A DNA stretch of 64,000 bases from Burkholderia sp. GAS332. Lineage in GTDB: Bacteria > Pseudomonadota > Gammaproteobacteria > Burkholderiales > Burkholderiaceae. Location of the stretch: positions 682,001 through 746,000 of the forward strand of contig FSRV01000002.1 of NCBI GenBank assembly GCA_900142905.1, in the 5' to 3' direction. The notes under the pieces are model-generated. The model saw nothing but the letters and a program-made list of their open reading frames with translations, did not search any database and had not been told where the DNA came from. Shown here piece by piece: positions 1 through 64,000 of this stretch. The number at the start of each line of letters is the position of its first letter. The stretch's first letter is position 1. The position numbers were made by a program, and so were the translations under genes.

Positions 1-1296
1 TTCGAGATCAATGCGGGCTTTCTCAAGCATGTCAGCGAACAATCGGGACATGACGGCGAGATGATCCGCCGCATTTCGCTGGTCGACGAATATGGCCAGC
101 GGCGGGTACGGATGGCGTATCTGGCGATTGTCGCGAGTCACAAGGTGAATGGCGTATCGAAGCTGCATTCGCAACTGATGACACGCGATATCTTCGCCGA
201 CTTTGCGCGCATTTATCCGGACCGTTTCACCAACGTCACCAACGGCATCACGCCGCGGCGCTGGCTGGCGCAGGCGAATCCGTCACTGTCGTCGCTGATC
301 GATCAGCAGATCGGCAAGGATTGGCGCAGCAATCTGCTCGAACTGGACCAACTGCGCACGCTGCGCAACGACAGCGCGTTTATCGACGCTTTCCGTGAAG
401 CAAAGCGGCAGAACAAACTGCGGCTCGTGCAGCACCTCGCGCATCACACGAAACTGCACTTCGATCCCGATGCGTTGTTCGACCTGCAGGTCAAGCGCAT
501 TCACGAATACAAGCGGCAGTTGCTGAACGTGCTGCACGTGATCGTGCGCTACAACCAGATTCGCGCGAATCCTGAGCGCGATTGGGTGCCGCGCGTGGTG
601 ATGTTCGCCGGCAAGGCCGCGTCCGCGTATCGCATGGCGAAGACGATCATCAAGCTGATCGGCGACGTCAGCGAGAAAGTGAATCACGATCCGTTGATCG
701 GCGATCGCCTCAAGGTGGTGTTCGTACCGAACTACGGCGTGAGCGTGGCCGAGTTGATCATTCCGGCGGCCGATCTGTCCGAGCAAATTTCCATGGCCGG
801 CACCGAAGCGTCGGGCACCGGCAACATGAAGCTCGCTCTGAACGGCGCGTTGACGATCGGCACGATGGACGGTGCCAACATCGAGATCTGCGACGCAGTG
901 GGGCGCGAGAATATCTTTATCTTCGGCCATACCGCTGACGAAGTGGACAACCTGCGCGCCACCGGCTACCGGCCGCGGCAAGTGTACGAGGAGAATCCGG
1001 AACTGCGCATGGCCCTCGACCAGATTCGCACGGGCTTCTTCTCGCCGGACGATCCGCTGCGCTTCTCGGATATCTTCCACACCTTGGTGGATTGGGGCGA
1101 TCACTATATGGTGCTCGCCGATTTCGCCGCGTTTGCAAAAGCGCAGGATGAGGTGGATGCGCTGTTTGTCGACAAACGCGCGTGGGCCGAGAGTGCGATC
1201 GAGAACGTCGCCGGCATGGGGACGTTTTCGTCGGACCGCACCATCGGCGAATATGCACGCAATATCTGGCACGTGAATCCGCTCAGCATGGAGTGA
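1..1296 (+). CDS. glgP: Glycogen/starch/maltodextrin phosphorylase, C-terminal part
   Basis: Reading frame is open from the first base, so the window holds only the C-terminal ~431 residues of a protein normally around 820. The enzyme phosphorolyses alpha-1,4-glucan to glucose-1-phosphate in the cytoplasm. Seen directly: the PLP-lysine region (EASGTGNMKLALNG, nt ~805-850), the following GTMDGANIEI block and the QVKRIHEYKRQLLN block near nt 490, all hallmarks of the GT35 phosphorylase family. It ends in a TGA followed by a strong hairpin terminator 35 bp downstream. An internal ATG at 61 is not the true start because conserved sequence continues upstream of it. Identification is secure; maltodextrin versus glycogen preference cannot be told. 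Confidence 0.95.
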   Translation, partial: FEINAGFLKHVSEQSGHDGEMIRRISLVDEYGQRRVRMAYLAIVASHKVNGVSKLHSQLMTRDIFADFARIYPDRFTNVTNGITPRRWLAQANPSLSSLIDQQIGKDWRSNLLELDQLRTLRNDSAFIDAFREAKRQNKLRLVQHLAHHTKLHFDPDALFDLQVKRIHEYKRQLLNVLHVIVRYNQIRANPERDWVPRVVMFAGKAASAYRMAKTIIKLIGDVSEKVNHDPLIGDRLKVVFVPNYGVSVAELIIPAADLSEQISMAGTEASGTGNMKLALNGALTIGTMDGANIEICDAVGRENIFIFGHTADEVDNLRATGYRPRQVYEENPELRMALDQIRTGFFSPDDPLRFSDIFHTLVDWGDHYMVLADFAAFAKAQDEVDALFVDKRAWAESAIENVAGMGTFSSDRTIGEYARNIWHVNPLSME

Positions 1297-1330
1297 TGCG
1301 GGCGCGTTCGTGGCGCTTGCTCAAATGAAA

Positions 1331-1366
1331 AAGGCCGTGCGGTTCCATCCGCACGGCCTTCTTTTA
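1331..1366. terminator. Intrinsic terminator between convergent glgP and lipoprotein gene
   Basis: A perfect 12-bp inverted repeat (AAGGCCGTGCGG, 6-nt loop TTCCAT, CCGCACGGCCTT) is followed by CTTTTAT on the plus strand and preceded by GAAA, so it also provides Ts for minus-strand transcripts. It lies between two convergent genes and probably serves both. Confidence 0.88.
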
Positions 1367-1380
1367 TCGACTCGTGAAAA

Positions 1381-2496
1381 TCACGGGGCGAATCGTTCGC
1401 TCTCTGCTGCTGCATGCAAACCGAGCTGCGCTTTCGGGAAGTCGAACAGCACGTCGATATTCTGCATCGCCATCAAACCGACTACGATCCGGTTCGCGTC
1501 CGGTTTCGCCTTGACGATCGTGACTTGCGCCTTCTCGTAACGGTGCACCCACGATCCGCTGCCGATGGCTGTTTGATAGTTGCCCTGATCGAGCACACTG
1601 CCGACATCGCCGTCACCGGTCCAGTTTGGCGCTTTGTCCATTTCGACGCGGATCATGCCGGTGCTGCCCGTGGCGAACACCAGCGGCGCGCAGAAGGTCA
1701 TCTTGTCACCCACATTCACGCAGCCTCTTGGCCATTGCGCCGTACCGTCTTTCGACACCGTCATCGGCACCATGGTGTAGTCCTTCGTGATGGCGTTCGA
1801 GGGACTCAACACCATGTACGGCTTCGCGAAGTTCGCGTGCACCAGATAACGTTGGCCGATGTTGCCGGGTAACGCACGCAACGGTTGGGTGCAGCAGCTA
1901 TCGTCCGGTTGCGCGGCGCCGACGCCGAAGATGCCGGAAAACGCCCAACCGAATTCACCGGTGTAGCCGTCCATCCCGACGCACTTCCGCGCGTTCGGCA
2001 GACAGCGCACGACGTCCACCGCTTGCGCGGCGATCGGCGTTGGCGTGGTGCCGGCGAGGCTGAACGGCACTTTGACGGTCGAGCCGAGAATCTCCACGCC
2101 GTTCGCGAACGACATCGACGTCACGCCGCCGGCGCTTGCATAGTTCGAACCCGGCAGCACCGACTTCAACACCCGCGTGCCTTGCGTTCCCGTGTCGAGC
2201 GCCATATACACCGGCTTGCCGTCGAGCTGAACCGGCAGGCCGAGGCGGGCGTGATCTTCGTCGGCGCGCTCCACGTGCAGCGGAATCAGCAGGCCGTCGT
2301 TGCCGCCGTTGATCAGCGCGGCCTGGGAGGGCGGTGGTGTGGGGGTGGGGAAGGTGACGGAGCAGCCGGTCAGCGCGGCGAACGCGCCGGCGGCGACCAG
2401 CGCCGCTGCGGCTGAACGACGAAATGGCAGACGGAAATGAAGACGGAAAGGAAGACCGGCATGCCGGCGCGCGGCATCGAGAGACGACAGGAACAT
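1381..2496 (-). CDS. Putative lipoprotein with aspartyl-protease-like DTGT motif (DUF3443-like)
   Basis: A 371-residue protein with a basic N-terminus, a hydrophobic stretch (about residues 29-41) and a lipobox LTGC with Cys45, so it is predicted to be lipid-anchored to the cell envelope. After a Pro-rich linker the mature part contains VYMALDTGTQG with Asp101-Thr-Gly, similar to the active-site loop of retropepsin-like folds and to the DTGS/DTGT motif of Burkholderia DUF3443 exported proteins. Several Cys residues in the mature part could form disulfides. No partner gene is adjacent. The function is unknown; proteolytic activity is only suggested by the motif. Confidence 0.7.
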   Translation of the reverse strand: MFLSSLDAARRHAGLPFRLHFRLPFRRSAAAALVAAGAFAALTGCSVTFPTPTPPPSQAALINGGNDGLLIPLHVERADEDHARLGLPVQLDGKPVYMALDTGTQGTRVLKSVLPGSNYASAGGVTSMSFANGVEILGSTVKVPFSLAGTTPTPIAAQAVDVVRCLPNARKCVGMDGYTGEFGWAFSGIFGVGAAQPDDSCCTQPLRALPGNIGQRYLVHANFAKPYMVLSPSNAITKDYTMVPMTVSKDGTAQWPRGCVNVGDKMTFCAPLVFATGSTGMIRVEMDKAPNWTGDGDVGSVLDQGNYQTAIGSGSWVHRYEKAQVTIVKAKPDANRIVVGLMAMQNIDVLFDFPKAQLGLHAAAESERFAP

Positions 2497-2760
2497 AGGA
2501 TCACGCTTTGCAAAAAGGCGGGTCCCTGGCGAAGGCGATGCATCGTGGGCTGCGAGTTGGACAGCTTGGACAGCACTGGTGGCAATCGCACTGGATTGCC
2601 GCGGCGTGGGCGGGGAAACCGGGACGCTTGCGGGGGCCTGCGGGAGGGAACACGCGATAACAGGAGCGGCGACTCTACACGGCCACCCGCGGGCAATTGC
2701 AAAGATGTGTAAAGGTTTGAGGGGCGGGCAGCAGGTTGCCCGTGCAAGCGTTGATCTATG

Positions 2761-3105
2761 TCAATAGACGCGCGGACGGCGGATCACGGTGGCTTGCGCG
2801 CGACCGAGCGTGGCGTGGTCGAGGGTGGCCGTCAGCAGGCCGATCACATCGTCGAGCGACCGTGAGGTGACTTCGACACGAAAGGTCACGCGCTCGTGTT
2901 GTTGGTCGACGGTCACGACGTAGAGTCGCAGATCGTCGCCGAGGGCGGTATGCAACGCGCGCCGTCCGGTTGCCGAGGATGTGCCGGGCACGGTGACGTC
3001 GATGATGACGAGCGGAACGACGACATGCGTGCGGCGGGGAAGGCGTGGGTCGCGCGGTGCGCGCGGGACGGAGATTTCAGACGTTGCTACGGACGTGAGC
3101 ATCAT
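2761..3105 (-). CDS. Small conserved hypothetical protein with ACT-like C-terminal half
   Basis: I do not recognise this protein. Codon use and GC3 pattern support coding. Two adjacent ATGs (3105 and 3102) are the likely starts; a longer frame reaches 3183 but its extra 26 residues look non-conserved. About 114 residues. The C-terminal half (YVVTVDQQHERVTFRVEVTS...) has a beta-alpha-beta pattern resembling ACT-type regulatory domains, which is a weak structural guess. It lies alone between the lipoprotein gene and the small membrane-protein gene, all on the minus strand but with gaps that do not suggest one operon. Confidence 0.5.
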   Translation of the reverse strand: MMLTSVATSEISVPRAPRDPRLPRRTHVVVPLVIIDVTVPGTSSATGRRALHTALGDDLRLYVVTVDQQHERVTFRVEVTSRSLDDVIGLLTATLDHATLGRAQATVIRRPRVY

Positions 3106-3251
3106 GATTGCGCCGATTCGGCGAGGCGGCGCGCGTTGTTGACACCCAACCACTCTAGCGGCGCGCGTCTCAACGACGCGCAAAAGCTGCCGCGTCGGGA
3201 ATCAATTTTGTGTTAACGCGCAACGCCTGGCGTGGTGCGGACGCCTGCTGC

Positions 3252-3641
3252 TCAAGCCTTCGGTGCCGCAGCGGCTGCCTTCGCCTCGTGCACGGCCGCG
3301 CCAACGCGCTCGACGAACTCGCGGTCGGTGCTCATGAGCGCCTCACGCAGGCCATTCGCGGTCTGCACCATCAGACGATGCGTGACGTCCTGGGTGGCCC
3401 ACGTGAGCCAGCCGACCACGATCAGCATCGTGCCGCACACCATGCCGACCGGCGAGCGCAATATCCCGCCGACAATAGCGCCGACGAGTCCCAGCAGCGA
3501 GATGGCGCGCGGCAGGGCTTTGTTCTTCGGCACGGTGACGACCTGTACATCGACGATATCTTTCAGCGGAAAGACCTGGCCGGCCGACGAGAGTGCGTTA
3601 CGCGTGACCGACACGCCGCGATCATTGAAAGGGGTTTCCAT
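3252..3641 (-). CDS. Small membrane protein, DUF6232-like
   Basis: About 129 residues. An N-terminal beta-rich PH-like segment (GVSVTRNALSS...FPLKDIVDVQVV) is followed by two hydrophobic helices (around LLGLVGAIVGGIL and VGMVCGTMLIVVGWLTW), then a cytosolic tail ending in an Ala-rich helix. This layout matches the DUF6232 family of unknown function. The start at 3641 is chosen because the PH-like segment begins there; an ATG at 3689 would add 16 residues. Function unknown, inner-membrane location predicted. Confidence 0.6.
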   Translation of the reverse strand: METPFNDRGVSVTRNALSSAGQVFPLKDIVDVQVVTVPKNKALPRAISLLGLVGAIVGGILRSPVGMVCGTMLIVVGWLTWATQDVTHRLMVQTANGLREALMSTDREFVERVGAAVHEAKAAAAAPKA

Positions 3642-3834
3642 CGAGTCGAATGCAATCGGTAGCAAAGGGCGCAGCGTACCAGACTTCAAATGCTGAAGAC
3701 GGAACTTTTCCGGCGCGGATCAGGGCACTTGCGGTTGGTCTCCCGTACGCGCTAACAACCGCGGTCCTCGGCAGTACGACGGCGGACGTGTTCGTTGCGC
3801 GGCGATGGGATGAGGCACAGGGCAGCAACAGCAT

Positions 3835-4569
3835 TCACACCGAGACGCCGGACTTGCCCTTGCTCTTCGGACCGGCGACGTTGCCCGAAGCGGAATGCTC
3901 CTTGGGTGCTGTGCCTCGTTTCGCTGCGCCGGTTCGTCCACCACGCCCGGCTTCCATCACGTCCTCAAGGTAGCGCTCTACCACGTGCTGGAACTCCAGG
4001 ATCGCCGCGTGACGGTCAGCCACGCCGGCATCATGGCTCAGCGTGACGGCTGCCTTCATAAGATGCTGCACGACCACGGCCCGGAACAAAGCTTCGTCCA
4101 CGGACAGTCGCGGCGCGAGGGCGGCCAGTACGGATGCGATTCCTTTGCGCAATCTTTCGCGCACTCCGGTGGCGCCAGGCAATGCGACATCACGCGCGTC
4201 GACCAGCACCACGAAAGCGGGGTGCGTCGTGCGAAACGCCACGAAAAACGTCGTCAGCCGGCTCGCAACGACCGATACATCAAGCAGCGGCACCTCCTCG
4301 CTCAGCCTGACTAATGCTGCTTCAAGCTCGGTCACGTATTGCTCGATCAGCGTACCTGCGACCTGCTCTTTCGTCGGAAAGAACTGGTAAAGCGAACCGA
4401 TCGACGCCCCCGCGCGCGCGGCGATCGCTGTCATCGTCGTTGCTTCGTACCCTTTTTCGGCGAATTCCGCACTTGCGGCTTCCAGTAACGACGCCACCCG
4501 CGCATGTCCGCGGGCGCGGCGCGGCACCTTCGCTTCGCCCGTATTCGGCGTTGACTTTTGTGAGGCCAT
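3835..4569 (-). CDS. TetR/AcrR family transcriptional regulator
   Basis: About 244 residues. The N-terminal helix-turn-helix of TetR proteins is evident (AASAEFAEKGYEATTMTAIAARAGASIGSLYQFF, about residues 30-63), with the canonical SIGSLYQFFPTKEQV recognition-helix end. The C-terminal ligand domain is typical in length, and the tail is Lys/Gly/Ser-rich and probably disordered. It is divergent from the isochorismatase-fold gene at 4640, with a promoter and a palindromic operator in between, so it probably represses that gene and perhaps itself and the downstream FUSC gene. The ATG at 4569 is preferred over 4575. Confidence 0.88.
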   Translation of the reverse strand: MASQKSTPNTGEAKVPRRARGHARVASLLEAASAEFAEKGYEATTMTAIAARAGASIGSLYQFFPTKEQVAGTLIEQYVTELEAALVRLSEEVPLLDVSVVASRLTTFFVAFRTTHPAFVVLVDARDVALPGATGVRERLRKGIASVLAALAPRLSVDEALFRAVVVQHLMKAAVTLSHDAGVADRHAAILEFQHVVERYLEDVMEAGRGGRTGAAKRGTAPKEHSASGNVAGPKSKGKSGVSV

Positions 4570-4602
4570 TCTCATATACTGTTTGTGAGCACCCCCTCAC
4601 AA
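4551..4602 (+). promoter_or_regulatory. Sigma-70 promoter and palindromic TetR-type operator for the isochorismatase-fold gene
   Basis: A near-consensus promoter is visible on the plus strand: TTGACT (4551-4556), 18-bp spacer, TATACT (4575-4580). Immediately downstream lies a perfect inverted repeat TTGTGAG-N6-CTCACAA (4583-4602), covering the expected transcription start. The -35 box lies inside the 5' end of the divergent tetR coding sequence. The arrangement predicts steric repression of the gene at 4640 by the TetR protein. Confidence 0.75.
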
Positions 4603-4639
4603 TACACCAGCGGCTCGCCGCTTTCAACGGAAGACCATC

Positions 4640-5221
4640 ATGTTGCAAAAACTTGACCCCAAGACTACCGCTCTCGTTCTGATCGATCTTCAGGAGGGCA
4701 TTCTCGGATTCGGGAAAGCGCCCCGCCCAGCCGCAGCCGTGCTGGCTACCGCGGCCACGCTCGCAAAGCGCTTCCGGGAAGTGAACGCGCCGGTCGTGCT
4801 GGTGCGGGTGGGCTGGAGCGCCGACTTCGGCGATGCACTGAAGCAGCCCGTCGATCAGCCCATGGCGCTTCCCCCCGGCGGACTGCCCTCGAACTGGTGG
4901 GACTTTCCCACCGAACTGGCGGTGGAGGAGCGCGACATCAAGATCACGAAACGCCAATGGAGCGCTTTCTACGGCACCGAGCTCGACCTGCAATTGCGGC
5001 GTCGCGGCATCGAAACCATTGTGCTCGGCGGGATTTCGACGAACATCGGCGTCGAGTCGACGGCTCGCGCCGCGCACGAGCACGGGTACTCGCTGGTGCT
5101 GGTCGAGGACGCGATGAGCTGCGGCGCGCCGGAGCATCACGATGCGTCGCTGAATTTCGTCTTCCCGAGGCTCGGTCTCGTGCGGCAATCCGGCGACGTA
5201 CTCGAGGCGCTCGCAGGCTGA
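4640..5221 (+). CDS. Isochorismatase-fold hydrolase lacking the nucleophilic cysteine
   Basis: 193 residues with the cysteine-hydrolase (isochorismatase) fold: catalytic-type Asp16 in VLIDLQEG and Lys104 in ITKRQWSAF are present. The nucleophile position of the family (G-x-x-T-x-x-C-V) reads GGISTNIGVESTA, giving Gly137 in place of Cys. A subfamily with this STxIGVESTAR signature exists, so the protein is probably not a simple amidase and its reaction is unknown. It starts 60 bp after a strong promoter-operator, divergent from tetR, and is followed 46 bp later by the FUSC-type gene, suggesting a TetR-controlled two-gene unit. Confidence 0.85.
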   Translation: MLQKLDPKTTALVLIDLQEGILGFGKAPRPAAAVLATAATLAKRFREVNAPVVLVRVGWSADFGDALKQPVDQPMALPPGGLPSNWWDFPTELAVEERDIKITKRQWSAFYGTELDLQLRRRGIETIVLGGISTNIGVESTARAAHEHGYSLVLVEDAMSCGAPEHHDASLNFVFPRLGLVRQSGDVLEALAG

Positions 5222-5267
5222 TGACGCGACGCCCGATGGACAAGCACAGCGTAGCTGGAGAGCGACG

Positions 5268-6320
5268 ATGAGCAGCGAACGTCTCTCCACGGTTTCGTCG
5301 CTCTCGCGCCGCGTCGAAACCGTGATTGATGGTCGGGCGTTGGGTCGCGCCATGTTTGCGCTCGTCCCGCTGCTCGTGCTCGCACTCGTATCAGGCAGAC
5401 CCGGGTGGCTCGCCGCTGCAATCGTGCCGGTCGCGATGCTCATCGCACTCGACCACTCGCAGCTTGCGCCGCTCGGCGTCTTCGCGCACGCTTTGGCGAT
5501 CAGCGCGGGCTTCGTGATCCTGATGGCGTCGCTCGCGCACCCACTGCTCTTTGTCGTAGCCACAGTCATGCTGGGTATGGGATCCGTGCTGGTCACCGCG
5601 GGCGGCAGTGCCTTGCGCTCGCTCGGCAACTTCACGTTCATTCCCGCGCTGTATCTTGCCTGTGAAAGTGGGGAAGGGGTCGCACGGCAAGCGCTTATCA
5701 CCCGGAGCGTTGAGGTCCTGCCGTTCCTGTTGATAGCGGCGTTGCCGATCCTGCTCGTTGCGTCAGTCGAGCACTTCCGCTCGCGTGAAACAGGCCAGCC
5801 GACTCTTGCGCATTTCGCAAAGTGGACGCGCCTCTCCCCAAACAGCGAGCGCAACGCATGTATCGAGCTGGTGATCACCGTCGCGCTCGCGGTCGCTTGC
5901 GCTGCCGCACTTGTCGAATGGCGGCACGTCGATCATGGTCAGTGGATGATCTGGTCGGCCGCCAGCGTCGTTACCGGAAATGCAGCAAGCGCCCGGCAGA
6001 AGTTTCGCAGCCGGCTCACCGGGGCCGTTGTCGGCGTTTCCTTCGGCGTGGTCGTCGGGTTGATGATCCCTCATGCGTTATTTATGCGTGTGTTCGTTGT
6101 GTTCGCCGCAATGCTGACGCTCATCTGCATTCGTCCTTACACGCTCGCATTCGGCGTCCGGTGCGCCTGTGCGGCAATAGCTTTTGTATTGGCGGGAAAG
6201 CCGTGGATTTTTGGAGGCGAACGCCTGCTGAACGTGGCTGTCGGCAGCGCCATTGGGCTGCTGTGTGTGCTCGCGGCATCCGCCATTGCGGCTGACGGTC
6301 AGCGCGCCAGGCGACCTTGA
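5268..6320 (+). CDS. FUSC-family inner-membrane protein (aromatic acid exporter-like)
   Basis: 350 residues with about ten hydrophobic segments arranged as two repeats separated by a polar stretch near residues 165-200. The second half carries the FUSC-type signature (WMIWSAASVVTGNAASARQKFRSRLTGAVVGVSFGVVVG), where the R-x-x-G motif of fusaric acid/AaeB-type exporters is visible. Such proteins export aromatic acids or related toxic carboxylates, usually with an MFP partner, which is absent here. It is probably co-transcribed with the preceding isochorismatase-fold gene and thus under TetR control. Substrate unknown. Confidence 0.78.
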   Translation: MSSERLSTVSSLSRRVETVIDGRALGRAMFALVPLLVLALVSGRPGWLAAAIVPVAMLIALDHSQLAPLGVFAHALAISAGFVILMASLAHPLLFVVATVMLGMGSVLVTAGGSALRSLGNFTFIPALYLACESGEGVARQALITRSVEVLPFLLIAALPILLVASVEHFRSRETGQPTLAHFAKWTRLSPNSERNACIELVITVALAVACAAALVEWRHVDHGQWMIWSAASVVTGNAASARQKFRSRLTGAVVGVSFGVVVGLMIPHALFMRVFVVFAAMLTLICIRPYTLAFGVRCACAAIAFVLAGKPWIFGGERLLNVAVGSAIGLLCVLAASAIAADGQRARRP

Positions 6321-6412
6321 TGAATGCATTCGCGGCTTGCGTGCGGGCGGGGACGATTACCTGACTCTGGCCGGTAAGATGCGCGGAAGTACCTTGCTCA
6401 GGAGCGAACACG

Positions 6413-7090
6413 ATGGATCTCGATGCGGCAAGTAGAAGCCGCGGCGTCGCCGTACTCTTGACGCTGTCCGGAGGCTTTCTCGACGCGTATACGTACGTTG
6501 GCCACGGCGGTGTATTCGCGAACACGATGACGGGAAACGTGGCACTCCTCGGCATCCACATAGCAGCGGGTGACTGGACCCAGGCGTGGCTGCACATTCC
6601 CCCGCTTGTCGCCTTTGTATTCGCGGTATTCGTGGTTCACCTGCTGCGCCTCGACGCCGTCGCGAACTCGCTTCCGCGCCCCGCACTTGTCTGCCTTTTA
6701 CTTGAAATTTTTTTTCTGGCTGTAGCGGCTAGCGGTGTGTGTGGACGCTCAGAGCTTTGGCTGATCCCAGGTATAACATTCGTCGCTACGCTCCAGACCT
6801 TGTCCTTCACGCACATCGAGAATCTTACGTACACGTCCGTGATGACAACCGGAAACCTTCGCCGCGCAGCGAAGAAATTGCTGGAAGGACTGATCCCAAG
6901 ATACGATAAATCGGCTCTTCACGACGCGTCGCTGCTTGGAGCGGCAGGATTCAGCTTCTTCGCCGGCGCTGTGTTCGGGGGGCTCGCAACTAGACTGTTG
7001 CACGATGTGGCGTTATGGTTCGCAGTAGGGCTCCTCTTGGGCGCGCTACTGCGGATGGGGCAATTGGCACGCAGGAGCGCCAGTGCCTGA
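6413..7090 (+). CDS. YoaK/DUF1275 family membrane protein
   Basis: 225 residues, six predicted transmembrane helices. The N-terminal GGFLDAYTYVGHGGVFANTMTGNVALLG block, with the conserved F-x-N-x-M-T-G-N motif, is diagnostic of the DUF1275/YoaK family; TSVMTTGNLRRAAKKLL is the internal repeat of the same motif. Function is not established for the family. A DNA segment around 6690-6860 is noticeably less GC-rich than its neighbours. Start ATG at 6413, 92 bp after the FUSC gene. Confidence 0.85.
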   Translation: MDLDAASRSRGVAVLLTLSGGFLDAYTYVGHGGVFANTMTGNVALLGIHIAAGDWTQAWLHIPPLVAFVFAVFVVHLLRLDAVANSLPRPALVCLLLEIFFLAVAASGVCGRSELWLIPGITFVATLQTLSFTHIENLTYTSVMTTGNLRRAAKKLLEGLIPRYDKSALHDASLLGAAGFSFFAGAVFGGLATRLLHDVALWFAVGLLLGALLRMGQLARRSASA

Positions 7091-7247
7091 CACTACCCGC
7101 GCTCAGCAAGCATAGTCGCCGCAGCCATAGCCATCGAGGTCTCCATGGACTCGCGGTCTTATATGTCCGACTAACCGTTGCAAGACATCTTTGCCCGAAC
7201 CCCTCTGCAGGGTGCCGCCGCGACTATCTTCCGGACCGAGGGGACGA

Positions 7248-7478
7248 TTAGCGCAGCCAGGTTGTGGCCAGCTCCACGACTTCATTGCCTTTCGCGTTGA
7301 GCACGGCCCGCAGCATATACAGGCTGAAGCCCTTCGCATGCGCCCACTCGATCTTGCCGAGCCTGCGCAAGCTGTCCGATAGTCCGTTGAGGCTGTCGCC
7401 CGTCACACCCCAGATGCGCTCGACACCCGCGGCAGCAAGCGCGTTCGTGAGGTAATCGGTAATGGTTTGTCGTGTCAT
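7248..7478 (-). pseudogene. poxB: Internally deleted relic of pyruvate oxidase (poxB): N-terminus fused in frame to C-terminus
   Basis: A 76-residue frame. Residues 1-47 match the N-terminus of PoxB ([20 protein letters not shown], then KIEWAHA), and residues 48-76 match its extreme C-terminus, the membrane-binding tail ([13 protein letters not shown]...[12 protein letters not shown]. coli PoxB ends [28 protein letters not shown]). The ~495 residues between, including the thiamine-diphosphate and FAD sites, are missing. The junction lies near nt 7334-7344 at GCATGCG. The frame, ATG and a GGGAG ribosome site are kept, and it sits 16 bp downstream of the CoA-transferase gene, so a short peptide may still be made. 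No enzyme activity is possible. Confidence 0.88.
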
Positions 7479-7494
7479 GATCGTGCTCCCGTGA

Positions 7495-8820
7495 TTAGAT
7501 CAGATGAAGGGCTTTGGCCTCGTCCGCGAGCGTCGCGCGGAAATCGGGGTGCGCGAGTCCGATCAGCGCCCGTGCCCGTTCCGTCGACGACAACCCCTTG
7601 AGATTCGCGACGCCGTACTCGGTCACGACGATGTGCGTGTCCGTGCGCGGCGTGGTCACCGGCCCCGAGAGCTTCGGCACGATCTTCGAAAGCGCGCCGC
7701 CCTTCGCCGTGGAATGGAACGCGATGATCGACTTGCCGCCTGCCGACCCGTAGGCACCGCGAACGAAGTCGAGCTGGCCGCCTGTCGCGCTGTACTGATG
7801 CCCGTTCACATGCTCGGAATTGCAGGCGCCGGTCAGGTCCATCTCCACAGTCGAATTCACCGAGATCATCTTCGGGTTCTGCGAGATGATCGCCGGATTG
7901 TTCACGTAGTCCACCGGGTAGCTCTCGATGGAGGGGTTGTCGTTCATGAAGTCGTACATCGCCTGATCGCCCATGGCGAAGGTAAAGACCGACTTGCCGC
8001 GATTCACGGCCTTGTTGCGGTTCGTCACCACGCCGCGCCGGATCAGGTCCACGAGCCCAGGCGTCAGCAGTTCGGTATGCACGCCCAGGTCGCGGTGGCC
8101 ATACAGCGCGCCGCACACGGCATTGGGCAGCGCGCCAATACCCATCTGCAGGCAGGCGCCGTCGGGAATGAGGGTTGAGATCAGATCCGCGATCACGTGA
8201 TCCTTTTCGCTCGCCGGCTTCGGCAGCAGTTGCGGCAGCGGATGATCCGACTCAACAATGGCGTCGACCTCGGAAATGTGCAGCAACGAATCGCCGAACA
8301 CGCGCGGCATGTTCGGATTGACCTCGACCACAAGCCGGCGCGCGGAGCGCGCAACGGCGCTCGTGTAATCGTTGTTGGTCCCGAACGTGAAATAGCCGTT
8401 GCTATCCATGGGCGACACCATCACCAGCATCGTATCGACCGGAATATGGTCGCTGAAAAGACGCGGCGACTGGCTGAAGGTGTTCGGCACGAAGAATACG
8501 ACCTTGCGGTCGCCGTCTTCGGCGCCCTGGCGGATCAGCTTGCGCTCAGGCTCGCCGAGGAACATGCAGTGCGGCTGGATGCGCCCCATCAGTTCGTATT
8601 GCAGCAGCGTCTTGCTGAGAAACGATTCGGCGTGGAAGTAGTAGACCTTCAGCGCATCGACATCGCCCGCACTCGCTCGCGCCGCCAGCGCAGCCAGCAG
8701 CGAAGGCGGCTGGGACATCGCCATGCCGAGCGCCACAGTCGAACCGCTTGCAATCGACGATACTGCTTCATCAGGTGTGCGAAATTTTGAGGAATAGACT
8801 GATTCGTTATTCATAGCCAT
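7495..8820 (-). CDS. ict: Itaconate (succinyl-/acetyl-CoA:) CoA-transferase, RipA/Ict-like
   Basis: 441 residues of the acetyl-CoA hydrolase/transferase (class I CoA-transferase) family. Seen: GIGALPNAV (227-235), the catalytic Glu250 in [10 protein letters not shown], and the GGQLDFVRG block near residue 360. The start at 8820 is preceded by CTAAGGAGC, a strong ribosome site, 5 bp after the hydratase stop; upstream in-frame extension is not coding. The order lyase, hydratase, CoA-transferase reproduces the Yersinia ripCBA/itaconate operon, where this enzyme charges itaconate to itaconyl-CoA. Without the neighbours, 4-hydroxybutyrate CoA-transferase would be an equal guess. Confidence 0.82.
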
Positions 8821-8825
8821 GCTCC

Positions 8826-9353
8826 TTAGTAATTGGCTTCCGCTTCCGGCGAATGTCCGCGCCGGTAGATCAGCATCGTGCGCTCGAACGACATCACCAG
8901 CTTCCCGTCCTGATTGATGCCACGCGTGAGAACCGTCACGATGCCTTGCGTGGGACGGCTTTTCGATTCGCGCTTTTCCAGCACCGTCGATTCCGCATAA
9001 AGCGTGTCGCCCGCAAAGACCGGATGCGTTGCGCGCACGTTGTTCCAGCCGAGATTGGCCACCACCTTGGCGCTCACGGTGCGAACGCTCATGCCCGTCA
9101 GCAGCGCGAGCGTGAAGGTGCTGTCCACCAGCATCTTCTTCCACTCGGTGTGACTCGCGTAGGCCTGGTCGAAGTGCACTGGCTGCGTGTTCATGGTGAG
9201 CAGGGTCATCCAGATGTTGTCGACGTCCGTGATCGTCCGGCCCGGGCGATGCTCGTAGGTGTTTCCGATCTCGAAGTCTTCGTAGTAAAGGCCGGAAACC
9301 TCGCGAAAGCGGTTCTCCGCGATCTTGCGGTAGGCAGCGATGGATTCGCTCAT
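8826..9353 (-). CDS. ich: MaoC-like itaconyl-CoA (mesaconyl-C4-CoA) hydratase, RipB/Ich-like
   Basis: 175 residues with a hot-dog fold MaoC/hydratase-2 domain. The catalytic Asp-Asn pair (ITDVDN, D45/N46) and His60 in NTQPVHFD match the hydratase-2 motif. In the itaconate pathway this enzyme hydrates itaconyl-CoA to (S)-citramalyl-CoA. It starts at an ATG with an AGGAG-type site and is followed 5 bp later by the CoA-transferase gene, so translation is tightly coordinated. The combination with a class I CoA-transferase and a CitE-like lyase is the strongest argument for this substrate. Confidence 0.82.
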   Translation of the reverse strand: MSESIAAYRKIAENRFREVSGLYYEDFEIGNTYEHRPGRTITDVDNIWMTLLTMNTQPVHFDQAYASHTEWKKMLVDSTFTLALLTGMSVRTVSAKVVANLGWNNVRATHPVFAGDTLYAESTVLEKRESKSRPTQGIVTVLTRGINQDGKLVMSFERTMLIYRRGHSPEAEANY

Positions 9354-9386
9354 GACATGCTCCTGGTTGAAATTTAAAAAAAACGC

Positions 9387-10220
9387 TTAGGCACGCGACA
9401 AAACGCGCCGCGCCTCACGGGCGATCGCCTCGTCGACCATACGGCCGTCGACCACCGCTGCACCTTCTCGTGCGGCCTCGATCACGCGGTGCGCCCAGTC
9501 GATCTTTGCGGCGTCCGGTGTCATGGCCGCGTTGATGGGTCCGATGTGGGAAGGGTGGATGGCCGCCTTGCCGTCGAACCCGTTCGCGGCCGCAAACCCG
9601 ATTTCGTGCTCGAGTACGGCGCTATTGCCGATTTCGAAGCATGGCGCGTCGATGGCGCGTATGCCGCTCGCCACGCACGCGGCCGAAATCTGCACGCGTG
9701 CGACAGAAAGCGCGAACGACGCAGGCTGCACGCCAACGTCCCCGGCATAGTCCCCCGCGCCGAACATGACCGCCGCGACACGCGAGGCGGTGGCAAGCAC
9801 CTCCGGCAGCACCACGACGCCCTTGCGCGATTCCACCAGCGGCACCACGCGCGCGTCGCTCGCGACTTCGCGAAGCAGCGCTTCGACCTGCAGGACCGTA
9901 TGTGCTGCCTCCACCTTAGGAATCACGATGAAAGCCGGTTGAAATGCCGCATCGAGCAGCACGGCAAGGTCGTCCAGACCGTTGCGCGAGTTCGGCGTAT
10001 TGATGCGCACCGCGAGCGCGGCGGTAGAGTTGAACGGCTGGCTGAGCAGGTCGCCCAACTGGCGGCGGGCGATGGTCTTTTCTTCGGGACGCACGGCGTC
10101 CTCCAGATCCACGATCAGCACATCGGCCCCCGCCGGGCCGGCTTTGGCGAAACGCTCGGGGCGCGTCGCAGGAGTGAACAGCCAGGACCGGGTTTTCGTC
10201 TCGACGTCGCGAGTATTCAT
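9387..10220 (-). CDS. ccl: (S)-citramalyl-CoA lyase, CitE/HpcH family, RipC/Ccl-like
   Basis: 277 residues, TIM-barrel HpcH/HpaI family. N-terminal SWLFTPATRPERF and DVLIVDLEDAV, the metal-binding Glu in VVPLVESRKG and Asp in MFGAGDYAGDVG are all present, as in CitE-like citramalyl-CoA and malyl-CoA lyases. Predicted reaction: (S)-citramalyl-CoA to acetyl-CoA and pyruvate. The start at 10220 is supported by a GGAGGT ribosome site; the upstream extension of the frame is discarded. First gene of the operon after its LysR regulator, with a 127-bp gap holding the likely promoter. Confidence 0.83.
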   Translation of the reverse strand: MNTRDVETKTRSWLFTPATRPERFAKAGPAGADVLIVDLEDAVRPEEKTIARRQLGDLLSQPFNSTAALAVRINTPNSRNGLDDLAVLLDAAFQPAFIVIPKVEAAHTVLQVEALLREVASDARVVPLVESRKGVVVLPEVLATASRVAAVMFGAGDYAGDVGVQPASFALSVARVQISAACVASGIRAIDAPCFEIGNSAVLEHEIGFAAANGFDGKAAIHPSHIGPINAAMTPDAAKIDWAHRVIEAAREGAAVVDGRMVDEAIAREARRVLSRA

Positions 10221-10347
10221 TGCTTCACCTCCAGAAGTTCGATTGCCAACGGGGTTCATTCTCTGTCCCCATCGGCTCCTGAACAATCGCTGATTGGCGA
10301 AGCCAGACTCAACCCGAACCGAAACCGGCGCTTCTTGTGCTTTTTTA

Positions 10348-11250
10348 TCAGCCGGTGGCGGCGCCAAGGCGCGCGAGATGTTCGACGAGCCGCCGGGTGG
10401 AGGAAGGCAGCCGCTCGAGGTCGTTTACGCAGATCAGGATCTTGCGCACGGCCCACGCGTCGGTGATGCGCAGCAGACGCACCCGCATCGAGCGTTGAAA
10501 CCGCCGCGCCGCCGACTCAGGGAGTACCGCGACGCCCACGCCGTTTTCGACCAGGCGGCAAATCGACGCGAAGTTGCCAAGCTGGATGCGGTGCCGCAAG
10601 CTGCGATGCAGCCGCTTCGCCTGATATTCGAGGAACACCTGAATCGACGAGCCGCGTTCGTGACCAACGAAATCAGCTTCGATAAGATCGGCAAAGGCGA
10701 TCTCCCGCTGCAGCGCGAAGCGTTCGTCGACTGCGGGCACAACCGCGCACAGGCGGTCGGTGGCAAAGGGAAACGTCGTGAGCGCCACGCCCTCGGGCGG
10801 CGAAGCGATGATGCCGATATCGGCCACGCCTTCCGCAATGGCCGCGATGATCTCATCGCTCGGACGCTGCTCGATTTCGATGTTGATGTTGGGGTTGTCG
10901 CAGAGAAAGCGGCTAAGCGGGCCAGGCAGCGTCTCGACAAGTGCATTCGTGTTCGAGAGGATGCGGATGGTCCCCCGCATCCCCTGGGAGAACTGTGCGA
11001 GGTCGTCCGTCATGCGTTGTAGCGCGCCGAGGGTGGTCCGCGCGTGGCGCAGGAAGGTCTGCCCCGCCTCCGTGACGCGTATGCCGTGAGGCCGACGCTC
11101 CAGCAGCGGCACACCTACCGCCTCCTCCATCTGCCGGATACGCGCACTGACTGCCGCGAGCGAGAGGTTGACGCGGGCTGAGCCGTGCGTAAGGCTGCCA
11201 GCTTCGGCGACGGCAACGAAGGTTTGAAGGTCGACAAGGCCAAAATGCAT
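10348..11250 (-). CDS. LysR-family regulator of the itaconate-type operon (ItcR/RipR-like)
   Basis: 300 residues. The N-terminal winged HTH (LVDLQTFVAVAEAGSLTHGS...LSLAAVSARIRQME) starts right after the ATG at 11250, and the C-terminal effector domain is complete. It lies directly upstream of and in the same orientation as ccl-ich-ict, unlike the usual divergent layout. It is clearly a paralogue of the LysR at 19908-20831: shared GVVG/GTIR-L-NT, NP-I-IE-E, AD-GI-A, DRLCAVVP/DHLVLVVP and WA-R--LIC--DL blocks. This suggests similar effectors, probably C5 dicarboxylates or their CoA-free products. Confidence 0.85.
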   Translation of the reverse strand: MHFGLVDLQTFVAVAEAGSLTHGSARVNLSLAAVSARIRQMEEAVGVPLLERRPHGIRVTEAGQTFLRHARTTLGALQRMTDDLAQFSQGMRGTIRILSNTNALVETLPGPLSRFLCDNPNINIEIEQRPSDEIIAAIAEGVADIGIIASPPEGVALTTFPFATDRLCAVVPAVDERFALQREIAFADLIEADFVGHERGSSIQVFLEYQAKRLHRSLRHRIQLGNFASICRLVENGVGVAVLPESAARRFQRSMRVRLLRITDAWAVRKILICVNDLERLPSSTRRLVEHLARLGAATG

Positions 11251-11628
11251 GGGATAACACACCGGGAAGTGAGTCTGGACTCGAATGGACGGGCCACGAG
11301 GCTCGCCTGCGAGAAGCATACCTGGCTTTACGCATAGATTTGCGAGAAAAGTCCGTAACTTCAGGCATCGGACGCCAGACTTCAAATGGCTAAAGTCGGA
11401 CTGCCGACAGGGCCGGGCGTAAAGATTTCTCCATCCTTGTCGATATACAGCCTGAAGTGCCGCTCCATCGTGTGGCCGACAATGTGCACCGCTATGCCAG
11501 GAAGCGGGGCTGAAATCAGGTAGTCACGTGTTCCGGCGATGATTCAGGAGCCCGGTTGACGATAAGCAACGGCTGACAATTGATAGCTGGTTGAAAGCAG
11601 GCCGACTGCAAACACAATCCGGAAGGCT
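11251..11628. other. Intergenic region between divergent lysR and GGDEF-EAL gene
   Basis: 378 bp with no credible gene. It should hold the lysR promoter (minus) and the promoter for the c-di-GMP gene (plus). A weak TTGACG at 11556 is visible but without a convincing -10 partner. No repeats or terminators were seen. Confidence 0.5.
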
Positions 11629-13929
11629 ATGATTCGAATCACGAGGTCCCTACTGGCAAAACCGGCCCTGTTCATTTTCGCCGGGATCGGGATCACGCTT
11701 GCCACCACCGGCGTCACGGCAGTCGCGTTGTACCAAATGAGGCTTGACGCCATGGCGCAGGCCCGCGATACCGCACAGAACCTCGTGATCTCCCTGCAGA
11801 AGGAGACCGAGCGCAATCTCGACATCTGCCAACTTGCCATGCGGGATGTCGTGACAAGTATGACGGCCCCCAGTATCGGCCAACTCACTCCCGATGCCCG
11901 CCAGCTCATCGCTTTCAGCGCGGCCAATAATGTCAGGGAACTGGGCGCGATATTCGCAGCAGATGCGGCTGGCAACAGCGTCCTCGACTCCCGTTGGACT
12001 GTGCCGCCCAAGCTCAATGTAAGCGACCGCGATTTCTTTCAGGTTCAACAACAGCAGAAAGGGGCTGGCTTGTATCTCAGCAAGCCCTTCGTGCCACGCG
12101 TGGGCAACTCTGGGCAACCGTCGATCGCGCTGAGCCTGCGTCTTGATGATGCCAATGGCCACTTCGCCGGCATTGTTGCAGGTACGCTCCGGCTAAGCTA
12201 TTTCCACCAGCTCTTCGAAGACTCGATACTCGGCGCTCACGGAACCCTTACCCTGTTGCGCACAGACGGGACTGTCCTGATGCGTCAACCGTATCGCCGG
12301 GACGATATAGGCAGCACGCTCGCGGGCGGCCATTCCTTTCCCCCGCTCGTGCAATCGGCTCACGGAACTTATGTCGACGTTGCCGTGCTCGACCACATCG
12401 AGCGCCTATACAGCTTCAGGCGGATCGGGGACTATCCACTGGTCGTGGTCGTTGGTCTTGCGACTGAGGATATCTACGCCGGGTGGCGTAAGCGGGCGTT
12501 TGCGATTGGTATCGTGACTGCCATGCTGGATGTGCTTACCATCATGCTGTCTATGATGTTCAGCGGACAATTGCGCAGGCGACTCGCCATGGAGCGTCAG
12601 TTGCAGACGCTGGCATGGTTCGATGCCTTGACCGGCTTGCCCAACCGGGCACAACTCAACAAGGAAACGCTCCGTATCCTGACGGACGCCAGCCGGAATT
12701 CGTCACAGTTCGCGATACTGTTCATCGATCTGGACCGTTTCAAGCGCGTCAACGACACGCAGGGACATTCCGCCGGTGACGAAGTGTTGAGCGAAATCGC
12801 GCGGCGTTTGCGCAATTGCATCCGGGGTGAGGACGTGATCGGCCGCCTCGGTGGAGACGAGTTCCTGGCCGTCCTGCAAAATTGTGACGTACATAGGGCA
12901 GCCCACTTAGCCGCGCGCATCCTGCAGGCCCTGTACCAGCCTATCACCGTCAACGCAAAGTACGACACCCGCATCACGCTCAGTGCGAGCATCGGCGTCT
13001 CACTGTATCCCTACGACGGGCAGGACGCCGATACATTGCTACGTAATGCAGACATGGCGATGTACAAGGCGAAGAGCACGGGACGTAATCAGGTGCATTT
13101 CTACGCTCCGCTGTATGAGCGTCAGGCCAAAGAGCAGCTCGAACTGGAAATCGCGCTGCAGCGAGCCTTGCAAGGGAGCGCCCTGAGCGTCGCCTACCAG
13201 CCCAAGGTCGATGTGACGGGAACACTGCACGGAGCCGAAGCTTTGGTTCGGTGGAACGACAAGAAACTGGGGATCGTTCCGCCAGACCGCTTCATCGCCA
13301 TCGCGGAAGAAAGCGGCCTGATCGCCGAACTGGATGCCTGGGTGCTGAACGAGGCCTGCCGTCAACTCGCTGAGTGGCGCGCCGAGGGCATCGATGTAGC
13401 AAACATATCAGTGAATGTCTGTGCCGCTGACTTCAAGCGTCCAGATTATGCTGGCTTTATCGCGTCCACCCTGCAGGCTCATGGTCTGGAGCCTGCAGAC
13501 CTCATTCTGGAAATGACCGAGCGAGTTCTGTTTGACGAGTCGGCCGATGACATTCGCACATCGCTCGATGCAATACATGCCCTTGGAATAGCGCTGTCGA
13601 TCGATGACTTCGGTACGGGCTACTCGTCCCTAAGCTATCTGCACCGATTCCCCGTCAAAGAACTGAAGATTGACAGAAGCTTTGTGCGGGGTATCGGGGC
13701 CGATGCAATGGCCGAATCTCTGGCACAGACGGTAATAAATATTGGCAACGTGCTTAAGCTGAGCGTCATCGCTGAAGGCGTGGAAACGCAGGGACAGCGC
13801 GACTTCCTGCATCACCACGGTTGCCTGATGTACCAGGGATATCTATACTCGCCGCCGCTGCAACCGGGAGACTTTGCGCGCTGGGCAGAAACGCATCGGC
13901 AGCAAACACCCATTAGCGAATCAGGCTGA
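11629..13929 (+). CDS. Membrane-bound dual diguanylate cyclase/phosphodiesterase with periplasmic Cache sensor
   Basis: 766 residues: TM1 (about 14-34), a ~245-residue periplasmic region of dCache type, TM2 (about 283-305), GGDEF and EAL domains. The GGDEF motif is intact (residues 408-412), with an intact inhibitory I-site RGED five residues upstream, so cyclase activity with product feedback is likely. EAL residues 537-539 and the later EMTER, IDDFGTGYSSL, KIDRSF and IAEGVET motifs are all present, so phosphodiesterase activity is likely too. It lies between the two predicted C5-dicarboxylate operons on the opposite strand; whether its sensor domain reads the same compounds is only a conjecture. 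Confidence 0.92.
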   Translation: MIRITRSLLAKPALFIFAGIGITLATTGVTAVALYQMRLDAMAQARDTAQNLVISLQKETERNLDICQLAMRDVVTSMTAPSIGQLTPDARQLIAFSAANNVRELGAIFAADAAGNSVLDSRWTVPPKLNVSDRDFFQVQQQQKGAGLYLSKPFVPRVGNSGQPSIALSLRLDDANGHFAGIVAGTLRLSYFHQLFEDSILGAHGTLTLLRTDGTVLMRQPYRRDDIGSTLAGGHSFPPLVQSAHGTYVDVAVLDHIERLYSFRRIGDYPLVVVVGLATEDIYAGWRKRAFAIGIVTAMLDVLTIMLSMMFSGQLRRRLAMERQLQTLAWFDALTGLPNRAQLNKETLRILTDASRNSSQFAILFIDLDRFKRVNDTQGHSAGDEVLSEIARRLRNCIRGEDVIGRLGGDEFLAVLQNCDVHRAAHLAARILQALYQPITVNAKYDTRITLSASIGVSLYPYDGQDADTLLRNADMAMYKAKSTGRNQVHFYAPLYERQAKEQLELEIALQRALQGSALSVAYQPKVDVTGTLHGAEALVRWNDKKLGIVPPDRFIAIAEESGLIAELDAWVLNEACRQLAEWRAEGIDVANISVNVCAADFKRPDYAGFIASTLQAHGLEPADLILEMTERVLFDESADDIRTSLDAIHALGIALSIDDFGTGYSSLSYLHRFPVKELKIDRSFVRGIGADAMAESLAQTVINIGNVLKLSVIAEGVETQGQRDFLHHHGCLMYQGYLYSPPLQPGDFARWAETHRQQTPISESG

Positions 13930-13969
13930 GCTCGGTTCACGTTTCCACGAGAGGCCCACAACCGGCCCG

Positions 13970-15328
13970 TCATTCCGGCATACCCTTGCCACGCGTTTCA
14001 GGAAGGAACCACGGAACGATGATGCCTATCAGATAGCACGAGCTCATGATGAGCGCGGCATGCGATACGCCACCGAATGCCTTGATCATCGAACCGGAGA
14101 TGATCGGGAAGACCCATGCGATCAGGCGTGCGGCGTTGAAGACGAAACTGATCGCGGTCGAGCGAACCGTCGACGTGAACAGTTCGCACGGATAGATCGC
14201 CATCCACGCGTACCCGCATCCCAGCGTGAAAAACCCGTTGATCGGCGCGATGATGACCATGCCGCTCACCGTCGCGGTGTAGCGATAGGTGATGATCGTG
14301 GTGATCAGCGAGCCGACGAAGGTCGCGCTCAGGAATGCGCGCCGGCCGATCGAGTCGACGATGAAGCCCGCTGCGAGATAGGCGACGATCGCGCCCGCCG
14401 TATAGAGGATCGAAATCCGCGAGCCCCACGCGACGGCATCGGCCACGCCCGTCGCTTTCGCGAGCGCAACCGTATAGGTCGGTAGCCAGCTAGAGATCGC
14501 CCACCAGCCGGTCGTGGCGACGATCGACAGAACCGTCGTCAGCAGCGTGCGGCGAAGCGCCTCGCGCTCGGTGAACAGTTGCTTGAGCGTAAAGGGGCGG
14601 GCGTTCTGCTTGCCAGGTCGCGAGGTGTACCGGATAGCCTCGTCGGAGGTCGCATTCCAGCGCTGTTCCTTCACGGCCTGTTTCCACTTCTCCGACTCGC
14701 TCAACCCACGGCGCAGGTAGAGCACGAAGAACGCGGGCAGCGCACCGGCGATGAACATCAGACGCCACGTTTCCCCACCCAGCGGTTGCGTGGAAGCCAG
14801 CGCGTACCACACCACGGCGGCGAGCAGCGTGCCCCAGCCAAAACCGGATTGCAGGAAGCCGGCACCCTTGGCGCGGGCATGTTCCGGCCAGGTCTCCGAC
14901 ACCAGCGCGACGCCTGTGCTCCATTCGCTGCCCATTGCAAGCCCGGTGAGAAATCGCAACAGGCATAGCACGGCGAAGGTGTTGGAAAAGGCGGTCAGCC
15001 CGGAGAACAAGGCGTAGAGGAATACTGACCACAGCATCATACGTTTGCGCCCGACGTAGTCGGCGAGAATGCCGCCGACCATGCCGCCCGCGCCCCAACC
15101 GAGCAAGGTGATGCCGATCACGCCACCCGCATAGACGGGCGTCGAGAGGGCCTGGGCCGGCGTCAGCACCGATTTGAGCATCGGCGCGAGCACGACCACG
15201 AGCGCGAGCGCCTCGAAACCGTCGAAGATCCAGCCGAGGAAGGCGCCTCGCAGCACGCGCCAGTGCGTACTCGTCAGCCCGTCGTACCAGCGTGTTTTAG
15301 GCGGCTGCGCGATATGGGTGTTTTGCAT
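13970..15328 (-). CDS. MFS transporter (sialate/aromatic-acid:H+ symporter-like), last gene of LeuCD-like operon
   Basis: 452 residues, 12 predicted transmembrane helices. The MFS signature between TM2 and TM3 is clear (GGILADYVGRKRMMLWS), and the N-terminal RGAFLGWIFDGFEALALVVV places it near the NanT/4-hydroxybenzoate symporter group, which often carries carboxylates. A strong AGGAGACACC ribosome site precedes the ATG. It follows the HMG-CoA-lyase-like gene by 86 bp on the same strand, so it is probably the uptake system for the operon's substrate, predicted to be a C5 branched dicarboxylate such as citraconate. Specificity cannot be read from sequence. Confidence 0.85.
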   Translation of the reverse strand: MQNTHIAQPPKTRWYDGLTSTHWRVLRGAFLGWIFDGFEALALVVVLAPMLKSVLTPAQALSTPVYAGGVIGITLLGWGAGGMVGGILADYVGRKRMMLWSVFLYALFSGLTAFSNTFAVLCLLRFLTGLAMGSEWSTGVALVSETWPEHARAKGAGFLQSGFGWGTLLAAVVWYALASTQPLGGETWRLMFIAGALPAFFVLYLRRGLSESEKWKQAVKEQRWNATSDEAIRYTSRPGKQNARPFTLKQLFTEREALRRTLLTTVLSIVATTGWWAISSWLPTYTVALAKATGVADAVAWGSRISILYTAGAIVAYLAAGFIVDSIGRRAFLSATFVGSLITTIITYRYTATVSGMVIIAPINGFFTLGCGYAWMAIYPCELFTSTVRSTAISFVFNAARLIAWVFPIISGSMIKAFGGVSHAALIMSSCYLIGIIVPWFLPETRGKGMPE

Positions 15329-15414
15329 GATGGTGTCTCCTGAAGGACCTTGCCTGGACGTTTTCTTTGATCGTCTGCGAGCAAGGCCCAGTTAAAACAT
15401 CAAAGTAAACAATG

Positions 15415-16410
15415 TCAGGCACGCGATTGAGCGGATGCGTCACGCTGCATGGCTCGCTCACGGATCGCGGCAAAGTCGGCCGGGAGTGGATGCAGGTCGA
15501 GCCGCCGCCCGGCCTTCACGATCTGGCTCGGCGTATCGTGGCCGATCAGCGCCGGCAAGCGCTTCGATGCGTCGATGAGCGCGCCCAGATCGACGCCTGT
15601 GTCGTAGCCCATCAGTTCGAGCGCGTGCACGATCTCCTCGCTGCATACGTTGCCGCTGGCGCCCGGCGCATAGGGACACCCCCCGATGCCGCCCAGCGAC
15701 GCGTCGAAGCGGTCGGCGCCCGCATCGATCGCGGCGAGTACGTTGGCAAGGCCCATGCCGCGCGTGTTATGAAAGTGCAGCGTGAACTCGGTCTGAGGCC
15801 AGCGCTCGACGCATCGCGCTGTCAGCGCGGCGACCTGCTGCGGATAGGCCATGCCGGTCGTGTCGCATAGCGTGACGCCTTGCGCGCCGCCTTCCTCAAT
15901 GAAGCGTCGCGTCCACTCGATCACAGTATCTGTCGGTACGTCGCCCTCCATCGGGCAGCCGAATGCGCACGATAGCGAGATGTTGACCGCGAGTCCGGCA
16001 TCGCGGGCGATGCCGGCAACCTGCTTGAGCCCATTGAACGACTGCTCGCGCGTCATCCGCAGGTTGGACAGGTTGTGGCTCTCGGTTGCCGACATCACGA
16101 GATTCAGCTCGTCCGCGCGCGCCTCAATTGCGCGTTCGGCGCCGCGCAGGTTCGGCACGAGTGCCGTATAGACGACGCCCGGCTTGCGCTTGATCTCACG
16201 CATCACGATCTCGGCGTCGCGTAACGCGGGAATCGCTTGCGGCGACACGAAAGCCGTCACCTCGATCTTCGCCATGCCTGTTTCGGAAAGCGCATCGATC
16301 AGCGCAATCTTGTCGCGGGTCTCGACGAACGTGCCTTCCGACTGAAAACCATCGCGCGTGCCGACTTCCTGCATGTAAATGCGCCGGCGTTCTCCGTTCC
16401 AGATGTTCAT
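15415..16410 (-). CDS. HMG-CoA lyase family enzyme, predicted (R)-citramalyl-CoA lyase
   Basis: 331 residues, HMGL TIM barrel. Catalytic features are intact: Arg19-Asp20 in GTRDGFQ, the metal ligands His212 and His214 in LHFHNTRGMG, and Cys245 in GIGGCPYAPGASGN. Family members cleave 3-hydroxy-3-methylglutaryl-CoA or, as in Chloroflexus, (R)-citramalyl-CoA to pyruvate and acetyl-CoA. Its start overlaps the stop of the class III CoA-transferase gene by 4 bp (ATGA) with an AAAGGAG site inside that gene, so the two are translationally coupled. No leucine- or isovalerate-degradation genes are nearby, which favours citramalyl-CoA over HMG-CoA. Confidence 0.82.
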   Translation of the reverse strand: MNIWNGERRRIYMQEVGTRDGFQSEGTFVETRDKIALIDALSETGMAKIEVTAFVSPQAIPALRDAEIVMREIKRKPGVVYTALVPNLRGAERAIEARADELNLVMSATESHNLSNLRMTREQSFNGLKQVAGIARDAGLAVNISLSCAFGCPMEGDVPTDTVIEWTRRFIEEGGAQGVTLCDTTGMAYPQQVAALTARCVERWPQTEFTLHFHNTRGMGLANVLAAIDAGADRFDASLGGIGGCPYAPGASGNVCSEEIVHALELMGYDTGVDLGALIDASKRLPALIGHDTPSQIVKAGRRLDLHPLPADFAAIRERAMQRDASAQSRA

Positions 16411-17624
16411 GCGATTGCTCCTTTGTCACGCAGTTCGGCAATCCGGCTTTCGGAGAGCCCAATCTCACGCAAGATGTCTTCGGTGTCGTCACCGAGTTTC
16501 GGCGCGGAAGAACGCACCGAGCCCGGCGTGCCCATCAGCTTGGGCACGATGCCCGGCACGTCGACGTCATAGCCGTCGCGCGTGGTCTGCCGCAAGATCA
16601 TGTCGCGTGCGCGGTAGTGCGGATCTTCGGCGATATCGCGGGCCGTATAGATCTTGCCCGCTGGCACCCGCGCTTCGGTCAGCGTGGCCAGCACATCTTC
16701 GGTCGAACGTTGTGCGGTCCACGCTTCAATGGCCTGGTCCAGTTCGTCAACCTGCGCGACACGCCCGGCGTTGTTCGCGAGCGCGGGGGCGTCCGCCAGA
16801 TCCTTGCGGCCGATCGCAATCATGAGCCGCTTGAAGATGCTGTCGCCGTTGCCGGCGATGAGCACATAGCCATCGTCACATCGATACGCATTGGAGGGGG
16901 CGATGCCGGGCAGGGCGCTACCGGCGGCTTCGCGGACCGCCCCGAACGCGCTGTACTCGGGAATCAGGCTCTCCATCACGTTGAAGACCGCTTCGTGAAG
17001 CGCGACGTCGATGACTTGCCCCTTGCCGCCGTTCACGTCGCGGTGATAGAGCGCGGTGAGCACGCCGATCACGCCATGCAGTGCGGCGAGCGTATCGCCG
17101 ATCGAGATGCCGCAGCGCACCGGCACGCGGCTGGGTTCCCCGGTCAGATGACGCAGGCCACCGACCGCTTCGCCGATCGAGCCGAAGCCCGGCAAATCGC
17201 GGTAGGGTCCCGTCTGGCCATACCCCGAGATACGAAGCATGATGAGCCGGGGGTTCAGCTCGGCCAGTTGCTCGTAGCCCATCCCCCAGCCTTCGAGCGT
17301 GCCCGGCCGGAAGTTCTCGATGAGGACGTCGGCCTCGGCAATCAACTGGCGCGCGATGGTCTGGCCTTCAGGGGTGCGCAGATCGAGCGCCAGTGAGCGC
17401 TTATTGCGCGACTGCACCTGCCACCACACGGACGTACCGTCTTTCATCAGCCGCCAGTTGCGCAGCGGATCGCCGGCACCCGGCGGCTCGATCTTGATGA
17501 CCTCGGCGCCGAATTCGCCGAGCGTCTTGCCGGCGAACGGGCCGGCAATCAGTTGACCCATCTCGATCACCCGCACGCCTTTAAGCGCGGCGGGCGTGCC
17601 TGGAAAAGAAAGTTGGCTGTTCAT
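16407..17624 (-). CDS. CaiB/BaiF (class III) CoA-transferase, predicted citramalate CoA-transferase
   Basis: 405 residues. The family's N-terminal block (VIEMGQLIAGPFAGKTLGEFGAEVIKIEPP) and ENFRPGTLEGWG are present, and the catalytic Asp is Asp177 in CGISIGDTLAALHG. Class III enzymes move CoA between carboxylates via an Asp-anhydride; succinyl-CoA:citramalate CoA-transferases belong here. The start at 17624 (ATG after AGGAGTTTTCACG) is chosen because conservation begins there; a much longer open frame upstream is an antisense artefact over leuD. It is coupled to the HMGL-family gene, which implies that its product thioester is the lyase substrate. Confidence 0.85.
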   Translation of the reverse strand: MNSQLSFPGTPAALKGVRVIEMGQLIAGPFAGKTLGEFGAEVIKIEPPGAGDPLRNWRLMKDGTSVWWQVQSRNKRSLALDLRTPEGQTIARQLIAEADVLIENFRPGTLEGWGMGYEQLAELNPRLIMLRISGYGQTGPYRDLPGFGSIGEAVGGLRHLTGEPSRVPVRCGISIGDTLAALHGVIGVLTALYHRDVNGGKGQVIDVALHEAVFNVMESLIPEYSAFGAVREAAGSALPGIAPSNAYRCDDGYVLIAGNGDSIFKRLMIAIGRKDLADAPALANNAGRVAQVDELDQAIEAWTAQRSTEDVLATLTEARVPAGKIYTARDIAEDPHYRARDMILRQTTRDGYDVDVPGIVPKLMGTPGSVRSSAPKLGDDTEDILREIGLSESRIAELRDKGAIA

Positions 17625-17671
17625 CGTGAAAACTCCTGAGACTGCGTTCGGTGTCCAAAAGGCGCGTTGCC

Positions 17672-18310
17672 TTAACTGAACAGCCAAGGCTCTCGAGCGC
17701 GGCGGGCGCGCTCGTACTCGCGGATGCGGTCGGCCTGGCCGAGCGTCAGCGCGACGTCGTCCAGCCCTTCGAGCAGACGGCGCTTGCGTTCCGGTTCGAT
17801 CCCGAACGGGATCGCGTCGCCGTCGACGGGCCGGATGGTTTGCGCCTCCAGATCGATCTCGAGTCGCAAACCGGACGGACGGGCGACGAGGTCGAACAGG
17901 TTCTGGACAATGCCTTCGTCGAGCCTGATCGGCAGCAACCCATTCTTGAAGCAGTTGCCGTAGAAGATGTCCGCGAAGCTCGGTGCGATCAGCGCGCGAA
18001 TACCGAAATCCGACAAGGCCCACACCGCATGCTCGCGGCTCGACCCGCAGCCGAAGTTGTCGCGCGTGAGCAGAATCCGGGCGTCCGCGAAGCGTGCCTG
18101 GTTGAGGGGGAAGTCCGGATTGCGCTGGCGGCTCGAGATGTCCTGCCCGGGCTCGCCGTGGTCCAGGTAGCGCCATTCATCGAACAGATTGGCGCCGAAG
18201 CCGGTGCGCTTCACCGATTTCATGAACTGCTTGGGGATGATCGCATCGGTGTCGACGTTCGCGCGGTCGAGCGGCACCACGAGCGCCTCCAGTCGGGTGA
18301 AGGGTTGCAT
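17672..18310 (-). CDS. leuD: LeuD-like small subunit of isopropylmalate isomerase-type hydro-lyase
   Basis: 212 residues, the normal length for bacterial LeuD. The swivel-domain signature [18 protein letters not shown] and the [12 protein letters not shown] block are present. With the LeuC-like partner it forms a [4Fe-4S] hydro-lyase. Its ATG overlaps the leuC stop by one base (TGATG). Because the operon continues with CoA-transferase and lyase genes, and lacks leuB and leuA, this pair probably hydrates a C5 unsaturated dicarboxylate such as citraconate rather than serving leucine synthesis; IPM isomerases are known to accept citraconate. Biosynthetic leuD remains the alternative. Confidence 0.9.
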
Positions 18311-19743
18311 CAGAGACCTCCGCGGGAAATATCGACGAAGTGACCTGCGATGGCAGCGGCTGCGGCCATCGCGGGACTGACGAGGTGGCTGCGGCCGCCG
18401 GGGCCCTGGCGGCCTTCGAAGTTCCGGTTGGACGTCGACGCGCATCGTTCGCCCGGGCGCAACCGGTCGTCGTTCATGCCGAGACACATCGAGCAGCCCG
18501 GTTCGCGCCATTCGAAGCCCGCCGCCTTGAAGACGGCGTCGAGACCTTCGGCTTCGGCCTGCGCCTTGACGAGTCCCGAGCCCGGCACCACCAGCGCGAG
18601 CTGGATGGTCGGCGCAACGTGCTTGCCCTTCACGACTGCCGCGGCCACGCGCAGGTCTTCAATGCGCGCGTTCGTGCAGGAGCCGATGAAGATCTTGTCG
18701 AGCGTGATGCGCTCGAGCGGCGTGCCCGGCTCGAGGCCCATGTATGTCAGCGCGCGTGTCATACCGGCGCGACGCACCAGGTCGGGTTCATCCGACGGGT
18801 TCGGTACGGCGGCGTCGATCGAGACCACCATTTCGGGCGACGTGCCCCAGGTGACCATCGGCCGCAAGCGTGTGGCATCGATGTCGACGGTTTTGTCGAA
18901 GTGCGCTCCCTCGTCGCTGACGAGCGTGCGCCAGTAAGCCACCGCCGCGTCCCAGTGCGCTTCGCCTGGCGCGAAGGGACGCCCCTTCACGTAATCGATC
19001 GTGACGTCGTCAACGCCGATCAGCCCGACTCTCGCGCCCGCTTCGATCGCCATGTTGCACACGGTCATGCGGCCTTCCATCGACAGCGCCCGGATCGTGC
19101 TGCCCGCGAACTCCATCGCGTAGCCGGTGCCGCCGGCGGTGCCGATCTGGCCGATGATCGCGAGCACGAGGTCCTTGGCCGTCACGCCGGGCGGCAGTTC
19201 GCCCTCGACGTTGACGCGCATCGACTTCATCCGCTCGACCAGCAGGCATTGCGTCGCGAGCACGTGTTCAACTTCCGAGGTGCCGACGCCGAATGCGAGC
19301 GCCGCGAAAGCACCATGCGTACTCGTGTGCGAATCGCCGGCCACGACCGTCATGCCTGGCAACGTCGCACCCTGTTCCGGGCCCACGACGTGGATGATGC
19401 CTTGCCTCGTGTCACGAATGCCGTAAGACCGGATGCCAAATTCATTGCAGTTCTTGTCGAGTTGCGCGACCTGGATCCGTGAAAGCGGGTCCGCGATCGC
19501 GTCGATGCTGGTCCGCTCAGCCGCCAGCGTGGGCACATTGTGATCGGCTACCGCGAGCACCGTGTCGGGCCGCCACGGGGTGCGGCCGGACAGGCGCATC
19601 GACTCGAACGCTTGCGGGCTGGTGACCTCATAGACGAGCTGACGGTCGACATACAGGAGCGTCGGGCCATCAGGTGTTTCCGACACGACGTGGCTTTGCC
19701 ACAGCTTGTCGAACAACGTACGGGGCGTAGTCGCGGGCTGCAT
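18310..19743 (-). CDS. leuC: LeuC-like large subunit of isopropylmalate isomerase-type hydro-lyase
   Basis: 477 residues, slightly longer than typical LeuC. Three cluster cysteines are evident: one in [14 protein letters not shown] and two in [12 protein letters not shown]. The substrate-serine motif [12 protein letters not shown] is also present. Start taken at the second ATG (19743), which has GGAGAC six bases upstream; the first ATG is at 19761. First structural gene of a five-gene operon (leuC, leuD, CoA-transferase, lyase, MFS) with its LysR immediately upstream in the same orientation. The aconitase-type reaction (hydration/dehydration of a substituted malate) is certain at family level; the substrate is inferred from context. 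Confidence 0.92.
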
Positions 19744-19876
19744 GAGGCTGTCTCCATCCATTCATATGAAAGAATGCTTGCTTGGCCTGCCAGCTATGTC
19801 CGGCAAGGCTGCTTGTCTATGGAGACTTATTCTCCTCGCGCGATCCCGTGAGCGGAATGCAACAGTGTGGAACCCA

Positions 19877-19897
19877 GCTTTCGCGGAACGCGAAAGC
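19877..19897. repeat. Perfect hairpin just downstream of lysR and upstream of leuC
   Basis: Perfect 9-bp inverted repeat GCTTTCGCG-GAA-CGCGAAAGC with a 3-nt loop, 10 bp after the lysR stop codon. There is no T-tract on either strand, so it is either a weak or Rho-assisted terminator for lysR or a protein-binding site upstream of leuC. Confidence 0.6.
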
Positions 19898-19907
19898 GCG
19901 CCGTGCG

Positions 19908-20831
19908 TCAGCGGGCCGAGGCTTGGGTCGCCTCCGGCGCCGCGTGGGTCAGATGGTCGACGAGCAGCCGCGCCGGTTTCCTCAGCGCTTTCAGATCGCG
20001 AGCGCAGATGAGCAGTTCGCGGTGAGCCCAGTCTTCCGCGAGGTCGATCTTGTGCAAGTCCATCGACTTCAGGTGCGGGCGTACCGCGGCGTCGGGCAGC
20101 ACGGCAATGCCGAGCCCGGCGGCAACCATCAGGCACATCGCATCGAAGCTACGGACCTGAATGCGCAGTTTCAATTGTCCGCCCGAAAAAGCGGTAGCGG
20201 CCTGAAGGCGTTTGGCAAGCGAGGTATTGCGCGACAGGCTGACGAAGTCGAACTCCAGCGCGTCGACGAACGATACTGGCTCGCGCCGGGTCAGCGGATG
20301 GCCGCCGGGCACGACCAGGACCAGATGGTCGTGGCGATAGGGCATGGTCTGAAGGCCGAGCGTGGGCATCTGGTCGGCCATGATGCCGAAATCGGCCGCG
20401 CCGTCCACCACAGCGAGAGCAACCTGTTCGCTATCCTGTTCTTCCAGTTCAATGCGGATTTCCGGATTGCTGGCATTGAACGCCGCGATCTCCGACGGCA
20501 GGAACTGCGTCACCGCCGACGTGTTGGCCCACAGCCGAACGACCCCCACGACGCCGGCCGCATAGTCCGACATATCGGCCGTCATCAGGTCCACGTCGTT
20601 CAGAATACGCTGCGCGTGAAGCTTGAGCGCCTCACCCGCCGCGGTGAGCGTAATGCCGCGTGAGTGGCGTTCGAATAGCTCGGCACCGATTGTGGATTCG
20701 AGATCCGCTATGCGCTTGCTCGCGGCGCCGATCGCCAGGTGGGCGAGTTCGGCGCCCTTGCTGATGCTGCCGCTTCGAACAATGAGTGCGAAAAGCGAGA
20801 GTGAGACGAGATCGAGACGATGAAGGTTCAT
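19908..20831 (-). CDS. LysR-family regulator of the LeuCD-like operon
   Basis: 307 residues. The N-terminal winged HTH is clear (LVSLSLFALIVRSGSISKGAELAHLAIGAASKRIADLE), and the effector domain is complete through a short Ala-rich tail. Same strand as, and 164 bp upstream of, leuC. It is a close paralogue of the LysR at 10348-11250, with the unusual N-terminal AIGAASKRI variant. The shared subfamily of both regulators supports the idea that the two operons respond to related small acids. The start ATG at 20831 is unambiguous. Confidence 0.87.
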   Translation of the reverse strand: MNLHRLDLVSLSLFALIVRSGSISKGAELAHLAIGAASKRIADLESTIGAELFERHSRGITLTAAGEALKLHAQRILNDVDLMTADMSDYAAGVVGVVRLWANTSAVTQFLPSEIAAFNASNPEIRIELEEQDSEQVALAVVDGAADFGIMADQMPTLGLQTMPYRHDHLVLVVPGGHPLTRREPVSFVDALEFDFVSLSRNTSLAKRLQAATAFSGGQLKLRIQVRSFDAMCLMVAAGLGIAVLPDAAVRPHLKSMDLHKIDLAEDWAHRELLICARDLKALRKPARLLVDHLTHAAPEATQASAR

Positions 20832-21404
20832 GTTCGGCTGCTCCGGCCGCTGTCACCGCTCCATTATGGGGCACGGCCTATTCTGTTCGCTCTCGGTGTT
20901 CGCTCGGATTTTAGGCGACGGGTCTTCGGCCGCTGCGGATGCTCGCGACTCATCGTTGCCCGCGCGATTCTGAATGCGCCTGCCTTTTTGCGCCTGCCTT
21001 TTGTCCGATATTCATCCGCTTCCTCCGAATATCGTGGATTAGACTATTTTTAGCTATGCGACTTTAAAGCGTGGCCGACTCACGAAGTCACCATTGCGCG
21101 GGCTTTCGTGCACCCCTTCTGCACGTGTCTGCCGCCGCCGAGCGAAAAATGCCTGCTTGGTGAAGCGTTTCGCCATTCCTTACTTCGGCCTACACCTAGG
21201 TTTTCCCGCCTCACACTCCGGACCAGCCGGCCGCACCGACGGCCCCTCGTTCGCTCATCGCTTGCTCCGCACATGGCGGCAGCGAGGTATTACCGCGGCG
21301 ATTTTTTAATTTTATTTGTTTGAATCGAGCGCCTGATCCCGCCAGGCAATAGGCCCCTGCGCGCTGCGATGTTAAGCGCCTGATTCGGTGACAAGGAGAT
21401 GATC
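20832..21404. other. 573-bp intergenic region with a short tandem duplication
   Basis: No gene is supported here. A 13-bp direct repeat GCGCCTGCCTTTT occurs at 20976-20988 and 20990-21002. AT-rich stretches around 21040-21065 and 21298-21325 may carry promoters for the flanking lysR (minus) and the exported protein (plus). Confidence 0.5.
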
Positions 21405-21989
21405 ATGAAGATCAAACATTTAAGCATGTTGTCAGCAACCGCCGTTGCACTTCTCTCGCTCAGTGGCGCCGCGCAGGCCGGCGGCCCCGGCGGTCCCGGC
21501 GGCCTATGCTCCAACGCAACGCTAAAGGGACCGTATGGCTTTACCGGTCACGGAGAAATTCTCGGATTGATAGGCCCGGATAATCTGGTGCATGCGTTCG
21601 CCTCCCCGTCGATCCTTGATGACGTCGCCCTGGTGACGTTCGACGGCGCAGGTCATTTTTCACGCACCGACTTCGGGCTTATCGGCGGGCTGCCGAAAGG
21701 GGGGCAGACTACCTTCAATCCGAACCAGACTGGAACCTACGCGGTGAACGCGGATTGCACCGGTACCATGCAAATCGTTTATACCGCCGGTGGCCCCGTG
21801 CCGGCCGGCGTCGAGGTCGACCTGCAAATCGTCGTCGCTGACGATGGGACGCTCATCGAATCGGTTGCCTCCAAAGGGATCACCGCCTCAGGCGCGACGC
21901 CGGACGGCATAACGTGTCCTCCGTATTGCGAGCAAGCGGCGCAAGAAAGATTTGAGGGGAAAAAGGTCGTGGTCTACGGCTTCCGCTAG
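21405..21989 (+). CDS. Hypothetical exported protein
   Basis: About 194 residues. A clear signal peptide (MKIKHLSMLSATAVALLSLSGAAQA, cleavage after AQA) precedes a Gly/Pro-rich linker and a beta-rich mature domain with four Cys residues (two in DCTGT and CSNATL, two in ITCPPYCEQ) that could pair as disulfides in the periplasm. The start at 21405 is chosen over 21399 because AAGGAG ends at 21398, leaving a proper 6-base spacing only for the second ATG. I do not recognise the family beyond exported proteins of unknown function common in Burkholderiaceae. Its codon use is slightly less biased than its neighbours'. Confidence 0.72.
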   Translation: MKIKHLSMLSATAVALLSLSGAAQAGGPGGPGGLCSNATLKGPYGFTGHGEILGLIGPDNLVHAFASPSILDDVALVTFDGAGHFSRTDFGLIGGLPKGGQTTFNPNQTGTYAVNADCTGTMQIVYTAGGPVPAGVEVDLQIVVADDGTLIESVASKGITASGATPDGITCPPYCEQAAQERFEGKKVVVYGFR

Positions 21990-22112
21990 TCGAGTCCCGG
22001 ATGGGGTTACGATTTATTCGACGCCACCTGTCCGTCAGCATGCGGCCCGAGCGTCATTGTGATGGCGGCCCCGATGTTATTCACCCGCCTTAACCCCATG
22101 ACGGAGGCTCAC

Positions 22113-22484
22113 ATGCAATACCTATTGATGATCTATTCGGAAGAAAACGGCTGGAACAAGATGACCGACAGCGAGCGGCAGCAAGGGGTTGCCGCCTATC
22201 AGGCGTACACCGAATCGTTGAAAAAAGCGGAGGTGCTGGTGGGCGCCAACCGGCTGCAGCACACGAACACCGCCACCACGGTGCGGCTCGTCGATGGCAA
22301 GCCGCAGGTGCTTGACGGACCGTTTTCCGATTCGAAGGAGCAGCTCGCCGGCTACTACCTGATCGACGTACCCAACCTGGACGCGGCGATCGCGTGGGCG
22401 TCGCGGTGTCCCGGCGCGGCGCACGGCCTCATGGAAGTGCGCCCGGTCTGGACTGCCCCCTACGCCGCGCCATCTGCTGCATGA
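22113..22484 (+). CDS. DGPF/YCII-domain protein, partner of ECF42 sigma factor
   Basis: 123 residues. The family-defining D-G-P-F motif is visible (QVLDGPFSDSKEQLAGYYLIDV), within an N-terminal MQYLLMIYSEENGW ferredoxin-like YCII fold. ATG at 22113 with CGGAGG six bases upstream. Its stop codon overlaps the start of the sigma-factor gene (ATGA), so the two are translationally coupled. DGPF genes are the signature neighbours of ECF42 sigma factors; the protein's biochemical role is not established. Confidence 0.88.
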   Translation: MQYLLMIYSEENGWNKMTDSERQQGVAAYQAYTESLKKAEVLVGANRLQHTNTATTVRLVDGKPQVLDGPFSDSKEQLAGYYLIDVPNLDAAIAWASRCPGAAHGLMEVRPVWTAPYAAPSAA

Positions 22485-23752
22485 GTCCGTCCGGCGGCGG
22501 CGACCGTGACGCGGAGGGCGCCGCGCATTCGATTGCCGAGGCGGTTGCTCGCCGCAGTTACGGCAAGCTCGTCGCCCTGCTGGCGATGCGCACGCGCGAC
22601 GTCGCGGCGGCCGAGGACGCGCTGGCCGACGCGTTTGCGGCCGCGCTCGCGGACTGGTCGGCGCGCGGCTGCCCCGCGAATCCCGAAGCGTGGCTGATGA
22701 CGGTTGCGCGCCGCCGGGCGATCGATGGCGCGCGCCATCGACATGTCGGCGACGAAGTGGTGAACCAGCTCGCGATCCTTGCCGACGAGATCGACACGCG
22801 TGAAGCAGGCGTGTTGCCTGACCGGCGGCTTGCACTGCTGTTCGCGTGCACGCACCCTGCGCTCGAGGCCGCGATTCGCACGCCGCTGATGCTGCAGGTG
22901 GTGCTGGGGCTCGAAGCAAAGACGATTGCGTCCGCGTTCCTGATGTCGCCCGCCGCGATGAGCAAGCGCCTCGCGCGAGCGAAGAACAAGATCCGCGAAG
23001 CGGGCATTCCGTTCAGCGTACCCGAGCGCGAGGAGTTGCCCGGCCGGCTCGCTGCCGTGCTGGAAGCGGTCTATGCGGCGTACGCGGAAGGGTGGACCGA
23101 TCCGGTCGGCGGCGATACCGAGCGGCGCGATCTCGTCGGCGAGGCGCTGTTTCTTGCCCACCTGCTCGTCGAACTGCTGCCCGAGGAACCAGAGACGCTG
23201 GGTCTGCTCGCGCTGATGCTGTATGCGCAGGCACGGCGCGATGCGCGACGCGATGCGGCTGGCGACTACGTGCCGCTGTCGGCTCAGGATCCGGCGACAT
23301 GGAACGCGCCGATGATCGACGCAGCCAACGCACTGCTGCGGCGCGCGAGCGCATTCAACGCAATCGGACGCTTTCAGCTCGAGGCCGCGTTGCAGTCGGC
23401 GCACGTCCACCGCTGCCGGACGCATCGCCCGAACTGGGACGAGATCGTGCAACTCTACGATGCGCTGCTCGCGATTGCGGCGTCGCCGGTGGTCGCGGTG
23501 AACCGCGCGCTCGCGCAGGCGGAACGGGACGGCCCGCAGGCGGCGCTCGACGCGCTCGAGCCGTATGCGGACGATCCGCGGCTGGCCGACTACCAGCCGT
23601 ACTGGGCCGCGCGCGCCGATCTGCTCGCGCGTGCCGGTGCGACGGCCGAAGCGCTCGGCGCGTACGATCTCGCGATCGGACTCGCGCGCGATCCGGCCGT
23701 GCGCCGGTTCCTGCAGCGCAAGCGCATCGAGCTGTCATCGGCGAAAAGTTAG
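22481..23752 (+). CDS. ECF42-type RNA polymerase sigma factor with C-terminal TPR-like extension
   Basis: 423 residues, far longer than a standard ECF sigma factor. Region 2 (RRSYGKLVALLAMRTRDVAAAEDALADAFAAAL) and region 4 (LGLEAKTIASAFLMSPAAMSKRLARAKNKIREA) are present at about residues 20-170. A roughly 240-residue C-terminal helical extension follows, containing the WDEIVQLYDALL...VAVNRALA block typical of ECF42/DUF6596. No anti-sigma gene follows. In ECF42 the C-terminal extension is thought to control activity itself. The start at 22481 overlaps the DGPF stop codon; the in-frame sequence upstream belongs to the other frame. Confidence 0.9.
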   Translation: MSPSGGGDRDAEGAAHSIAEAVARRSYGKLVALLAMRTRDVAAAEDALADAFAAALADWSARGCPANPEAWLMTVARRRAIDGARHRHVGDEVVNQLAILADEIDTREAGVLPDRRLALLFACTHPALEAAIRTPLMLQVVLGLEAKTIASAFLMSPAAMSKRLARAKNKIREAGIPFSVPEREELPGRLAAVLEAVYAAYAEGWTDPVGGDTERRDLVGEALFLAHLLVELLPEEPETLGLLALMLYAQARRDARRDAAGDYVPLSAQDPATWNAPMIDAANALLRRASAFNAIGRFQLEAALQSAHVHRCRTHRPNWDEIVQLYDALLAIAASPVVAVNRALAQAERDGPQAALDALEPYADDPRLADYQPYWAARADLLARAGATAEALGAYDLAIGLARDPAVRRFLQRKRIELSSAKS

Positions 23753-23835
23753 ATTGTTCACTCGTGCGGCCAGAAAAGAGACATCCCTGTACGTCCGGTC
23801 GGCTATCATGCCTATCCTCTCCGAAGTAGCTCCTT

Positions 23836-25515
23836 ATGATTTCCGTCCGTAATGTCACGCTGCGCCGCGGCGTCAATGTCGTACTCGATGGCGCGTCCGT
23901 CACTTTCACCCCCGGCGAAAAGATTGGCCTTGTCGGCCGCAATGGCGCCGGCAAGTCGTCCTTCTTCGCCCTTCTCAACGGCACGCTGCACGAAGACGGC
24001 GGCGAGTTCTCGATTCCCGCTGCATGGAAGATGGGCCAGGTCGCGCAGGAGATGCCGGAGACCGAGCAGAGTGCGACCGACTTCGTCATCGAGGGTGACA
24101 CCGTGATGCTGGCCGCGCAGGCTGAAGTAGCCGCCGCTGAGGCCAGCGACGATGGCATGCGCATGGCGCACGCCTACATGGCCCTGCACGACGCCGGTGC
24201 ACATGATGCCCCCGCGCGTGCCCAAGCGCTGATCCTGGGCCTTGGCTTCAGTGCTGCGCAGCTCAGCCAGCCGGTCAACAGTTTCTCCGGCGGCTGGCGC
24301 ATGCGACTGCAGCTGGCGCGCGCGCTCATGTGCCCGTCCGACTTGCTGTTGCTCGACGAGCCGACCAATCACCTCGACCTCGACGCGCTGGTCTGGCTGG
24401 AAGCGTGGCTCAAGCGCTATCAAGGAACCATGGTAGTGATCAGCCACGATCGCGAATTCCTCGACGCGGTGACGCAGGTGACGGTGCACGTCGACAACGC
24501 CAAGCTTGTGCGTTACGGCGGCAACTACAGCAAGTTCGAAGAGATGCGCGCTGAGCAACTGGTGTTGCAGCAGGCCGCGATGGCCAGGCAGGCGGACAAG
24601 ATCGCCCACCTGCAGAAATTCATCGACCGTTTCAAGGCCAAGGCCTCGAAGGCGAAGCAGGCGCAGAGCCGGGTCAAGGCGCTCGAACGCATGGAGAAGA
24701 TCGCACCGGTGCTTGCCGACGCAGAGTTCAACTTCGAGTTCAAGGAGCCGCTCAACGTCCCGAACCCGCTGTTGTCGATGCTGGACGCGAGCTTTGGCTA
24801 CCCCGCGCCGACCGGCGTACCGCCGGGCACGCCGCCGACGGTCATCGTGCGGGGCATCAACCGATCCGTGCTGGCCGGGCAGCGCATCGGCATTCTCGGT
24901 GCCAACGGCCAAGGCAAGTCCACTCTGGTGAAGACGGTGGCGCACGAACTGGCGCCGATTGCCGGCGAAATCAGCGAAGGCAAAGGCCTGAACATCGGCT
25001 ACTTCGCACAGCAGGAACTCGACGTGCTGCGTCCTCTCGACACGCCGATGGAACACATGATCCGCCTTGCCAAGGACACGCCGGCGCACCTGCGTGCCCC
25101 CGGCCAGAGTGGCACCGAACAATCGCTTCGCACCTTCCTCGGCACCTTCAACTTCAGTGGTGACATGGTCCATCAGGCGGTCGGCACGATGAGCGGCGGC
25201 GAAAAGGCGCGGCTCGTGTTGTGCATGATCGTGTGGCAGCGTCCTAACCTGCTGCTGCTCGACGAGCCTACCAACCACCTCGACCTGGCCACACGCGAAG
25301 CGCTAGGCATGGCACTCAACGAATTCGAAGGCACCGTGATACTGGTCAGTCACGACCGTTCCCTGCTGCGCGCGGTATGTGACGAGTTCTGGCTCGTCAC
25401 CAAGGGTGGCGTCGAGCCCTTCGACGGCGATCTGGACGATTACCAGCAGTTCCTGCGCGACGAAGCCCGTCGCATGCGCGAGCAAGCTGCGGGGGAGCAG
25501 AAGGTCATCGCCTGA
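23836..25515 (+). CDS. ABC-F family ATPase (YheS/Uup-like)
   Basis: 559 residues with two ABC domains in one chain and no membrane segments. Domain 1: Walker A GRNGAGKSS, signature NSFSGGWRMRL, Walker B LLLLDEPTNHLDL. Domain 2: Walker A GANGQGKST, signature TMSGGEKARL, Walker B LLLLDEPTNHLDL. The ABC-F linker (KIAHLQKFIDRFKAKASKAKQAQSR), rich in basic residues, lies between them. ABC-F proteins act on ribosomes as translation factors; the C-terminus lacks the coiled coil of Uup, which favours a YheS-like assignment. A long open frame on the opposite strand (23812-25278) is a GC artefact. Confidence 0.92.
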   Translation: MISVRNVTLRRGVNVVLDGASVTFTPGEKIGLVGRNGAGKSSFFALLNGTLHEDGGEFSIPAAWKMGQVAQEMPETEQSATDFVIEGDTVMLAAQAEVAAAEASDDGMRMAHAYMALHDAGAHDAPARAQALILGLGFSAAQLSQPVNSFSGGWRMRLQLARALMCPSDLLLLDEPTNHLDLDALVWLEAWLKRYQGTMVVISHDREFLDAVTQVTVHVDNAKLVRYGGNYSKFEEMRAEQLVLQQAAMARQADKIAHLQKFIDRFKAKASKAKQAQSRVKALERMEKIAPVLADAEFNFEFKEPLNVPNPLLSMLDASFGYPAPTGVPPGTPPTVIVRGINRSVLAGQRIGILGANGQGKSTLVKTVAHELAPIAGEISEGKGLNIGYFAQQELDVLRPLDTPMEHMIRLAKDTPAHLRAPGQSGTEQSLRTFLGTFNFSGDMVHQAVGTMSGGEKARLVLCMIVWQRPNLLLLDEPTNHLDLATREALGMALNEFEGTVILVSHDRSLLRAVCDEFWLVTKGGVEPFDGDLDDYQQFLRDEARRMREQAAGEQKVIA

Positions 25516-25684
25516 GTTAACCCCTGGCGGTTCCAGTTTGGGAGCTGGCTGCCATAGCGCTCGCATCGAGTCGAACGGACGCTCCGGGTCGAAAGTACGC
25601 ATTCGTGGAAGCCGGTAGCGGACGTTCGCCGTTGGCGTCTGCGGATGTCCGGTCTGAGGGCCCACCACGCCACGCTCCGCAGAC

Positions 25685-26800
25685 TCAATCCAGGAGCAGC
25701 GCACCCGTTCTGAACGCAGTCGCACCAGCGACTTGCGCAACCGATAAACCGGCCGACGCAAACCCAAGCAAATGACGTGCGTAAAGCACGCCGGTGGTCG
25801 TCGCGTTCAGCGTCGTGACCTGATCCGTGAGCGGATCGACGATGTCCGCGACTGGCTGGCCCGCTTCGATCCAAGCCCCCACTTCCGCGCGAAACACGAG
25901 CACGCCGCTCATGGGCGCCACGATCGATTCGGAACCCGCGAACGGAGTGGCGGGGAACAGCAACGGGGGCAACGGGGCGGCTTCAGCGTCGATGACGCCG
26001 CGATGGCTCAGATAGTTGAGGATCGCCTGAGCGTCCTGTTCAGCGAACTCATATGAAACGTCGCACTGACCGCGCAGTTCCACCGTGATCGAGATGCCGC
26101 CATTGGGAATCGGATGCTGCTTGCCATAACGCGCACGCAGATTGGACCAGCAGAAGCTGTGAATCTCATCGAATGGATTGCCGGCCGCGTTCAGCGTCAA
26201 TAGCGACGCTTTGGCGCCGATATAACGCGCGAGGGGTTCGACGTCTTCCCAGGTATCCGGATTGGTGTACAGATGCATCACCGCATTCAGATCGCAATGC
26301 AGATCGAGCACGACATCGGCATCGTAAGAGAGCTTTTGCAGCGCAAGCCGTTGCGAATCGAGTTCGGTGACGGGTGTCTGTTCGTCGAGTGCTTCACCCA
26401 TGGCGGCGCGCACGGCAACGCGGTTTGCGTCGATGTCGCCCGTCAGGCGTCCTTCGACGCGCGGCATTACCAAGGCCGTCAGATCGTAGAAGTGACGGTT
26501 GAAGTTCTGCGCCGTATGCGTTTCAAAGCGACCGAGATGGGCGCCGAGCAGGTGTTGATTGAGACCGATCGGATTCGAAACCGGCACGACGACCACTTCG
26601 CCGCGCAGCTTGCCTGCCGCTTCAAGGGCAGCCAGATGCTTGCGCAGACGCCAGGCGACGAGCATGCCCGGCAACTCGTCGGCGTGCAGTGACGACTGAA
26701 TGTAAATCTTCTGGCCGCCAGTCGGGCCATAGTGAAAACTGGTCAGGTGGCGTTCGGTGCCGAGTGTCCGGGAAATGAGCGGATGCGTTCTGGTTTGCAT
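25685..26800 (-). CDS. AstE/aspartoacylase-family deacylase (copy A)
   Basis: 371 residues, M14-like succinylglutamate desuccinylase/aspartoacylase family. Zinc ligands are seen in SSLHADELPGM (H-x-x-E) and VLDLHCDLNAVMH (His), with the substrate-binding Asn-Arg region GDIDANR. The C-terminal beta domain (SIVAPMSGVLVFRAEVGAW) is as in N-acyl-amino-acid deacylases. It is the last gene of a minus-strand operon with a basic-amino-acid-type ABC transporter, 51 bp after the ATPase gene, suggesting hydrolysis of an imported N-acylated or amide-linked amino acid. It is a close paralogue of 32937-34052 (both 371 residues and collinear). Confidence 0.85.
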   Translation of the reverse strand: MQTRTHPLISRTLGTERHLTSFHYGPTGGQKIYIQSSLHADELPGMLVAWRLRKHLAALEAAGKLRGEVVVVPVSNPIGLNQHLLGAHLGRFETHTAQNFNRHFYDLTALVMPRVEGRLTGDIDANRVAVRAAMGEALDEQTPVTELDSQRLALQKLSYDADVVLDLHCDLNAVMHLYTNPDTWEDVEPLARYIGAKASLLTLNAAGNPFDEIHSFCWSNLRARYGKQHPIPNGGISITVELRGQCDVSYEFAEQDAQAILNYLSHRGVIDAEAAPLPPLLFPATPFAGSESIVAPMSGVLVFRAEVGAWIEAGQPVADIVDPLTDQVTTLNATTTGVLYARHLLGFASAGLSVAQVAGATAFRTGALLLD

Positions 26801-26851
26801 GGATTCGGCCGGTGGAAACGCCGGGGCACTTCAGGCCCCCGCGCGGCAATG

Positions 26852-27619
26852 TTATTTGAGGCTGCCGGTAAGAAACTGGCCTAAGCGTTCGCTTTTCGGG
26901 TTGACCAGAACATCTTGAGGATGGCCTTCTTCTTCGATCTTGCCCTTATGCAGAAACACCACGTGATTCGACACGTTGCGGGCAAAGCCCATCTCGTGCG
27001 TGACCACGATCATCGTACGGCCTTCTTCAGCCAGAGCCTGCATCACTTTCAGGACCTCGCCGACCAGTTCCGGGTCGAGCGCCGACGTGGGTTCGTCAAA
27101 CAGCATGACTTCGGGCTCCATGGCCAGCGCGCGTGCAATGGCCACGCGCTGTTGCTGGCCGCCGGAAAGATGGGACGGATACTTGCCTTCCATGCTGGTG
27201 TTGAGCCCGACCTTGGTCAGGTACTTGCGAGCCCGCGTCTCCGCTTCAACCCGGCTCAACCCCAACACGCTGATGGGTGCTTCGACGATGTTTTCAAGCA
27301 CGGTCATGTGCGCCCACAGGTTGAAGTGCTGAAACACCATCGACAACTTGGTGCGCATCTTCTGCAGTTGCTTGTGATCGCTCACCCGCAAGGAGCCGTT
27401 TCTATCCGGCTTGGTCTGGATCTCTTCTGCGTTGAGGGTGATGCGCCCCGAGCAAGGCTGCTCAAGAAAATTAATGCAACGTAGAAACGTGCTTTTACCT
27501 GAGCCGCTCGAACCGATGATGCTGATGACATCGCCGGCCTTTGCCTTGAGCGATACGCCCTTCAGAACCTCGTTGTCACCGAACTTCTTGTGCAGGTCGT
27601 CGACAATCAGCTTATACAT
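26852..27619 (-). CDS. hisP: Polar amino-acid ABC transporter ATPase (HisP-like)
   Basis: 255 residues, the length of HisP. Walker [11 protein letters not shown]-loop [12 protein letters not shown], signature [15 protein letters not shown], Walker [14 protein letters not shown] and the H-loop THEMGFAR are all intact. The insert [25 protein letters not shown] is typical of the HisP/ArtP group. The start at 27619 is chosen for homology; an ATG at 27661 would overlap hisM. Powers uptake through the HisM/HisQ permeases encoded just upstream in the same operon. Confidence 0.92.
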
Positions 27620-27657
27620 ATCTCGATACACTCCATCTTGGCTGAGGGTAGCCAGGT

Positions 27658-28371
27658 TCAATGCTCTTGCGGCTTCAAATAGGCCAGCAAGCGTGTTTCC
27701 ATTCTGCGAAACGCCCAGACCAGCGTAAACACGATGCAGGCGTACAGCACAGCAGCAATGCTGTAGGCCTGGAACGATGCGTAGGTTGCCGAGTTCACGT
27801 CGCGCGTCACCTTCAGGATGTCAGGGACGGTGGCCGTGAAAGCGAGCGTTGTCGCGTGCAGCATGAGGATGACCTCGTTGCTGTAGTTGGGTAGCGCGCG
27901 CCGCAACGCGGACGGCAGGATGATCCGGGTGTAGAGCTTGAATCGGGACATCCCGTAAGCCTGCGCGGCCTCGATTTCGCCATAAGCGGTCGATTTGATT
28001 GCGCCGGCAAATATCTCCGTGGCGTAAGCGCATTCGTTCAACGCAAAGGCCAGCAGCGTACAGTTCATCGCACTACGGAAGAACGTGTCGAGCAGGGCGT
28101 GTGCGTGGACGATCTGAAGGCTGTAGAGCCCCGTATAGCAAAGCAGCAACTGCACGTAGAGCGGTGTGCCGCGGAACACATACGTATAGAGCCAGACGGG
28201 TCCGGAGATGAAGCGGTTGCGCGACGACCGGGCCACCGCCAGCGGGACGGCGAGACAGAATCCCAGTGCAATCGACGCGACCAGCAACCATAGAGTGATG
28301 ACAAGGCCGCTGTACCGGTAACCGTCGGTGTACAGGTAGGCTTGCCAGTATTGCCTGACGAGTTCGATCAC
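27658..28371 (-). CDS. hisM: Polar amino-acid ABC transporter permease (HisM-like)
   Basis: 237 residues, five predicted transmembrane helices. The EAA loop ([35 protein letters not shown]) with the conserved Gly is present, as is the [12 protein letters not shown] segment typical of His/Glu/Gln permeases. Its ATG overlaps the hisQ stop by 4 bp, indicating translational coupling and heterodimer formation with HisQ. Confidence 0.92.
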
Positions 28372-29057
28372 AGTACGGCCCTCCGGACACCTGTCGAGTA
28401 GCGTTTTTCCAGCCAGATCAACACGAGGTTAGACACCGTCGTGATCACCAGATAGATCGCGCCTGCTGTCAGCGTGAAAAAGAAAAATTCAAGCGTGCTC
28501 TTGCCCGCGTCCTGCGACGCTTTGACCACGTCGGCGAGACCGATGATCGAGACCAGCGCGGTGGCCTTGACCAGCACCTGCCAGTTGTTGCCGATGCCAG
28601 GCAGAGCGAAGCGCATCATTTGCGGGAACATGATGCGGGTAAAGACGCGCCACGAACTCATGCCGTACGCGAAGCCTGCTTCGAGCTGTCCGCGCGGAAC
28701 GGAGAGAAAGGCGCCCCGGAACGTCTCGGTGAAGTACGCGCCGTAGATGAAGCCTAGTGTGATGACGCCGGCCACGAAGGGGTCGATGTCGATCTGATCG
28801 AAACCGAGGGCGTCAGTCAGATTGTTGAGCAGGATCTGAATGCCGTAGAACAGCAACAGCATCAACACGAGATCGGGAACGGAGCGAATCAGCGTCGTGT
28901 AGAGCGTGCCGAGGTGAGAGAGGGCGCGGTTCGGCGACAACTTCGCCGCGGCGCCGCCGAGACCCAGCAGGAACGAGGCAGCCAGCGACAACACCGCCAG
29001 CTTGACTGTTTCCCATGTGCCCGCAAGGAGAAGCGGGCCAAAACCGTGAAAGAACAT
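28368..29057 (-). CDS. hisQ: Polar amino-acid ABC transporter permease (HisQ-like)
   Basis: 229 residues, five predicted transmembrane helices. The EAA loop (QLEAGFAYGMSSWRVFTRIMFPQMMRFALPGIGNNW) and the RSVPDLVLMLLLFYG motif identify the HisQ/ArtQ type. It follows the binding-protein gene by 121 bp, an interval that contains a strong hairpin, and overlaps hisM by 4 bp. Confidence 0.92.
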   Translation of the reverse strand: MFFHGFGPLLLAGTWETVKLAVLSLAASFLLGLGGAAAKLSPNRALSHLGTLYTTLIRSVPDLVLMLLLFYGIQILLNNLTDALGFDQIDIDPFVAGVITLGFIYGAYFTETFRGAFLSVPRGQLEAGFAYGMSSWRVFTRIMFPQMMRFALPGIGNNWQVLVKATALVSIIGLADVVKASQDAGKSTLEFFFFTLTAGAIYLVITTVSNLVLIWLEKRYSTGVRRAVL

Positions 29058-29093
29058 GTATTGCTATCCTCGATTGCACAGCGTCCCCGTTCG

Positions 29094-29116
29094 GCGCCGG
29101 CGATTCGGGCCGGCGC
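29094..29116. repeat. Intercistronic hairpin between binding-protein and permease genes
   Basis: Perfect 8-bp inverted repeat GCGCCGGC-N7-GCCGGCGC without a T-tract, in the 121-bp gap between the binding-protein gene and hisQ. In his/mal-type operons such hairpins protect the upstream mRNA so that binding protein is made in excess over permease. That role is inferred here. Confidence 0.65.
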
Positions 29117-29178
29117 AACGAGTGACGCTGAACCATGGCATATGGCGGGTAGGCCGACGAAAAGCGCTCAGCTACCGC

Positions 29179-29952
29179 TTAGCTGCCGTATACGTCGAAG
29201 ACAAAATACTTCTTCTCGATGGCTTTGTAGGTGCCGTCCTTGATGATGTCGGCGATGGCCTTGTCGATCTTCTCCTTCAGGTCCACGTCGTCCTTGCGCA
29301 TGCCAATGCCGGCGCCGTTGCCGAGGATCTTCGCGTCGACGATGTCCTGGCCGGCGAACTGGAAGCCCGCGCCGCGCGGCGTATTCAGGAAGCCGATGTC
29401 GGCTTGCACGGCGTCTTGCAAGGCGCCGTCAAGGCGGCCGGAGAGCAGGTCGGTGTAGACCTGGTCCTGGTTCTGGTACGGTACGATCCTCGCGCCCTTC
29501 GGCTCCCAATAGGTCTTGGCGTAGGTTTCCTGGATCGTGCCCTGTTCGACGCCGATCGTCTTGCCCGCCAGCGATTCCGGTGTCGGCAGCAGGGTCGAGC
29601 CTTTCTTCGCAATGAGGCGCGTCGGCGTGTTGAAGAGCTTGTCGGAGAAGGTGACCTGTTCGGCGCGTTGCGGCGTCATCGACATGGACGACAGCACGCC
29701 GTCGAACTTCTTCGCCTTCAGCGCGGGAATCATGCCGTCGAAGTCGTTTTCGACCCACACGCACTTGGCCTTCAGACGTGCGCAGATCTGGTTGCCGAGA
29801 TCGATGTCGAAGCCGGTCAGTTTGCCGTCGGCACCCTTCGATTCGAACGGCGGGTAACTGGCGTCGACTCCGAAGCGGATGGTGGACCAGTCTTTTGCGT
29901 AGGCGCCAGTGGCGATGGCTGCGAGCGCGAGACACAGGGCGAGCTTCTTCAT
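29179..29952 (-). CDS. Periplasmic lysine/arginine/ornithine/histidine-type binding protein (copy A)
   Basis: 257 residues. Signal peptide MKKLALCLALAAIATGAYA, then the mature SBP_bac_3 fold: IRFGVDASYPPFESKGADGKLTGFDIDLGNQIC, ENDFDGMIPALKAKKFD and SMSMTPQRAEQVTFSDK are the HisJ/ArgT ligand-loop motifs. First gene of the operon with hisQ-hisM-hisP-deacylase. It is about 80% similar to the orphan copy at 34365-35147. Cationic or polar amino acids are the family's usual ligands; an N-acyl derivative is possible given the linked deacylase. Confidence 0.92.
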   Translation of the reverse strand: MKKLALCLALAAIATGAYAKDWSTIRFGVDASYPPFESKGADGKLTGFDIDLGNQICARLKAKCVWVENDFDGMIPALKAKKFDGVLSSMSMTPQRAEQVTFSDKLFNTPTRLIAKKGSTLLPTPESLAGKTIGVEQGTIQETYAKTYWEPKGARIVPYQNQDQVYTDLLSGRLDGALQDAVQADIGFLNTPRGAGFQFAGQDIVDAKILGNGAGIGMRKDDVDLKEKIDKAIADIIKDGTYKAIEKKYFVFDVYGS

Positions 29953-30428
29953 GACTTCTCCAGAAAGGGACTTCGTGACACCGGGCGTTGGGGTTCGAGG
30001 CCCAGCTGCATCCGGTATTCGATCTATCGAGGTTGTCTAGATGTATCGAATTCAGGGTACATGACGCGCTGGACTGCGCAACTTGTCTATACAAGATAGC
30101 CGGTCAATATTATTCGAAGCAAGTGGGGTTTTCTCGTATGCTATTGGCGAAATGTAAGCCTGTGGCAGGTTTTCAGCACTTACTGGATACGTTTTGTCTA
30201 TCGAGCATACGATGATCAGCAAAGCTGTATATACACCATGAACGTTGAACCGTATGTGCTGATGTCTATACAAGATCGTGATGGAATCTGCTTGCACAGG
30301 GCCGGCCGAGCTGGCTCCGGTGACGCCGGATCGTATGCGCAGAGGCCACGAGCGCGGCCTGGGAGAGGGCGGTAAAGGGGGGGGTGCCGAGGACAGGCGG
30401 GTGCCTGGAAAACCGGCCCCCCAAAAGA
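29953..30428. promoter_or_regulatory. Transporter promoter region with repeated palindromic TGTCTATACAAG motifs
   Basis: This 476-bp region carries no gene. It contains the palindrome CTTGT-CTAT-ACAAG (30082-30095), a second copy TGTCTATACAAGAT (30263-30276, identical over 14 bp to 30084-30097) and a degenerate one, TTGTCTAGATGTAT (30033-30046). The half-sites resemble operators of HutC-type GntR regulators (TGT-N4-ACA). No such regulator is encoded next to it. Confidence 0.6.
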
Positions 30429-30450
30429 AAAACGCCCCGCAGGGCGTTTT
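30429..30450 (-). terminator. Intrinsic terminator of porin gene
   Basis: Perfect 9-bp inverted repeat AAAACGCCC-CGCA-GGGCGTTTT; on the minus strand the stem is followed by TTTTTCTTTT. It lies 50 bp beyond the porin stop codon. Confidence 0.88.
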
Positions 30451-30500
30451 CCAGAACCTTGAGACAAGGAGCGCTGGCTCCCCGCCTGCAAGACACTCGC

Positions 30501-31676
30501 TTAGAACTTGTGACGGATACCGACGCGGAACGCCAGTTGGTTGTCAGCCGTGCCCGACGTGCTGAAGTAGCTCGAGCTCGAACCGATCTGTGCCGCCAGA
30601 TTCGTCTTGCCGACTTGACCCGCAGCGATCTGGTAGATACCCAGTGCATACACGTCCGTACGCTTGCTCAGCGCGTAGTCGACGCTCAGGTCCACCTGAT
30701 TCCAGTGGCCCGTGTTGGCGTCGCTCAGGTGCATGTACGTGTAGCCTGCACCTGCCGTCAGCGCCGGCGTGAACGCGTACTTCGCGCCCGCTTCGTAGGC
30801 TGCGAACGTGGTCGCGCTGCCCGAGATCGGAGCGAGGCGCGTGTTCGTGTACAACGCCCACAGCGTCGCTGCGCCGATCGAGTAACGGCCGCCAACGCCG
30901 ACCGTGCGCAGATCCTGGATCTGGCCCGTGCCGAGTGCCGGGAACGTCACGTTAGCCAGCGACGTCGAGAAAGCCGGCGATGCCTGGCCCGGGTAGCGGA
31001 TGTCCGTGTACGCTGCGCCCACGCTGAACGGGCCGTTTGCGTAGTTCGCGCCGAAGCTGTATGCGCGCGACGAACCTGCGACCGTTGCCGCGGCCGTGCC
31101 GGTGGCCGGCACGCCGGCGAAGGCGCCAGCCGTGTTCGAGAAGCCGTACATGCCGCCGAAGGTCAGGCCCGCGAAATTCGCGCTGCTGAACTTGACTGCG
31201 TTGTTGATACGGCTCGACGTCAACTGGTCGACGTCATTGATGTGGTAAGCGTAGTTACCCGCGACGGTTTGGCCACCGGTCGAGTAGTTGCCGCCCAGAT
31301 AATCCGTCGAAAACGAATACTGGCGACCGAACGTCAGCGCACCGATGCCGTCTTTCGACAGACCGACAAACGCTTGACGGCCGAACAGCGCGCCGCCTTG
31401 GCCAGCCGTGCCGTTTGCGCTGCTGAAGCCGTTTTCCAACACGAACAGTGCCTTCAGGCCGCCACCGAGGTCTTCGGTGCCGCGCAGGCCCCAACGGCTG
31501 CCTTGAGCCACGCCGTCGTCGTACTTGACGAGGCTGTCGTGACCGGAAGCGGTCTTCGAGTTGTTAACGTAGCTGATACCGGCATCGATCAGGCCATACA
31601 GCGTGACACTGCTTTGCGCATGGGCGGCGCTGGCGAAGACGGCGAGAGTAGCGGCGGTCAATACTTTCTTGTTCAA
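30501..31676 (-). CDS. Gram-negative general porin (OmpC-like, Burkholderia type)
   Basis: 391 residues. Signal peptide MNKKVLTAATLAVFASAAHA; the mature part starts QSSVTLYGLIDAGISYVNN, the standard opening of the beta-proteobacterial porin family, and the protein ends in Phe (GIRHKF), the outer-membrane assembly signal. The pattern of amphipathic strands fits a 16-stranded trimeric barrel, and the eyelet motif FGRQAFVGLSKDGIGALTFGRQYSF is present. Monocistronic with its own terminator. Codon bias is strong, as for an abundant protein. Confidence 0.95.
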   Translation of the reverse strand: MNKKVLTAATLAVFASAAHAQSSVTLYGLIDAGISYVNNSKTASGHDSLVKYDDGVAQGSRWGLRGTEDLGGGLKALFVLENGFSSANGTAGQGGALFGRQAFVGLSKDGIGALTFGRQYSFSTDYLGGNYSTGGQTVAGNYAYHINDVDQLTSSRINNAVKFSSANFAGLTFGGMYGFSNTAGAFAGVPATGTAAATVAGSSRAYSFGANYANGPFSVGAAYTDIRYPGQASPAFSTSLANVTFPALGTGQIQDLRTVGVGGRYSIGAATLWALYTNTRLAPISGSATTFAAYEAGAKYAFTPALTAGAGYTYMHLSDANTGHWNQVDLSVDYALSKRTDVYALGIYQIAAGQVGKTNLAAQIGSSSSYFSTSGTADNQLAFRVGIRHKF

Positions 31677-31975
31677 GACTTTCTCCGATTAAAAATTAAG
31701 CGATCGCGACGCCCTGTTCTTTGGCAAGGTCATGCGATGGCCCGCAATTTAAGGGAACGCAGAGTAAGGTATGTGACAGCTTTGCTTATTTTTGTAATCT
31801 GTCGCGCCGGCGCGACACTCACATAGCTTTGCTGATTCAAATCACGCAAGGCACGCCGCTTATAAGCTTTTTCCAGATCGCGCATATAAGCGTGTGAAAA
31901 ACGATTGGTTTTCTGGCGCCGCGGCGGCATGCAACGATCTGCGTCTATCAATCAAAACCGCTCGTGGGGAAACGC
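31677..31975. promoter_or_regulatory. Divergent promoter region with an 18-bp perfect palindrome
   Basis: Between the divergent porin and MetQ-like genes. A perfect 18-bp palindrome TGTCGCGCCGGCGCGACA lies at 31800-31817, about 124 bp from the porin start and 159 bp from the MetQ-like start. Surrounding DNA is AT-rich (for example GCTTATTTTTGTAATC), as expected for promoters. The palindrome could be an operator or a transcript hairpin. Confidence 0.6.
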
Positions 31976-32782
31976 ATGCAACGCCGGAAAATCATCCAGA
32001 ATCTGCTCGCTATCGCCGCTGTTTCGCTGACGGCAACGTTTGCGCATGCTGACGATAAACAACTCAAGATCGGCACGATGAGCGGCCCGGACGCGCAGAT
32101 CTGGTCGGTCGTGACCAAGGTCGCGGCGCGAGAAGGGCTGAATGTGAAGGTCATCGAATTCAACGACTACGTGCAGCCGAACGCCGCACTCGACGCCGGC
32201 GATCTCGACGCCAACGGTTTCCAGCATCAGCCGTTTCTCGATAGCCAGATCAAGCAGCGTGGCTACAAGATCGTCAACGTCGGTCTGACCTACGTTTCGC
32301 CGATGGGCTTCTACTCGAAGAAGTTCAAGTCGCTGAAGGATTTGCCGGAAGGCGCGAAGGTCGGCATCCAGAACGATCCGTCGAATGGCAACCGCGCGCT
32401 GCTGCTGTTGCAAAAGTATGGCGTGATCAAGCTGAAGCCGGGCGTCGGCACGAACGGCGTCAACGCCACGCCGCTCGACGTCGCCGAGAATCCGAAGAAG
32501 ATCAAGCTGGTCGAACTCGACGCCGCGCAATTGCCGCGCTCGCTCGACGATCTCGACGCGGCGTCGATCAACACGGACTACGCGGTGAAGGCCGGCTTGC
32601 AGCCGACGAAAGACGCGATCGCGATCGAAGACCTCAAAGGTCCGTACGCGAATCTGATCGCCGTGCGTGCGCAGGATCGCGACAAGCCGTGGGTCAAGAA
32701 GCTGGTCGCGGCTTATGAATCGGATGAAGTGCGCAAGTACATCGACACGCAGTTCAAAGGCGCGATCATTCCGGCTTTCTGA
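31976..32782 (+). CDS. MetQ/NlpA-family substrate-binding protein without lipobox
   Basis: 268 residues of the MetQ/NlpA (Lipoprotein_9) family: LKIGTMSGPDAQIWSVVTKVA, NDYVQPNAALDAGDLDANGFQHQPFLD and GFYSKKFKSLKDLPEGAKVGIQNDPSNGNRAL are the methionine-binding fold's motifs. The N-terminus has an ordinary signal peptide ending THATFAHA with no lipobox Cys, so it should be soluble in the periplasm. No metN or metI gene is adjacent, so it is an orphan receptor. The start at 31976 (ATG after GGGGA) is preferred over a GTG at 31964. Ligand probably methionine or a related amino acid. Confidence 0.88.
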   Translation: MQRRKIIQNLLAIAAVSLTATFAHADDKQLKIGTMSGPDAQIWSVVTKVAAREGLNVKVIEFNDYVQPNAALDAGDLDANGFQHQPFLDSQIKQRGYKIVNVGLTYVSPMGFYSKKFKSLKDLPEGAKVGIQNDPSNGNRALLLLQKYGVIKLKPGVGTNGVNATPLDVAENPKKIKLVELDAAQLPRSLDDLDAASINTDYAVKAGLQPTKDAIAIEDLKGPYANLIAVRAQDRDKPWVKKLVAAYESDEVRKYIDTQFKGAIIPAF

Positions 32783-32848
32783 GCGGTTTTATAGGCGCCT
32801 TTCCAGCCGCCTTTGAGCAATCCGGTCTTTGGCAATAGGCCCGTAAAC

Positions 32849-32884
32849 GCAGAACGCCCGCTGAAATAGCGGGCGTTCTGCTTT
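32849..32884. terminator. Bidirectional terminator between convergent MetQ-like and deacylase genes
   Basis: Perfect 14-bp inverted repeat with 5-nt loop GAAAT (arms 32849-32862 and 32868-32881, core AACGCCCGCT/AGCGGGCGTT), followed by TTTGC. Confidence 0.88.
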
Positions 32885-32936
32885 GCAAGCACAGCTTTCG
32901 CAGATGAATCCAGGAAGGCGCGGCTTCAGTTGTTCC

Positions 32937-34052
32937 TTAGTTGCTCAACAACGACCCGCTTCTGAACGCTTTCGCACCGGCAATGCGCGCGAATTCCAGC
33001 CCCGCCGTCGCGAAGCGCGTCAAATGCCGCGCGTACAGTACACCGGCCACGCTGCTCTTCAACGTCACGACGCGATCGGTCAACGGATCGACGATATCGG
33101 CGATCTCATGGCCGACATCGACCCAGGTGCCGACTTCGCAGCGGTAAACCAGCACCCCGCTGATCGGCGCGACGATCGGCTCGGCGCCGGCCAAAGGCGT
33201 GGCGGCGAATTCGAGCGCCGGCAGCGGCGCCGGCGTGCCGTCGATCACGCCGCGCGCGGTCAGGTACTCGATGATCGCCTGGGCGTCGCGCTCGGCGTAC
33301 TCGTACGACACTTCGCGTTGCCCGCGCAGTTCGATCGTGACTGAGATCGAGCCGTTCGGAATCGGGAAACGGTCGCCGTAACGGCCGCGCAGATCCGACC
33401 AGCAGAAGCTGTGGATTTCGTCGAACGGATTGCCCACCGAATTCAGCGCCAGCAGCGACGCCTTGGCGTCCAGATAGCAGGCGAGCGGCTCGACTTCCGG
33501 CCACAGATCGGGGTTCGTGTACAGGTGCATCGCGGCTTCCCAGTCGCAGTGCAGATCGAGTACGACATCGGCGTCATACGAGAGCTTTTGCAGCGCCAGA
33601 CGTTGCGATTCGAGTTCGGTTGCCGGCTGTTGCGCGTCGAGCGCCTCGCGCATCGCCGCGCGGATTGCCGTGCGATTCGCGTCGATGTTGTCGGTCAGAC
33701 GCGCTTCGATGCCAGGCTGAATCAGTGCCGCCAGTTCGTAGAAATTGCGGTTGAAGTTCTGCGCGCTGTTGGTCTCGAAGCGACCCGTGAGATGGCCAAG
33801 AAAATGCTGATTCAGACCGATCGGATTGGCGACCGGCACGATCACGACCTCGCCGCGCATCTTGCCGGCGGCTTCCAGTGCGGCGAGCTTGCGGCGCAAT
33901 GCCCACGAAACCAGCATGCCAGGCAACTCGTCGGCATGTAGCGACGACTGGATGTAAATCTTCTGCCCGCCGCCGGGACCATAGTGAAAACTCGTCAGAT
34001 TACGGGCGGTGCCAAGCGTTGGGGCAATCAGCGGATGGGTTTGGGTTTGCAT
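32937..34052 (-). CDS. AstE/aspartoacylase-family deacylase (copy B)
   Basis: 371 residues, collinear with copy A at 25685-26800. The same zinc motifs occur (SSLHADELPGM, VLDLHCDWEAAMH) and the same C-terminal beta domain (PIVAPISGVLVYRCEVGTW). The start at 34052 matches copy A; a TTG at 34061 is also possible. Unlike copy A it is not followed by transporter genes on its 5' side but by a terminator (34293-34321) and then a lone binding-protein gene, so it has its own promoter within 34053-34292. Predicted to cleave N-acyl or N-succinyl amino acids; substrate unknown. Confidence 0.85.
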   Translation of the reverse strand: MQTQTHPLIAPTLGTARNLTSFHYGPGGGQKIYIQSSLHADELPGMLVSWALRRKLAALEAAGKMRGEVVIVPVANPIGLNQHFLGHLTGRFETNSAQNFNRNFYELAALIQPGIEARLTDNIDANRTAIRAAMREALDAQQPATELESQRLALQKLSYDADVVLDLHCDWEAAMHLYTNPDLWPEVEPLACYLDAKASLLALNSVGNPFDEIHSFCWSDLRGRYGDRFPIPNGSISVTIELRGQREVSYEYAERDAQAIIEYLTARGVIDGTPAPLPALEFAATPLAGAEPIVAPISGVLVYRCEVGTWVDVGHEIADIVDPLTDRVVTLKSSVAGVLYARHLTRFATAGLEFARIAGAKAFRSGSLLSN

Positions 34053-34292
34053 GGTTTTCAAATCCGCGGGCAGGTGGGCCGTGCCGCGCTATGTCGTTGA
34101 TTACAGGAAGAAAGGGTGCTTCACGGTCGGTCATGGGCGGGCTGTCTCGCGGCGCCGCTATCGCACGATCTTAGCCGATATGACGCGGCGCGTGGCTTTA
34201 TGCGGCGTCATCCGGATGACGCGCGGCACATGTGCGGTTCGGTTCGGCCCGTTCGTAGCCGAGGCGGCGCGGCAGAGCGGCCCCGCAAACGA

Positions 34293-34325
34293 AACGGGCT
34301 CCGCATGGTGCGGAGCCCGTTGTTT
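34293..34325 (-). terminator. Terminator of binding-protein gene (copy B)
   Basis: Perfect 13-bp inverted repeat (arms 34293-34305 and 34309-34321, core ACGGGCTCCGC) with loop TGG; on the minus strand it ends GTTTCGTTTG. It separates the binding-protein gene from the deacylase gene. Confidence 0.82.
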
Positions 34326-34364
34326 GCCGGCCGGCAAGCGCGTCGTCAGACGCGCGTGGCTGGC

Positions 34365-35147
34365 TTAGCTGCCGTACACGTCGAAGTCGAAGTACTTCTT
34401 CTCGAGCTTCTTGTACGTACCGTCCTTGATGATGTCGGCGATCGCCTTGTCGACCTTTGCCTTCAGATCGGTGTCTTCCTTGCGCATGCCGATGCCTGCG
34501 CCGTTGCCGAGAACCTTCTCGTCGACGATATCCTTGCCCGCGAACTCATAGCCCGCGCCGCGCGGCGTCTTCAGGAAGCCGATTTCAGCTTCGACCGCAT
34601 CTTGCAGCGATGCGTCAAGACGACCCGACAGCAAGTCTGCGTAGACCTGGTCCTGGTTCTGATACGGCACAACCTTCGCGCCCTTCGGTTCCCAGTACGT
34701 CTTTGCGTAGGTTTCCTGGATCGTGCCTTGCTCGACGCCAACCGTCTTGCCATTCAGCGATTCGGGGGTCGGCAGGATGCCCGAACCCTTCTTCGTGACG
34801 AGGCGCGTCGGCGTGTTGAACAGCTTCGACGAGAAGGCGATCTGCTCAGCGCGTTGCGGCGTCATGGACATCGACGACAGCACGCCGTCGAACTTCTTCG
34901 CCTTCAGGGCCGGGATCATGCCGTCAAAGTCGTTTTCGACCCACACGCACTTCGCCTTCAGGCGCGCGCAGATTTCATTGCCGAGGTCGATGTCGAATCC
35001 CGCGAGCTTGCCGTCCGAGCCCTTGGACTCAAACGGGGGGTAGCTGGCGTCAACGCCGAAACGGATTGTCGTCCAATCTTTAGCGTGTGCGCCAATCGAG
35101 ACGGTAGCAAGCAGAGCAACCGTCAAAGCCGCTAGCAGTTTTTTCAC
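34365..35147 (-). CDS. Periplasmic lysine/arginine/ornithine-type binding protein (copy B)
   Basis: 260 residues. Signal peptide MKKLLAALTVALLATVSIGAHA; mature protein nearly the same as copy A (GVDASYPPFESKGSDGKLAGFDIDLG, ENDFDGMIPALKAKKFD, QNQDQVYADLLSGRLD). No permease or ATPase is adjacent, so it probably feeds the HisQMP complex encoded at 26852-29057 or another one. It has its own promoter upstream of 35147 and its own terminator. Confidence 0.92.
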   Translation of the reverse strand: MKKLLAALTVALLATVSIGAHAKDWTTIRFGVDASYPPFESKGSDGKLAGFDIDLGNEICARLKAKCVWVENDFDGMIPALKAKKFDGVLSSMSMTPQRAEQIAFSSKLFNTPTRLVTKKGSGILPTPESLNGKTVGVEQGTIQETYAKTYWEPKGAKVVPYQNQDQVYADLLSGRLDASLQDAVEAEIGFLKTPRGAGYEFAGKDIVDEKVLGNGAGIGMRKEDTDLKAKVDKAIADIIKDGTYKKLEKKYFDFDVYGS

Positions 35148-35593
35148 TGTTTAACTCCTCGGTGTAGTTCAAATACTCCCGTATGCGGTTGTGCCGCTGC
35201 GGGACGCCCGGCGCGACTCACGACCAGGCTTGGGTTGAAGCTGCCGGCCGGGGCGGCCAGCAGCGCGCGCAAAGCTTATCAGTTCAAAAAGATTGGGTAG
35301 ATAGTGAAACACCGGATGGCGCACGAGGATTGCTTCTGGAGCCCGAATGTGGTGGAGATTCGACCGCGCCACTGATGCGTATTGGATTGTTTCCGTCTGC
35401 AGCCTGTCGTCGCGTAATGAGGTCGTAATGAAGTTGGCTAATGGCGGGATTTTGCCCGGATACTTCGCGCAATGCGTTGTGTCTGCAAATCCCGTATGAG
35501 AATGCCGCTATTAACAACCGCTTATTACGGCGATCAGGTTTGTTTCAAATGCCTGACGATGAGTTAAAGATTTCGCGTGAACAACCGTTAAAT
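35148..35593. other. Intergenic region upstream of orphan terminator; possible small RNA locus
   Basis: No recognisable protein gene. The region has lower GC than the flanks and is followed by a very strong plus-strand terminator at 35594-35640 that has no plus-strand gene upstream of it for over 2.8 kb. A short frame (35441-35626) runs through the terminator stem and is not credible as protein. A non-coding RNA on the plus strand ending at 35640 is the simplest explanation. Confidence 0.4.
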
Positions 35594-35640
35594 GCCTGTC
35601 AGGCGCGTTTGTTAAATCGCGCCTGACAGGCTGTTTTTTT
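35594..35640 (+). terminator. Strong orphan intrinsic terminator
   Basis: Perfect 14-bp stem (arms 35594-35607 and 35618-35631, core GCCTGTCAGGCGCG), 10-nt loop, then TGTTTTTTT. It is the strongest terminator in the window, yet no protein gene precedes it on this strand. Confidence 0.9.
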
Positions 35641-35809
35641 CGATTGACGCGCGGCGGTAACCAAAAAAGGTTTGCTTGGCGCTATTATCAACGCTCTGCA
35701 CGCTACGCCATCGTAGCGTCGGTATCTGTCTGAACAAAGTCATCGAGCACTACGCCCACGGTTAAACCCCGTGCGCCTGTTTGCGCTCGTCGTAATGGCC
35801 TTCTGCTAA

Positions 35810-36970
35810 ATGGTGTTGTATATGCACATGATTTCCATGGCAGATGAAATGCGCTGTTTCAAACCATCGTTCCGCCGTCGAATTGCAGTCGCCATGGCGC
35901 GCGCGAATTCGCTGCGCGACGGCGGATTTTCCGGTTTTTTGACGCTGCTGATAAATGTCGCTTTATGCTGTAGCCTTTTGTCGTCAGCGCCAGTCGTGGC
36001 CGCCGACAAAGTTCTGCGTGTACTGGCATGGCCCGGTTATGCGGACGCCGACGTCGTCAAGACTTTCGAAGCACGCTATCACGCGAAGGTCGAGGTCACG
36101 TTAGTCGATTCCGACGAGGCGCTATGGGCGCAGATGCATGCCCAAGGTACGCCACCGTTTGATGTGCTCGCTGCCAATACGGCTGAAATCGAGCGCTATA
36201 CTCGCGCGAATCTGCTGGCGCCGCTCGATCTGGCCAGTTTGCCGAATACGAAAAAGCAGTTACCACGGTTTCAGGCGCTGTCGTCGATCGAAGGGCTGAC
36301 CTCGGCAGGCAAGGTGTACGCCGTTCCATTCACGTATTCGTCGATGGGGCTGATCTATGACCGCAAGCAGTTTGCCGTTGCGCCGCGCTCGATGCGCGAG
36401 TTGTGGAACCCGCGTTACCGCGGCAAGGTTCTCGACTTCAATAGCGCCCAACATAATTTCTCGTTCACCGCATTGGCGCTGGGATACTCCCATCCTTTCC
36501 AGCTCGACGCCCGGCAGATGCGCATAGTCGCTCACAAGCTCGTCGATATGCGCCGCAACCTGCTGACCTATTACACGCTGCCGGAAGAAGCGACCGCGTT
36601 CTTCATTCAGCATGACGTTGCCTTGATGTTCGGTAACTATGGCACCCAGCAGGTTGAATCGTTGCGACGCGCCGGCGCCGACGTGGGCTACGTGATTCCC
36701 GACGAAGGGGCGCTCGCGTGGCTGGACTGCTGGTCGATGACGCGTTCCGCCACGGATCGCCCGCTCGCGCTGGCGTGGATCAATTACATGCTCGAACCGG
36801 ACGTCAGTGCGTTGTTGACGCAACGCCAGGGGCTTGCCAATACGCTGACGGCGCCGGCGGAAAACAGCGACAACGGGCACATCGTCTGGATCGGCCCGGT
36901 GGAAGATATTCAGCGGCGCGAAGCGTTGTGGAACCGAATCGTGTCCGGCGACAGGTCGGAGCTGTTCTGA
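35810..36970 (+). CDS. PotD-like periplasmic binding protein coupled to diguanylate cyclase (NspS-like)
   Basis: Up to 386 residues; the exact start is uncertain because several Met codons precede the signal anchor (FLTLLINVALCCSLLSSAPVVAA, cleavage likely before DKVLRVLAWPGY). The mature fold is SBP_bac_8/PotD type: LRVLAWPGYADADVVKTFEARY, YAVPFTYSSMGLIYDRKQF, LALAWINYMLEPDVS. No ABC permease or ATPase is nearby; instead its stop overlaps the start of a Cache-HAMP-GGDEF gene (TGATG). This matches the NspS-MbaA logic of Vibrio, where a PotD-like protein reports polyamines to a c-di-GMP enzyme. Ligand (spermidine, norspermidine or other) not determined. Confidence 0.85.
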   Translation: MVLYMHMISMADEMRCFKPSFRRRIAVAMARANSLRDGGFSGFLTLLINVALCCSLLSSAPVVAADKVLRVLAWPGYADADVVKTFEARYHAKVEVTLVDSDEALWAQMHAQGTPPFDVLAANTAEIERYTRANLLAPLDLASLPNTKKQLPRFQALSSIEGLTSAGKVYAVPFTYSSMGLIYDRKQFAVAPRSMRELWNPRYRGKVLDFNSAQHNFSFTALALGYSHPFQLDARQMRIVAHKLVDMRRNLLTYYTLPEEATAFFIQHDVALMFGNYGTQQVESLRRAGADVGYVIPDEGALAWLDCWSMTRSATDRPLALAWINYMLEPDVSALLTQRQGLANTLTAPAENSDNGHIVWIGPVEDIQRREALWNRIVSGDRSELF

Positions 36971-38763
36971 TGATGCGCCCCGGCCTGACATTCAAGTTAT
37001 CGATCCTGTTTGCGTGCATCGGCGTGCTCGCGTCCGGCGCGACGGGGTATTACGCGTATCGTGCCAACCGTACGATGCTGGTGAGCGAAGCCGAACGCAG
37101 CCTGCTGACATCAACGGAGCTGCTAGGCCAGCGCGTTTCCGGGGCGATCGACGACGTCGGCGCAGACGCGCTGGTGCTCGCGAGCTTGCCGTCTTCGGCG
37201 GCCGTCTTGCAGACCGACAACGGCATTGGCGCGAATGCGCCGCGCGAACAACTGGCGCAGGTGTATGCCAGCTTCATGGTTCACCACCCCGAGTACCTGC
37301 AAATCCGCCTGATTACCCGCAAGCACTACGGACTCGAACTGATTCGTTTCGACCGCGATGCGGACGGCCTGGTGCGGGTCGAAGGGAACAGCTTGCAGGA
37401 AAAAGGCCAGTTCGCGTATGTGTTCGACACGCTGGCGTTCGCGCCCGGGCGGATTTATACCTCGCCGATTTCGGTGAATCACGAGTACGGTACGCATGCC
37501 GCCGAGGGCAAACCGACATTGCGGCTCGGCACACCCGTGGCGGATGCGAGTGGCGCCGTGGTGGGCGTCGTGATTATCGACGTCGATCTGAACTATCTGC
37601 TCAAACGCTTGCAGAGCGATTTGCCAAGCGACTATCAGGTCTATCTCACCAACGAATGGGGCGATTTCCTGGTCCATCCGGATGCCTCGAAAACGTTCGG
37701 CTTCGACAAGGGTCGCCGCGTTCTGATGCAGGACAGCTTTTCCGCCACCAAGCCGCTCTTCGACCAGTCAGAAAGCGAAGTTCTGCTGAACGGTCTCGTG
37801 CGGCCGCGGCAGGCGGCCGGTCAGGTGTTGGCTTTCGTGCGCAGACCGTTCGGCGCGTCCGCGGGCAACCGATTTATCGTGCTCGGCCTCGGTAAGCCGC
37901 TCGATCATGTCTTGGCCGGGGCCAACCAGCTGGGCGTCAGAATCGTTCGCATGGTCTTGATCTTCAGTGTGTTGGCGCTGTTTCTCGCGATTCTGTTTGC
38001 GCGTGCGCTGACCAAGCCCTTGCACATTCTGGCGTACGCGGCCACGCACCTGTTCGCCGGGCACGCGATGGAAACGCTGCCGCTCAGGCGTACCGACGAG
38101 ATCGGCGTGCTGGCGCGCTGCTTCGATCGCCTGCGCCGGGAAATCAAGTCGCAAATGGATGTGCTGCATAACAAGCAACGTGAGCTCGTGCATCTTGCCA
38201 CGCACGACGGGCTGACCGGTCTGCCGAACCGCATGCTGTTCATGCAGAAGCTCGAAGCGGCGATCGAGGAAGCGATGCGGCGTGAGGAAGGGCTCGCCGT
38301 GCTGTTCGTCGACCTCGACCGCTTCAAGCAGATCAACGACCAGTTCGGCCATGCGATTGGCGACAAGGTGCTCGCCGCGGTGGCGCACCGGCTCAAGCAG
38401 GTGCTTTGCACGGCCGATGTTGCTGCGCGCCTCGGCGGTGATGAGTTCATCGTGTTGATCGAGGGGCCGCGTTCCGCGGAGGCGGCGCCGGGGATTGCCT
38501 CGCGAATCATGGGCGCGTTGAACGAAGAACTGCTGATCGACGGACAACGCATGACGGTGGGCGCGAGCATCGGCATCAGCCAGTTTCCGGACGATAGCGC
38601 GACGGCCGAGGAGCTGCTGCTCAACGCCGACGCGGCGATGTATGCGGCCAAATCGGGTGGACGGTGTGCGTATCTACGCTACCGGGATGTGCTGGAGGCG
38701 CGCAAGCAGGAGCAGGCGAGCGAAGGCGCCACGGAAGGCCACGAGGCGGAGCCGACTGCCTGA
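36970..38763 (+). CDS. Membrane diguanylate cyclase with dCache and HAMP domains
   Basis: 597 residues: TM1 (about 8-28), periplasmic dCache-like region (30-320), TM2 (about 325-348), HAMP (RALTKPLHILAYAATHLF... to DEIGVLARCF), then GGDEF from residue ~408. The GGDEF motif is intact (489-493), so c-di-GMP synthesis is likely; the I-site position reads CTAD instead of RxxD, so product inhibition is probably lost. No EAL domain. Its start codon overlaps the stop of the PotD-like gene, which suggests the binding protein docks on the periplasmic domain. The Vibrio counterpart MbaA carries an additional EAL domain. Confidence 0.9.
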   Translation: MMRPGLTFKLSILFACIGVLASGATGYYAYRANRTMLVSEAERSLLTSTELLGQRVSGAIDDVGADALVLASLPSSAAVLQTDNGIGANAPREQLAQVYASFMVHHPEYLQIRLITRKHYGLELIRFDRDADGLVRVEGNSLQEKGQFAYVFDTLAFAPGRIYTSPISVNHEYGTHAAEGKPTLRLGTPVADASGAVVGVVIIDVDLNYLLKRLQSDLPSDYQVYLTNEWGDFLVHPDASKTFGFDKGRRVLMQDSFSATKPLFDQSESEVLLNGLVRPRQAAGQVLAFVRRPFGASAGNRFIVLGLGKPLDHVLAGANQLGVRIVRMVLIFSVLALFLAILFARALTKPLHILAYAATHLFAGHAMETLPLRRTDEIGVLARCFDRLRREIKSQMDVLHNKQRELVHLATHDGLTGLPNRMLFMQKLEAAIEEAMRREEGLAVLFVDLDRFKQINDQFGHAIGDKVLAAVAHRLKQVLCTADVAARLGGDEFIVLIEGPRSAEAAPGIASRIMGALNEELLIDGQRMTVGASIGISQFPDDSATAEELLLNADAAMYAAKSGGRCAYLRYRDVLEARKQEQASEGATEGHEAEPTA

Positions 38764-38860
38764 AGCGCGGATGAGACGCCCTTACCAACCACGTCTATAA
38801 AAGCATCGGCGCGTCGAGCCTCGCTGCGCTAGCCGCTCGCGCGTTCCGAAGCGCGCGGAT

Positions 38861-40351
38861 TCATTGCGAGGCGGCAATGGCGCCTCGTGCTCCGTTCTCC
38901 TGAAGCAACTGCAATGCGTGCCGAAGCGCCTTTCTGAACTCGGGAAGGGCGGCCAGATCCGCCGGAAACACTTCGCGCACAGACAGTAACGCCTCCATCA
39001 GCGCCTGCGGTTCGCCACGCGCGGATGCCACGAGCGTCTTCAACCTGCTGGCCAGCGGATCGCTGATTTCATAACGCGTGCCGTCGTCCGCATGGCTGCG
39101 CAAGAACGTCATCCATGCTGCTACCGCCAGCGCGAGACGCGTGAACGATTGGCCCGCTGCAATCCGCGCTGCAATCGTGGCGAGCAGACGCGGCGGAATC
39201 TTCTGGCTGCCGTCCATCGCAATCTGCGCGCAGCGATGTTTCAGTGCCGGATTCGCGTAACGCTCGAGCAATGCGTCCCGATAGACGGCCAGGTCGAATG
39301 ACGCGGGCATGGTCAGCGTCGGCGCGATTTCTTGCGTCATCATCGCGTGAATGAGGTTGCGCATGGCGGGGTCGGAGATCGCTGCGTCGATGGTCTCGAA
39401 GCCGCCAAGCATTGACAGATAGGCCAGCGTCGAGTGCGTGCCGTTCAGCATGCGCAGCTTCGCCAGTTCGAACGGCGTGACGTCGTCGACGAGTTGCGCG
39501 CCAACCGCGTCCCATGCGGGACGTCCCCCCGGAAAACGATCTTCGATGACCCATTGCCGGAACGGCTCGCACGGCACCGGCGCGGCATCCTCATAGACGA
39601 TCGCGTGGGCCACAGTGACGCGTTCGGCGCCGGTGGTCGCCGGCACGATACGGTCGACCATCGTCGAAGGAAACGCAACGTGGGTGGCGATCCAGTCGGC
39701 CAGCGCAGGATCGGTTTGCCGCGCGAACGAACAGACCACCTGGCGTAGCGCGGCGCCGTTATGGGAAAGGTTGTCGCACGAGAGCACCGTGAACGCTTGG
39801 CCAGTCGCGCCGTCGCGCCGCTCGCGTAATGCCGCGACGAGAATGCCCGGCACCGTGCGCGGCGCGAGCGGGTGGGCCAGATCGTGCACGACCGCGGGAT
39901 CGTCGAGCGCGACCTCGCCGGTTTTCGGATCGCGGCAGTAGCCTTTTTCGGTGACGGTCAGCGAGACGATCCGTACCAGCGGATCCGCGAGGCGCGCGAA
40001 CAGGGTCGCCTGATCGTACGGCATGGCCAGCACTTCGCGCAGCGCACGCACGACCGTCACCTTGGCGCCCTGCGGTCCGCGTTCTACCACGCTGTACAAG
40101 CCTTGCTGCTCCATCAGCGCGTCGCGTTTGCCGACATCGCCTTGCAGCGTGACGCCGCAAATGCCCCAGTCGCCGCCTGCCGCAAGCATGGCCTCTTCCG
40201 TATAGAGGGCCTGATGTGCGCGATGGAAGTTGCCGATCCCCAGATGAACGATGCCGATGCGCGGCTCCTGCCATTGTGGTGACAGCAGATGCGTGTGCAG
40301 CGTGGACAGTGCATACCGGGCGAGGCGAGGCAAGGTGGCTGTGGAGCTCAT
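38861..40351 (-). CDS. uxuB: Mannitol dehydrogenase-family oxidoreductase, probable D-fructuronate reductase (UxuB)
   Basis: 496 residues of the long-chain polyol dehydrogenase family. The Rossmann part begins IGIVHLGIGNFHRAHQALYTEEAM, and the catalytic region contains KLRMLNGTHSTLAYL with the Lys-x5-Asn-x2-His pattern (K-R-M-L-N-G-T-H). It is divergent from a D-mannonate dehydratase gene across a 274-bp regulatory region, so reduction of D-fructuronate to D-mannonate is the best guess. A sugar-alcohol dehydrogenase for mannitol or arabinitol is less likely here. The start at 40351 is chosen at the beginning of conserved sequence. Confidence 0.85.
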   Translation of the reverse strand: MSSTATLPRLARYALSTLHTHLLSPQWQEPRIGIVHLGIGNFHRAHQALYTEEAMLAAGGDWGICGVTLQGDVGKRDALMEQQGLYSVVERGPQGAKVTVVRALREVLAMPYDQATLFARLADPLVRIVSLTVTEKGYCRDPKTGEVALDDPAVVHDLAHPLAPRTVPGILVAALRERRDGATGQAFTVLSCDNLSHNGAALRQVVCSFARQTDPALADWIATHVAFPSTMVDRIVPATTGAERVTVAHAIVYEDAAPVPCEPFRQWVIEDRFPGGRPAWDAVGAQLVDDVTPFELAKLRMLNGTHSTLAYLSMLGGFETIDAAISDPAMRNLIHAMMTQEIAPTLTMPASFDLAVYRDALLERYANPALKHRCAQIAMDGSQKIPPRLLATIAARIAAGQSFTRLALAVAAWMTFLRSHADDGTRYEISDPLASRLKTLVASARGEPQALMEALLSVREVFPADLAALPEFRKALRHALQLLQENGARGAIAASQ

Positions 40352-40503
40352 GTCATGAAATCCAGATAGCGGGAAAGGAGAGGAAAAGGTTTCTGAACGA
40401 CGCTGCTCAACGGGAAAACCCTGATTTGACGTGTCGCTATACTTGTATGGTAGCATCGTTCAAACGGGTTGAGGCAGGTTGACGAAGGCAATTTTCCACT
40501 TCG

Positions 40504-40539
40504 TTTGCCAACTTATTTGCCACTGCATTTGCCACCTCA
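40504..40539. repeat. Three tandem 12-bp repeats in uxuB-manD intergenic region
   Basis: TTTGCCAACTTA, TTTGCCACTGCA and TTTGCCACCTCA follow each other with an exact 12-bp period (40504-40539), about one helical turn each. They lie between the divergent promoters and could be regulator half-sites. A separate partly palindromic TTGTATGGTAGCATCG lies at 40443-40458. Confidence 0.7.
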
Positions 40540-40567
40540 ACCGCCGCTTGAAACCGATATAAAAACA

Positions 40568-40607
40568 GCAAGTCGCATGCCGACGTTCTGCATGGATTGC
40601 GACTTGC
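40568..40607 (+). promoter_or_regulatory. 5' leader stem-loop before manD
   Basis: GCAAGTCGCA (40568-40577) pairs perfectly with TGCGACTTGC (40598-40607), with an inner ATGC/GCAT extension. The structure ends 6 bases before the AAGGAAA ribosome site of manD, so it could affect ribosome access or mRNA stability. Confidence 0.55.
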
Positions 40608-40625
40608 TTCTGCAAGGAAACTGTC

Positions 40626-41834
40626 ATGAAGATCGTTCGCGCCGACGTGATCGTCACGTGCCCAGGCCGTAACTTTGTCACCCTGAAAATCGTCACGGAC
40701 GAAGGCGTACACGGCATCGGCGACGCAACGCTGAACGGCCGCGAACTGGCGGTCGCTTCGTACCTGAAAGATCACGTGTGCCCGTTGCTGATCGGACGCG
40801 ATCCCGGCCGTATCGAAGACACCTGGCAATACCTCTACAAAGGCGCGTACTGGCGCCGCGGCCCTGTCACGATGACGGCGATCGCCGCGGTGGATATGGC
40901 GCTGTGGGACATTCTCGGCAAAGTAACCGGCATGCCGCTGTACAAGCTGCTTGGCGGCGCGTCGCGAGAAGGCGTGATGGTGTACGGCCATGCCACCGGC
41001 CGCGACATTCCCGAAGCCCTCGACCGTTACGCGGAACACATCGAAGCCGGCTATCAGGCCATTCGCATTCAATGCGGCGTGCCGAATATGCGCTCGGTGT
41101 ACGGCGTGTCGAAAGGCAGCGGCATGTACGAGCCGGCCACCAAGGGCGCGGTCGAGGAGCAGAGCTGGTCGTCGGAAAAGTATCTCGACTTTGTACCGAA
41201 GCTCTTTGAAGCGGTGCGCGACAAATTCGGCTTCGATACGCATTTGCTGCACGACGTCCACCACCGTTTGACGCCAATCGAAGCCGCGCGGCTAGGCAAA
41301 TCGGTCGAACCGTATCGCCTGTTCTGGATGGAAGACCCGACGCCCGCGGAGAACCAGGCCGGCTTCCGGCTGATCCGCGAACATACGGTCACGCCGATCG
41401 CCGTCGGCGAAGTCTTCAACAGCATCTGGGATTGCAAACAGTTGATCGAGGAGCAGTTGATCGACTATATCCGCGCGACCTTGACGCACGCGGGCGGCAT
41501 TACGCATCTGCGGCGTATTGCGGACTTTGCGTCGCTGTACCAGGTGCGAACCGGTTGCCACGGGCCGTCGGATCTGTCGCCGGTGTGCATGGGGGCGGCG
41601 CTGCATTTCGATCTGTGGGTGCCGAATTTCGGCGTGCAGGAATACATGGGCTTTCCGCAACAAGCGCTCGAAGTGTTCCCGCATGCATGGCGCTTCGATC
41701 GCGGCATGATGCATCCCGGCGAAGCACCGGGCCACGGCGTCGATATCGACGAAGCCGCCGCCGCGCGGTATCCCTACGACCCCGCGTATCTGCCGGTCGC
41801 GCGTCTCGAAGACGGGACGCTTTGGAATTGGTGA
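40626..41834 (+). CDS. manD: D-mannonate dehydratase (ManD, enolase superfamily)
   Basis: 402 residues, the normal length for the ManD subgroup. [22 protein letters not shown] is the characteristic start; [28 protein letters not shown], the long Q-C-G-V-P...SWSSEKYL loop and the C-terminal [12 protein letters not shown] block are diagnostic. Metal ligands lie in [24 protein letters not shown] and AVGEVF. Converts D-mannonate to 2-keto-3-deoxy-D-gluconate. First gene of a plus-strand cluster with two carriers, an IdnD-like dehydrogenase and a GntR regulator. High- versus low-efficiency ManD types cannot be separated by eye; the linked dehydrogenases suggest an L-gulonate/L-idonate role. Confidence 0.92.
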
Positions 41835-41868
41835 GCTGATTTCGCTCGACCACCCTCACTATAAAATC

Positions 41869-43290
41869 ATGGAGACACGCGTGAATCCAGCACGCCCGCA
41901 AGCCGTTGCGCCGGCCAGTACCGCTATGCTGCGCCGCGTGGCCTTCGCCTCGACCATCGGTACCGCGGCCGAGTACTACGACTTCTTCGTCTACGGCACG
42001 GCTGCCGTGCTGGTGTTCGGCCAGAAGTTCTTTCCCTCCGCCGACCCGCTGATCGGCACGCTCGCCGCCTTCGCGACGTACGCGGTCGGCTTTCTGGCGC
42101 GGCCGCTGGGCGGCATCGTGTTCGGTCATTTCGGCGATCGCGTCGGCCGCAAGAAGGCGCTGATCGTGACGATCCTGATTGTCGGTTTGGGGACGTTCGC
42201 GATCGGCCTGCTACCGGACTATCAGTCGATTGGCATCTGGGCGCCGGTCGCGCTGATCGTGATTCGCGTGTTGCAAGGTTTTGGCGTGGGCGGCGAGCAG
42301 GCCGGCGCCGTGTTGCTGACGGCGGAATACGCACCGCCTGTGCGGCGCGGTTTCTTCGCGAGCCTCGTGCAACTCGGCGCGCCGGCCGGTTTCCTGATTC
42401 CGTCGGGGCTGTTCGCACTGCTCAGCGCGACGTTGACGCCGGCGCAACTGCTCGACTGGGGTTGGCGTATTCCATTTCTCGCGAGCGCGCTGCTGGTTGC
42501 CGTGGGACTGTATATCCGCTTGCGCACTGAGGAGTCGCCGATCTTCGCGACGATCCAGCGCACCAAGGCAGTGGCTTCGCGCCCGGTGGTAGAAGTGGTG
42601 CGGCAGTTCGGCCCGACCATCGTTAAAGGTGTCGGGGCCAAATTGATCGAGGCTTGCACCTTCGCGATGTACACGATGATCGTGCTCGCCTACGGCAAAG
42701 CACACGGCATCGCGCAAAGCACGCTGCTCGAAACGGTGATCGTCGCGGTCGCGCTCGAACTCGTGACGATTCCACTCGCCGGTGCGTTGTCCGATCGCAT
42801 TGGGCGGCGGCCGACCTTCATCGCAGGTGCACTATTGCACGTGGCGCTGGTGGTGCCGTTCTTCATGGCGATCGACAGCGGCAATCGCATGGCGATCCAG
42901 TGCGTGATGATTCTCGCCATTAGCGTGGGCCACAGTCTTTGCTATGCGCCGCAGGCGGCACTGTTCCCCGAACTGTTCCCGGCGCGCGTGCGATGCAGCG
43001 GTATCGCGCTGATCTGGCAGATCGGCTCGTTGCTGGGCAGCGGTGTGCTCGGACTGCTGGCCGTCAAACTGATTCAGGCCACGCATGGCAATTCGCTCGC
43101 GTTGATTCTCTACGTCGTGGTGCTCGGCATCGTCTCGGCTGTCTCGCTCTTTGCCTTGCCGGAAACGGCGCCTCTGCGCCGCGGCGGCGATCTCCACGAC
43201 TGGGGCGGCAGTGAGCCGGTAGAGGCGCATACGTCCGCACAAGCACTCGCGTCTTCATCTTCATCCTCGTCTTCTGTCGCGCAACCCTGA
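41869..43290 (+). CDS. MFS transporter, metabolite:H+ symporter (MHS/ShiA-like)
   Basis: 473 residues, 12 predicted transmembrane helices. TIGTAAEYYDFFVYGTAAVLVFG and GIVFGHFGDRVGRKKALI are MHS-family signatures (shikimate, alpha-ketoglutarate and proline/betaine carriers). The C-terminal tail is a low-complexity Ser run. It lies 34 bp after manD, in the same operon, and so probably imports a hexonate or related acid. Confidence 0.88.
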   Translation: METRVNPARPQAVAPASTAMLRRVAFASTIGTAAEYYDFFVYGTAAVLVFGQKFFPSADPLIGTLAAFATYAVGFLARPLGGIVFGHFGDRVGRKKALIVTILIVGLGTFAIGLLPDYQSIGIWAPVALIVIRVLQGFGVGGEQAGAVLLTAEYAPPVRRGFFASLVQLGAPAGFLIPSGLFALLSATLTPAQLLDWGWRIPFLASALLVAVGLYIRLRTEESPIFATIQRTKAVASRPVVEVVRQFGPTIVKGVGAKLIEACTFAMYTMIVLAYGKAHGIAQSTLLETVIVAVALELVTIPLAGALSDRIGRRPTFIAGALLHVALVVPFFMAIDSGNRMAIQCVMILAISVGHSLCYAPQAALFPELFPARVRCSGIALIWQIGSLLGSGVLGLLAVKLIQATHGNSLALILYVVVLGIVSAVSLFALPETAPLRRGGDLHDWGGSEPVEAHTSAQALASSSSSSSSVAQP

Positions 43291-43321
43291 GCGCGCGATC
43301 TTTGCCATACCGGAGTCCACC

Positions 43322-44368
43322 ATGCTCGCAGCCGTGCTTCACGAACCCAAACTGATCCGCATCGACGAGGTCGAGCCGCCTGTGCCCGGCTCCGGCCAGG
43401 TGCGAGTACGCGTGCGTGCCGGCGGCATTTGCGGGTCCGATCTGTCGTATTACTTTAAAGGGAAGAGCGGCGATTTCGCGGTGCGCGAGCCGTTCGTACT
43501 CGGACATGAGGTGGCCGGGGAGATCGATTCGCTCGGCGAGGGTGTGAGCGCGGAACATCGCCTGACACCTGGACAGCGTGTTGCCGTCAATCCGGGACTC
43601 GCCTGCGGGACGTGCCGCTTTTGCGTCGGCGGGATGCCGAATCATTGTCTGAACATGCGTTTCATGGGCAGTGCCTCGACGTTCCCGCATACGCAGGGCA
43701 TGTTCCGTCAGTACATCGTCGTCGCGGCGCGGCAATGCGTGCCCGTGCCGGATGGCGTCGATTTCGCGCAGGCGTCGATGGCCGAGCCGCTCGCCGTCGC
43801 GTTGCATGCGGTGAAGCAGGCGGGGTCGCTCGTCGGCGCGAACGTTTTGCTGGTGGGGTGCGGGCCGATCGGTTGCATTCTGCTGAGCGTGGCGCGCCGC
43901 GCCGGCGCGCATCGCGTGGTCGCACTGGATCTTTCGGATCGCGCGTTGCAGGTCGCGCAGCAACTCGGCGCGGATCAGATCGTGAACGCGACGGACAGTG
44001 CGACGATCGATCCATGGTCCGCACAACGCGGCACGTTCGACGTGGTCATCGAGGCATCGGGCAGTCCCGCCGGCCTCGATACGGCGCTGCGTGCCGCACG
44101 TGCGGGCGGCACGGTGATTCAGGTCGGCAATCTGCCGGCCGGCCAGTCGCCGGTGGCGGCGAACCTCGTGATGGCCAAAGAACTCCGCTACCAGGGTTCC
44201 TTCCGTTTCACGGACGAATACGCCATCGCCGCCGATGAAATCGCCTCCGGCAAGGTCGACTTGCGGCCGCTGATGACCCATGCGTTCGCGATGAACGAAG
44301 CGAACCGTGCGTTTGAAGTGGCGCTCGACCGCTCTCAGTCGATGAAGGTGCATTTGAACTTCGACTGA
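43322..44368 (+). CDS. idnD: Zn-dependent L-idonate/L-gulonate 5-dehydrogenase (IdnD-like)
   Basis: 348 residues, medium-chain dehydrogenase. GGICGSDLSYYFKGKSGDF and PFVLGHEVAGEI hold the catalytic-zinc Cys, His and Glu, and the structural-zinc loop is ACGTCRFCVGGMPNHC. The Rossmann glycines are in VGCGPIGCILL, and RFMGSASTFPHTQG matches E. coli IdnD closely. Predicted to oxidise C5 of L-idonate or L-gulonate; the L-gulonate product is D-fructuronate, which UxuB and ManD would carry on to KDG. This is a pathway inference from the cluster. 31 bp after the MHS carrier gene. Confidence 0.88.
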   Translation: MLAAVLHEPKLIRIDEVEPPVPGSGQVRVRVRAGGICGSDLSYYFKGKSGDFAVREPFVLGHEVAGEIDSLGEGVSAEHRLTPGQRVAVNPGLACGTCRFCVGGMPNHCLNMRFMGSASTFPHTQGMFRQYIVVAARQCVPVPDGVDFAQASMAEPLAVALHAVKQAGSLVGANVLLVGCGPIGCILLSVARRAGAHRVVALDLSDRALQVAQQLGADQIVNATDSATIDPWSAQRGTFDVVIEASGSPAGLDTALRAARAGGTVIQVGNLPAGQSPVAANLVMAKELRYQGSFRFTDEYAIAADEIASGKVDLRPLMTHAFAMNEANRAFEVALDRSQSMKVHLNFD

Positions 44369-44479
44369 GCATCGACCGTGGCATAAGGCTTTGCACTTTT
44401 CCGCAGCGCCTTTAGAAGCCAATCAAGCGACTTGAACTATTCAAACGCCCATCAAGAGGCGACCCGAAGGAGACACCTG

Positions 44480-45772
44480 ATGATAAAGAGTCAACGCTGG
44501 TTTGTTGTCGCGCTACTGTTTCTGGCCGGCGTCATCAACTACCTCGATCGAGCGGCGCTGTCGATCGCCGCGCCGCTGATCCAGAAAGACCTGAACTTCT
44601 CGCATGCGCAGATGGGCATCGTGTTCAGCAGCTTCTTCATCGGCTATGCGCTGTTCAATTTTGTCGGCGGCGTGCTGTCGGACAAGGTCGGCGCGAAACG
44701 CGTGTTCGGCACCGCGATGGGCGTGTGGTCGGTGTTCTGCGGCGCGACCGCGTTGGCAAGCGGCATCGGTTCGCTGATCGTGCTGCGCGTGCTGTTCGGC
44801 ATGGGCGAAGGGCCGTTCAGTTCGTCGAACAGCAAGATGGTCAATAACTGGTTCCCGCGCAAGGAAGTTGCGAGCGCGATTGGCGTGATCAGTTCGGGCA
44901 CACCGCTCGGCGGCGCGCTGGCGGGCCCGGTGGTCGGCTTTATGGCCGTGCAGTTCGGCTGGCGCTGGGCCTTTGTCGCGATCATGGTGCTGGGACTCTT
45001 GTGGCTCGTATTGTGGGCGGCGACGACCACCGAACACCCGCATGAAAATTCCCGCGTCACGCCGGACGAGATCGAACTCATCCGCGCCGGTCAGGCGGAC
45101 GAACATGCGATCGCGCATTCGGCCGACGGCGAGCGGCTCGGCCTGCGGCACTTCCTGAAGAAGCCGATCATTCTCGCCACCGCCTTTGCCTTCTTCTCAT
45201 ACAACTACGTGCTGTTTTTCTTCCTGTCGTGGTTCCCGACCTATCTGACCGAGGCGCATCACCTGAGCCTACGCGACATGAGCTTCGCCACGGTGATTCC
45301 GTGGCTGCTCGGCAGCATTGGGCTTGCGGCGGGTGGCTTTATCTCGGACTTGATCTTGCGCTTGACCGGCAAGCCGCTGCTGTCGCGCAAGATCGTGCTG
45401 GGGAGCTGCCTGGGCGCGGCGGCGGTGTGCGTCGCCTTGGCTGGGCGCGTCGCCAGCACTCAGGGCGCGGTCGCGCTGATGTCGGTGTCGATCTTCTTCC
45501 TGTATGTGACGGGCGCGGTGTACTGGGCCGTCATTCAGGACACCGTGCCGCGCGAACACGTCGGCGGCGTGGGCGGTTTTGTGCATCTGCTGGCGAATCT
45601 GGCCGGCGTGATCGGACCGGCGGTGACCGGCTTTATCGTCGAAGCGACGCACGGTAACTACGCGAGTGCGTTCGTGCTGGCAGGTGCGATTGCGGTGCTC
45701 GGCGCGGTGTGTTCGCTGGTGTGGATCCGCGAGCCGCGAGCGAGTGCGTTGAACATGAAACGTGCATGGTAG
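44480..45772 (+). CDS. MFS transporter, anion:cation symporter (hexuronate/glucarate type)
   Basis: 430 residues with 12 predicted helices. VINYLDRAALSIAAPLIQKDL (the N-Y-x-D-R motif) and GGVLSDKVGAKRVFG identify the ACS family of ExuT, GudP and GarP. The start at 44480 has AAGGAG seven bases upstream. A second, unrelated MFS carrier in the same cluster suggests that more than one sugar acid enters the pathway. Confidence 0.9.
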   Translation: MIKSQRWFVVALLFLAGVINYLDRAALSIAAPLIQKDLNFSHAQMGIVFSSFFIGYALFNFVGGVLSDKVGAKRVFGTAMGVWSVFCGATALASGIGSLIVLRVLFGMGEGPFSSSNSKMVNNWFPRKEVASAIGVISSGTPLGGALAGPVVGFMAVQFGWRWAFVAIMVLGLLWLVLWAATTTEHPHENSRVTPDEIELIRAGQADEHAIAHSADGERLGLRHFLKKPIILATAFAFFSYNYVLFFFLSWFPTYLTEAHHLSLRDMSFATVIPWLLGSIGLAAGGFISDLILRLTGKPLLSRKIVLGSCLGAAAVCVALAGRVASTQGAVALMSVSIFFLYVTGAVYWAVIQDTVPREHVGGVGGFVHLLANLAGVIGPAVTGFIVEATHGNYASAFVLAGAIAVLGAVCSLVWIREPRASALNMKRAW

Positions 45773-45859
45773 TATGGTGCGGCGCACTTAAGTGGGTATG
45801 CCCAAGCGGATATTCATGGTGCGGCCGTCTCCCTCGCTATTCATTCGCTGCTCTGCCTG

Positions 45860-46693
45860 ATGCCGACCAAGAACCTTCACGCCAACGCGTCTTCTTTCGC
45901 CTCCGATACCGCGCTTGCCGCGCCCCGCGCACGACGCCGCGTGAGCGTGCAGGCCGGCGCGCGCGTCGAACTGCCGGATCTGACCGCGAGTGTCTCGTTC
46001 GACTCGCACGAGCCGATCGGCAAGCAGATTTTCCGTGCGCTGCGCCAGGCAATTTTCGCCGGTCAGTTGGTGCCAGGCACGCCGCTCTCGGAGAAGGAAG
46101 TGTCCGATATGTTTCAGGTGTCGCGGCAGCCGGTGCGGGAGGCGTTCATCAAGCTGGTCGAAGCGGGCGTGCTTCAGGTATTGCCGCAGCGTGGCACCTT
46201 CGTGAAGCGCATTTCGCCGCGCCAGGTGCGGGAAGGGCGCTTCATTCGCGAAGCCATCGAGACGGCGGTGGTGCGCAAGGCAGCCGTGTCGATCACGGAC
46301 GAGCAGTTGCAGGCACTGGCCGACAATCTTCGCGACCAGAAACTGGCGGCGAAATCGAACGACACCGCTGCTTTCCTTGCGCTCGATGAGGCGTTTCATT
46401 ACGCGATCGCTCAGGCGATCGATTGCACGGCGGCATGGGAAACGATCCAGGACATCAAGGCGCAGATGGATCGGGTGCGTTATCTGAGCTTGCCTGAGGT
46501 GTCGCCGCTCGATCTGCTGATCAAGCAGCACGCGAAAATATTGGCGGGCCTGCGCGCGCACGACCCGAGCGCCGCTGAAGAGGCGATGCGCAGCCATCTG
46601 CGTGAGATTCTGATGTCACTCGGCCCGATCGCCGAGCGCAACCCGGCGTGGTTCGATGCGGACGAACCGGAACGCGTGCCGCTATCGACTTAA
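45860..46693 (+). CDS. GntR-family regulator with FCD domain
   Basis: 277 residues. The N-terminal winged HTH (IGKQIFRALRQAIFAGQLVPGTPLSEKEVSDMFQVSRQPVREAF) follows a ~50-residue variable extension. The FCD ligand domain (RFIREAIETAVVRKAA, LDEAFHYAIAQAI, QHAKILAGLRAHDP) carries the metal-binding Asp and His residues. Last gene of the hexonate cluster, so it is presumably its repressor, like UxuR/LgoR-type regulators. ATGGTAG(C/T)AT occurs both in the uxuB-manD gap (40448) and upstream of this gene (45766), a possible shared operator core. Confidence 0.87.
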   Translation: MPTKNLHANASSFASDTALAAPRARRRVSVQAGARVELPDLTASVSFDSHEPIGKQIFRALRQAIFAGQLVPGTPLSEKEVSDMFQVSRQPVREAFIKLVEAGVLQVLPQRGTFVKRISPRQVREGRFIREAIETAVVRKAAVSITDEQLQALADNLRDQKLAAKSNDTAAFLALDEAFHYAIAQAIDCTAAWETIQDIKAQMDRVRYLSLPEVSPLDLLIKQHAKILAGLRAHDPSAAEEAMRSHLREILMSLGPIAERNPAWFDADEPERVPLST

Positions 46694-47019
46694 GCCGATG
46701 AGCCGATAGGGCGCCCGCCCGCTAGCTTAAGGCCATAGGCGTGGTACCCCCACTGCGCCTGCAAGCGTATCCCACCCGCGCATGACCCGCGAAACCTGTT
46801 TCGCGGCGTCTTCAGTCGCGCAATATTCATACGAATAACCCACCCAAAACCCGAGGCAACTTTGCCTCGATCGGCGCTTCGTCGAGCGTTGACGCAATCG
46901 TTTGCGCGGATCTTGAGGCAACTCTGTTTGATTTTCGCCAATGCGTTTTCGGCCTATCAACTTTTGACGCGGACCTGCCGAAAACATCGTTACAGCAACG
47001 GGATGGACTGGAGAAGGAT
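46694..47019. other. Intergenic region with inverted repeat
   Basis: 326 bp without a gene. It contains the near-continuous inverted repeat CGAGGCAA-CT-TTGCCTCG (46852-46869) and a further GAGGCAACT copy near 46916. Probably holds the promoter for the small lipoprotein gene. Confidence 0.5.
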
Positions 47020-47385
47020 GTGAAGCGACTGGTGTGGTTTTGGGTAGCCGTTCTCACGTTGGCCGGATGCGCACAGATGCCTGCGCAGAATGCGGCACGA
47101 ACCGACAAAGCGCCGAACGAGGTGATCAGCTTCGAGATTCCGCCGGATGCGCTCGGGGCACATGACCCGCAGCTCTCCGCCGTACTCGCCAAGGCAGGCG
47201 CGTTGGCTGCCGCGCAGCAGCAATCCACGGTCGTGCTCGTCACGGCGCTGGGGCAGGACTTCACGTACCTGAACCAGGCGGTATGGAAGGGCGTACCGGT
47301 GCAGCGCATGTCGAAGGTGAGTTTCGAAAACCGGACCGCCGGCTTGGGTCAGCCCTATAGCGTGTCGATCAGGACGGTGCAATGA
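47020..47385 (+). CDS. Small lipoprotein of unknown function
   Basis: 121 residues, GTG start after AGAAGGAT. N-terminal MKRLVWFWVAVLTLAGC is a lipoprotein signal with lipobox LAGC (Cys17), followed by a flexible linker and a ~80-residue domain with no motif I recognise. Its stop overlaps an ATG of the next frame (CAATGA), and the next gene's ribosome site is inside this overlap. Part of a short plus-strand group with another exported protein and a lytic transglycosylase, suggesting an envelope-spanning structure. Confidence 0.7.
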   Translation: MKRLVWFWVAVLTLAGCAQMPAQNAARTDKAPNEVISFEIPPDALGAHDPQLSAVLAKAGALAAAQQQSTVVLVTALGQDFTYLNQAVWKGVPVQRMSKVSFENRTAGLGQPYSVSIRTVQ

Positions 47386-47399
47386 AGGAGGTCATCGTG

Positions 47400-47744
47400 A
47401 TGGTTCGCGTGCCTTTACTGGTGGCGGCAACACTTCTGGCGGCACCGGCCTTCGCCGACCCGCCGGGAACGGTCCTGCAGTCGGGCAATGGGTTTCCCGC
47501 AGCGGCTGACAAGGTTTATCCGCCCTTGCCAACGCTTGCCATGCTGCCGCCGTCGAGCGGCAGCGATGATGACTTGCCGGTGAAGCCGACGCCGCATCGC
47601 AAGAAGTCGCGTGTGCCGATGCAGATGCAGATGCAGGACCACAGGGGGCCGCCGATGCCGGCAGTCCGGCTCGTCGTGTCCGATGCTTCGCATACGTACC
47701 TCGACTCCGTGCAACGGCAGATCGATCAGGCGTTGGTCAAGTAA
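47400..47744 (+). CDS. Small exported protein of unknown function
   Basis: 114 residues from an ATG with AAGGAGG eight bases upstream; ATG 47382 would overlap the previous gene. Signal peptide MVRVPLLVAATLLAAPAFA, then a Pro-rich segment, a basic patch and an unusual Met-Gln run (PMQMQMQ). The C-terminal segment YLDSVQRQIDQALVK looks helical. No family recognised. It lies between the small lipoprotein and the transglycosylase genes. Confidence 0.65.
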   Translation: MVRVPLLVAATLLAAPAFADPPGTVLQSGNGFPAAADKVYPPLPTLAMLPPSSGSDDDLPVKPTPHRKKSRVPMQMQMQDHRGPPMPAVRLVVSDASHTYLDSVQRQIDQALVK

Positions 47745-47822
47745 TTCGGCAGCGGCGTGGAGCTCACCCCTTTCGCCGCTTTCTTGTCGCTACTTTGTCG
47801 CTATGAAGCGGAAGGATGAAAC

Positions 47823-48269
47823 GTGTCCTTGAAACTCTTCTGCACCGCGCTGGCGTGGCTGTCGGTGTGCGGCGCGGCCCATGCGGCCGACGATTGCTTC
47901 AACGAGGCCGCGGCTTATCAGGGCGTCAACCCGTGGATACTGCGTGCGGTTGCGTGGTACGAATCGAAGGGCAACCCGAGCGCGATCCATCAGAATGCAA
48001 ACGGTTCGATCGACGTCGGCCAGTCACAGATCAATTCGATTCATTTCGGTGACCTCGCGCGCGAGGGGGTGCCGCACCGTGCGTTGACCGACCCGTGTGT
48101 GAACGTCTACGTGGCCGCCTGGCTGCTGAAGCAGAAGATGGTCAAACACGGTAATACCTGGCGCGCGATCGGCGCGTACCATTCGGAATCGCCGAAGGAG
48201 CGTGACGCCTACGCTCGCAGCATTCAGCAAGTACTGGTCGCGTGGGGGCAGTTGCCGTCAGCTCGTTAG
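47823..48269 (+). CDS. Specialised lytic transglycosylase (SLT domain, IagB/VirB1-like)
   Basis: 148 residues from a GTG start. Signal peptide MSLKLFCTALAWLSVCGAAHA; the SLT domain follows directly: catalytic Glu in AVAWYESKGNP (about residue 47), then NGSIDVGQSQINS and AAWLLKQKM. This short form is typical of transglycosylases dedicated to type III/IV secretion systems or pili, which open local gaps in peptidoglycan. None of those systems is in the window, so it is an orphan or serves a system encoded elsewhere, together with the two small exported proteins before it. Confidence 0.85.
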   Translation: MSLKLFCTALAWLSVCGAAHAADDCFNEAAAYQGVNPWILRAVAWYESKGNPSAIHQNANGSIDVGQSQINSIHFGDLAREGVPHRALTDPCVNVYVAAWLLKQKMVKHGNTWRAIGAYHSESPKERDAYARSIQQVLVAWGQLPSAR

Positions 48270-48341
48270 TCACGAAAACGCAGCTTCGACCGATTATCAT
48301 GAGGCCTCGGACGGCCTCGATTTCACGTGTGACGCAGCGCC

Positions 48342-49406
48342 ATGCAGGCTGCATCGTGCGGAGAAAGCAGGGCCAGGCTGTACTCGCTGAGGCCCTCGTT
48401 GATCAGATCACATACGCGTAAAGCGGCGGTGTTGGTGGCGCTTGCCGGTATCGGCCTGGCCGTCGGCGCGCCTTTTGTTCTCAATTCGCACGCGGCCCTC
48501 GGCGGCCTGCGTCAGGTCTCCCTCTACGTGTTCGCCGCGCTGGCCGCGAGCGCGGCAATCAGCGCGATGGCAAAGGCCGGCAAGCTGCATCTGATGCAGA
48601 CCGCGCTTGGACTCCGGATTAGTTTCCTGCGCACTTTCGCCATCACGCTGGCGACTGATTTCGCCTTCCTGGCTTCGCCGCTGGGCGCGGCGGGCTATGG
48701 CGTCAACATCGGCCTGCTGCAACGCGCCGGGGCATCCTGGTCGCTCGCGACGACGGTCGTCGGCGCGGATCAGGCGCTCGATCTCGCGTTCTTCACGACC
48801 GCTGTACCGGTGTCCCTGCTGTTCGCATTCGGGCCGCTAACGCAAGTGATTCCGCGCGAGAGTGCGCCGCTCGTGTTCGGCGTGCTGGCCGGCGTTGCAT
48901 GCCTGATCGGTGTCTGCTGGATGAACCGTCGGCGTGTGGCGACGGCATTGGACGCCGCCGGCCAGCGCGTTCATTGGATCAACACGCGCCGCGCGAGGTT
49001 GCACAGGTTTTTCCACAGCGTTCGCCGGCAATGGCTGGAACTGGTCGCCGGACCCAAGTGGCGGCTTGCCGCGTTGTGCGTGCTGACGACGCTCCAGTGG
49101 TTGCTTCGCTACGGCGCCCTCTGGTTTATTTTGCGCGAACTCGGTTACCGCCTGCCGTTAGGTTTCGTGCTGGCCGTGCAGGCGGTCGCGCTGCATGCCG
49201 CCTTGTGGACCGGTGTGCCCGCGGGCGGCGGCACCGGCGATATCGCGCTCGCGGCCGCATTCGCGACTTGGGTGCCCCGCGCGAGCATCGCGACAGCGCT
49301 GGTGCTGTGGCGCTTTGCGACGCTTTACAGCCCGCTGGTGCTGGGCGCGGCAGGTTTTGTCGCGCTGGCGACGAGGGGGCGCAGCCCCCTGCCGGCCACC
49401 GACTGA
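48342..49406 (+). CDS. Lysylphosphatidylglycerol synthase TM-region/flippase-like membrane protein
   Basis: Up to 354 residues; the true start may be a downstream TTG or GTG near 48390-48430 since the first ~25 residues look unconserved. Eight or so transmembrane helices, with the family pattern LASPLGAAGYGVNIGLLQRAG...TTVVGADQALDLAFF in the middle and AALWTGVPAGGGTGDIALAAAFA near the end. Matches the LPG_synthase_TM (UPF0104/AglD-like) family, associated with lipid or glycolipid translocation, without an aminoacyl-transferase domain. Convergent with a glycosyltransferase gene, which may act in the same pathway. Confidence 0.78.
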   Translation: MQAASCGESRARLYSLRPSLIRSHTRKAAVLVALAGIGLAVGAPFVLNSHAALGGLRQVSLYVFAALAASAAISAMAKAGKLHLMQTALGLRISFLRTFAITLATDFAFLASPLGAAGYGVNIGLLQRAGASWSLATTVVGADQALDLAFFTTAVPVSLLFAFGPLTQVIPRESAPLVFGVLAGVACLIGVCWMNRRRVATALDAAGQRVHWINTRRARLHRFFHSVRRQWLELVAGPKWRLAALCVLTTLQWLLRYGALWFILRELGYRLPLGFVLAVQAVALHAALWTGVPAGGGTGDIALAAAFATWVPRASIATALVLWRFATLYSPLVLGAAGFVALATRGRSPLPATD

Positions 49407-49471
49407 GCCCTCGAGGTTGCGAGCGAACCGGGCGGCGCGGCTAGCCGGGCTCGCCCGGTTCGATCAGCGCT

Positions 49472-50236
49472 TCAACGCGGACTATCGGGCACTCTGCGCA
49501 TGCGTGCCGCAAAGCTTGCCCGTGGGCCGTGGTCAATCCGCAAGCGCAGCATTTGAAAGGTTTGTGAAATCAACGCGAGCGGATAAACCGCCTTGAAAAG
49601 GTCGGCGATCATGCGCCATTCCGCACGCAGGCCTTTCCAGTAACCGAGCTTCTCGGTTTTGCGTGCCTGAGTGACGTGGGGCCAGTGAGTGACCGCGATG
49701 GGCAGGTTGCGCTCGATGATGCGGCGGTTCATGAACACCTCGACCCCGAAGCGCGGCATGCCGTGAACCTCCAGCAGGACTTCACTCAGCAGCGCTTTGG
49801 TGACGACCCGTTCGCCGGAGACGAAATCGAGGCCAATGGCGCGAAACGCCAGCAGGCTGTTCTGGCGCAGGCTCAGGCTGACTTGCGCCTTGCCTTGCAA
49901 AACGGGCGTGGCGAGTGCGCTGATACCCTCGATCGTCAGCCCTTTCAGATCGGCATCGAGCAGCATGAGCAACTCACCTTGCGCTGCAGCGATTCCGGCT
50001 GCCATTGCAGCACTTTTGCCACGATTTTCCGTACATCGAATCAGCCGTACGGAAGGGAATCCTTCGACTATTTCAGCCGTGCCGTCAGTCGACCCGTCGT
50101 CTACCACGATGATCTCGCCGAGCAAAGGGTGGGCGCAGGCTACGGCCAGCACGGTGCCGATGCGGGGCGCCTCGTTGTAGGCGCAGATGACGCAAGACAT
50201 GCGCGGAGAATGATAGTTTGAAGCGCGAGCAGTCAT
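49472..50236 (-). CDS. Glycosyltransferase family 2
   Basis: About 254 residues. The GT-A fold is evident: SCVICAYNEAPRIGTVL, EIIVVDDGSTDGTAEI, NRGKSAAMAAGI and LLMLLDADLKGL (the D-x-D motif). FGVEVFMNRRIIE and a C-terminal amphipathic part follow. Resembles dolichol-/polyprenyl-phosphate-type sugar transferases. The start is uncertain (50269, 50236 or 50200) because none has a clear ribosome site. Acceptor and donor unknown. Confidence 0.85.
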   Translation of the reverse strand: MTARASNYHSPRMSCVICAYNEAPRIGTVLAVACAHPLLGEIIVVDDGSTDGTAEIVEGFPSVRLIRCTENRGKSAAMAAGIAAAQGELLMLLDADLKGLTIEGISALATPVLQGKAQVSLSLRQNSLLAFRAIGLDFVSGERVVTKALLSEVLLEVHGMPRFGVEVFMNRRIIERNLPIAVTHWPHVTQARKTEKLGYWKGLRAEWRMIADLFKAVYPLALISQTFQMLRLRIDHGPRASFAARMRRVPDSPR

Positions 50237-50332
50237 AGGCAGGAGTGGTGTGAGCAGACAATGGTGCAATGCAGCACGATGCGTGTTTTTCAGCTATAGT
50301 CGGGATACGGCTTATGCCCAGAGAGGTCCAGA

Positions 50333-50623
50333 ATGTACGACGCCGAAATCGCCGCCACCCTCCTGAATCGTTGGGCCACACGTTCATCAACTGCCGACTT
50401 CGAGGCCTACCTCGACTTGTTGCGCGAAGGCAATCTCAGTTTCACCTATCAATTCGGACACGTGCGCGAAGCGGGCGTTCCCGAGGCAAGCGCGTTCAAT
50501 ATCGAATCGCTCGTGTTTGGCGATGGTTCCCGCACGCTGCGCGTTGAAGCGCCCGACAGGACGCCCCGCTGGACGCGCTGGGCCGCGGTCGAACCGTTGC
50601 TGCCCACGCCCAGCGAGGCCTGA
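50333..50623 (+). CDS. Small conserved hypothetical protein
   Basis: 96 residues, starting ATG with GAGAGGTCC upstream. I do not recognise the family. No signal or membrane segment; composition is soluble and acidic at the N-terminus, with an aromatic stretch LSFTYQFGHVREAG. It is convergent with phnM, ending 8 bp before its stop codon, and divergent from the glycosyltransferase gene. Confidence 0.6.
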   Translation: MYDAEIAATLLNRWATRSSTADFEAYLDLLREGNLSFTYQFGHVREAGVPEASAFNIESLVFGDGSRTLRVEAPDRTPRWTRWAAVEPLLPTPSEA

Positions 50624-50631
50624 ACACATCG

Positions 50632-51765
50632 TCAGACAATCCGCGCGCCGGCGCGATACGTCGCGCGCGGCACCGGCAGCGTGTCGAGCATCGTCACGCG
50701 CACGAAATCCGCGCGCAAACCCACTTCGATGGCACCGCGGTCGTGCAATCCGGCGGTGCGGGCCGGTTCGGCCGACACCGTCGCCATGGCGCGCGGCAAG
50801 GTCCACTCGGCTTTGTGAACCAGCTCGAACACGGCAGTCATCAAACTGGACGGCACGTAGTCCGACGACAGAATGTCGAGCAAGTCCGCCTGCGCCAGTT
50901 CGAGGGCCGACACGTTGCCGGAGTGCGAGCCGCCGCGCACGATATTCGGCGCCCCCATGATGGTCGAAATGCCGTGCTCGCGTGCTGCCTCGGCGGCGAT
51001 GCGGGTGGTCGGGAATTCGGCCAGCACGATGCCTTCGGCCTTGGCCTGTTCGACGTGCTCGATCAGCGTGTCGTCATGGCTCGCCACCGGAATACCTAGC
51101 CGTTTGCAGCGCGCGACGATCTCGCGGCGGTGCGCGTCGGCGTAACGTTCCTGTTCCACGGTCAGTTCGGCCAGCGCGGTCGCCACGTGTTCGTCAGTCA
51201 GCTTGCCGTTGCGTTCCTGGAAGCGGCGCCATTGTTCGCGGTCGTGCCATTGACGTTGGCCGGGCGTGTGGTCCATGACCGAGGCAAGCCGCAGCAACGG
51301 ATGCGCGCACAACGAATCGAACACATCCACGACATCGGCGGTGGCGATTTCGCAGCGCAGATGCAGAAAGTGTTCGGCGCGCAACAGCTTGCGCGCGGCG
51401 AGGCGCGTGAGGGATTCGGCGCATTGCGTTTGCAGATCGCGGCCGCGCAGCCCGACGTTCGAGCGCGAACCGATCGCGAGGGAATCGAACACCGTGGTGA
51501 TGCCGGCCGCCGCCACTTGCGCGTCGTGGATCACGAAGGCGGCATCGGTATTCCACTGCACGCCCGGACGCGGCGCCAGATGTTTCTCGAGGTTGTCCGT
51601 GTGCAGTTCGATCAGGCCCGGCAACAGATAGTCGCCGTCCCAATCTTCCGCTTCGCGCGCCGAAGTCGTGCCACGCTCGACATCGCGAATCATCCCGTCT
51701 TCGATGCGTAGCATGCCGGTAAATACGTCGTCTCGCGTCACGATGCGAGCGTTTTTGATCAACAT
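50632..51765 (-). CDS. phnM: Alpha-D-ribose 1-methylphosphonate 5-triphosphate diphosphatase
   Basis: 377 residues, amidohydrolase superfamily. Metal motifs GLIELHTDNLEKH and VASHDDTLIEHV are intact, and GAPNIVRGGSHSGNVSA is characteristic of PhnM. It releases pyrophosphate from the PhnGHIL product to give the PhnJ substrate. Last gene of the phnGHIJKLM run, separated from phnL by 107 bp. Confidence 0.95.
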   Translation of the reverse strand: MLIKNARIVTRDDVFTGMLRIEDGMIRDVERGTTSAREAEDWDGDYLLPGLIELHTDNLEKHLAPRPGVQWNTDAAFVIHDAQVAAAGITTVFDSLAIGSRSNVGLRGRDLQTQCAESLTRLAARKLLRAEHFLHLRCEIATADVVDVFDSLCAHPLLRLASVMDHTPGQRQWHDREQWRRFQERNGKLTDEHVATALAELTVEQERYADAHRREIVARCKRLGIPVASHDDTLIEHVEQAKAEGIVLAEFPTTRIAAEAAREHGISTIMGAPNIVRGGSHSGNVSALELAQADLLDILSSDYVPSSLMTAVFELVHKAEWTLPRAMATVSAEPARTAGLHDRGAIEVGLRADFVRVTMLDTLPVPRATYRAGARIV

Positions 51766-51872
51766 CGACTTGCTCCGTAGTCTGTCTTGAGTGGGGCACC
51801 GCAGTGTTTCGACCCGGTGCTTCGACTCAATGTTTCAGCTCAGTGGTTCAGTTTAGTGCCGTTTCGTGTCAA

Positions 51873-52640
51873 TTAGTGACGTAGCGGCGGCTGGAGTTCG
51901 AGGCGGCGCGTGGCGACCTTGTTGCGGGTATCTTCGTCGTGAAAGATACCGACGATCGCCGCGCCACGCTCGCGTGCTTCGACGATCAGATCGGCGACCA
52001 CGTCACGGTTCTCCGCGTCGAGCGAGGCTGTCGGCTCGTCGAGCAGCAGCAGCGGATGCCCGGCGATCAACCCGCGGGCGATGTTCACGCGCTGCTGTTC
52101 GCCACCGGAGAAGGTGGCAGGCGCTAACGACCACAGCCGCTCGGGCACGTTCAGCCTCGCCAGCAGGGCAGCGGCACGCGCACGGGCTTCGTCGTCGGCC
52201 ACGCCGCGAGACAGCAGCGGTTCGGCGACCAGCGTGAGCGTCGGCACGCGCGGAATCACGCGCAGAAACTGGCTGACGTAGCCGACCACGCCGCGGCGCA
52301 GGCGCAACACGTCGTGCGGCTCGGCGCCGGTGATCGATACCGGCGGCCCGTCATCCGCCGCCGCGTCGCGAATCGCAATCGAGCCTGTACTGGCGAGGTA
52401 GTTACCGTACAAACAGCGCAGCAGCGTGCTCTTGCCGGCGCCTGACGGCCCCACCAGCACGACACACTCGCCGCGTTCAACCTCGAGCGACACCCCCGCG
52501 AGCGCCTCGATCTGCACGCCGCCCTGGCCGTGCAGCGTGAAGGTCTTGCCAATCTCGACCGCGCGCAGCATCAGTGCATCGTTCTCGCTGAACGCGCGTT
52601 CGGCGGCGTGTGATTCCTTGCTTGTTTCAATGGATCGCAT
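51873..52640 (-). CDS. phnL: C-P lyase ABC-type ATPase PhnL
   Basis: 255 residues. Walker A GPSGAGKST, signature FSGGEQQRVNIARGL, Walker B LLLLDEPTASLD, and the PhnL-specific VGYVSQFLRVIPRVPTL. The start is ATG at 52640, with GAGG from the phnK stop region as ribosome site; a TTG at 52652 is the alternative. Works with PhnG, PhnH and PhnI to attach phosphonates to ATP-derived ribose. Confidence 0.93.
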   Translation of the reverse strand: MRSIETSKESHAAERAFSENDALMLRAVEIGKTFTLHGQGGVQIEALAGVSLEVERGECVVLVGPSGAGKSTLLRCLYGNYLASTGSIAIRDAAADDGPPVSITGAEPHDVLRLRRGVVGYVSQFLRVIPRVPTLTLVAEPLLSRGVADDEARARAAALLARLNVPERLWSLAPATFSGGEQQRVNIARGLIAGHPLLLLDEPTASLDAENRDVVADLIVEARERGAAIVGIFHDEDTRNKVATRRLELQPPLRH

Positions 52641-52648
52641 TGTGAGCC

Positions 52649-53419
52649 TCAAACCGGCAGAACCGAGGAAACCAGCGTTTGCGTGTACGGGTGCTGCGGA
52701 TCGTCGAGCACTTGGTCCGTCAACCCGGCCTCGACCACTTCGCCACCTTGCATGACCATCAGCCGATGCGCAAGCAGGCGCGCGACGCCGATATCGTGCG
52801 TCACGATCAGCACCGACAGATGCAGTGTGGACGTCAACGTGCGCAGCAAATCGAGCAGGCGCGCCTGCACCGAGACGTCGAGACCGGCTGTCGGCTCGTC
52901 CATGAAGACGAGGCGTGGACCGGTGACGAGATTACGCGCGATCTGCAAACGTTGCTGCATGCCGCCGGAAAACGCTGAAGGTAATTCGTCGATGCGTGTG
53001 GCGTCGAGTTCCACGCGCTCCATCCACTGCGTCGCCGTGTGACGGATATTGCCGTAGTGGCGGGCACCGACGGCCATCAACGGCTCGCCGATGTTCGCGC
53101 CGGCGGAGACGCCGCTGCGCAGGCCGTCGCGCGGATTCTGCTGCACGAAGCCCCATTCGGTACGCATCAACAGACGCCGGCGCGGTTCGGACAAGGCAAG
53201 CAGATCGAGCTTTTCGCCATGCGTGGCCGTGTAGTGGAGCGAGCCGCTATCGGTTTCGGTTTTCAGGGCGAGCGCATTGAGCAGCGTGGTCTTGCCCGAG
53301 CCGGATTCACCAACGATGCACAGCACCTCGCCCGGATACAGATCGAAGCTGACGTTCCTGCAGCCGTTGCGGCCGCCATATTGTTTGGTGAGCGAACGGG
53401 CGCTCAACAGCGGCGTCAT
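52649..53419 (-). CDS. phnK: C-P lyase ABC-type ATPase PhnK
   Basis: 256 residues. Walker A GESGSGKTT, signature FSGGMQQRLQIARNL, Walker B LVFMDEPTAGLDV. The WGFVQQNPRDGLR segment is typical of PhnK. Overlaps phnJ by 4 bp (ATGA). PhnK docks on the PhnJ dimer of the C-P lyase core. Confidence 0.94.
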   Translation of the reverse strand: MTPLLSARSLTKQYGGRNGCRNVSFDLYPGEVLCIVGESGSGKTTLLNALALKTETDSGSLHYTATHGEKLDLLALSEPRRRLLMRTEWGFVQQNPRDGLRSGVSAGANIGEPLMAVGARHYGNIRHTATQWMERVELDATRIDELPSAFSGGMQQRLQIARNLVTGPRLVFMDEPTAGLDVSVQARLLDLLRTLTSTLHLSVLIVTHDIGVARLLAHRLMVMQGGEVVEAGLTDQVLDDPQHPYTQTLVSSVLPV

Positions 53420-54339
53420 GCGGTTTCTCCTTTGCGCGCTTCGTAAGACGGCAGCTCGAGGTCCTGATCGCCGCGGCGTTCATGGCAGTAGTCGCTATCC
53501 GAGCAAACGAACATGCGCTTGCCGGCGTCGTCGACGATCATTTCGTCGAGGAAGCTTTCCGTTGACCCGCACAGCGCACACGCGTGCTGCCACTTCTGCA
53601 CTTCGAACGGATGATCGTCGAAGTCAAGACTGCGCACGGCGGTGTACGGCGGGATGGCGTAGATGCGCCGCTCGCGGCCGGCGCCGAACAATTGCAGCGC
53701 GGGGTTCATATGCATCTTCGGGTTGTCGAACTTCGGAATCGGCGACGGCGAGCTCAGATAGCGGTGGTTGACCATCACCGGGTAGTCGTACGTGGTGGCG
53801 ATGCTGCCGTGATGCACGATGTCCTCGTACAGCTTCACACTGATCAAGCCGTAATCGGCCAATGCGTGCAGCTTCTTGCATTCGGCGACGCGCGGCTCCA
53901 GCCGATAGAGCGGTTCGGGCATCGGCACCTGATAGACCAGAATCTGCTTGTCGGTGAGGGGCGCTTCGGGAATCCGATGGCGTGTCTGGACAATCGTTGC
54001 TTCGATCGTGCGGCGCGTGGTCGCCACGCCCGTGGTTCGCGCGAAGAAGCGGCGGATGTTGACCGCGTTGGTGGTTTCGTCGGAGCCCTGATCGATGACC
54101 TTCAGCGTATCGTTCTTGCCGATGATCGCTGCGGTCACCTGAATGCCGCCCGTGCCCCAGCCATACGGCAAGGGCATTTCGCGCGAGCCGAACGGCACTT
54201 GATAGCCCGGCACGGCGACCGCCTTGAGCAACGCGCGGCGCAGCATGCGCTTGGTCTGTTCATCGAGGTAGGCGAAGTTGTAGCCGTCCGCGGCGCTGTC
54301 GTACGACGCTGTGGCGAGGGAGGTGTCCGGCGCGTTCAT
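53416..54339 (-). CDS. phnJ: Radical-SAM C-P lyase PhnJ
   Basis: 307 residues. The unusual radical-SAM cysteine pattern of PhnJ is exact: CALC, 21 residues, C, five residues, C in the C-terminal part (C-x2-C-x21-C-x5-C), where the last Cys corresponds to E. coli Cys272, the thiyl-radical residue. It cleaves the C-P bond to methane (or alkane) and ribose cyclic phosphate. Overlaps phnI and phnK by 4 bp each. Confidence 0.97.
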   Translation of the reverse strand: MNAPDTSLATASYDSAADGYNFAYLDEQTKRMLRRALLKAVAVPGYQVPFGSREMPLPYGWGTGGIQVTAAIIGKNDTLKVIDQGSDETTNAVNIRRFFARTTGVATTRRTIEATIVQTRHRIPEAPLTDKQILVYQVPMPEPLYRLEPRVAECKKLHALADYGLISVKLYEDIVHHGSIATTYDYPVMVNHRYLSSPSPIPKFDNPKMHMNPALQLFGAGRERRIYAIPPYTAVRSLDFDDHPFEVQKWQHACALCGSTESFLDEMIVDDAGKRMFVCSDSDYCHERRGDQDLELPSYEARKGETA

Positions 54340-55475
54340 GCGGCTTGCTCCTGCTGATCCTGATCTTTGTCTTGATCCTTGTCCTCTGCGCCGTGTTGCG
54401 CCCGCAGGCGTCGCACGAGTTCGAGTTCGGACTGGAAGTCGACGTAGTGAGGCAATTTCAGATGCTGAACGAAGCCGGATGCTTCGACGTTGTCGCTATG
54501 CGAGAGCATGAATTCGATATCTTGCGTCGGCGACGCGAGCGTCTCGCCGAGCTCCTCAGCGCGCAACGCGCGATCCACCAGCGCCATCGCCATCGCTTTG
54601 CGTTCCGAGTGTCCGAACGCGAGGCCATAGCCTTGCGTGAAAGCAGGCGGCACGTCGCCGCTGCCGGCGAACTGGTTGATCATCTGGCATTCAGTGACAT
54701 CGATGTCGCCGATTTCGACCGTCTCGCCCAGCTCGTCGAGTTCCATTTCGACGGCGATCGTGCCGAAGCGGATCTCGCCGGCAAACGGATGCGAGTGCGC
54801 ATAGCCCCGTTGGGTGGCGTAGCCCATGGCGAGCAGGAAGCCTTCGTCGCCGCGCGCGAGATTCTGCAAACGCGTGGCGCGGCTTGCGGGAAACGCGAGC
54901 GGGTCGCGTGAAAGGTCACCGGGTTCCGGCGCTTCCGGCGTGGGGCGCTCCTGTTCGATCAGGCCTTCCTGGTCGAGCAGCGTGACCACGCGCGGCATTG
55001 CTTCTGCTGCGGACTGCGCGGCTTGAATGGAAGGCGGGGTGGCGGCCGCATCAGCTCCGCCATCGCCCTCGGCGAGCAACGCGAAATCCAGCAGACGTTG
55101 CGTGTAATCGTAAGTCGCGCCGAGCAACTGGCCGCCGGGCACGTCCTTGAAGGTGGCCGAAATGCGGCGCCCCACCTGCATGGCTTCCGTATCGATCGCC
55201 TGTGTGTAGCCGAAACGCGGCAACGTGGTGCGATACGCACGCAACAGAAAGATCGCTTCGACCAGATCGCCCGCGGCCTGTTTGATCGCGAGCGCGGCGA
55301 GTTCTTCGTCGTAGACCGAGCCTTCGGTCATGACTCGCGCGACGGCGAGGCGCAATTGTTCGCGAATCTGCGCGACGCTGAGTTCGGCCAGCCGCGTGTC
55401 GCCGCGGCGCGCCTTGTCGAGCATACGCCATGACGCTTCGATCGCACGTTCTCCACCCTTGACGGCAACGTACAT
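54336..55475 (-). CDS. phnI: C-P lyase core subunit PhnI
   Basis: 379 residues from the ATG at 55475, which overlaps the phnH stop by one base (TGATG). MYVAVKGGERAIEASW, GYTQAIDTEAMQVGRRISATFKD and SHSDNVEASGFVQHLKLPHYVDFQSELELVRRLR are PhnI landmarks. The tail is a highly charged Asp/Lys/Gln repeat (KDQDKDQD) just before the stop, an odd low-complexity extension. Confidence 0.95.
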   Translation of the reverse strand: MYVAVKGGERAIEASWRMLDKARRGDTRLAELSVAQIREQLRLAVARVMTEGSVYDEELAALAIKQAAGDLVEAIFLLRAYRTTLPRFGYTQAIDTEAMQVGRRISATFKDVPGGQLLGATYDYTQRLLDFALLAEGDGGADAAATPPSIQAAQSAAEAMPRVVTLLDQEGLIEQERPTPEAPEPGDLSRDPLAFPASRATRLQNLARGDEGFLLAMGYATQRGYAHSHPFAGEIRFGTIAVEMELDELGETVEIGDIDVTECQMINQFAGSGDVPPAFTQGYGLAFGHSERKAMAMALVDRALRAEELGETLASPTQDIEFMLSHSDNVEASGFVQHLKLPHYVDFQSELELVRRLRAQHGAEDKDQDKDQDQQEQAA

Positions 55476-56086
55476 CAGTTCACCTTCGCTTGAGTTGTGC
55501 GCGGCAGACCGATCAACGTGCTGCCGCAAACGAGATAACAATCGATGCCGCACGGAAAGAGCGGCGCGAGGGCGGCGCGTTCGCGCCAGAAATGTTCGGG
55601 CAGGCCGACCGGTGTGATCGTTGTGGTGTGCTGAATGCCGGGACCGCTCAGCACGACGGGGGTGCCGCCCGTCAGTGCTTCGACACGGATCAGCAACGTC
55701 ACCGAGTGCTCAGGGGACTCCGCTTCGCCGAGCGGAAAGCTGTCCAGCGCCGGCATTGCGCTTGCGTCGTGGATATAGGCGAAGGCGGCCTGTCCCGGTT
55801 CGTCGACGAGCGGTGCGCCGGTATGAAAGCGCAGGGCCGAAGCGAGCGCCGTATCGGCTTGCGCGAGCCATACGGGCGTGGCGTAGTCACACAGTGTCAG
55901 CAGCGCGGCGAAGGCGGCGAGTTCGGCACGGGTGGCCCGCACCTCCGGCAAACCGTTTTCGACGACACCGATCGTACCCGGACGCGACAGCGCGTCGAGC
56001 AGCGTGCGGAATACCGCCTGGGTGTCGTGGACCGGGTCTGCGAAACCTGGCGTTAGCGTAGACAATGCAATCTGTGAGTTTTCCAT
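55475..56086 (-). CDS. phnH: C-P lyase core subunit PhnH
   Basis: 203 residues from the ATG at 56086 (one-base TGATG overlap with phnG). GFADPVHDTQAVFRTLLDALSRPGTI is the conserved PhnH opening, and the C-terminal half shows FPCGIDCYLVCGSTLIGLPRTT. PhnH acts with PhnG and PhnI in the nucleosidase-type complex. Upstream in-frame sequence overlapping phnG is not used. Confidence 0.95.
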   Translation of the reverse strand: MENSQIALSTLTPGFADPVHDTQAVFRTLLDALSRPGTIGVVENGLPEVRATRAELAAFAALLTLCDYATPVWLAQADTALASALRFHTGAPLVDEPGQAAFAYIHDASAMPALDSFPLGEAESPEHSVTLLIRVEALTGGTPVVLSGPGIQHTTTITPVGLPEHFWRERAALAPLFPCGIDCYLVCGSTLIGLPRTTQAKVN

Positions 56087-56571
56087 CAGTCGCCCCGGAC
56101 CATCGTGAAGAATTCGACGCGCGTGGCTGCGGCGTCCTGTCTGCGCTCGGCGCGTTGCACGGCTTGCTGTTCGGCAAACGGTCCGATCAATTGCTGATGC
56201 AAGGCGGCGTGATGCTCGGGCATTTGCAGCAGCGCATCGGCCAGCGCCGCCAGTTCGGCGCGGCGGCGGTCGCGGCCCAGATGACACGCAACGCCGACGG
56301 TTGCGGTTGCGTCACCCGTGACGCGCAAACGCAACGTGGCGCGCGTGACAGTGGCTTCGCCAAGATTGAACGGGTCGCCGCTGCCGCCGACGCGGCCGCG
56401 CACCATCGCGAGGCCGATTTCGGGTGGCCGCAGCCAGTCATAAGCGGGGGGCGGGACGCCTTGCAGCGCGCGTTCCAGCGCGGCTTCGAGATCGGCGCGC
56501 GGCGTGCGGGCCAGCACGGCCATCCATGCGCGCCGCATGGCGGAGGAAGGCGAGGCAGAAGTGGCACTCAT
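56086..56571 (-). CDS. phnG: C-P lyase core subunit PhnG
   Basis: 161 residues. PhnG features are visible: RRAWMAVLARTPRADLE near the N-terminus, PPEIGLAMVRGRVGGSGDPFNLGEATVTR in the middle and a C-terminal TRVEFFTMVRGD. First gene of the minus-strand C-P lyase operon, divergent from phnF across a 181-bp region with a perfect operator palindrome. Confidence 0.94.
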   Translation of the reverse strand: MSATSASPSSAMRRAWMAVLARTPRADLEAALERALQGVPPPAYDWLRPPEIGLAMVRGRVGGSGDPFNLGEATVTRATLRLRVTGDATATVGVACHLGRDRRRAELAALADALLQMPEHHAALHQQLIGPFAEQQAVQRAERRQDAAATRVEFFTMVRGD

Positions 56572-56620
56572 CGAAGTTCCTGTTGATCCAGCGAGTGATC
56601 ATTTGAGCATCTATTCGTCT

Positions 56621-56636
56621 AAACGTCTAGACGTTT
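56621..56636. promoter_or_regulatory. Palindromic operator between phnG and phnF
   Basis: Perfect 16-bp palindrome AAACGTCTAGACGTTT in the phnG-phnF divergent region, with an additional ATTCGTCT half-site directly upstream (56613-56620). It is a good candidate for the PhnF binding site. Confidence 0.75.
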
Positions 56637-56752
56637 GGAGGTATGCTTGTCCGGCGTTATAGCGCAGATCCGCCGTTTCACATTTCCATCACGGCTTGCG
56701 CACTACAATGCATGACATAGCGAATATTTGAACCCAAGGGAATGACAGCACC

Positions 56753-57511
56753 ATGACATCGAACGACAACGCGACGCCGGGCACGCTGCTCGAACGCGGC
56801 GCGGGCGTTGCCGTCTGGCGGCAGATCGAGCAGATTCTGGCGGCGGAAATCGCGGCGAGCGGCTTTGGCGAAGAAGGCCGTCTGCCGAGCGAGGGCGAAC
56901 TGGCCAAACGCTTCGACGTGAACCGGCATACCGTGCGCCGCGCCATGCTCGGTCTGGCCGCATTAGGGCTCGTGAGCGTCGAGCAGGGGCGGGGCACGTT
57001 CGTGCAACCTGGCGCGATCGACTACACGATTGGACGGCGCACGCGGTTTACAGAAAACTTGCGGCAGCAACATCACGTGGCAGGCGGCACGATGTTGTCA
57101 GCCTCCCGTGTGAAGGCCGAGCCGAATGTCGCGAAGGCCCTGAGCCTGCGGGCGGGCGCGTCGGTCTACCGGATCGAGACGCTGAATGCATCGGATGGGG
57201 TGCCGCTGACGTTCGCGCGCAGCTGGTATCCGGCCGCGCGTTTTCCGAATTTGCCGGAAGTCCTGGAGCGCACCGGCAGCATCACGAAGGCATTGGCTGA
57301 ATTAGGCGTGAGCGATTATCTGCGTAAGTGGAGCCGTATCGGCAGCGTGTTGCCTGAGCCGGAGGTGGCGCGGCGTTTGAATATCAACCGGCAGCAACCG
57401 GTGTTGTGGGTCGAAAACGTCGACGTCGATCTGGAAGGCACACCGGTCAAATACGGCTTCACGCATTTTGCGGCGGACCGTGTGCAGTTGCTGGTGGAGC
57501 AAGACGTATGA
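56753..57511 (+). CDS. phnF: GntR/HutC-family regulator of phosphonate genes PhnF
   Basis: 252 residues. The N-terminal GntR winged HTH (LPSEGELAKRFDVNRHTVRRAMLGLAALGLVSVEQGRGTFV) is followed by a UTRA ligand domain (SLRAGASVYRIETLNASDGVPLTFARSWYP). Divergent from the phnGHIJKLM operon and coupled to the next gene by an ATGA overlap. Presumed repressor relieved by a phosphonate or pathway intermediate. Confidence 0.93.
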   Translation: MTSNDNATPGTLLERGAGVAVWRQIEQILAAEIAASGFGEEGRLPSEGELAKRFDVNRHTVRRAMLGLAALGLVSVEQGRGTFVQPGAIDYTIGRRTRFTENLRQQHHVAGGTMLSASRVKAEPNVAKALSLRAGASVYRIETLNASDGVPLTFARSWYPAARFPNLPEVLERTGSITKALAELGVSDYLRKWSRIGSVLPEPEVARRLNINRQQPVLWVENVDVDLEGTPVKYGFTHFAADRVQLLVEQDV

Positions 57512-58230
57512 GCGGCGCGGCATGGGGCGCCGAGGCACGATTCGCGGTGTATTACGCGCCGTCGCGCGAGTCGGCATGGTGGCAGGCGGGGTCGGCGTGG
57601 TTGGGGCGTGATGCGGAAAGCGGCGCGCCCTGCGTGTCGCCGCAACCGGAAGACCTCGCGCGCCCTCTGGCCGATCTGACCGAAGCGCCGCGTCGCTATG
57701 GCTGGCACGGTACGCTGGTCGCACCGTTCCGTCTTGCTGATGGCGTGACTCAGCACGATCTACTGGGCGCGACGCGCGAATGGGCCAGCACGCAAAGCCC
57801 ATTCGCGCTACTGGTCGAAGCGGCGACGCTCGGCGATTTTGTCGCGCTACGCCCGGCCGATCCGGAGGGCGAAGCGAAGCTTCGTCACGTCGCATCAAGT
57901 GCGCTGCAAACGCTGCATGGATTGCGCGCCAAGGCGCCTGCCGCTGACCTCGCGCGCCGACTCGCGGCGCCGCTGAGTGAACGGCAACGCGCATTGCTGA
58001 TCGAATGGGGTTATCCGTACGTCTTCGACGAATTCCGTTTTCACATGACGCTATCCAACTCTCTCGCCGATGCCGCTGAGCGCGCGACGCTGGTTGCCTG
58101 GTGGCAGGCGCGAACGCCTGCGCTCGGACCGCTCGCTATCGATCACGCGGCGCTCTTTGTCGAACCCGCGCCCGGTGAGCCGTTTGTGCTGTGGCAGCGC
58201 GTACCGTTTCAGACCGGCGAGGTGAAATAA
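57508..58230 (+). CDS. DUF1045 phosphonate-cluster protein (2H phosphoesterase fold)
   Basis: 240 residues; start overlaps the phnF stop (ATGA). Two H-x-T/S-type motifs are visible, GWHGTLVAPFRL and FRFHMTLSNSLADA, typical of the 2H phosphoesterase superfamily. DUF1045 proteins are regular members of phn clusters that lack phnP, so hydrolysis of the cyclic ribose phosphate made by PhnJ is a plausible role but inferred. Followed 2 bp later by phnN. Confidence 0.88.
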   Translation: MSGAAWGAEARFAVYYAPSRESAWWQAGSAWLGRDAESGAPCVSPQPEDLARPLADLTEAPRRYGWHGTLVAPFRLADGVTQHDLLGATREWASTQSPFALLVEAATLGDFVALRPADPEGEAKLRHVASSALQTLHGLRAKAPAADLARRLAAPLSERQRALLIEWGYPYVFDEFRFHMTLSNSLADAAERATLVAWWQARTPALGPLAIDHAALFVEPAPGEPFVLWQRVPFQTGEVK

Positions 58231-58232
58231 GC

Positions 58233-58823
58233 ATGGCAGGTCGTCTGATTTATGTAATGGGGCCGTCCGGCGCGGGTAAGGATTCATTGCTGGTTTTTGC
58301 GCGTCGCCACCTGATGGGCGAGCCGATTCTGTTTGCGCATCGCTACATCACGCGGCCGAGCGGCAACGGTGAAGAGCATGTTGCGTTGAGCGTCGAAGAG
58401 TTCGCGGCGCGTTCGGTACTCGGTCTGTTCGCGCTCGAATGGTCGAGTCACTCACTGCGCTATGGCATCGGCATCGAACTCGATGCGTGGCTTGCTCGCG
58501 GTTGCACGGTGGTCGTCAACGGGTCGCGTCAGCATTTGCAACATACCTTGGCGCGTTATCCGCAAACGGAAGTCGTGCACGTGGACGCAGCGCCGCATAT
58601 TCTCGAAGCACGGCTTGGCGCGCGGGCGCGTGAGTCGGCGGAACAGGTTGCGGCGAGGCTTGCCCGACGGGCACCGTTTTCGCTGCCGGAAGGGATTCGG
58701 TGCACGACGATCGATAACTCCGGGACGCTGGAAGAAGCGGGACACGCGCTGATTGCTTTTTTGCAGGCGCATGCCGATGTACCCGACATTCGCGAGGTTC
58801 GTAACGTTCGCAATGTTCGGTAG
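58233..58823 (+). CDS. phnN: Ribose 1,5-bisphosphate phosphokinase PhnN
   Basis: 196 residues with a guanylate-kinase-like P-loop (VMGPSGAGKDSLL, residues ~7-19), ITRPSGNGEEHVALSVEEF and RLARRAPFSLPEGI. Makes PRPP from ribose 1,5-bisphosphate at the end of the C-P lyase pathway. The C-terminus carries a short repeat (REVRNVRNVR). Convergent with the next lysR, with only 6 bp between stops. Confidence 0.94.
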   Translation: MAGRLIYVMGPSGAGKDSLLVFARRHLMGEPILFAHRYITRPSGNGEEHVALSVEEFAARSVLGLFALEWSSHSLRYGIGIELDAWLARGCTVVVNGSRQHLQHTLARYPQTEVVHVDAAPHILEARLGARARESAEQVAARLARRAPFSLPEGIRCTTIDNSGTLEEAGHALIAFLQAHADVPDIREVRNVRNVR

Positions 58824-58829
58824 GCTCGC

Positions 58830-59738
58830 CTAACCAGTCGCCGCCATTCGCTCCCGGGTCGCTTCCTGTAGACACGACACAAACTGCAGCACGGCCGGGG
58901 TCGGCAACAGATTACGTCGAGAAATGATGCTGAGATCGTAATTCGGCAGCGCTTCTTCAATCTGGGCAACCCGTATGCCCAGCGGCGCAACCATCTGTGC
59001 GAGCGGCCGTGTGAAGCAACCGATCACATCGGTTTGCGACACCAGCCCGAGCGTGACCGCGAACGACGACGGCGCCCGCACCAGCCGCTTTGGCACCGGC
59101 AAGCCGTGCGCGTTGAACATCGCCATCATCACGCTATGCGGAAAGTGATCGTTGCCCACCGTCACGATCCACTCCGCGTCGAGCAATTCGTGCAGACGCG
59201 TGACGTTCGCCAGCGGATGCCCGGCGCGCATCGCGACGACGAACTGCGTCGAGTAGAGGGGCGCTTGTACCAGATCGCTGTCGAGCGCCTGCACGTGATG
59301 GATCGCCGCGATATCGAGCGCACCGTTACGCAAACGCGCGACGGCATCCGGGATCGTGACTTCCTCCAGATGCAGATTCACCAGCGGCATGACCCGGCGA
59401 AACTTCGACACCGCGTGCGGCAGGGCGGTCAATGCGATTGACGGCATCGTGCCTACGCTCACCTTGCCGGCCAGTTCCCCCTTCACCTGTTCGACCGCTT
59501 CGACCGTGCGGCGCATGTCGCCCAGCAACTGTTCCGCACGCGGCAACAGCGCGAGCCCGCACGCGGTCAACTCGATGCCGCGCACGCTGCGCACCATCAA
59601 CTCGGCATTGAGCGCGCTCTCCAACTCGCGGATCGTATGCGTGACGGCCGGTTGCGTCACGCCAAGCTCGCGCGCGGCGGCGCGCAGACTGCGGTGATGG
59701 GCGGCGGCGATGAACGCTTGCAGCTGTTGCAGTTTCAT
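58830..59738 (-). CDS. LysR-family transcriptional regulator
   Basis: 302 residues. HTH at the N-terminus (MKLQQLQAFIAAAHHRSLRAAARELGVTQPAVTHTIRELE). Complete effector domain. Divergent from the M20 amidohydrolase gene (130-bp gap), which it probably controls together with the MFS gene behind it. Resembles the TsaR/CbsR-like group with broad aromatic or acyl effectors, but this is only an impression. Confidence 0.88.
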   Translation of the reverse strand: MKLQQLQAFIAAAHHRSLRAAARELGVTQPAVTHTIRELESALNAELMVRSVRGIELTACGLALLPRAEQLLGDMRRTVEAVEQVKGELAGKVSVGTMPSIALTALPHAVSKFRRVMPLVNLHLEEVTIPDAVARLRNGALDIAAIHHVQALDSDLVQAPLYSTQFVVAMRAGHPLANVTRLHELLDAEWIVTVGNDHFPHSVMMAMFNAHGLPVPKRLVRAPSSFAVTLGLVSQTDVIGCFTRPLAQMVAPLGIRVAQIEEALPNYDLSIISRRNLLPTPAVLQFVSCLQEATRERMAATG

Positions 59739-59790
59739 ACGGGTAATCCCGGATATAAAGCTTGTTAATCAGGGTGAAAAAAACAGCATC

Positions 59791-59819
59791 TTATTCGAAC
59801 AAAATGGCGTGGCTATAGT
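59791..59819 (+). promoter_or_regulatory. Candidate promoter of M20 amidohydrolase gene
   Basis: A TATAGT -10 box at 59814-59819 with a poor -35 (TTATTC, 59791-59796, 17-bp spacing), as expected for a LysR-activated promoter, 50 bp before the ATG. Confidence 0.45.
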
Positions 59820-59868
59820 GCTTGCCTGTTTGCCGCGTGATGCGGCGTGAATTCCCATGGAGCGATAG

Positions 59869-61059
59869 ATGAGCGAAGCCGCGCGTTTTACTGAAGTGTC
59901 CGACCTGGTGCCTGCCGCCGAGAGCCTGCGCGAGATCCGCCATCACATCCATCACCACCCGGAGCTGGCCTACGAGGAAGTGCAAACCGGCGCCCTGGTG
60001 GCGGAGAAGCTCGAACAATGGGGCTGGCAGGTCACGCGCGGGGTCGGTCAAACCGGCGTGGTGGGCACGCTGAAGGTGGGCGACGGCACGCGCCGGATCG
60101 GCATTCGCGCCGACATGGACGCGCTGCCGATCATCGAACAAACCGGTCTGCCGTATGCGAGCGGCACCCACGGCAAGATGCACGCATGCGGTCATGACGG
60201 CCACACGACGATGCTGCTCGGCGCCGCGCAGCACCTCGCCGCCACGCGCAATTTCTCAGGTATCGTGCATCTGTACTTCCAGCCGGCCGAAGAAAGCGGC
60301 ATCGACAGCGGCGCGATGAAGATGATCAACGACGGCCTGTTCGAGCGCTTCCCGTGCGACGCCGTGTTTGGCCTGCACAATCACCCGGGCGAGGAACCGG
60401 GGGTGATGCTGTTCCGCAAGGGGCCGTTCATGTCCGCGGGCGACAAGGCGATCATCACGATCGAAGGCGTTGGCGGTCATGCGGCGCGTCCGCATCTGAC
60501 GGTCGATCCGGTGGTGGTGGCGGCGAGCATTGTGATGGCGTTGCAGACCATCGTCGCGCGTAACGTCGATCCGTCGCAGCCGGCGGTGGTGACGGTTGGC
60601 TCGATGCATGCGGGTACGGCGAACAACGTGATTTCCAGCAGCGCGAGACTGGAGTTGAGCGTGCGTTCGTTCAGCCCCGAAGTGCGCACGCTGCTGAAAA
60701 AGCGCATTACCGAACTCGCCGAAAGCCAGGCCGCGAGCTATGGCGGCAAGGCGGTGGTGGAGTACATCGAAGGCTATCCGGTGGTGATCAATTCGGATGC
60801 CGAAACGGACTTCGCGGTGCAGGTGGCGCGTGAACTGGTCGGCGACGACAAGGTGGTCGAGCAGACCGACATCCTGATGGGCAGCGAAGATTTCGCCTTC
60901 ATGCTCCAGAAACGGCCGGGCACGTTCCTGCGGATCGGCAACGGTGCGGGCGAAGACGGCTGCATGGTGCATAACCCCCATTACGACTTCAACGACCGCA
61001 ATCTGCCGGTCGGCGCGGCCTTCTGGACGCGGCTGGTGGAGCGGTATCTGGGGCAATAA
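59869..61059 (+). CDS. M20 family amidohydrolase (hippurate hydrolase/HipO-like)
   Basis: 396 residues of the M20D amidohydrolase group. Metal-binding and catalytic motifs: RADMDALPI, HACGHDGHTTMLLGAA, YFQPAEESGIDSGAMKMI, and SEDFAFMLQKRPG at the end. These enzymes hydrolyse N-acyl amino acids such as hippurate, indole-acetyl or N-acetyl amino acids. Cytoplasmic. Followed 129 bp later by an MFS carrier that may import the substrate. The exact acyl amino acid cannot be told. Confidence 0.9.
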   Translation: MSEAARFTEVSDLVPAAESLREIRHHIHHHPELAYEEVQTGALVAEKLEQWGWQVTRGVGQTGVVGTLKVGDGTRRIGIRADMDALPIIEQTGLPYASGTHGKMHACGHDGHTTMLLGAAQHLAATRNFSGIVHLYFQPAEESGIDSGAMKMINDGLFERFPCDAVFGLHNHPGEEPGVMLFRKGPFMSAGDKAIITIEGVGGHAARPHLTVDPVVVAASIVMALQTIVARNVDPSQPAVVTVGSMHAGTANNVISSSARLELSVRSFSPEVRTLLKKRITELAESQAASYGGKAVVEYIEGYPVVINSDAETDFAVQVARELVGDDKVVEQTDILMGSEDFAFMLQKRPGTFLRIGNGAGEDGCMVHNPHYDFNDRNLPVGAAFWTRLVERYLGQ

Positions 61060-61077
61060 GGGGGCATTAGGGGGCAG

Positions 61078-61109
61078 TGAGGCGCCTGCGGCGCGAATGA
61101 GGTGCCTCA
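61078..61109. repeat. Imperfect hairpin between amidohydrolase and MFS genes
   Basis: TGAGGCGCCT (61078-61087) and AGGTGCCTCA (61100-61109) form a 10-bp stem with one G-T pair. No T-tract. Could lower read-through into the transporter gene. Confidence 0.5.
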
Positions 61110-61188
61110 GGTGCTGACGACGAGCCGATGAGCGGGCATTGAGTTCGCACTGCCGGCCACATAACCATAACAACGAGGAAGACCCGCG

Positions 61189-62490
61189 ATGAACACGACA
61201 ACGGATGCGAGCCGCGCCGTCGACGCCACCCGAACCACCAGCCGCGGCGCGATCGCCGCGGCGGTGATCGGCAACTGGCTCGAATTTTTCGACTTCACGG
61301 TGTACGGTTTTTTTGCCGTGATCATCGGCAAGCTGTTTTTCCCGTCGGCGGATCCGACGACCTCGTTGCTCTTATCCGTGGCGACCTTCGCCGCGGGTTT
61401 CATCACACGGCCGCTCGGCAGCGTGATGCTCGGCGTGTATGCGGACCGCAAAGGCCGCAAAGCGGCGCTCAACCTGACCATCATGCTGATGGCGGCGAGT
61501 ACCGGTGCGATCGCGATTGCGCCGACGTATGCGCAGATCGGTGTCGCCGCGCCGCTGCTGATCGTGCTGGCGCGTCTCGTGCAAGGCTTCTCTCAGGGCG
61601 GCGAGTTCGGCGCGGCGACGTCCACCTTGCTGGAACAGGGCGGTGGCACACGGCGCGGCTTTCGCGCCAGCTGGCAACTGGCGACGCAAGGCGGCGCGGC
61701 GCTGATGGGTTCGGGTATTGCGGCGGCGCTCTCGGCGGCTCTGCCGAAGGAGTCGCTGGAAAGCTGGGGCTGGCGCATTCCGTTTCTGATCGGCGTGCTG
61801 ATCGCGCCGGTCGGCATCTACCTGCGCCGCCGTCTCGCGGACGATCCCGCCAGCGCGCACAGCCACGCCATCGAGCGCGGCGTGCTGCACGAACTCTTCA
61901 CGGCGCATCTGCGTCCGCTGGTGCTGATTACGCTCACGGTGATGGGCGGCACGGTCTCGACCTACATCCTGACCTTCTACATGCCGACCTATGCGATCCA
62001 CACGCTCGGCCTGCCGATGTCGCTGTCGATGCTGGTCGGCGTCGCGTCGGGTCTCGTCATGCTCATCACGTGTCCCTTGTTCGGCATGCTGTCCGATCGG
62101 ATCGGCAGCCGCAAGCGGCCGATTCTGTTCGGACGCGGCGTGCTGGTGCTATTGCTGTTTCCGGCCTTCATGCTGATCAACCGCTTCCCACAGTTGCCCG
62201 TCATCATGTCGGCGACCGCGCTGATGCTGTTGTTCTACTCGATGGGATCGGCGTCGGAATTCGCGTTGATGTGCGAGTCGTTCCCGCGGCGGGTGCGCGC
62301 CACCGGTATTTCGATTGCCTATGCGCTGAGCGTGTGCGTATTCGGTGGTACCGCGCAACTGGTCGCGACGTGGCTGATCAAACTGACCGGCAGCAAGCTG
62401 GCGCCGGCCGGTTACGTGGCGACGTGTGTGGTGGTGTCGTTGATCGCTGTGTCGATGCTGAAAGAGACGGCGGATAAGCCGATCGATTGA
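61189..62490 (+). CDS. MFS transporter, metabolite:H+ symporter (MHS, citrate/ProP-like)
   Basis: 433 residues, 12 predicted helices. AAVIGNWLEFFDFTVYGFFAVIIG and GSVMLGVYADRKGRKAALN mark the MHS family; RLVQGFSQGGEFGAATSTLLEQ follows as in ProP and CitA-like carriers. It probably belongs with the M20 amidohydrolase. Start ATG with AACGAGGAAG upstream. Confidence 0.88.
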   Translation: MNTTTDASRAVDATRTTSRGAIAAAVIGNWLEFFDFTVYGFFAVIIGKLFFPSADPTTSLLLSVATFAAGFITRPLGSVMLGVYADRKGRKAALNLTIMLMAASTGAIAIAPTYAQIGVAAPLLIVLARLVQGFSQGGEFGAATSTLLEQGGGTRRGFRASWQLATQGGAALMGSGIAAALSAALPKESLESWGWRIPFLIGVLIAPVGIYLRRRLADDPASAHSHAIERGVLHELFTAHLRPLVLITLTVMGGTVSTYILTFYMPTYAIHTLGLPMSLSMLVGVASGLVMLITCPLFGMLSDRIGSRKRPILFGRGVLVLLLFPAFMLINRFPQLPVIMSATALMLLFYSMGSASEFALMCESFPRRVRATGISIAYALSVCVFGGTAQLVATWLIKLTGSKLAPAGYVATCVVVSLIAVSMLKETADKPID

Positions 62491-62522
62491 TTGACGGCAT
62501 CATCGCCTGCCGGGGCTTTGAA

Positions 62523-62553
62523 CAGGGCGCGCGTACGAGAAGCGCGCGCCCTG
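62523..62553. terminator. Hairpin between convergent MFS and IclR genes
   Basis: Perfect 11-bp inverted repeat (CAGGGCGCGCG / CGCGCGCCCTG) with a 9-nt loop. No T-run follows on either strand, so termination may be weak or Rho-assisted. Confidence 0.6.
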
Positions 62554-62575
62554 GCTACAACACCGTTGCGTGCAC

Positions 62576-63400
62576 TTAACCGCGCAGCGCTACCATCTCC
62601 GAGACCGTCTGGGCGGCCTGCTGCAACGGCTCCAGAAACGCCTTCACCATCTGCTTGGCCGAATTGCGCTGAGCGTTGCCGCTGATATTCATCGCCGCGA
62701 TCACGCGCCCCTGGCGGTTGCGAATCGGCGCGGACAGCGAAATCAGACCGCCTTCCAGTTCCTGATCGACGATCGCCCATCCCTGGCGGCGCACCTGCGC
62801 GATTAGCTTTTTCAGCTCTTCCTTGTCGGTCACCGTGCGCGGCGTGTGCGCGTAGAGCGGCGCCGAACTCAGGGTTGCGTCGAGCGCGTCGTCGTCCAGC
62901 GCGGCCAGCAGGACACGGCCCATCGACGTGCAATACGCCGGCAAGCGGCTGCCGATCGACAGGTTGATGGTCATGATCTTGTGAGTCGGCACGCGCAGCA
63001 CGTAGACGATTTCGGTGCGGTCAAGCACCGCCGCCGAGCAACTCTCGTGAACCTGCGCCGACAGACTTTCCATCACCGGTTCGGCGAGATTCCAGAACGG
63101 CATCGAGGTCAGATACGCGAAACCAAGGTCGAGAATCTTCGGCGTGAGGCGGAACAGGCGGCCTTCGGCCTCCACGTAGCCGAGCGTCTGCAACGTCAGC
63201 AGAATGCGGCGTGCACCAGCGCGTGTCAGGCCGGTGGCCGCGGCGACGTCGGTCAGCGTCTGTTCGGGGCGGCTGGCATTGAACGCGCGGATCACCGAGA
63301 GGCCTCGCGCGAACGACTGCACATACGAGTCGCCCGGTTTATCCGAGGCCGGTTCGGCGTTGTCAGGAACGGCAGAAGACGGCGGCAGGACTTTGCTCAT
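62576..63400 (-). CDS. IclR-family regulator (PcaR/PobR-like)
   Basis: 274 residues from the ATG at 63400. Winged HTH (QSFARGLSVIRAFNASRPEQTLTDVAAATGLTRAGARRILLTLQTLGYV) and the IclR effector domain (LPAYCTSMGRVLLAAL, DQELEGGLISLSAPIRN) are typical of the PcaR/PobR/PcaU subgroup controlling beta-ketoadipate or other aromatic pathways. No target operon of that kind is in the window; the gene stands between the MFS gene (convergent) and the dehydratase (divergent). Confidence 0.88.
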   Translation of the reverse strand: MSKVLPPSSAVPDNAEPASDKPGDSYVQSFARGLSVIRAFNASRPEQTLTDVAAATGLTRAGARRILLTLQTLGYVEAEGRLFRLTPKILDLGFAYLTSMPFWNLAEPVMESLSAQVHESCSAAVLDRTEIVYVLRVPTHKIMTINLSIGSRLPAYCTSMGRVLLAALDDDALDATLSSAPLYAHTPRTVTDKEELKKLIAQVRRQGWAIVDQELEGGLISLSAPIRNRQGRVIAAMNISGNAQRNSAKQMVKAFLEPLQQAAQTVSEMVALRG

Positions 63401-63677
63401 GGACCTTGAAAGATGCGTTCGAAGAAGGGCGCACGGCACTCGCGCGGTTCAGCCGGCGCGATGCGGTGCAAAGGCGTGACGATAGCTTAAGCCTTCTGTT
63501 TCGCCAAATTTGCACGCTTTTGCTCATGAATTCCGTACGAACGGAATTCGCTCTGAGGTGGCGGGCTAAGCCGTTGATTTGAACGGCTTGGGCTCGCCGG
63601 GTGCGCGAGATGCCTGCCCGTCGTCCGCATGGGCCAAGCAGCGCACATCAGTGGAATCCCTTAGCGACGCCACCCGA

Positions 63678-63753
63678 ATGGTAGCGTTACCATGCGAATC
63701 ATTCAGAAGCTTCGACGGGTTCAAATCGCGAAGCGTAATGGTATCGCTACCAT
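63678..63753 (+). promoter_or_regulatory. Two LacI/GalR-type operators upstream of the dehydratase gene
   Basis: ATGGTA-GCGT-TACCAT (63678-63693) and ATGGTA-TCGC-TACCAT (63738-63753) are both 16-bp palindromes with the central CG typical of LacI/GalR sites. Their centres are exactly 60 bp apart, and the second touches the start codon region. No LacI gene is in the window. Confidence 0.8.
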
Positions 63754-63757
63754 GGAG

Positions 63758-64000
63758 ATGTCCGTGTCATCGACCCGCAAAACACCTGAGCAGCTTCGCA
63801 GCTACCGCTGGTACGGCGTGAACGATCTGCGCTCGTTCGGCCACCGTTCGCGCACCGCGCAAATGGGTTACCACCCGTCGGATTACATGGGCAAGCCGGT
63901 GATCGCCGTCGTCAACACGTGGAGCGAGATCAACTCGTGCCACACGCACTTCAAACAGCGCGTCGAAGAAGTGAAGCGCGGCATCTGGCAGGCCGGTGGC
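63758..64000 (+). CDS. IlvD/Edd-family sugar-acid dehydratase, N-terminal part
   Basis: Open to the window end; 81 residues visible. [24 protein letters not shown] and [22 protein letters not shown] contain the first Fe-S cysteine of the IlvD/Edd family; the opening resembles sugar-acid (arabinonate/xylonate/galactonate-type) dehydratases more than biosynthetic IlvD. The start could be ATG 63752, ATG 63758 or GTG 63764; only the last has GGAG at a normal distance. LacI-type operators upstream support a sugar-acid catabolic role. Confidence 0.85.

Follow-up and report, generated by a model that had tools for sequence, protein, structure and literature searches.

In Chloroflexus aurantiacus, (R)-citramalate is converted to pyruvate and acetyl-CoA by an (R)-citramalate CoA-transferase and an (R)-citramalyl-CoA lyase, while the LeuCD family of hydratases includes the maleate hydratase HbzIJ, the dimethylmaleate hydratase DmdAB, and the citraconase of the 1960s. 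PMC5882075 states that 3-isopropylmalate dehydratase turns citramalate into citraconate. Citraconate, an isomer of itaconate, is counted in PMC9875883 among acids with antibacterial and immunomodulatory effects. In the same source, Pseudomonas putida carrying the itaconate cluster of Pseudomonas aeruginosa used neither (R)-citramalate nor citraconate, and P. putida KT2440 is likewise described as using neither; itaconate genes alone thus need not cover that branch of metabolism. A bacterial gene set for citraconate use is not named in those parts of the surveyed literature that were available.

The window considered here is the whole 64,000-nucleotide stretch of the soil bacterium Burkholderia sp. 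GAS332 (FSRV01000002.1, positions 682,001 to 746,000), within which all positions are counted. It harbors two minus-strand operons, operon 1 (7495 to 11250), comprising the RipABC-like genes ict-ich-ccl and a LysR gene, and operon 2 (13970 to 20831), with the order LysR-leuC-leuD-CaiB-HMGL-MFS. Open reading frames and profile matches confirmed that the genes of both operons are real and located where a sequence-only reading of this DNA had placed them, all on the minus strand, and the 3.8 kb which that reading gave as the spacing between the gene sets corresponds to a gap of approximately 3.75 kb between ccl and the MFS gene. Frame overlaps of a few bases occur between LeuC and LeuD and between CaiB and HMGL. 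The features are:

7495..8820, minus strand: ict/ripA-like class I CoA-transferase, predicted itaconate CoA-transferase (PF13336, 212 bits; PF02550, 50 bits)
8826..9353, minus strand: ich/ripB MaoC-type itaconyl-CoA hydratase (NF038241 RipB_Ich, 358.4 bits, cut-off 340)
9387..10220, minus strand: ccl/ripC-like CitE-type (S)-citramalyl-CoA lyase (NF038242 RipC_Ccl, 291.5 bits, cut-off 375, query without the first Met; PF03328, 121 bits)
10348..11250, minus strand: LysR-type regulator lying upstream of ict-ich-ccl (PF00126 and PF03466; start ATG at 11250)
11629..13929, plus strand: GGDEF/EAL gene between operons 1 and 2
13970..15328, minus strand: MFS transporter, last gene of operon 2 (best model the aromatic acid/H+ symport family TIGR00895, 166 bits, below the cut-off of 419)
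15415..16410, minus strand: HMGL-type lyase, predicted (R)-citramalyl-CoA lyase (NF004283, 326.5 bits, cut-off 246; motifs NLRMT and TLCDTTGMA)
16407..17624, minus strand: CaiB/BaiF class III CoA-transferase, predicted (R)-citramalate CoA-transferase (PF02515, 422.6 bits)
17672..18310, minus strand: LeuD-type small subunit, aconitase-family hydratase, catabolic paralogue (TIGR00171, 252.2 bits, cut-off 116.25)
18310..19743 (or 19761), minus strand: LeuC-type large subunit, catabolic paralogue that together with LeuD is predicted to hydrate citraconate (TIGR00170, 737.3 bits, cut-off 560.25)
19908..20831, minus strand: LysR-type regulator, first gene of operon 2 (PF00126 and PF03466)

The RipABC-like character which had been ascribed to operon 1 is borne out by the adjacency of a class I CoA-transferase, a hydratase, and a CitE-type lyase, with ich exceeding the RipB/Ich equivalog cut-off. 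The ccl product scores below the RipC/Ccl equivalog cut-off and is, therefore, filed as RipC-like, while the start of ict, as judged from the sequence, lies at 8820 or 8814 (its profile-search query began at 8790). The ict-ich-ccl operon is predicted to handle itaconate via (S)-citramalyl-CoA.

The LeuC and LeuD products of operon 2 exceed the isopropylmalate (IPM) isomerase family cut-offs, and LeuC (477 amino acids) carries the cysteine motifs GSCTN at position 354 and CSMC at position 417, which we take to be those of a [4Fe-4S] cluster. The sequence-only reading had treated this pair as separate from the biosynthetic enzyme and had regarded the absence of another leuCD from the genome as fatal to its proposal; a biosynthetic leuCDB-asd set is present at approximately 3.586 Mb of contig C2 of the same genome, and that objection thus falls away. 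The operon 2 proteins share 68% (LeuC) and 63% (LeuD) identity with this biosynthetic pair, and are adjoined by CaiB and HMGL rather than by leuB and asd; LeuC also falls outside the biosynthetic clade. In the LeuC tree, the operon 2 LeuC groups with those of similar clusters: the CaiB-adjacent LeuC proteins of Paraburkholderia, Ramlibacter, two Hydrogenophaga metagenome-assembled genomes (MAGs), and a Comamonadaceae MAG form one clade (99/95), which also takes in a contig-end Ramlibacter fragment and to which the LeuC of genome G024 is sister (96/92), while the biosynthetic LeuC proteins from those genomes form another (99/94); x_Cgrimmiae and x_window_prpD are long branches of unsure place. 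Together, the second leuCD and the tree point to the operon 2 LeuCD being a catabolic paralogue distinct from the biosynthetic copy, and the tree disfavors its being a mere second copy for leucine synthesis.

The HMGL product exceeds the cut-off of the HMG-CoA lyase subfamily model PRK05692 (326.5 versus 246 bits), yet it lacks the KNIN and LGDTIG-type motifs of solved HMG-CoA lyases, possessing NLRMT and TLCDTTGMA instead. Among the best 80 of 435 loci, R19, D20, H212, H214, C245, and N254, presumably the metal-binding and catalytic residues (R-D, HxH, Cys, and Asn), are retained in all 80, as is N116-L-R118-M. Its nearest solved relative by sequence is the Acinetobacter baumannii HMG-CoA lyase (PDB 6nds; NMRMT and TLADTTGMA), the entry title of which names CoA and 3-methylmalate, a C5 acid; RMT and TL-DTTGMA are common to 6nds and the operon 2 protein and absent from the human, Brucella, B. 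subtilis, and Pseudomonas chains. An AlphaFold model of HMGL (12 close sequences) was of mediocre quality (mean pLDDT 69.6, pTM 0.73) and was used solely for the titles of solved relatives. CaiB reaches no NCBIfam cut-off (best NF052585, 280 of 750 bits), and it contains the motif SIGDTLA, the Asp of which is presumed to be catalytic.

A neighborhood search of the kind which the sequence-only reading had called for recovered LeuCD-CaiB-HMGL clusters in Paraburkholderia, Ramlibacter, Hydrogenophaga, Comamonadaceae, and others. The order LysR-LeuC-LeuD-CaiB-HMGL-MFS recurs at 93 to 98% identity in Paraburkholderia solitsugae, P. polaris, and P. elongata, and LysR-LeuC-LeuD-CaiB-HMGL, with enzymes at 64 to 88%, in P. 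xenovorans, P. lycopersici, Ramlibacter, two Hydrogenophaga MAGs, and a Comamonadaceae MAG, in some of which a single binding-protein gene lies between LeuD and CaiB. This recurrence in relatives shows that the gene order of operon 2 is more than chance. The laboratory strain P. xenovorans LB400 is among the carriers of the LeuCD-CaiB-HMGL cluster. Neighborhood counts refer to the best 80 of 435 confirmed loci, several of which stop at contig ends (L119, for example, retains HMGL only, while L112 has an extra gene between CaiB and HMGL); the 117 HMGL places at E <= 4.1e-100 were counted by eye, as were LeuC neighbors among the matches listed. In 78 of these 80 loci, no more than 150 bp separate the end of CaiB from HMGL, and LeuCD lies beside the two in 9 of the 80, so that CaiB and HMGL constitute the stable core and LeuCD an optional front end; since most examined loci lack LeuCD, the core would serve a hydroxyacid, with LeuCD as an add-on. 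A LysR gene is near CaiB-HMGL in most loci, and an MFS gene is also found at L058 to L061 and in G034, G051, G024, G058, and G105.

Other hydratases occupy the LeuCD position elsewhere, namely, a PRK07229-type aconitase-family protein with CaiB and HMGL at L180, a gammaproteobacterium, and a HacA/LEUD_arch-type protein with CaiB, HMGL, and a tartrate dehydrogenase in Peribacillus. LeuCD with CaiB-HMGL is also present in Cupriavidus necator N-1, G145, and Sphingobium (in a further tree, the placement of Sphingobium and x_phenazinium, both on long branches, is unsure). Among six plasmid regions picked by LeuC, two harbor both CaiB and HMGL, a third has a distant CaiB, and another is a biosynthetic leuCDB. 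In Streptomyces, a related CaiB (52%) adjoins the citramalate synthase CimA (489 bits, cut-off 450). No ict, ich, or ccl match of at least 40% was found in the fetched flanks of any of the best 80 of 435 loci, and in P. solitsugae and P. polaris ich and LeuC lie on different contigs. The side-by-side placement of the two operons thus holds for this genome but not as a recurrent arrangement, and a conserved double unit, seen in no examined relative, was rejected.

Based on gene families and order, it is on balance probable that operon 2 serves the catabolism of citraconate, of its hydration products, or of both. C5-dicarboxylate chemistry for CaiB and HMGL is favored by the 6nds ligands, the Streptomyces CimA neighbor, and the recurrent aconitase-family hydratases. 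Onto the observed gene order, families, paralogy, and recurrence, predicted substrates, stereochemistry, CoA donor, transport substrate, and inducer may be mapped as follows. The MFS carrier would import the acid, and LeuCD, as a [4Fe-4S] hydratase, would convert citraconate to (R)-citramalate or, alternatively, isomerize erythro-3-methylmalate to (R)-citramalate. CaiB would then transfer CoA, probably from succinyl-CoA, onto the C4 carboxylate, and HMGL would cleave the resulting (R)-citramalyl-CoA to pyruvate and acetyl-CoA, with LysR presumably inducing the operon. The earlier claim that the region degrades both C5 branches draws partial support from the RipABC-like genes, the distinct LeuCD, and the chemistry favored for CaiB and HMGL, but not from any comparable pairing elsewhere.

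The main rival to the citraconate reading, which we regard as unlikely, is that the substrate of the module is a different 2-substituted maleate or 2-hydroxy-2-alkylsuccinate, such as one arising from hydrolysis of a substituted maleylpyruvate during (methyl)gentisate breakdown. The same sequence of hydratase, CoA-transferase, and retro-Claisen lyase would then lead to a 2-oxoacid and acetyl-CoA. An Advenella plasmid carries a same-clade LeuCD (LeuC, 70%) with a gentisate dioxygenase-like cupin, an FAH-family hydrolase, and an annotated 3-hydroxybenzoate 6-monooxygenase, although this stretch lacks CaiB and HMGL. In C. necator N-1, the neighbors of the module include an intradiol-type dioxygenase, an acyl-CoA ligase, and a citryl-CoA lyase-like protein (G145 likewise, by eye), the operon 2 MFS is nearest to the aromatic-acid symport model, albeit below its cut-off, and two gentisate dioxygenases exceed their cut-off elsewhere in the GAS332 genome; operon 2 itself, however, has no aromatic ring-cleavage gene. 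The acid released from a methylgentisate would be citraconate itself, and for that substrate the rival merges with the citraconate reading.

It is improbable that operon 2 specifies isopropylmalate catabolism, in which LeuCD would convert 3-isopropylmalate to 2-isopropylmalate, CaiB would form its CoA ester, and HMGL would reverse the LeuA reaction to yield 3-methyl-2-oxobutanoate and acetyl-CoA. The IPM-isomerase scores of LeuC and LeuD, together with their identity to the biosynthetic pair, suggest that the isopropyl pocket may persist, but operon 2 has no branched-chain oxoacid gene, HacA-like and PRK07229-like hydratases replace LeuCD elsewhere, and the acid in 6nds is C5. Highly improbable is a role of CaiB and HMGL in the metabolism of 3-hydroxy-3-methylglutarate (meglutol) or leucine-derived HMG-CoA with LeuCD as a bystander or leucine-synthesis backup, as, despite the HMG-CoA lyase model score and the presence of 9br7, named succinate--hydroxymethylglutarate CoA-transferase, among solved CaiB relatives, the genome has four other HMGL-family genes (two with KNINCS and VAGLGGCPYAKG motifs), conserved positions of solved HMG-CoA lyases differ in the operon 2 family, its LeuC clade lies apart from biosynthetic LeuC, and aconitase chemistry requires a carboxylate beside the hydroxyl-bearing carbon, which HMG lacks.

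More broadly, and tentatively, the citraconate reading may extend to a widespread modular pathway that is so far undescribed. Its aconitase-family hydratase (LeuCD, HacA-type, or PRK07229-type) would have been recruited on more than one occasion and, with CaiB and HMGL, would convert citraconate and other 2-alkylmaleates to a 2-oxoacid and acetyl-CoA. Such a pathway would serve imported C5 acids as well as the lower part of (methyl)aromatic degradation, and would complement the itaconate route, which is (S)-specific. No description of a LeuCD-CaiB-HMGL citraconate cluster was recognized in a limited search of largely open-access literature; the pl4 leuCD, CaiB, and HMGL genes are not mentioned, under the terms searched, in PMC9836352. 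If the proposal is correct, the labels “leuC/leuD” and “hydroxymethylglutaryl-CoA lyase” mislead at such loci, engineering gains a gene set for citraconate and (R)-citramalate use, and it becomes possible to test by which lower route some methylated aromatics are degraded.

Compared with the RipABC/Ict-Ich-Ccl pathway, of which operon 1 is an example, operon 2 is predicted to yield the same end products, but would place a free-acid Fe-S hydratase ahead of CoA transfer; its transferase is of class III, its lyase is of the HMGL type, and its stereochemistry would be (R) rather than (S). Its LeuCD shares with IPM isomerase, HbzIJ, DmdAB, and citraconase the two-subunit aconitase-family architecture of hydratases of maleate-type acids, yet has CaiB and HMGL as gene neighbors rather than gentisate or nicotinate genes, and the operon 2 HMGL finds its closest solved counterpart, motifs included, in that of A. 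baumannii. Unlike operon 2, the Chloroflexus pair has, to our knowledge, no LeuCD hydratase, LysR, or MFS partner. The class III CoA-transferase adjoining an HMGL-family lyase in operon 2 nonetheless reproduces the layout of that pair, and this likeness, together with the old citraconase work, marks operon 2 as a variation on known chemistry.

The host genome (10.4 Mb, three contigs; the window being G000:C2:682001-746000) is Paraburkholderia-like, judged by its nearest named loci of the HMG-CoA-lyase-family lyase (HMGL). Family searches coupled with sequence reading confirmed both operons on the minus strand, with their genes as placed in the sequence-only reading:

11250-10348, minus, LysR (operon 1)
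10220-9387, minus, ccl, CitE-type lyase scoring below the RipC cut-off
9353-8826, minus, ich, passing the RipB/Ich cut-off
8820-7495, minus, ict, class I CoA-transferase domains
11629-13929, plus, GGDEF/EAL gene with dCache-type sensor, between operons 1 and 2
20831-19908, minus, LysR (operon 2)
19743-18310, minus, leuC
18310-17672, minus, leuD
17624-16407, minus, caiB (class III CoA-transferase), reaching no curated cut-off
16410-15415, minus, HMGL
15328-13970, minus, MFS

In operon 2, the LeuC and LeuD frames share a few bases, as do those of CaiB and HMGL; GGAG lies shortly 5′ of each of leuC, leuD, caiB, HMGL and MFS. A second Ich-like protein (58%) is encoded elsewhere in the genome (G000:C1:4601548-4602009).

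The side-by-side arrangement of the two operons is true of the window but was not found elsewhere, as no match to ict, ich or ccl at ≥40% was present in the fetched flanks (≤10 kb per side, shorter at contig ends) of any of 80 named loci, and in the draft genomes of P. solitsugae and P. polaris a 98-99% identical ich is located on a different contig from the LeuC cluster. The adjacency is, therefore, known from the host genome alone. The flanks of L086 contain an ich-like match at 28%; ich matches at E ≤ 1e-40 were present in 6 of 15 genomes searched, at 98-100% in three, including the window's own.

The route which we favor for operon 2 would convert citraconate to (R)-citramalate, this to (R)-citramalyl-CoA, and the latter to pyruvate and acetyl-CoA, based on hydratase chemistry, a solved HMGL, a Streptomyces gene neighborhood, and the growth range of P. 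putida. Aconitase-family hydratases act on substrates with a carboxylate adjacent to the hydroxyl carbon. The nearest solved relative of the window HMGL by sequence, 6nds, is titled as an Acinetobacter baumannii HMG-CoA lyase in complex with CoA and 3-methylmalate, and both proteins possess RMT and TL-DTTGMA motifs, whereas the human, Brucella, B. subtilis, and Pseudomonas solved chains lack them, as do the own-genome HMGLs L142 and L143 (L141 and L144 being mixed). In Streptomyces, a CaiB 52% identical to that of the window adjoins a citramalate synthase scoring over its cut-off. PMC5882075 describes conversion of citramalate to citraconate by 3-isopropylmalate dehydratase. According to PMC9875883, P. 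putida given the itaconate cluster of P. aeruginosa can use itaconate, mesaconate, and (S)-citramalate; neither citraconate nor (R)-citramalate is used. Counting against the citraconate route, a Haloarcula class III mesaconate CoA-transferase is inactive on (R)-citramalate (PMC5592240), the 3-methylmalate in 6nds might be adventitious, and the window CaiB reached no curated family cut-off.

On the S. cadmiisoli plasmid (Streptomyces; L210, 3300-9551), asparagine synthase, citramalate synthase, CaiB, and P450 genes are consecutive, possibly reflecting citramalyl-CoA in biosynthesis.

The window LeuCD is a paralogue of the biosynthetic pair and, from its clade and gene neighbors, a catabolic one. 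Among seven aconitase-family matches in the genome (LeuC types and aconitases counted together), the LeuC at L139 is the biosynthetic copy, being encoded with leuD, leuB, and asd; the absence of such a copy, which would have spoken against the sequence-only reading, is thus not observed. The two pairs share 68% (LeuC) and 63% (LeuD) identity. In a tree of 35 LeuCs, those linked to CaiB-HMGL formed one clade (branch supports 99/95; Paraburkholderia, Ramlibacter, two Hydrogenophaga MAGs, and a Comamonadaceae MAG) together with a contig-end Ramlibacter fragment, with the copy of genome G024 as sister (96/92) and biosynthetic LeuCs in a separate clade (99/94). In a second tree (26 sequences), Cupriavidus campinensis and Advenella fell within the catabolic clade (100/99), and C. 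necator N-1 and G024 were its neighbors, less strongly supported (90/97). LeuCs from Sphingobium and B. glumae and the second one from P. xenovorans lay outside it, and the biosynthetic LeuCs did not resolve as a single clade.

The 80 named loci were the best 80 of 435 confirmed. CaiB was present in 79, ending ≤150 bp from HMGL in 78, usually accompanied by LysR and a Bug/TctC-type binding protein or MFS. The LeuCD-CaiB-HMGL clusters sought do recur: in nine (L058, L059, L060, L063, L078, L081, L082, L101, and L111), LysR and CaiB flank both LeuC and LeuD. In L080, LeuD is at a contig end; in L061 (P. phenazinium), LysR, CaiB, HMGL, and MFS are whole beside partial LeuC (45%) and LeuD (39%) matches only (7751-8737); and L123 carries, ~4 kb downstream, a more distant LeuCD. 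Across 200 same-family genomes, LeuC was ≤10 kb from at least 7 of 117 strong HMGL places (among the matches listed, in G000, G024, G031, G058, G100, G105, and G145). Because LeuCD accompanies few CaiB-HMGL loci, stands apart from them in G034 (LysR-LeuC-LeuD and CaiB-HMGL-MFS on separate contigs), and in C. campinensis and Advenella has no CaiB or HMGL within the ~17 kb examined, it is an optional front end to a core which alone would handle a hydroxyacid.

Aconitase-family hydratases of other types occupy the place of LeuCD beside CaiB-HMGL. In L180, from another gammaproteobacterial family (one of four contexts fetched), CaiB-HMGL and a divergent LysR precede a sodium-solute symporter and a PRK07229-type protein of 659 aa (826 versus a 612-bit cut-off). 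A Peribacillus frigoritolerans run comprises GntR, CaiB, a HacA-type large subunit, a LEUD_arch small subunit, HMGL (41% identity, variant signature), an Asp/Glu racemase family protein, tartrate dehydrogenase, and an SLC13 permease. Of 12 plasmid regions picked by CaiB or HMGL, 10 had both genes and one a hydratase. Of six more, picked by LeuC, C. necator N-1 pBB2 carries LysR-CaiB-HMGL-leuC-leuD-TctC and Sphingobium AntQ-1 pl4 CaiB-HMGL-leuC-leuD; the order in G145 is LysR-CaiB-HMGL-LeuC-LeuD. Near CaiB-HMGL in two regions (L205, 11838-12845; L211, 7991-9001) are SMP-30/gluconolactonase-family genes, together with a D-2-hydroxyacid dehydrogenase and a symporter for dicarboxylates; these suggest that the precursor may be a lactone or a hydroxyacid. 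On a Mitsuaria sp. 7 plasmid (L212), CaiB-HMGL is flanked by C80 peptidase and TcdA/TcdB pore-forming domain proteins (1-3986, 9662-14434; annotation only).

Since some LeuCD relatives lie beside gentisate-type or intradiol-dioxygenase genes, maleate or another substituted maleate is a possible substrate of operon 2-type LeuCD.

Individual regions differ in content. On Advenella mimigardefordensis plasmid 24p (L197, 6836-15589), a catabolic-clade LeuCD, which could be a maleate/citraconate hydratase in a gentisate pathway, adjoins a gentisate dioxygenase-like cupin and FAH-family hydrolase, with an annotated 3-hydroxybenzoate 6-monooxygenase and two IS481 copies. A Burkholderia glumae plasmid run (L199, 3360-10889) encodes an intradiol dioxygenase, citryl-CoA lyase-like protein, flavin hydroxylase, CaiB (33%), leuC, leuD, and a hydroxypyruvate-isomerase-like protein, LeuCD and CaiB here being paired with a different lyase. 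Citryl-CoA lyase-like, acyl-CoA ligase, and intradiol-type dioxygenase genes adjoin CaiB-HMGL-leuCD on pBB2 (L194, 2502-14044) and, by eye, in G145 (L217, 110-11920). In P. xenovorans LB400 (L183, C2:590000-608000; 8388-10456), a further LeuCD (63/58%), its LeuC sister to that of the B. glumae plasmid, lies near a 3-hydroxybenzoate 6-monooxygenase-like gene and fumarylacetoacetase. An own-genome LeuC/LeuD-like pair (L138, C2:2406000-2425000; 7501-17104; 49/39% to the window's) neighbors an MFS gene, a lyase resembling PrpB (below cut-off), and two proteins of 488-505 aa that have no NCBIfam match and by eye resemble MmgE/PrpD. This locus might encode a route of its own, for a substituted maleate or of the dimethylmalate type.

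If true, the operon 2 reading, which is directly testable, would correct gene labels. No description of the LeuCD-CaiB-HMGL gene set was recognized in full-text searches of an openly licensed literature collection. The chemistry proposed is classical: citraconase and citramalate breakdown are known from pseudomonads, Chloroflexus possesses an (R)-citramalate CoA-transferase and (R)-citramalyl-CoA lyase, and HbzIJ, a maleate hydratase, and DmdAB are likewise classical.
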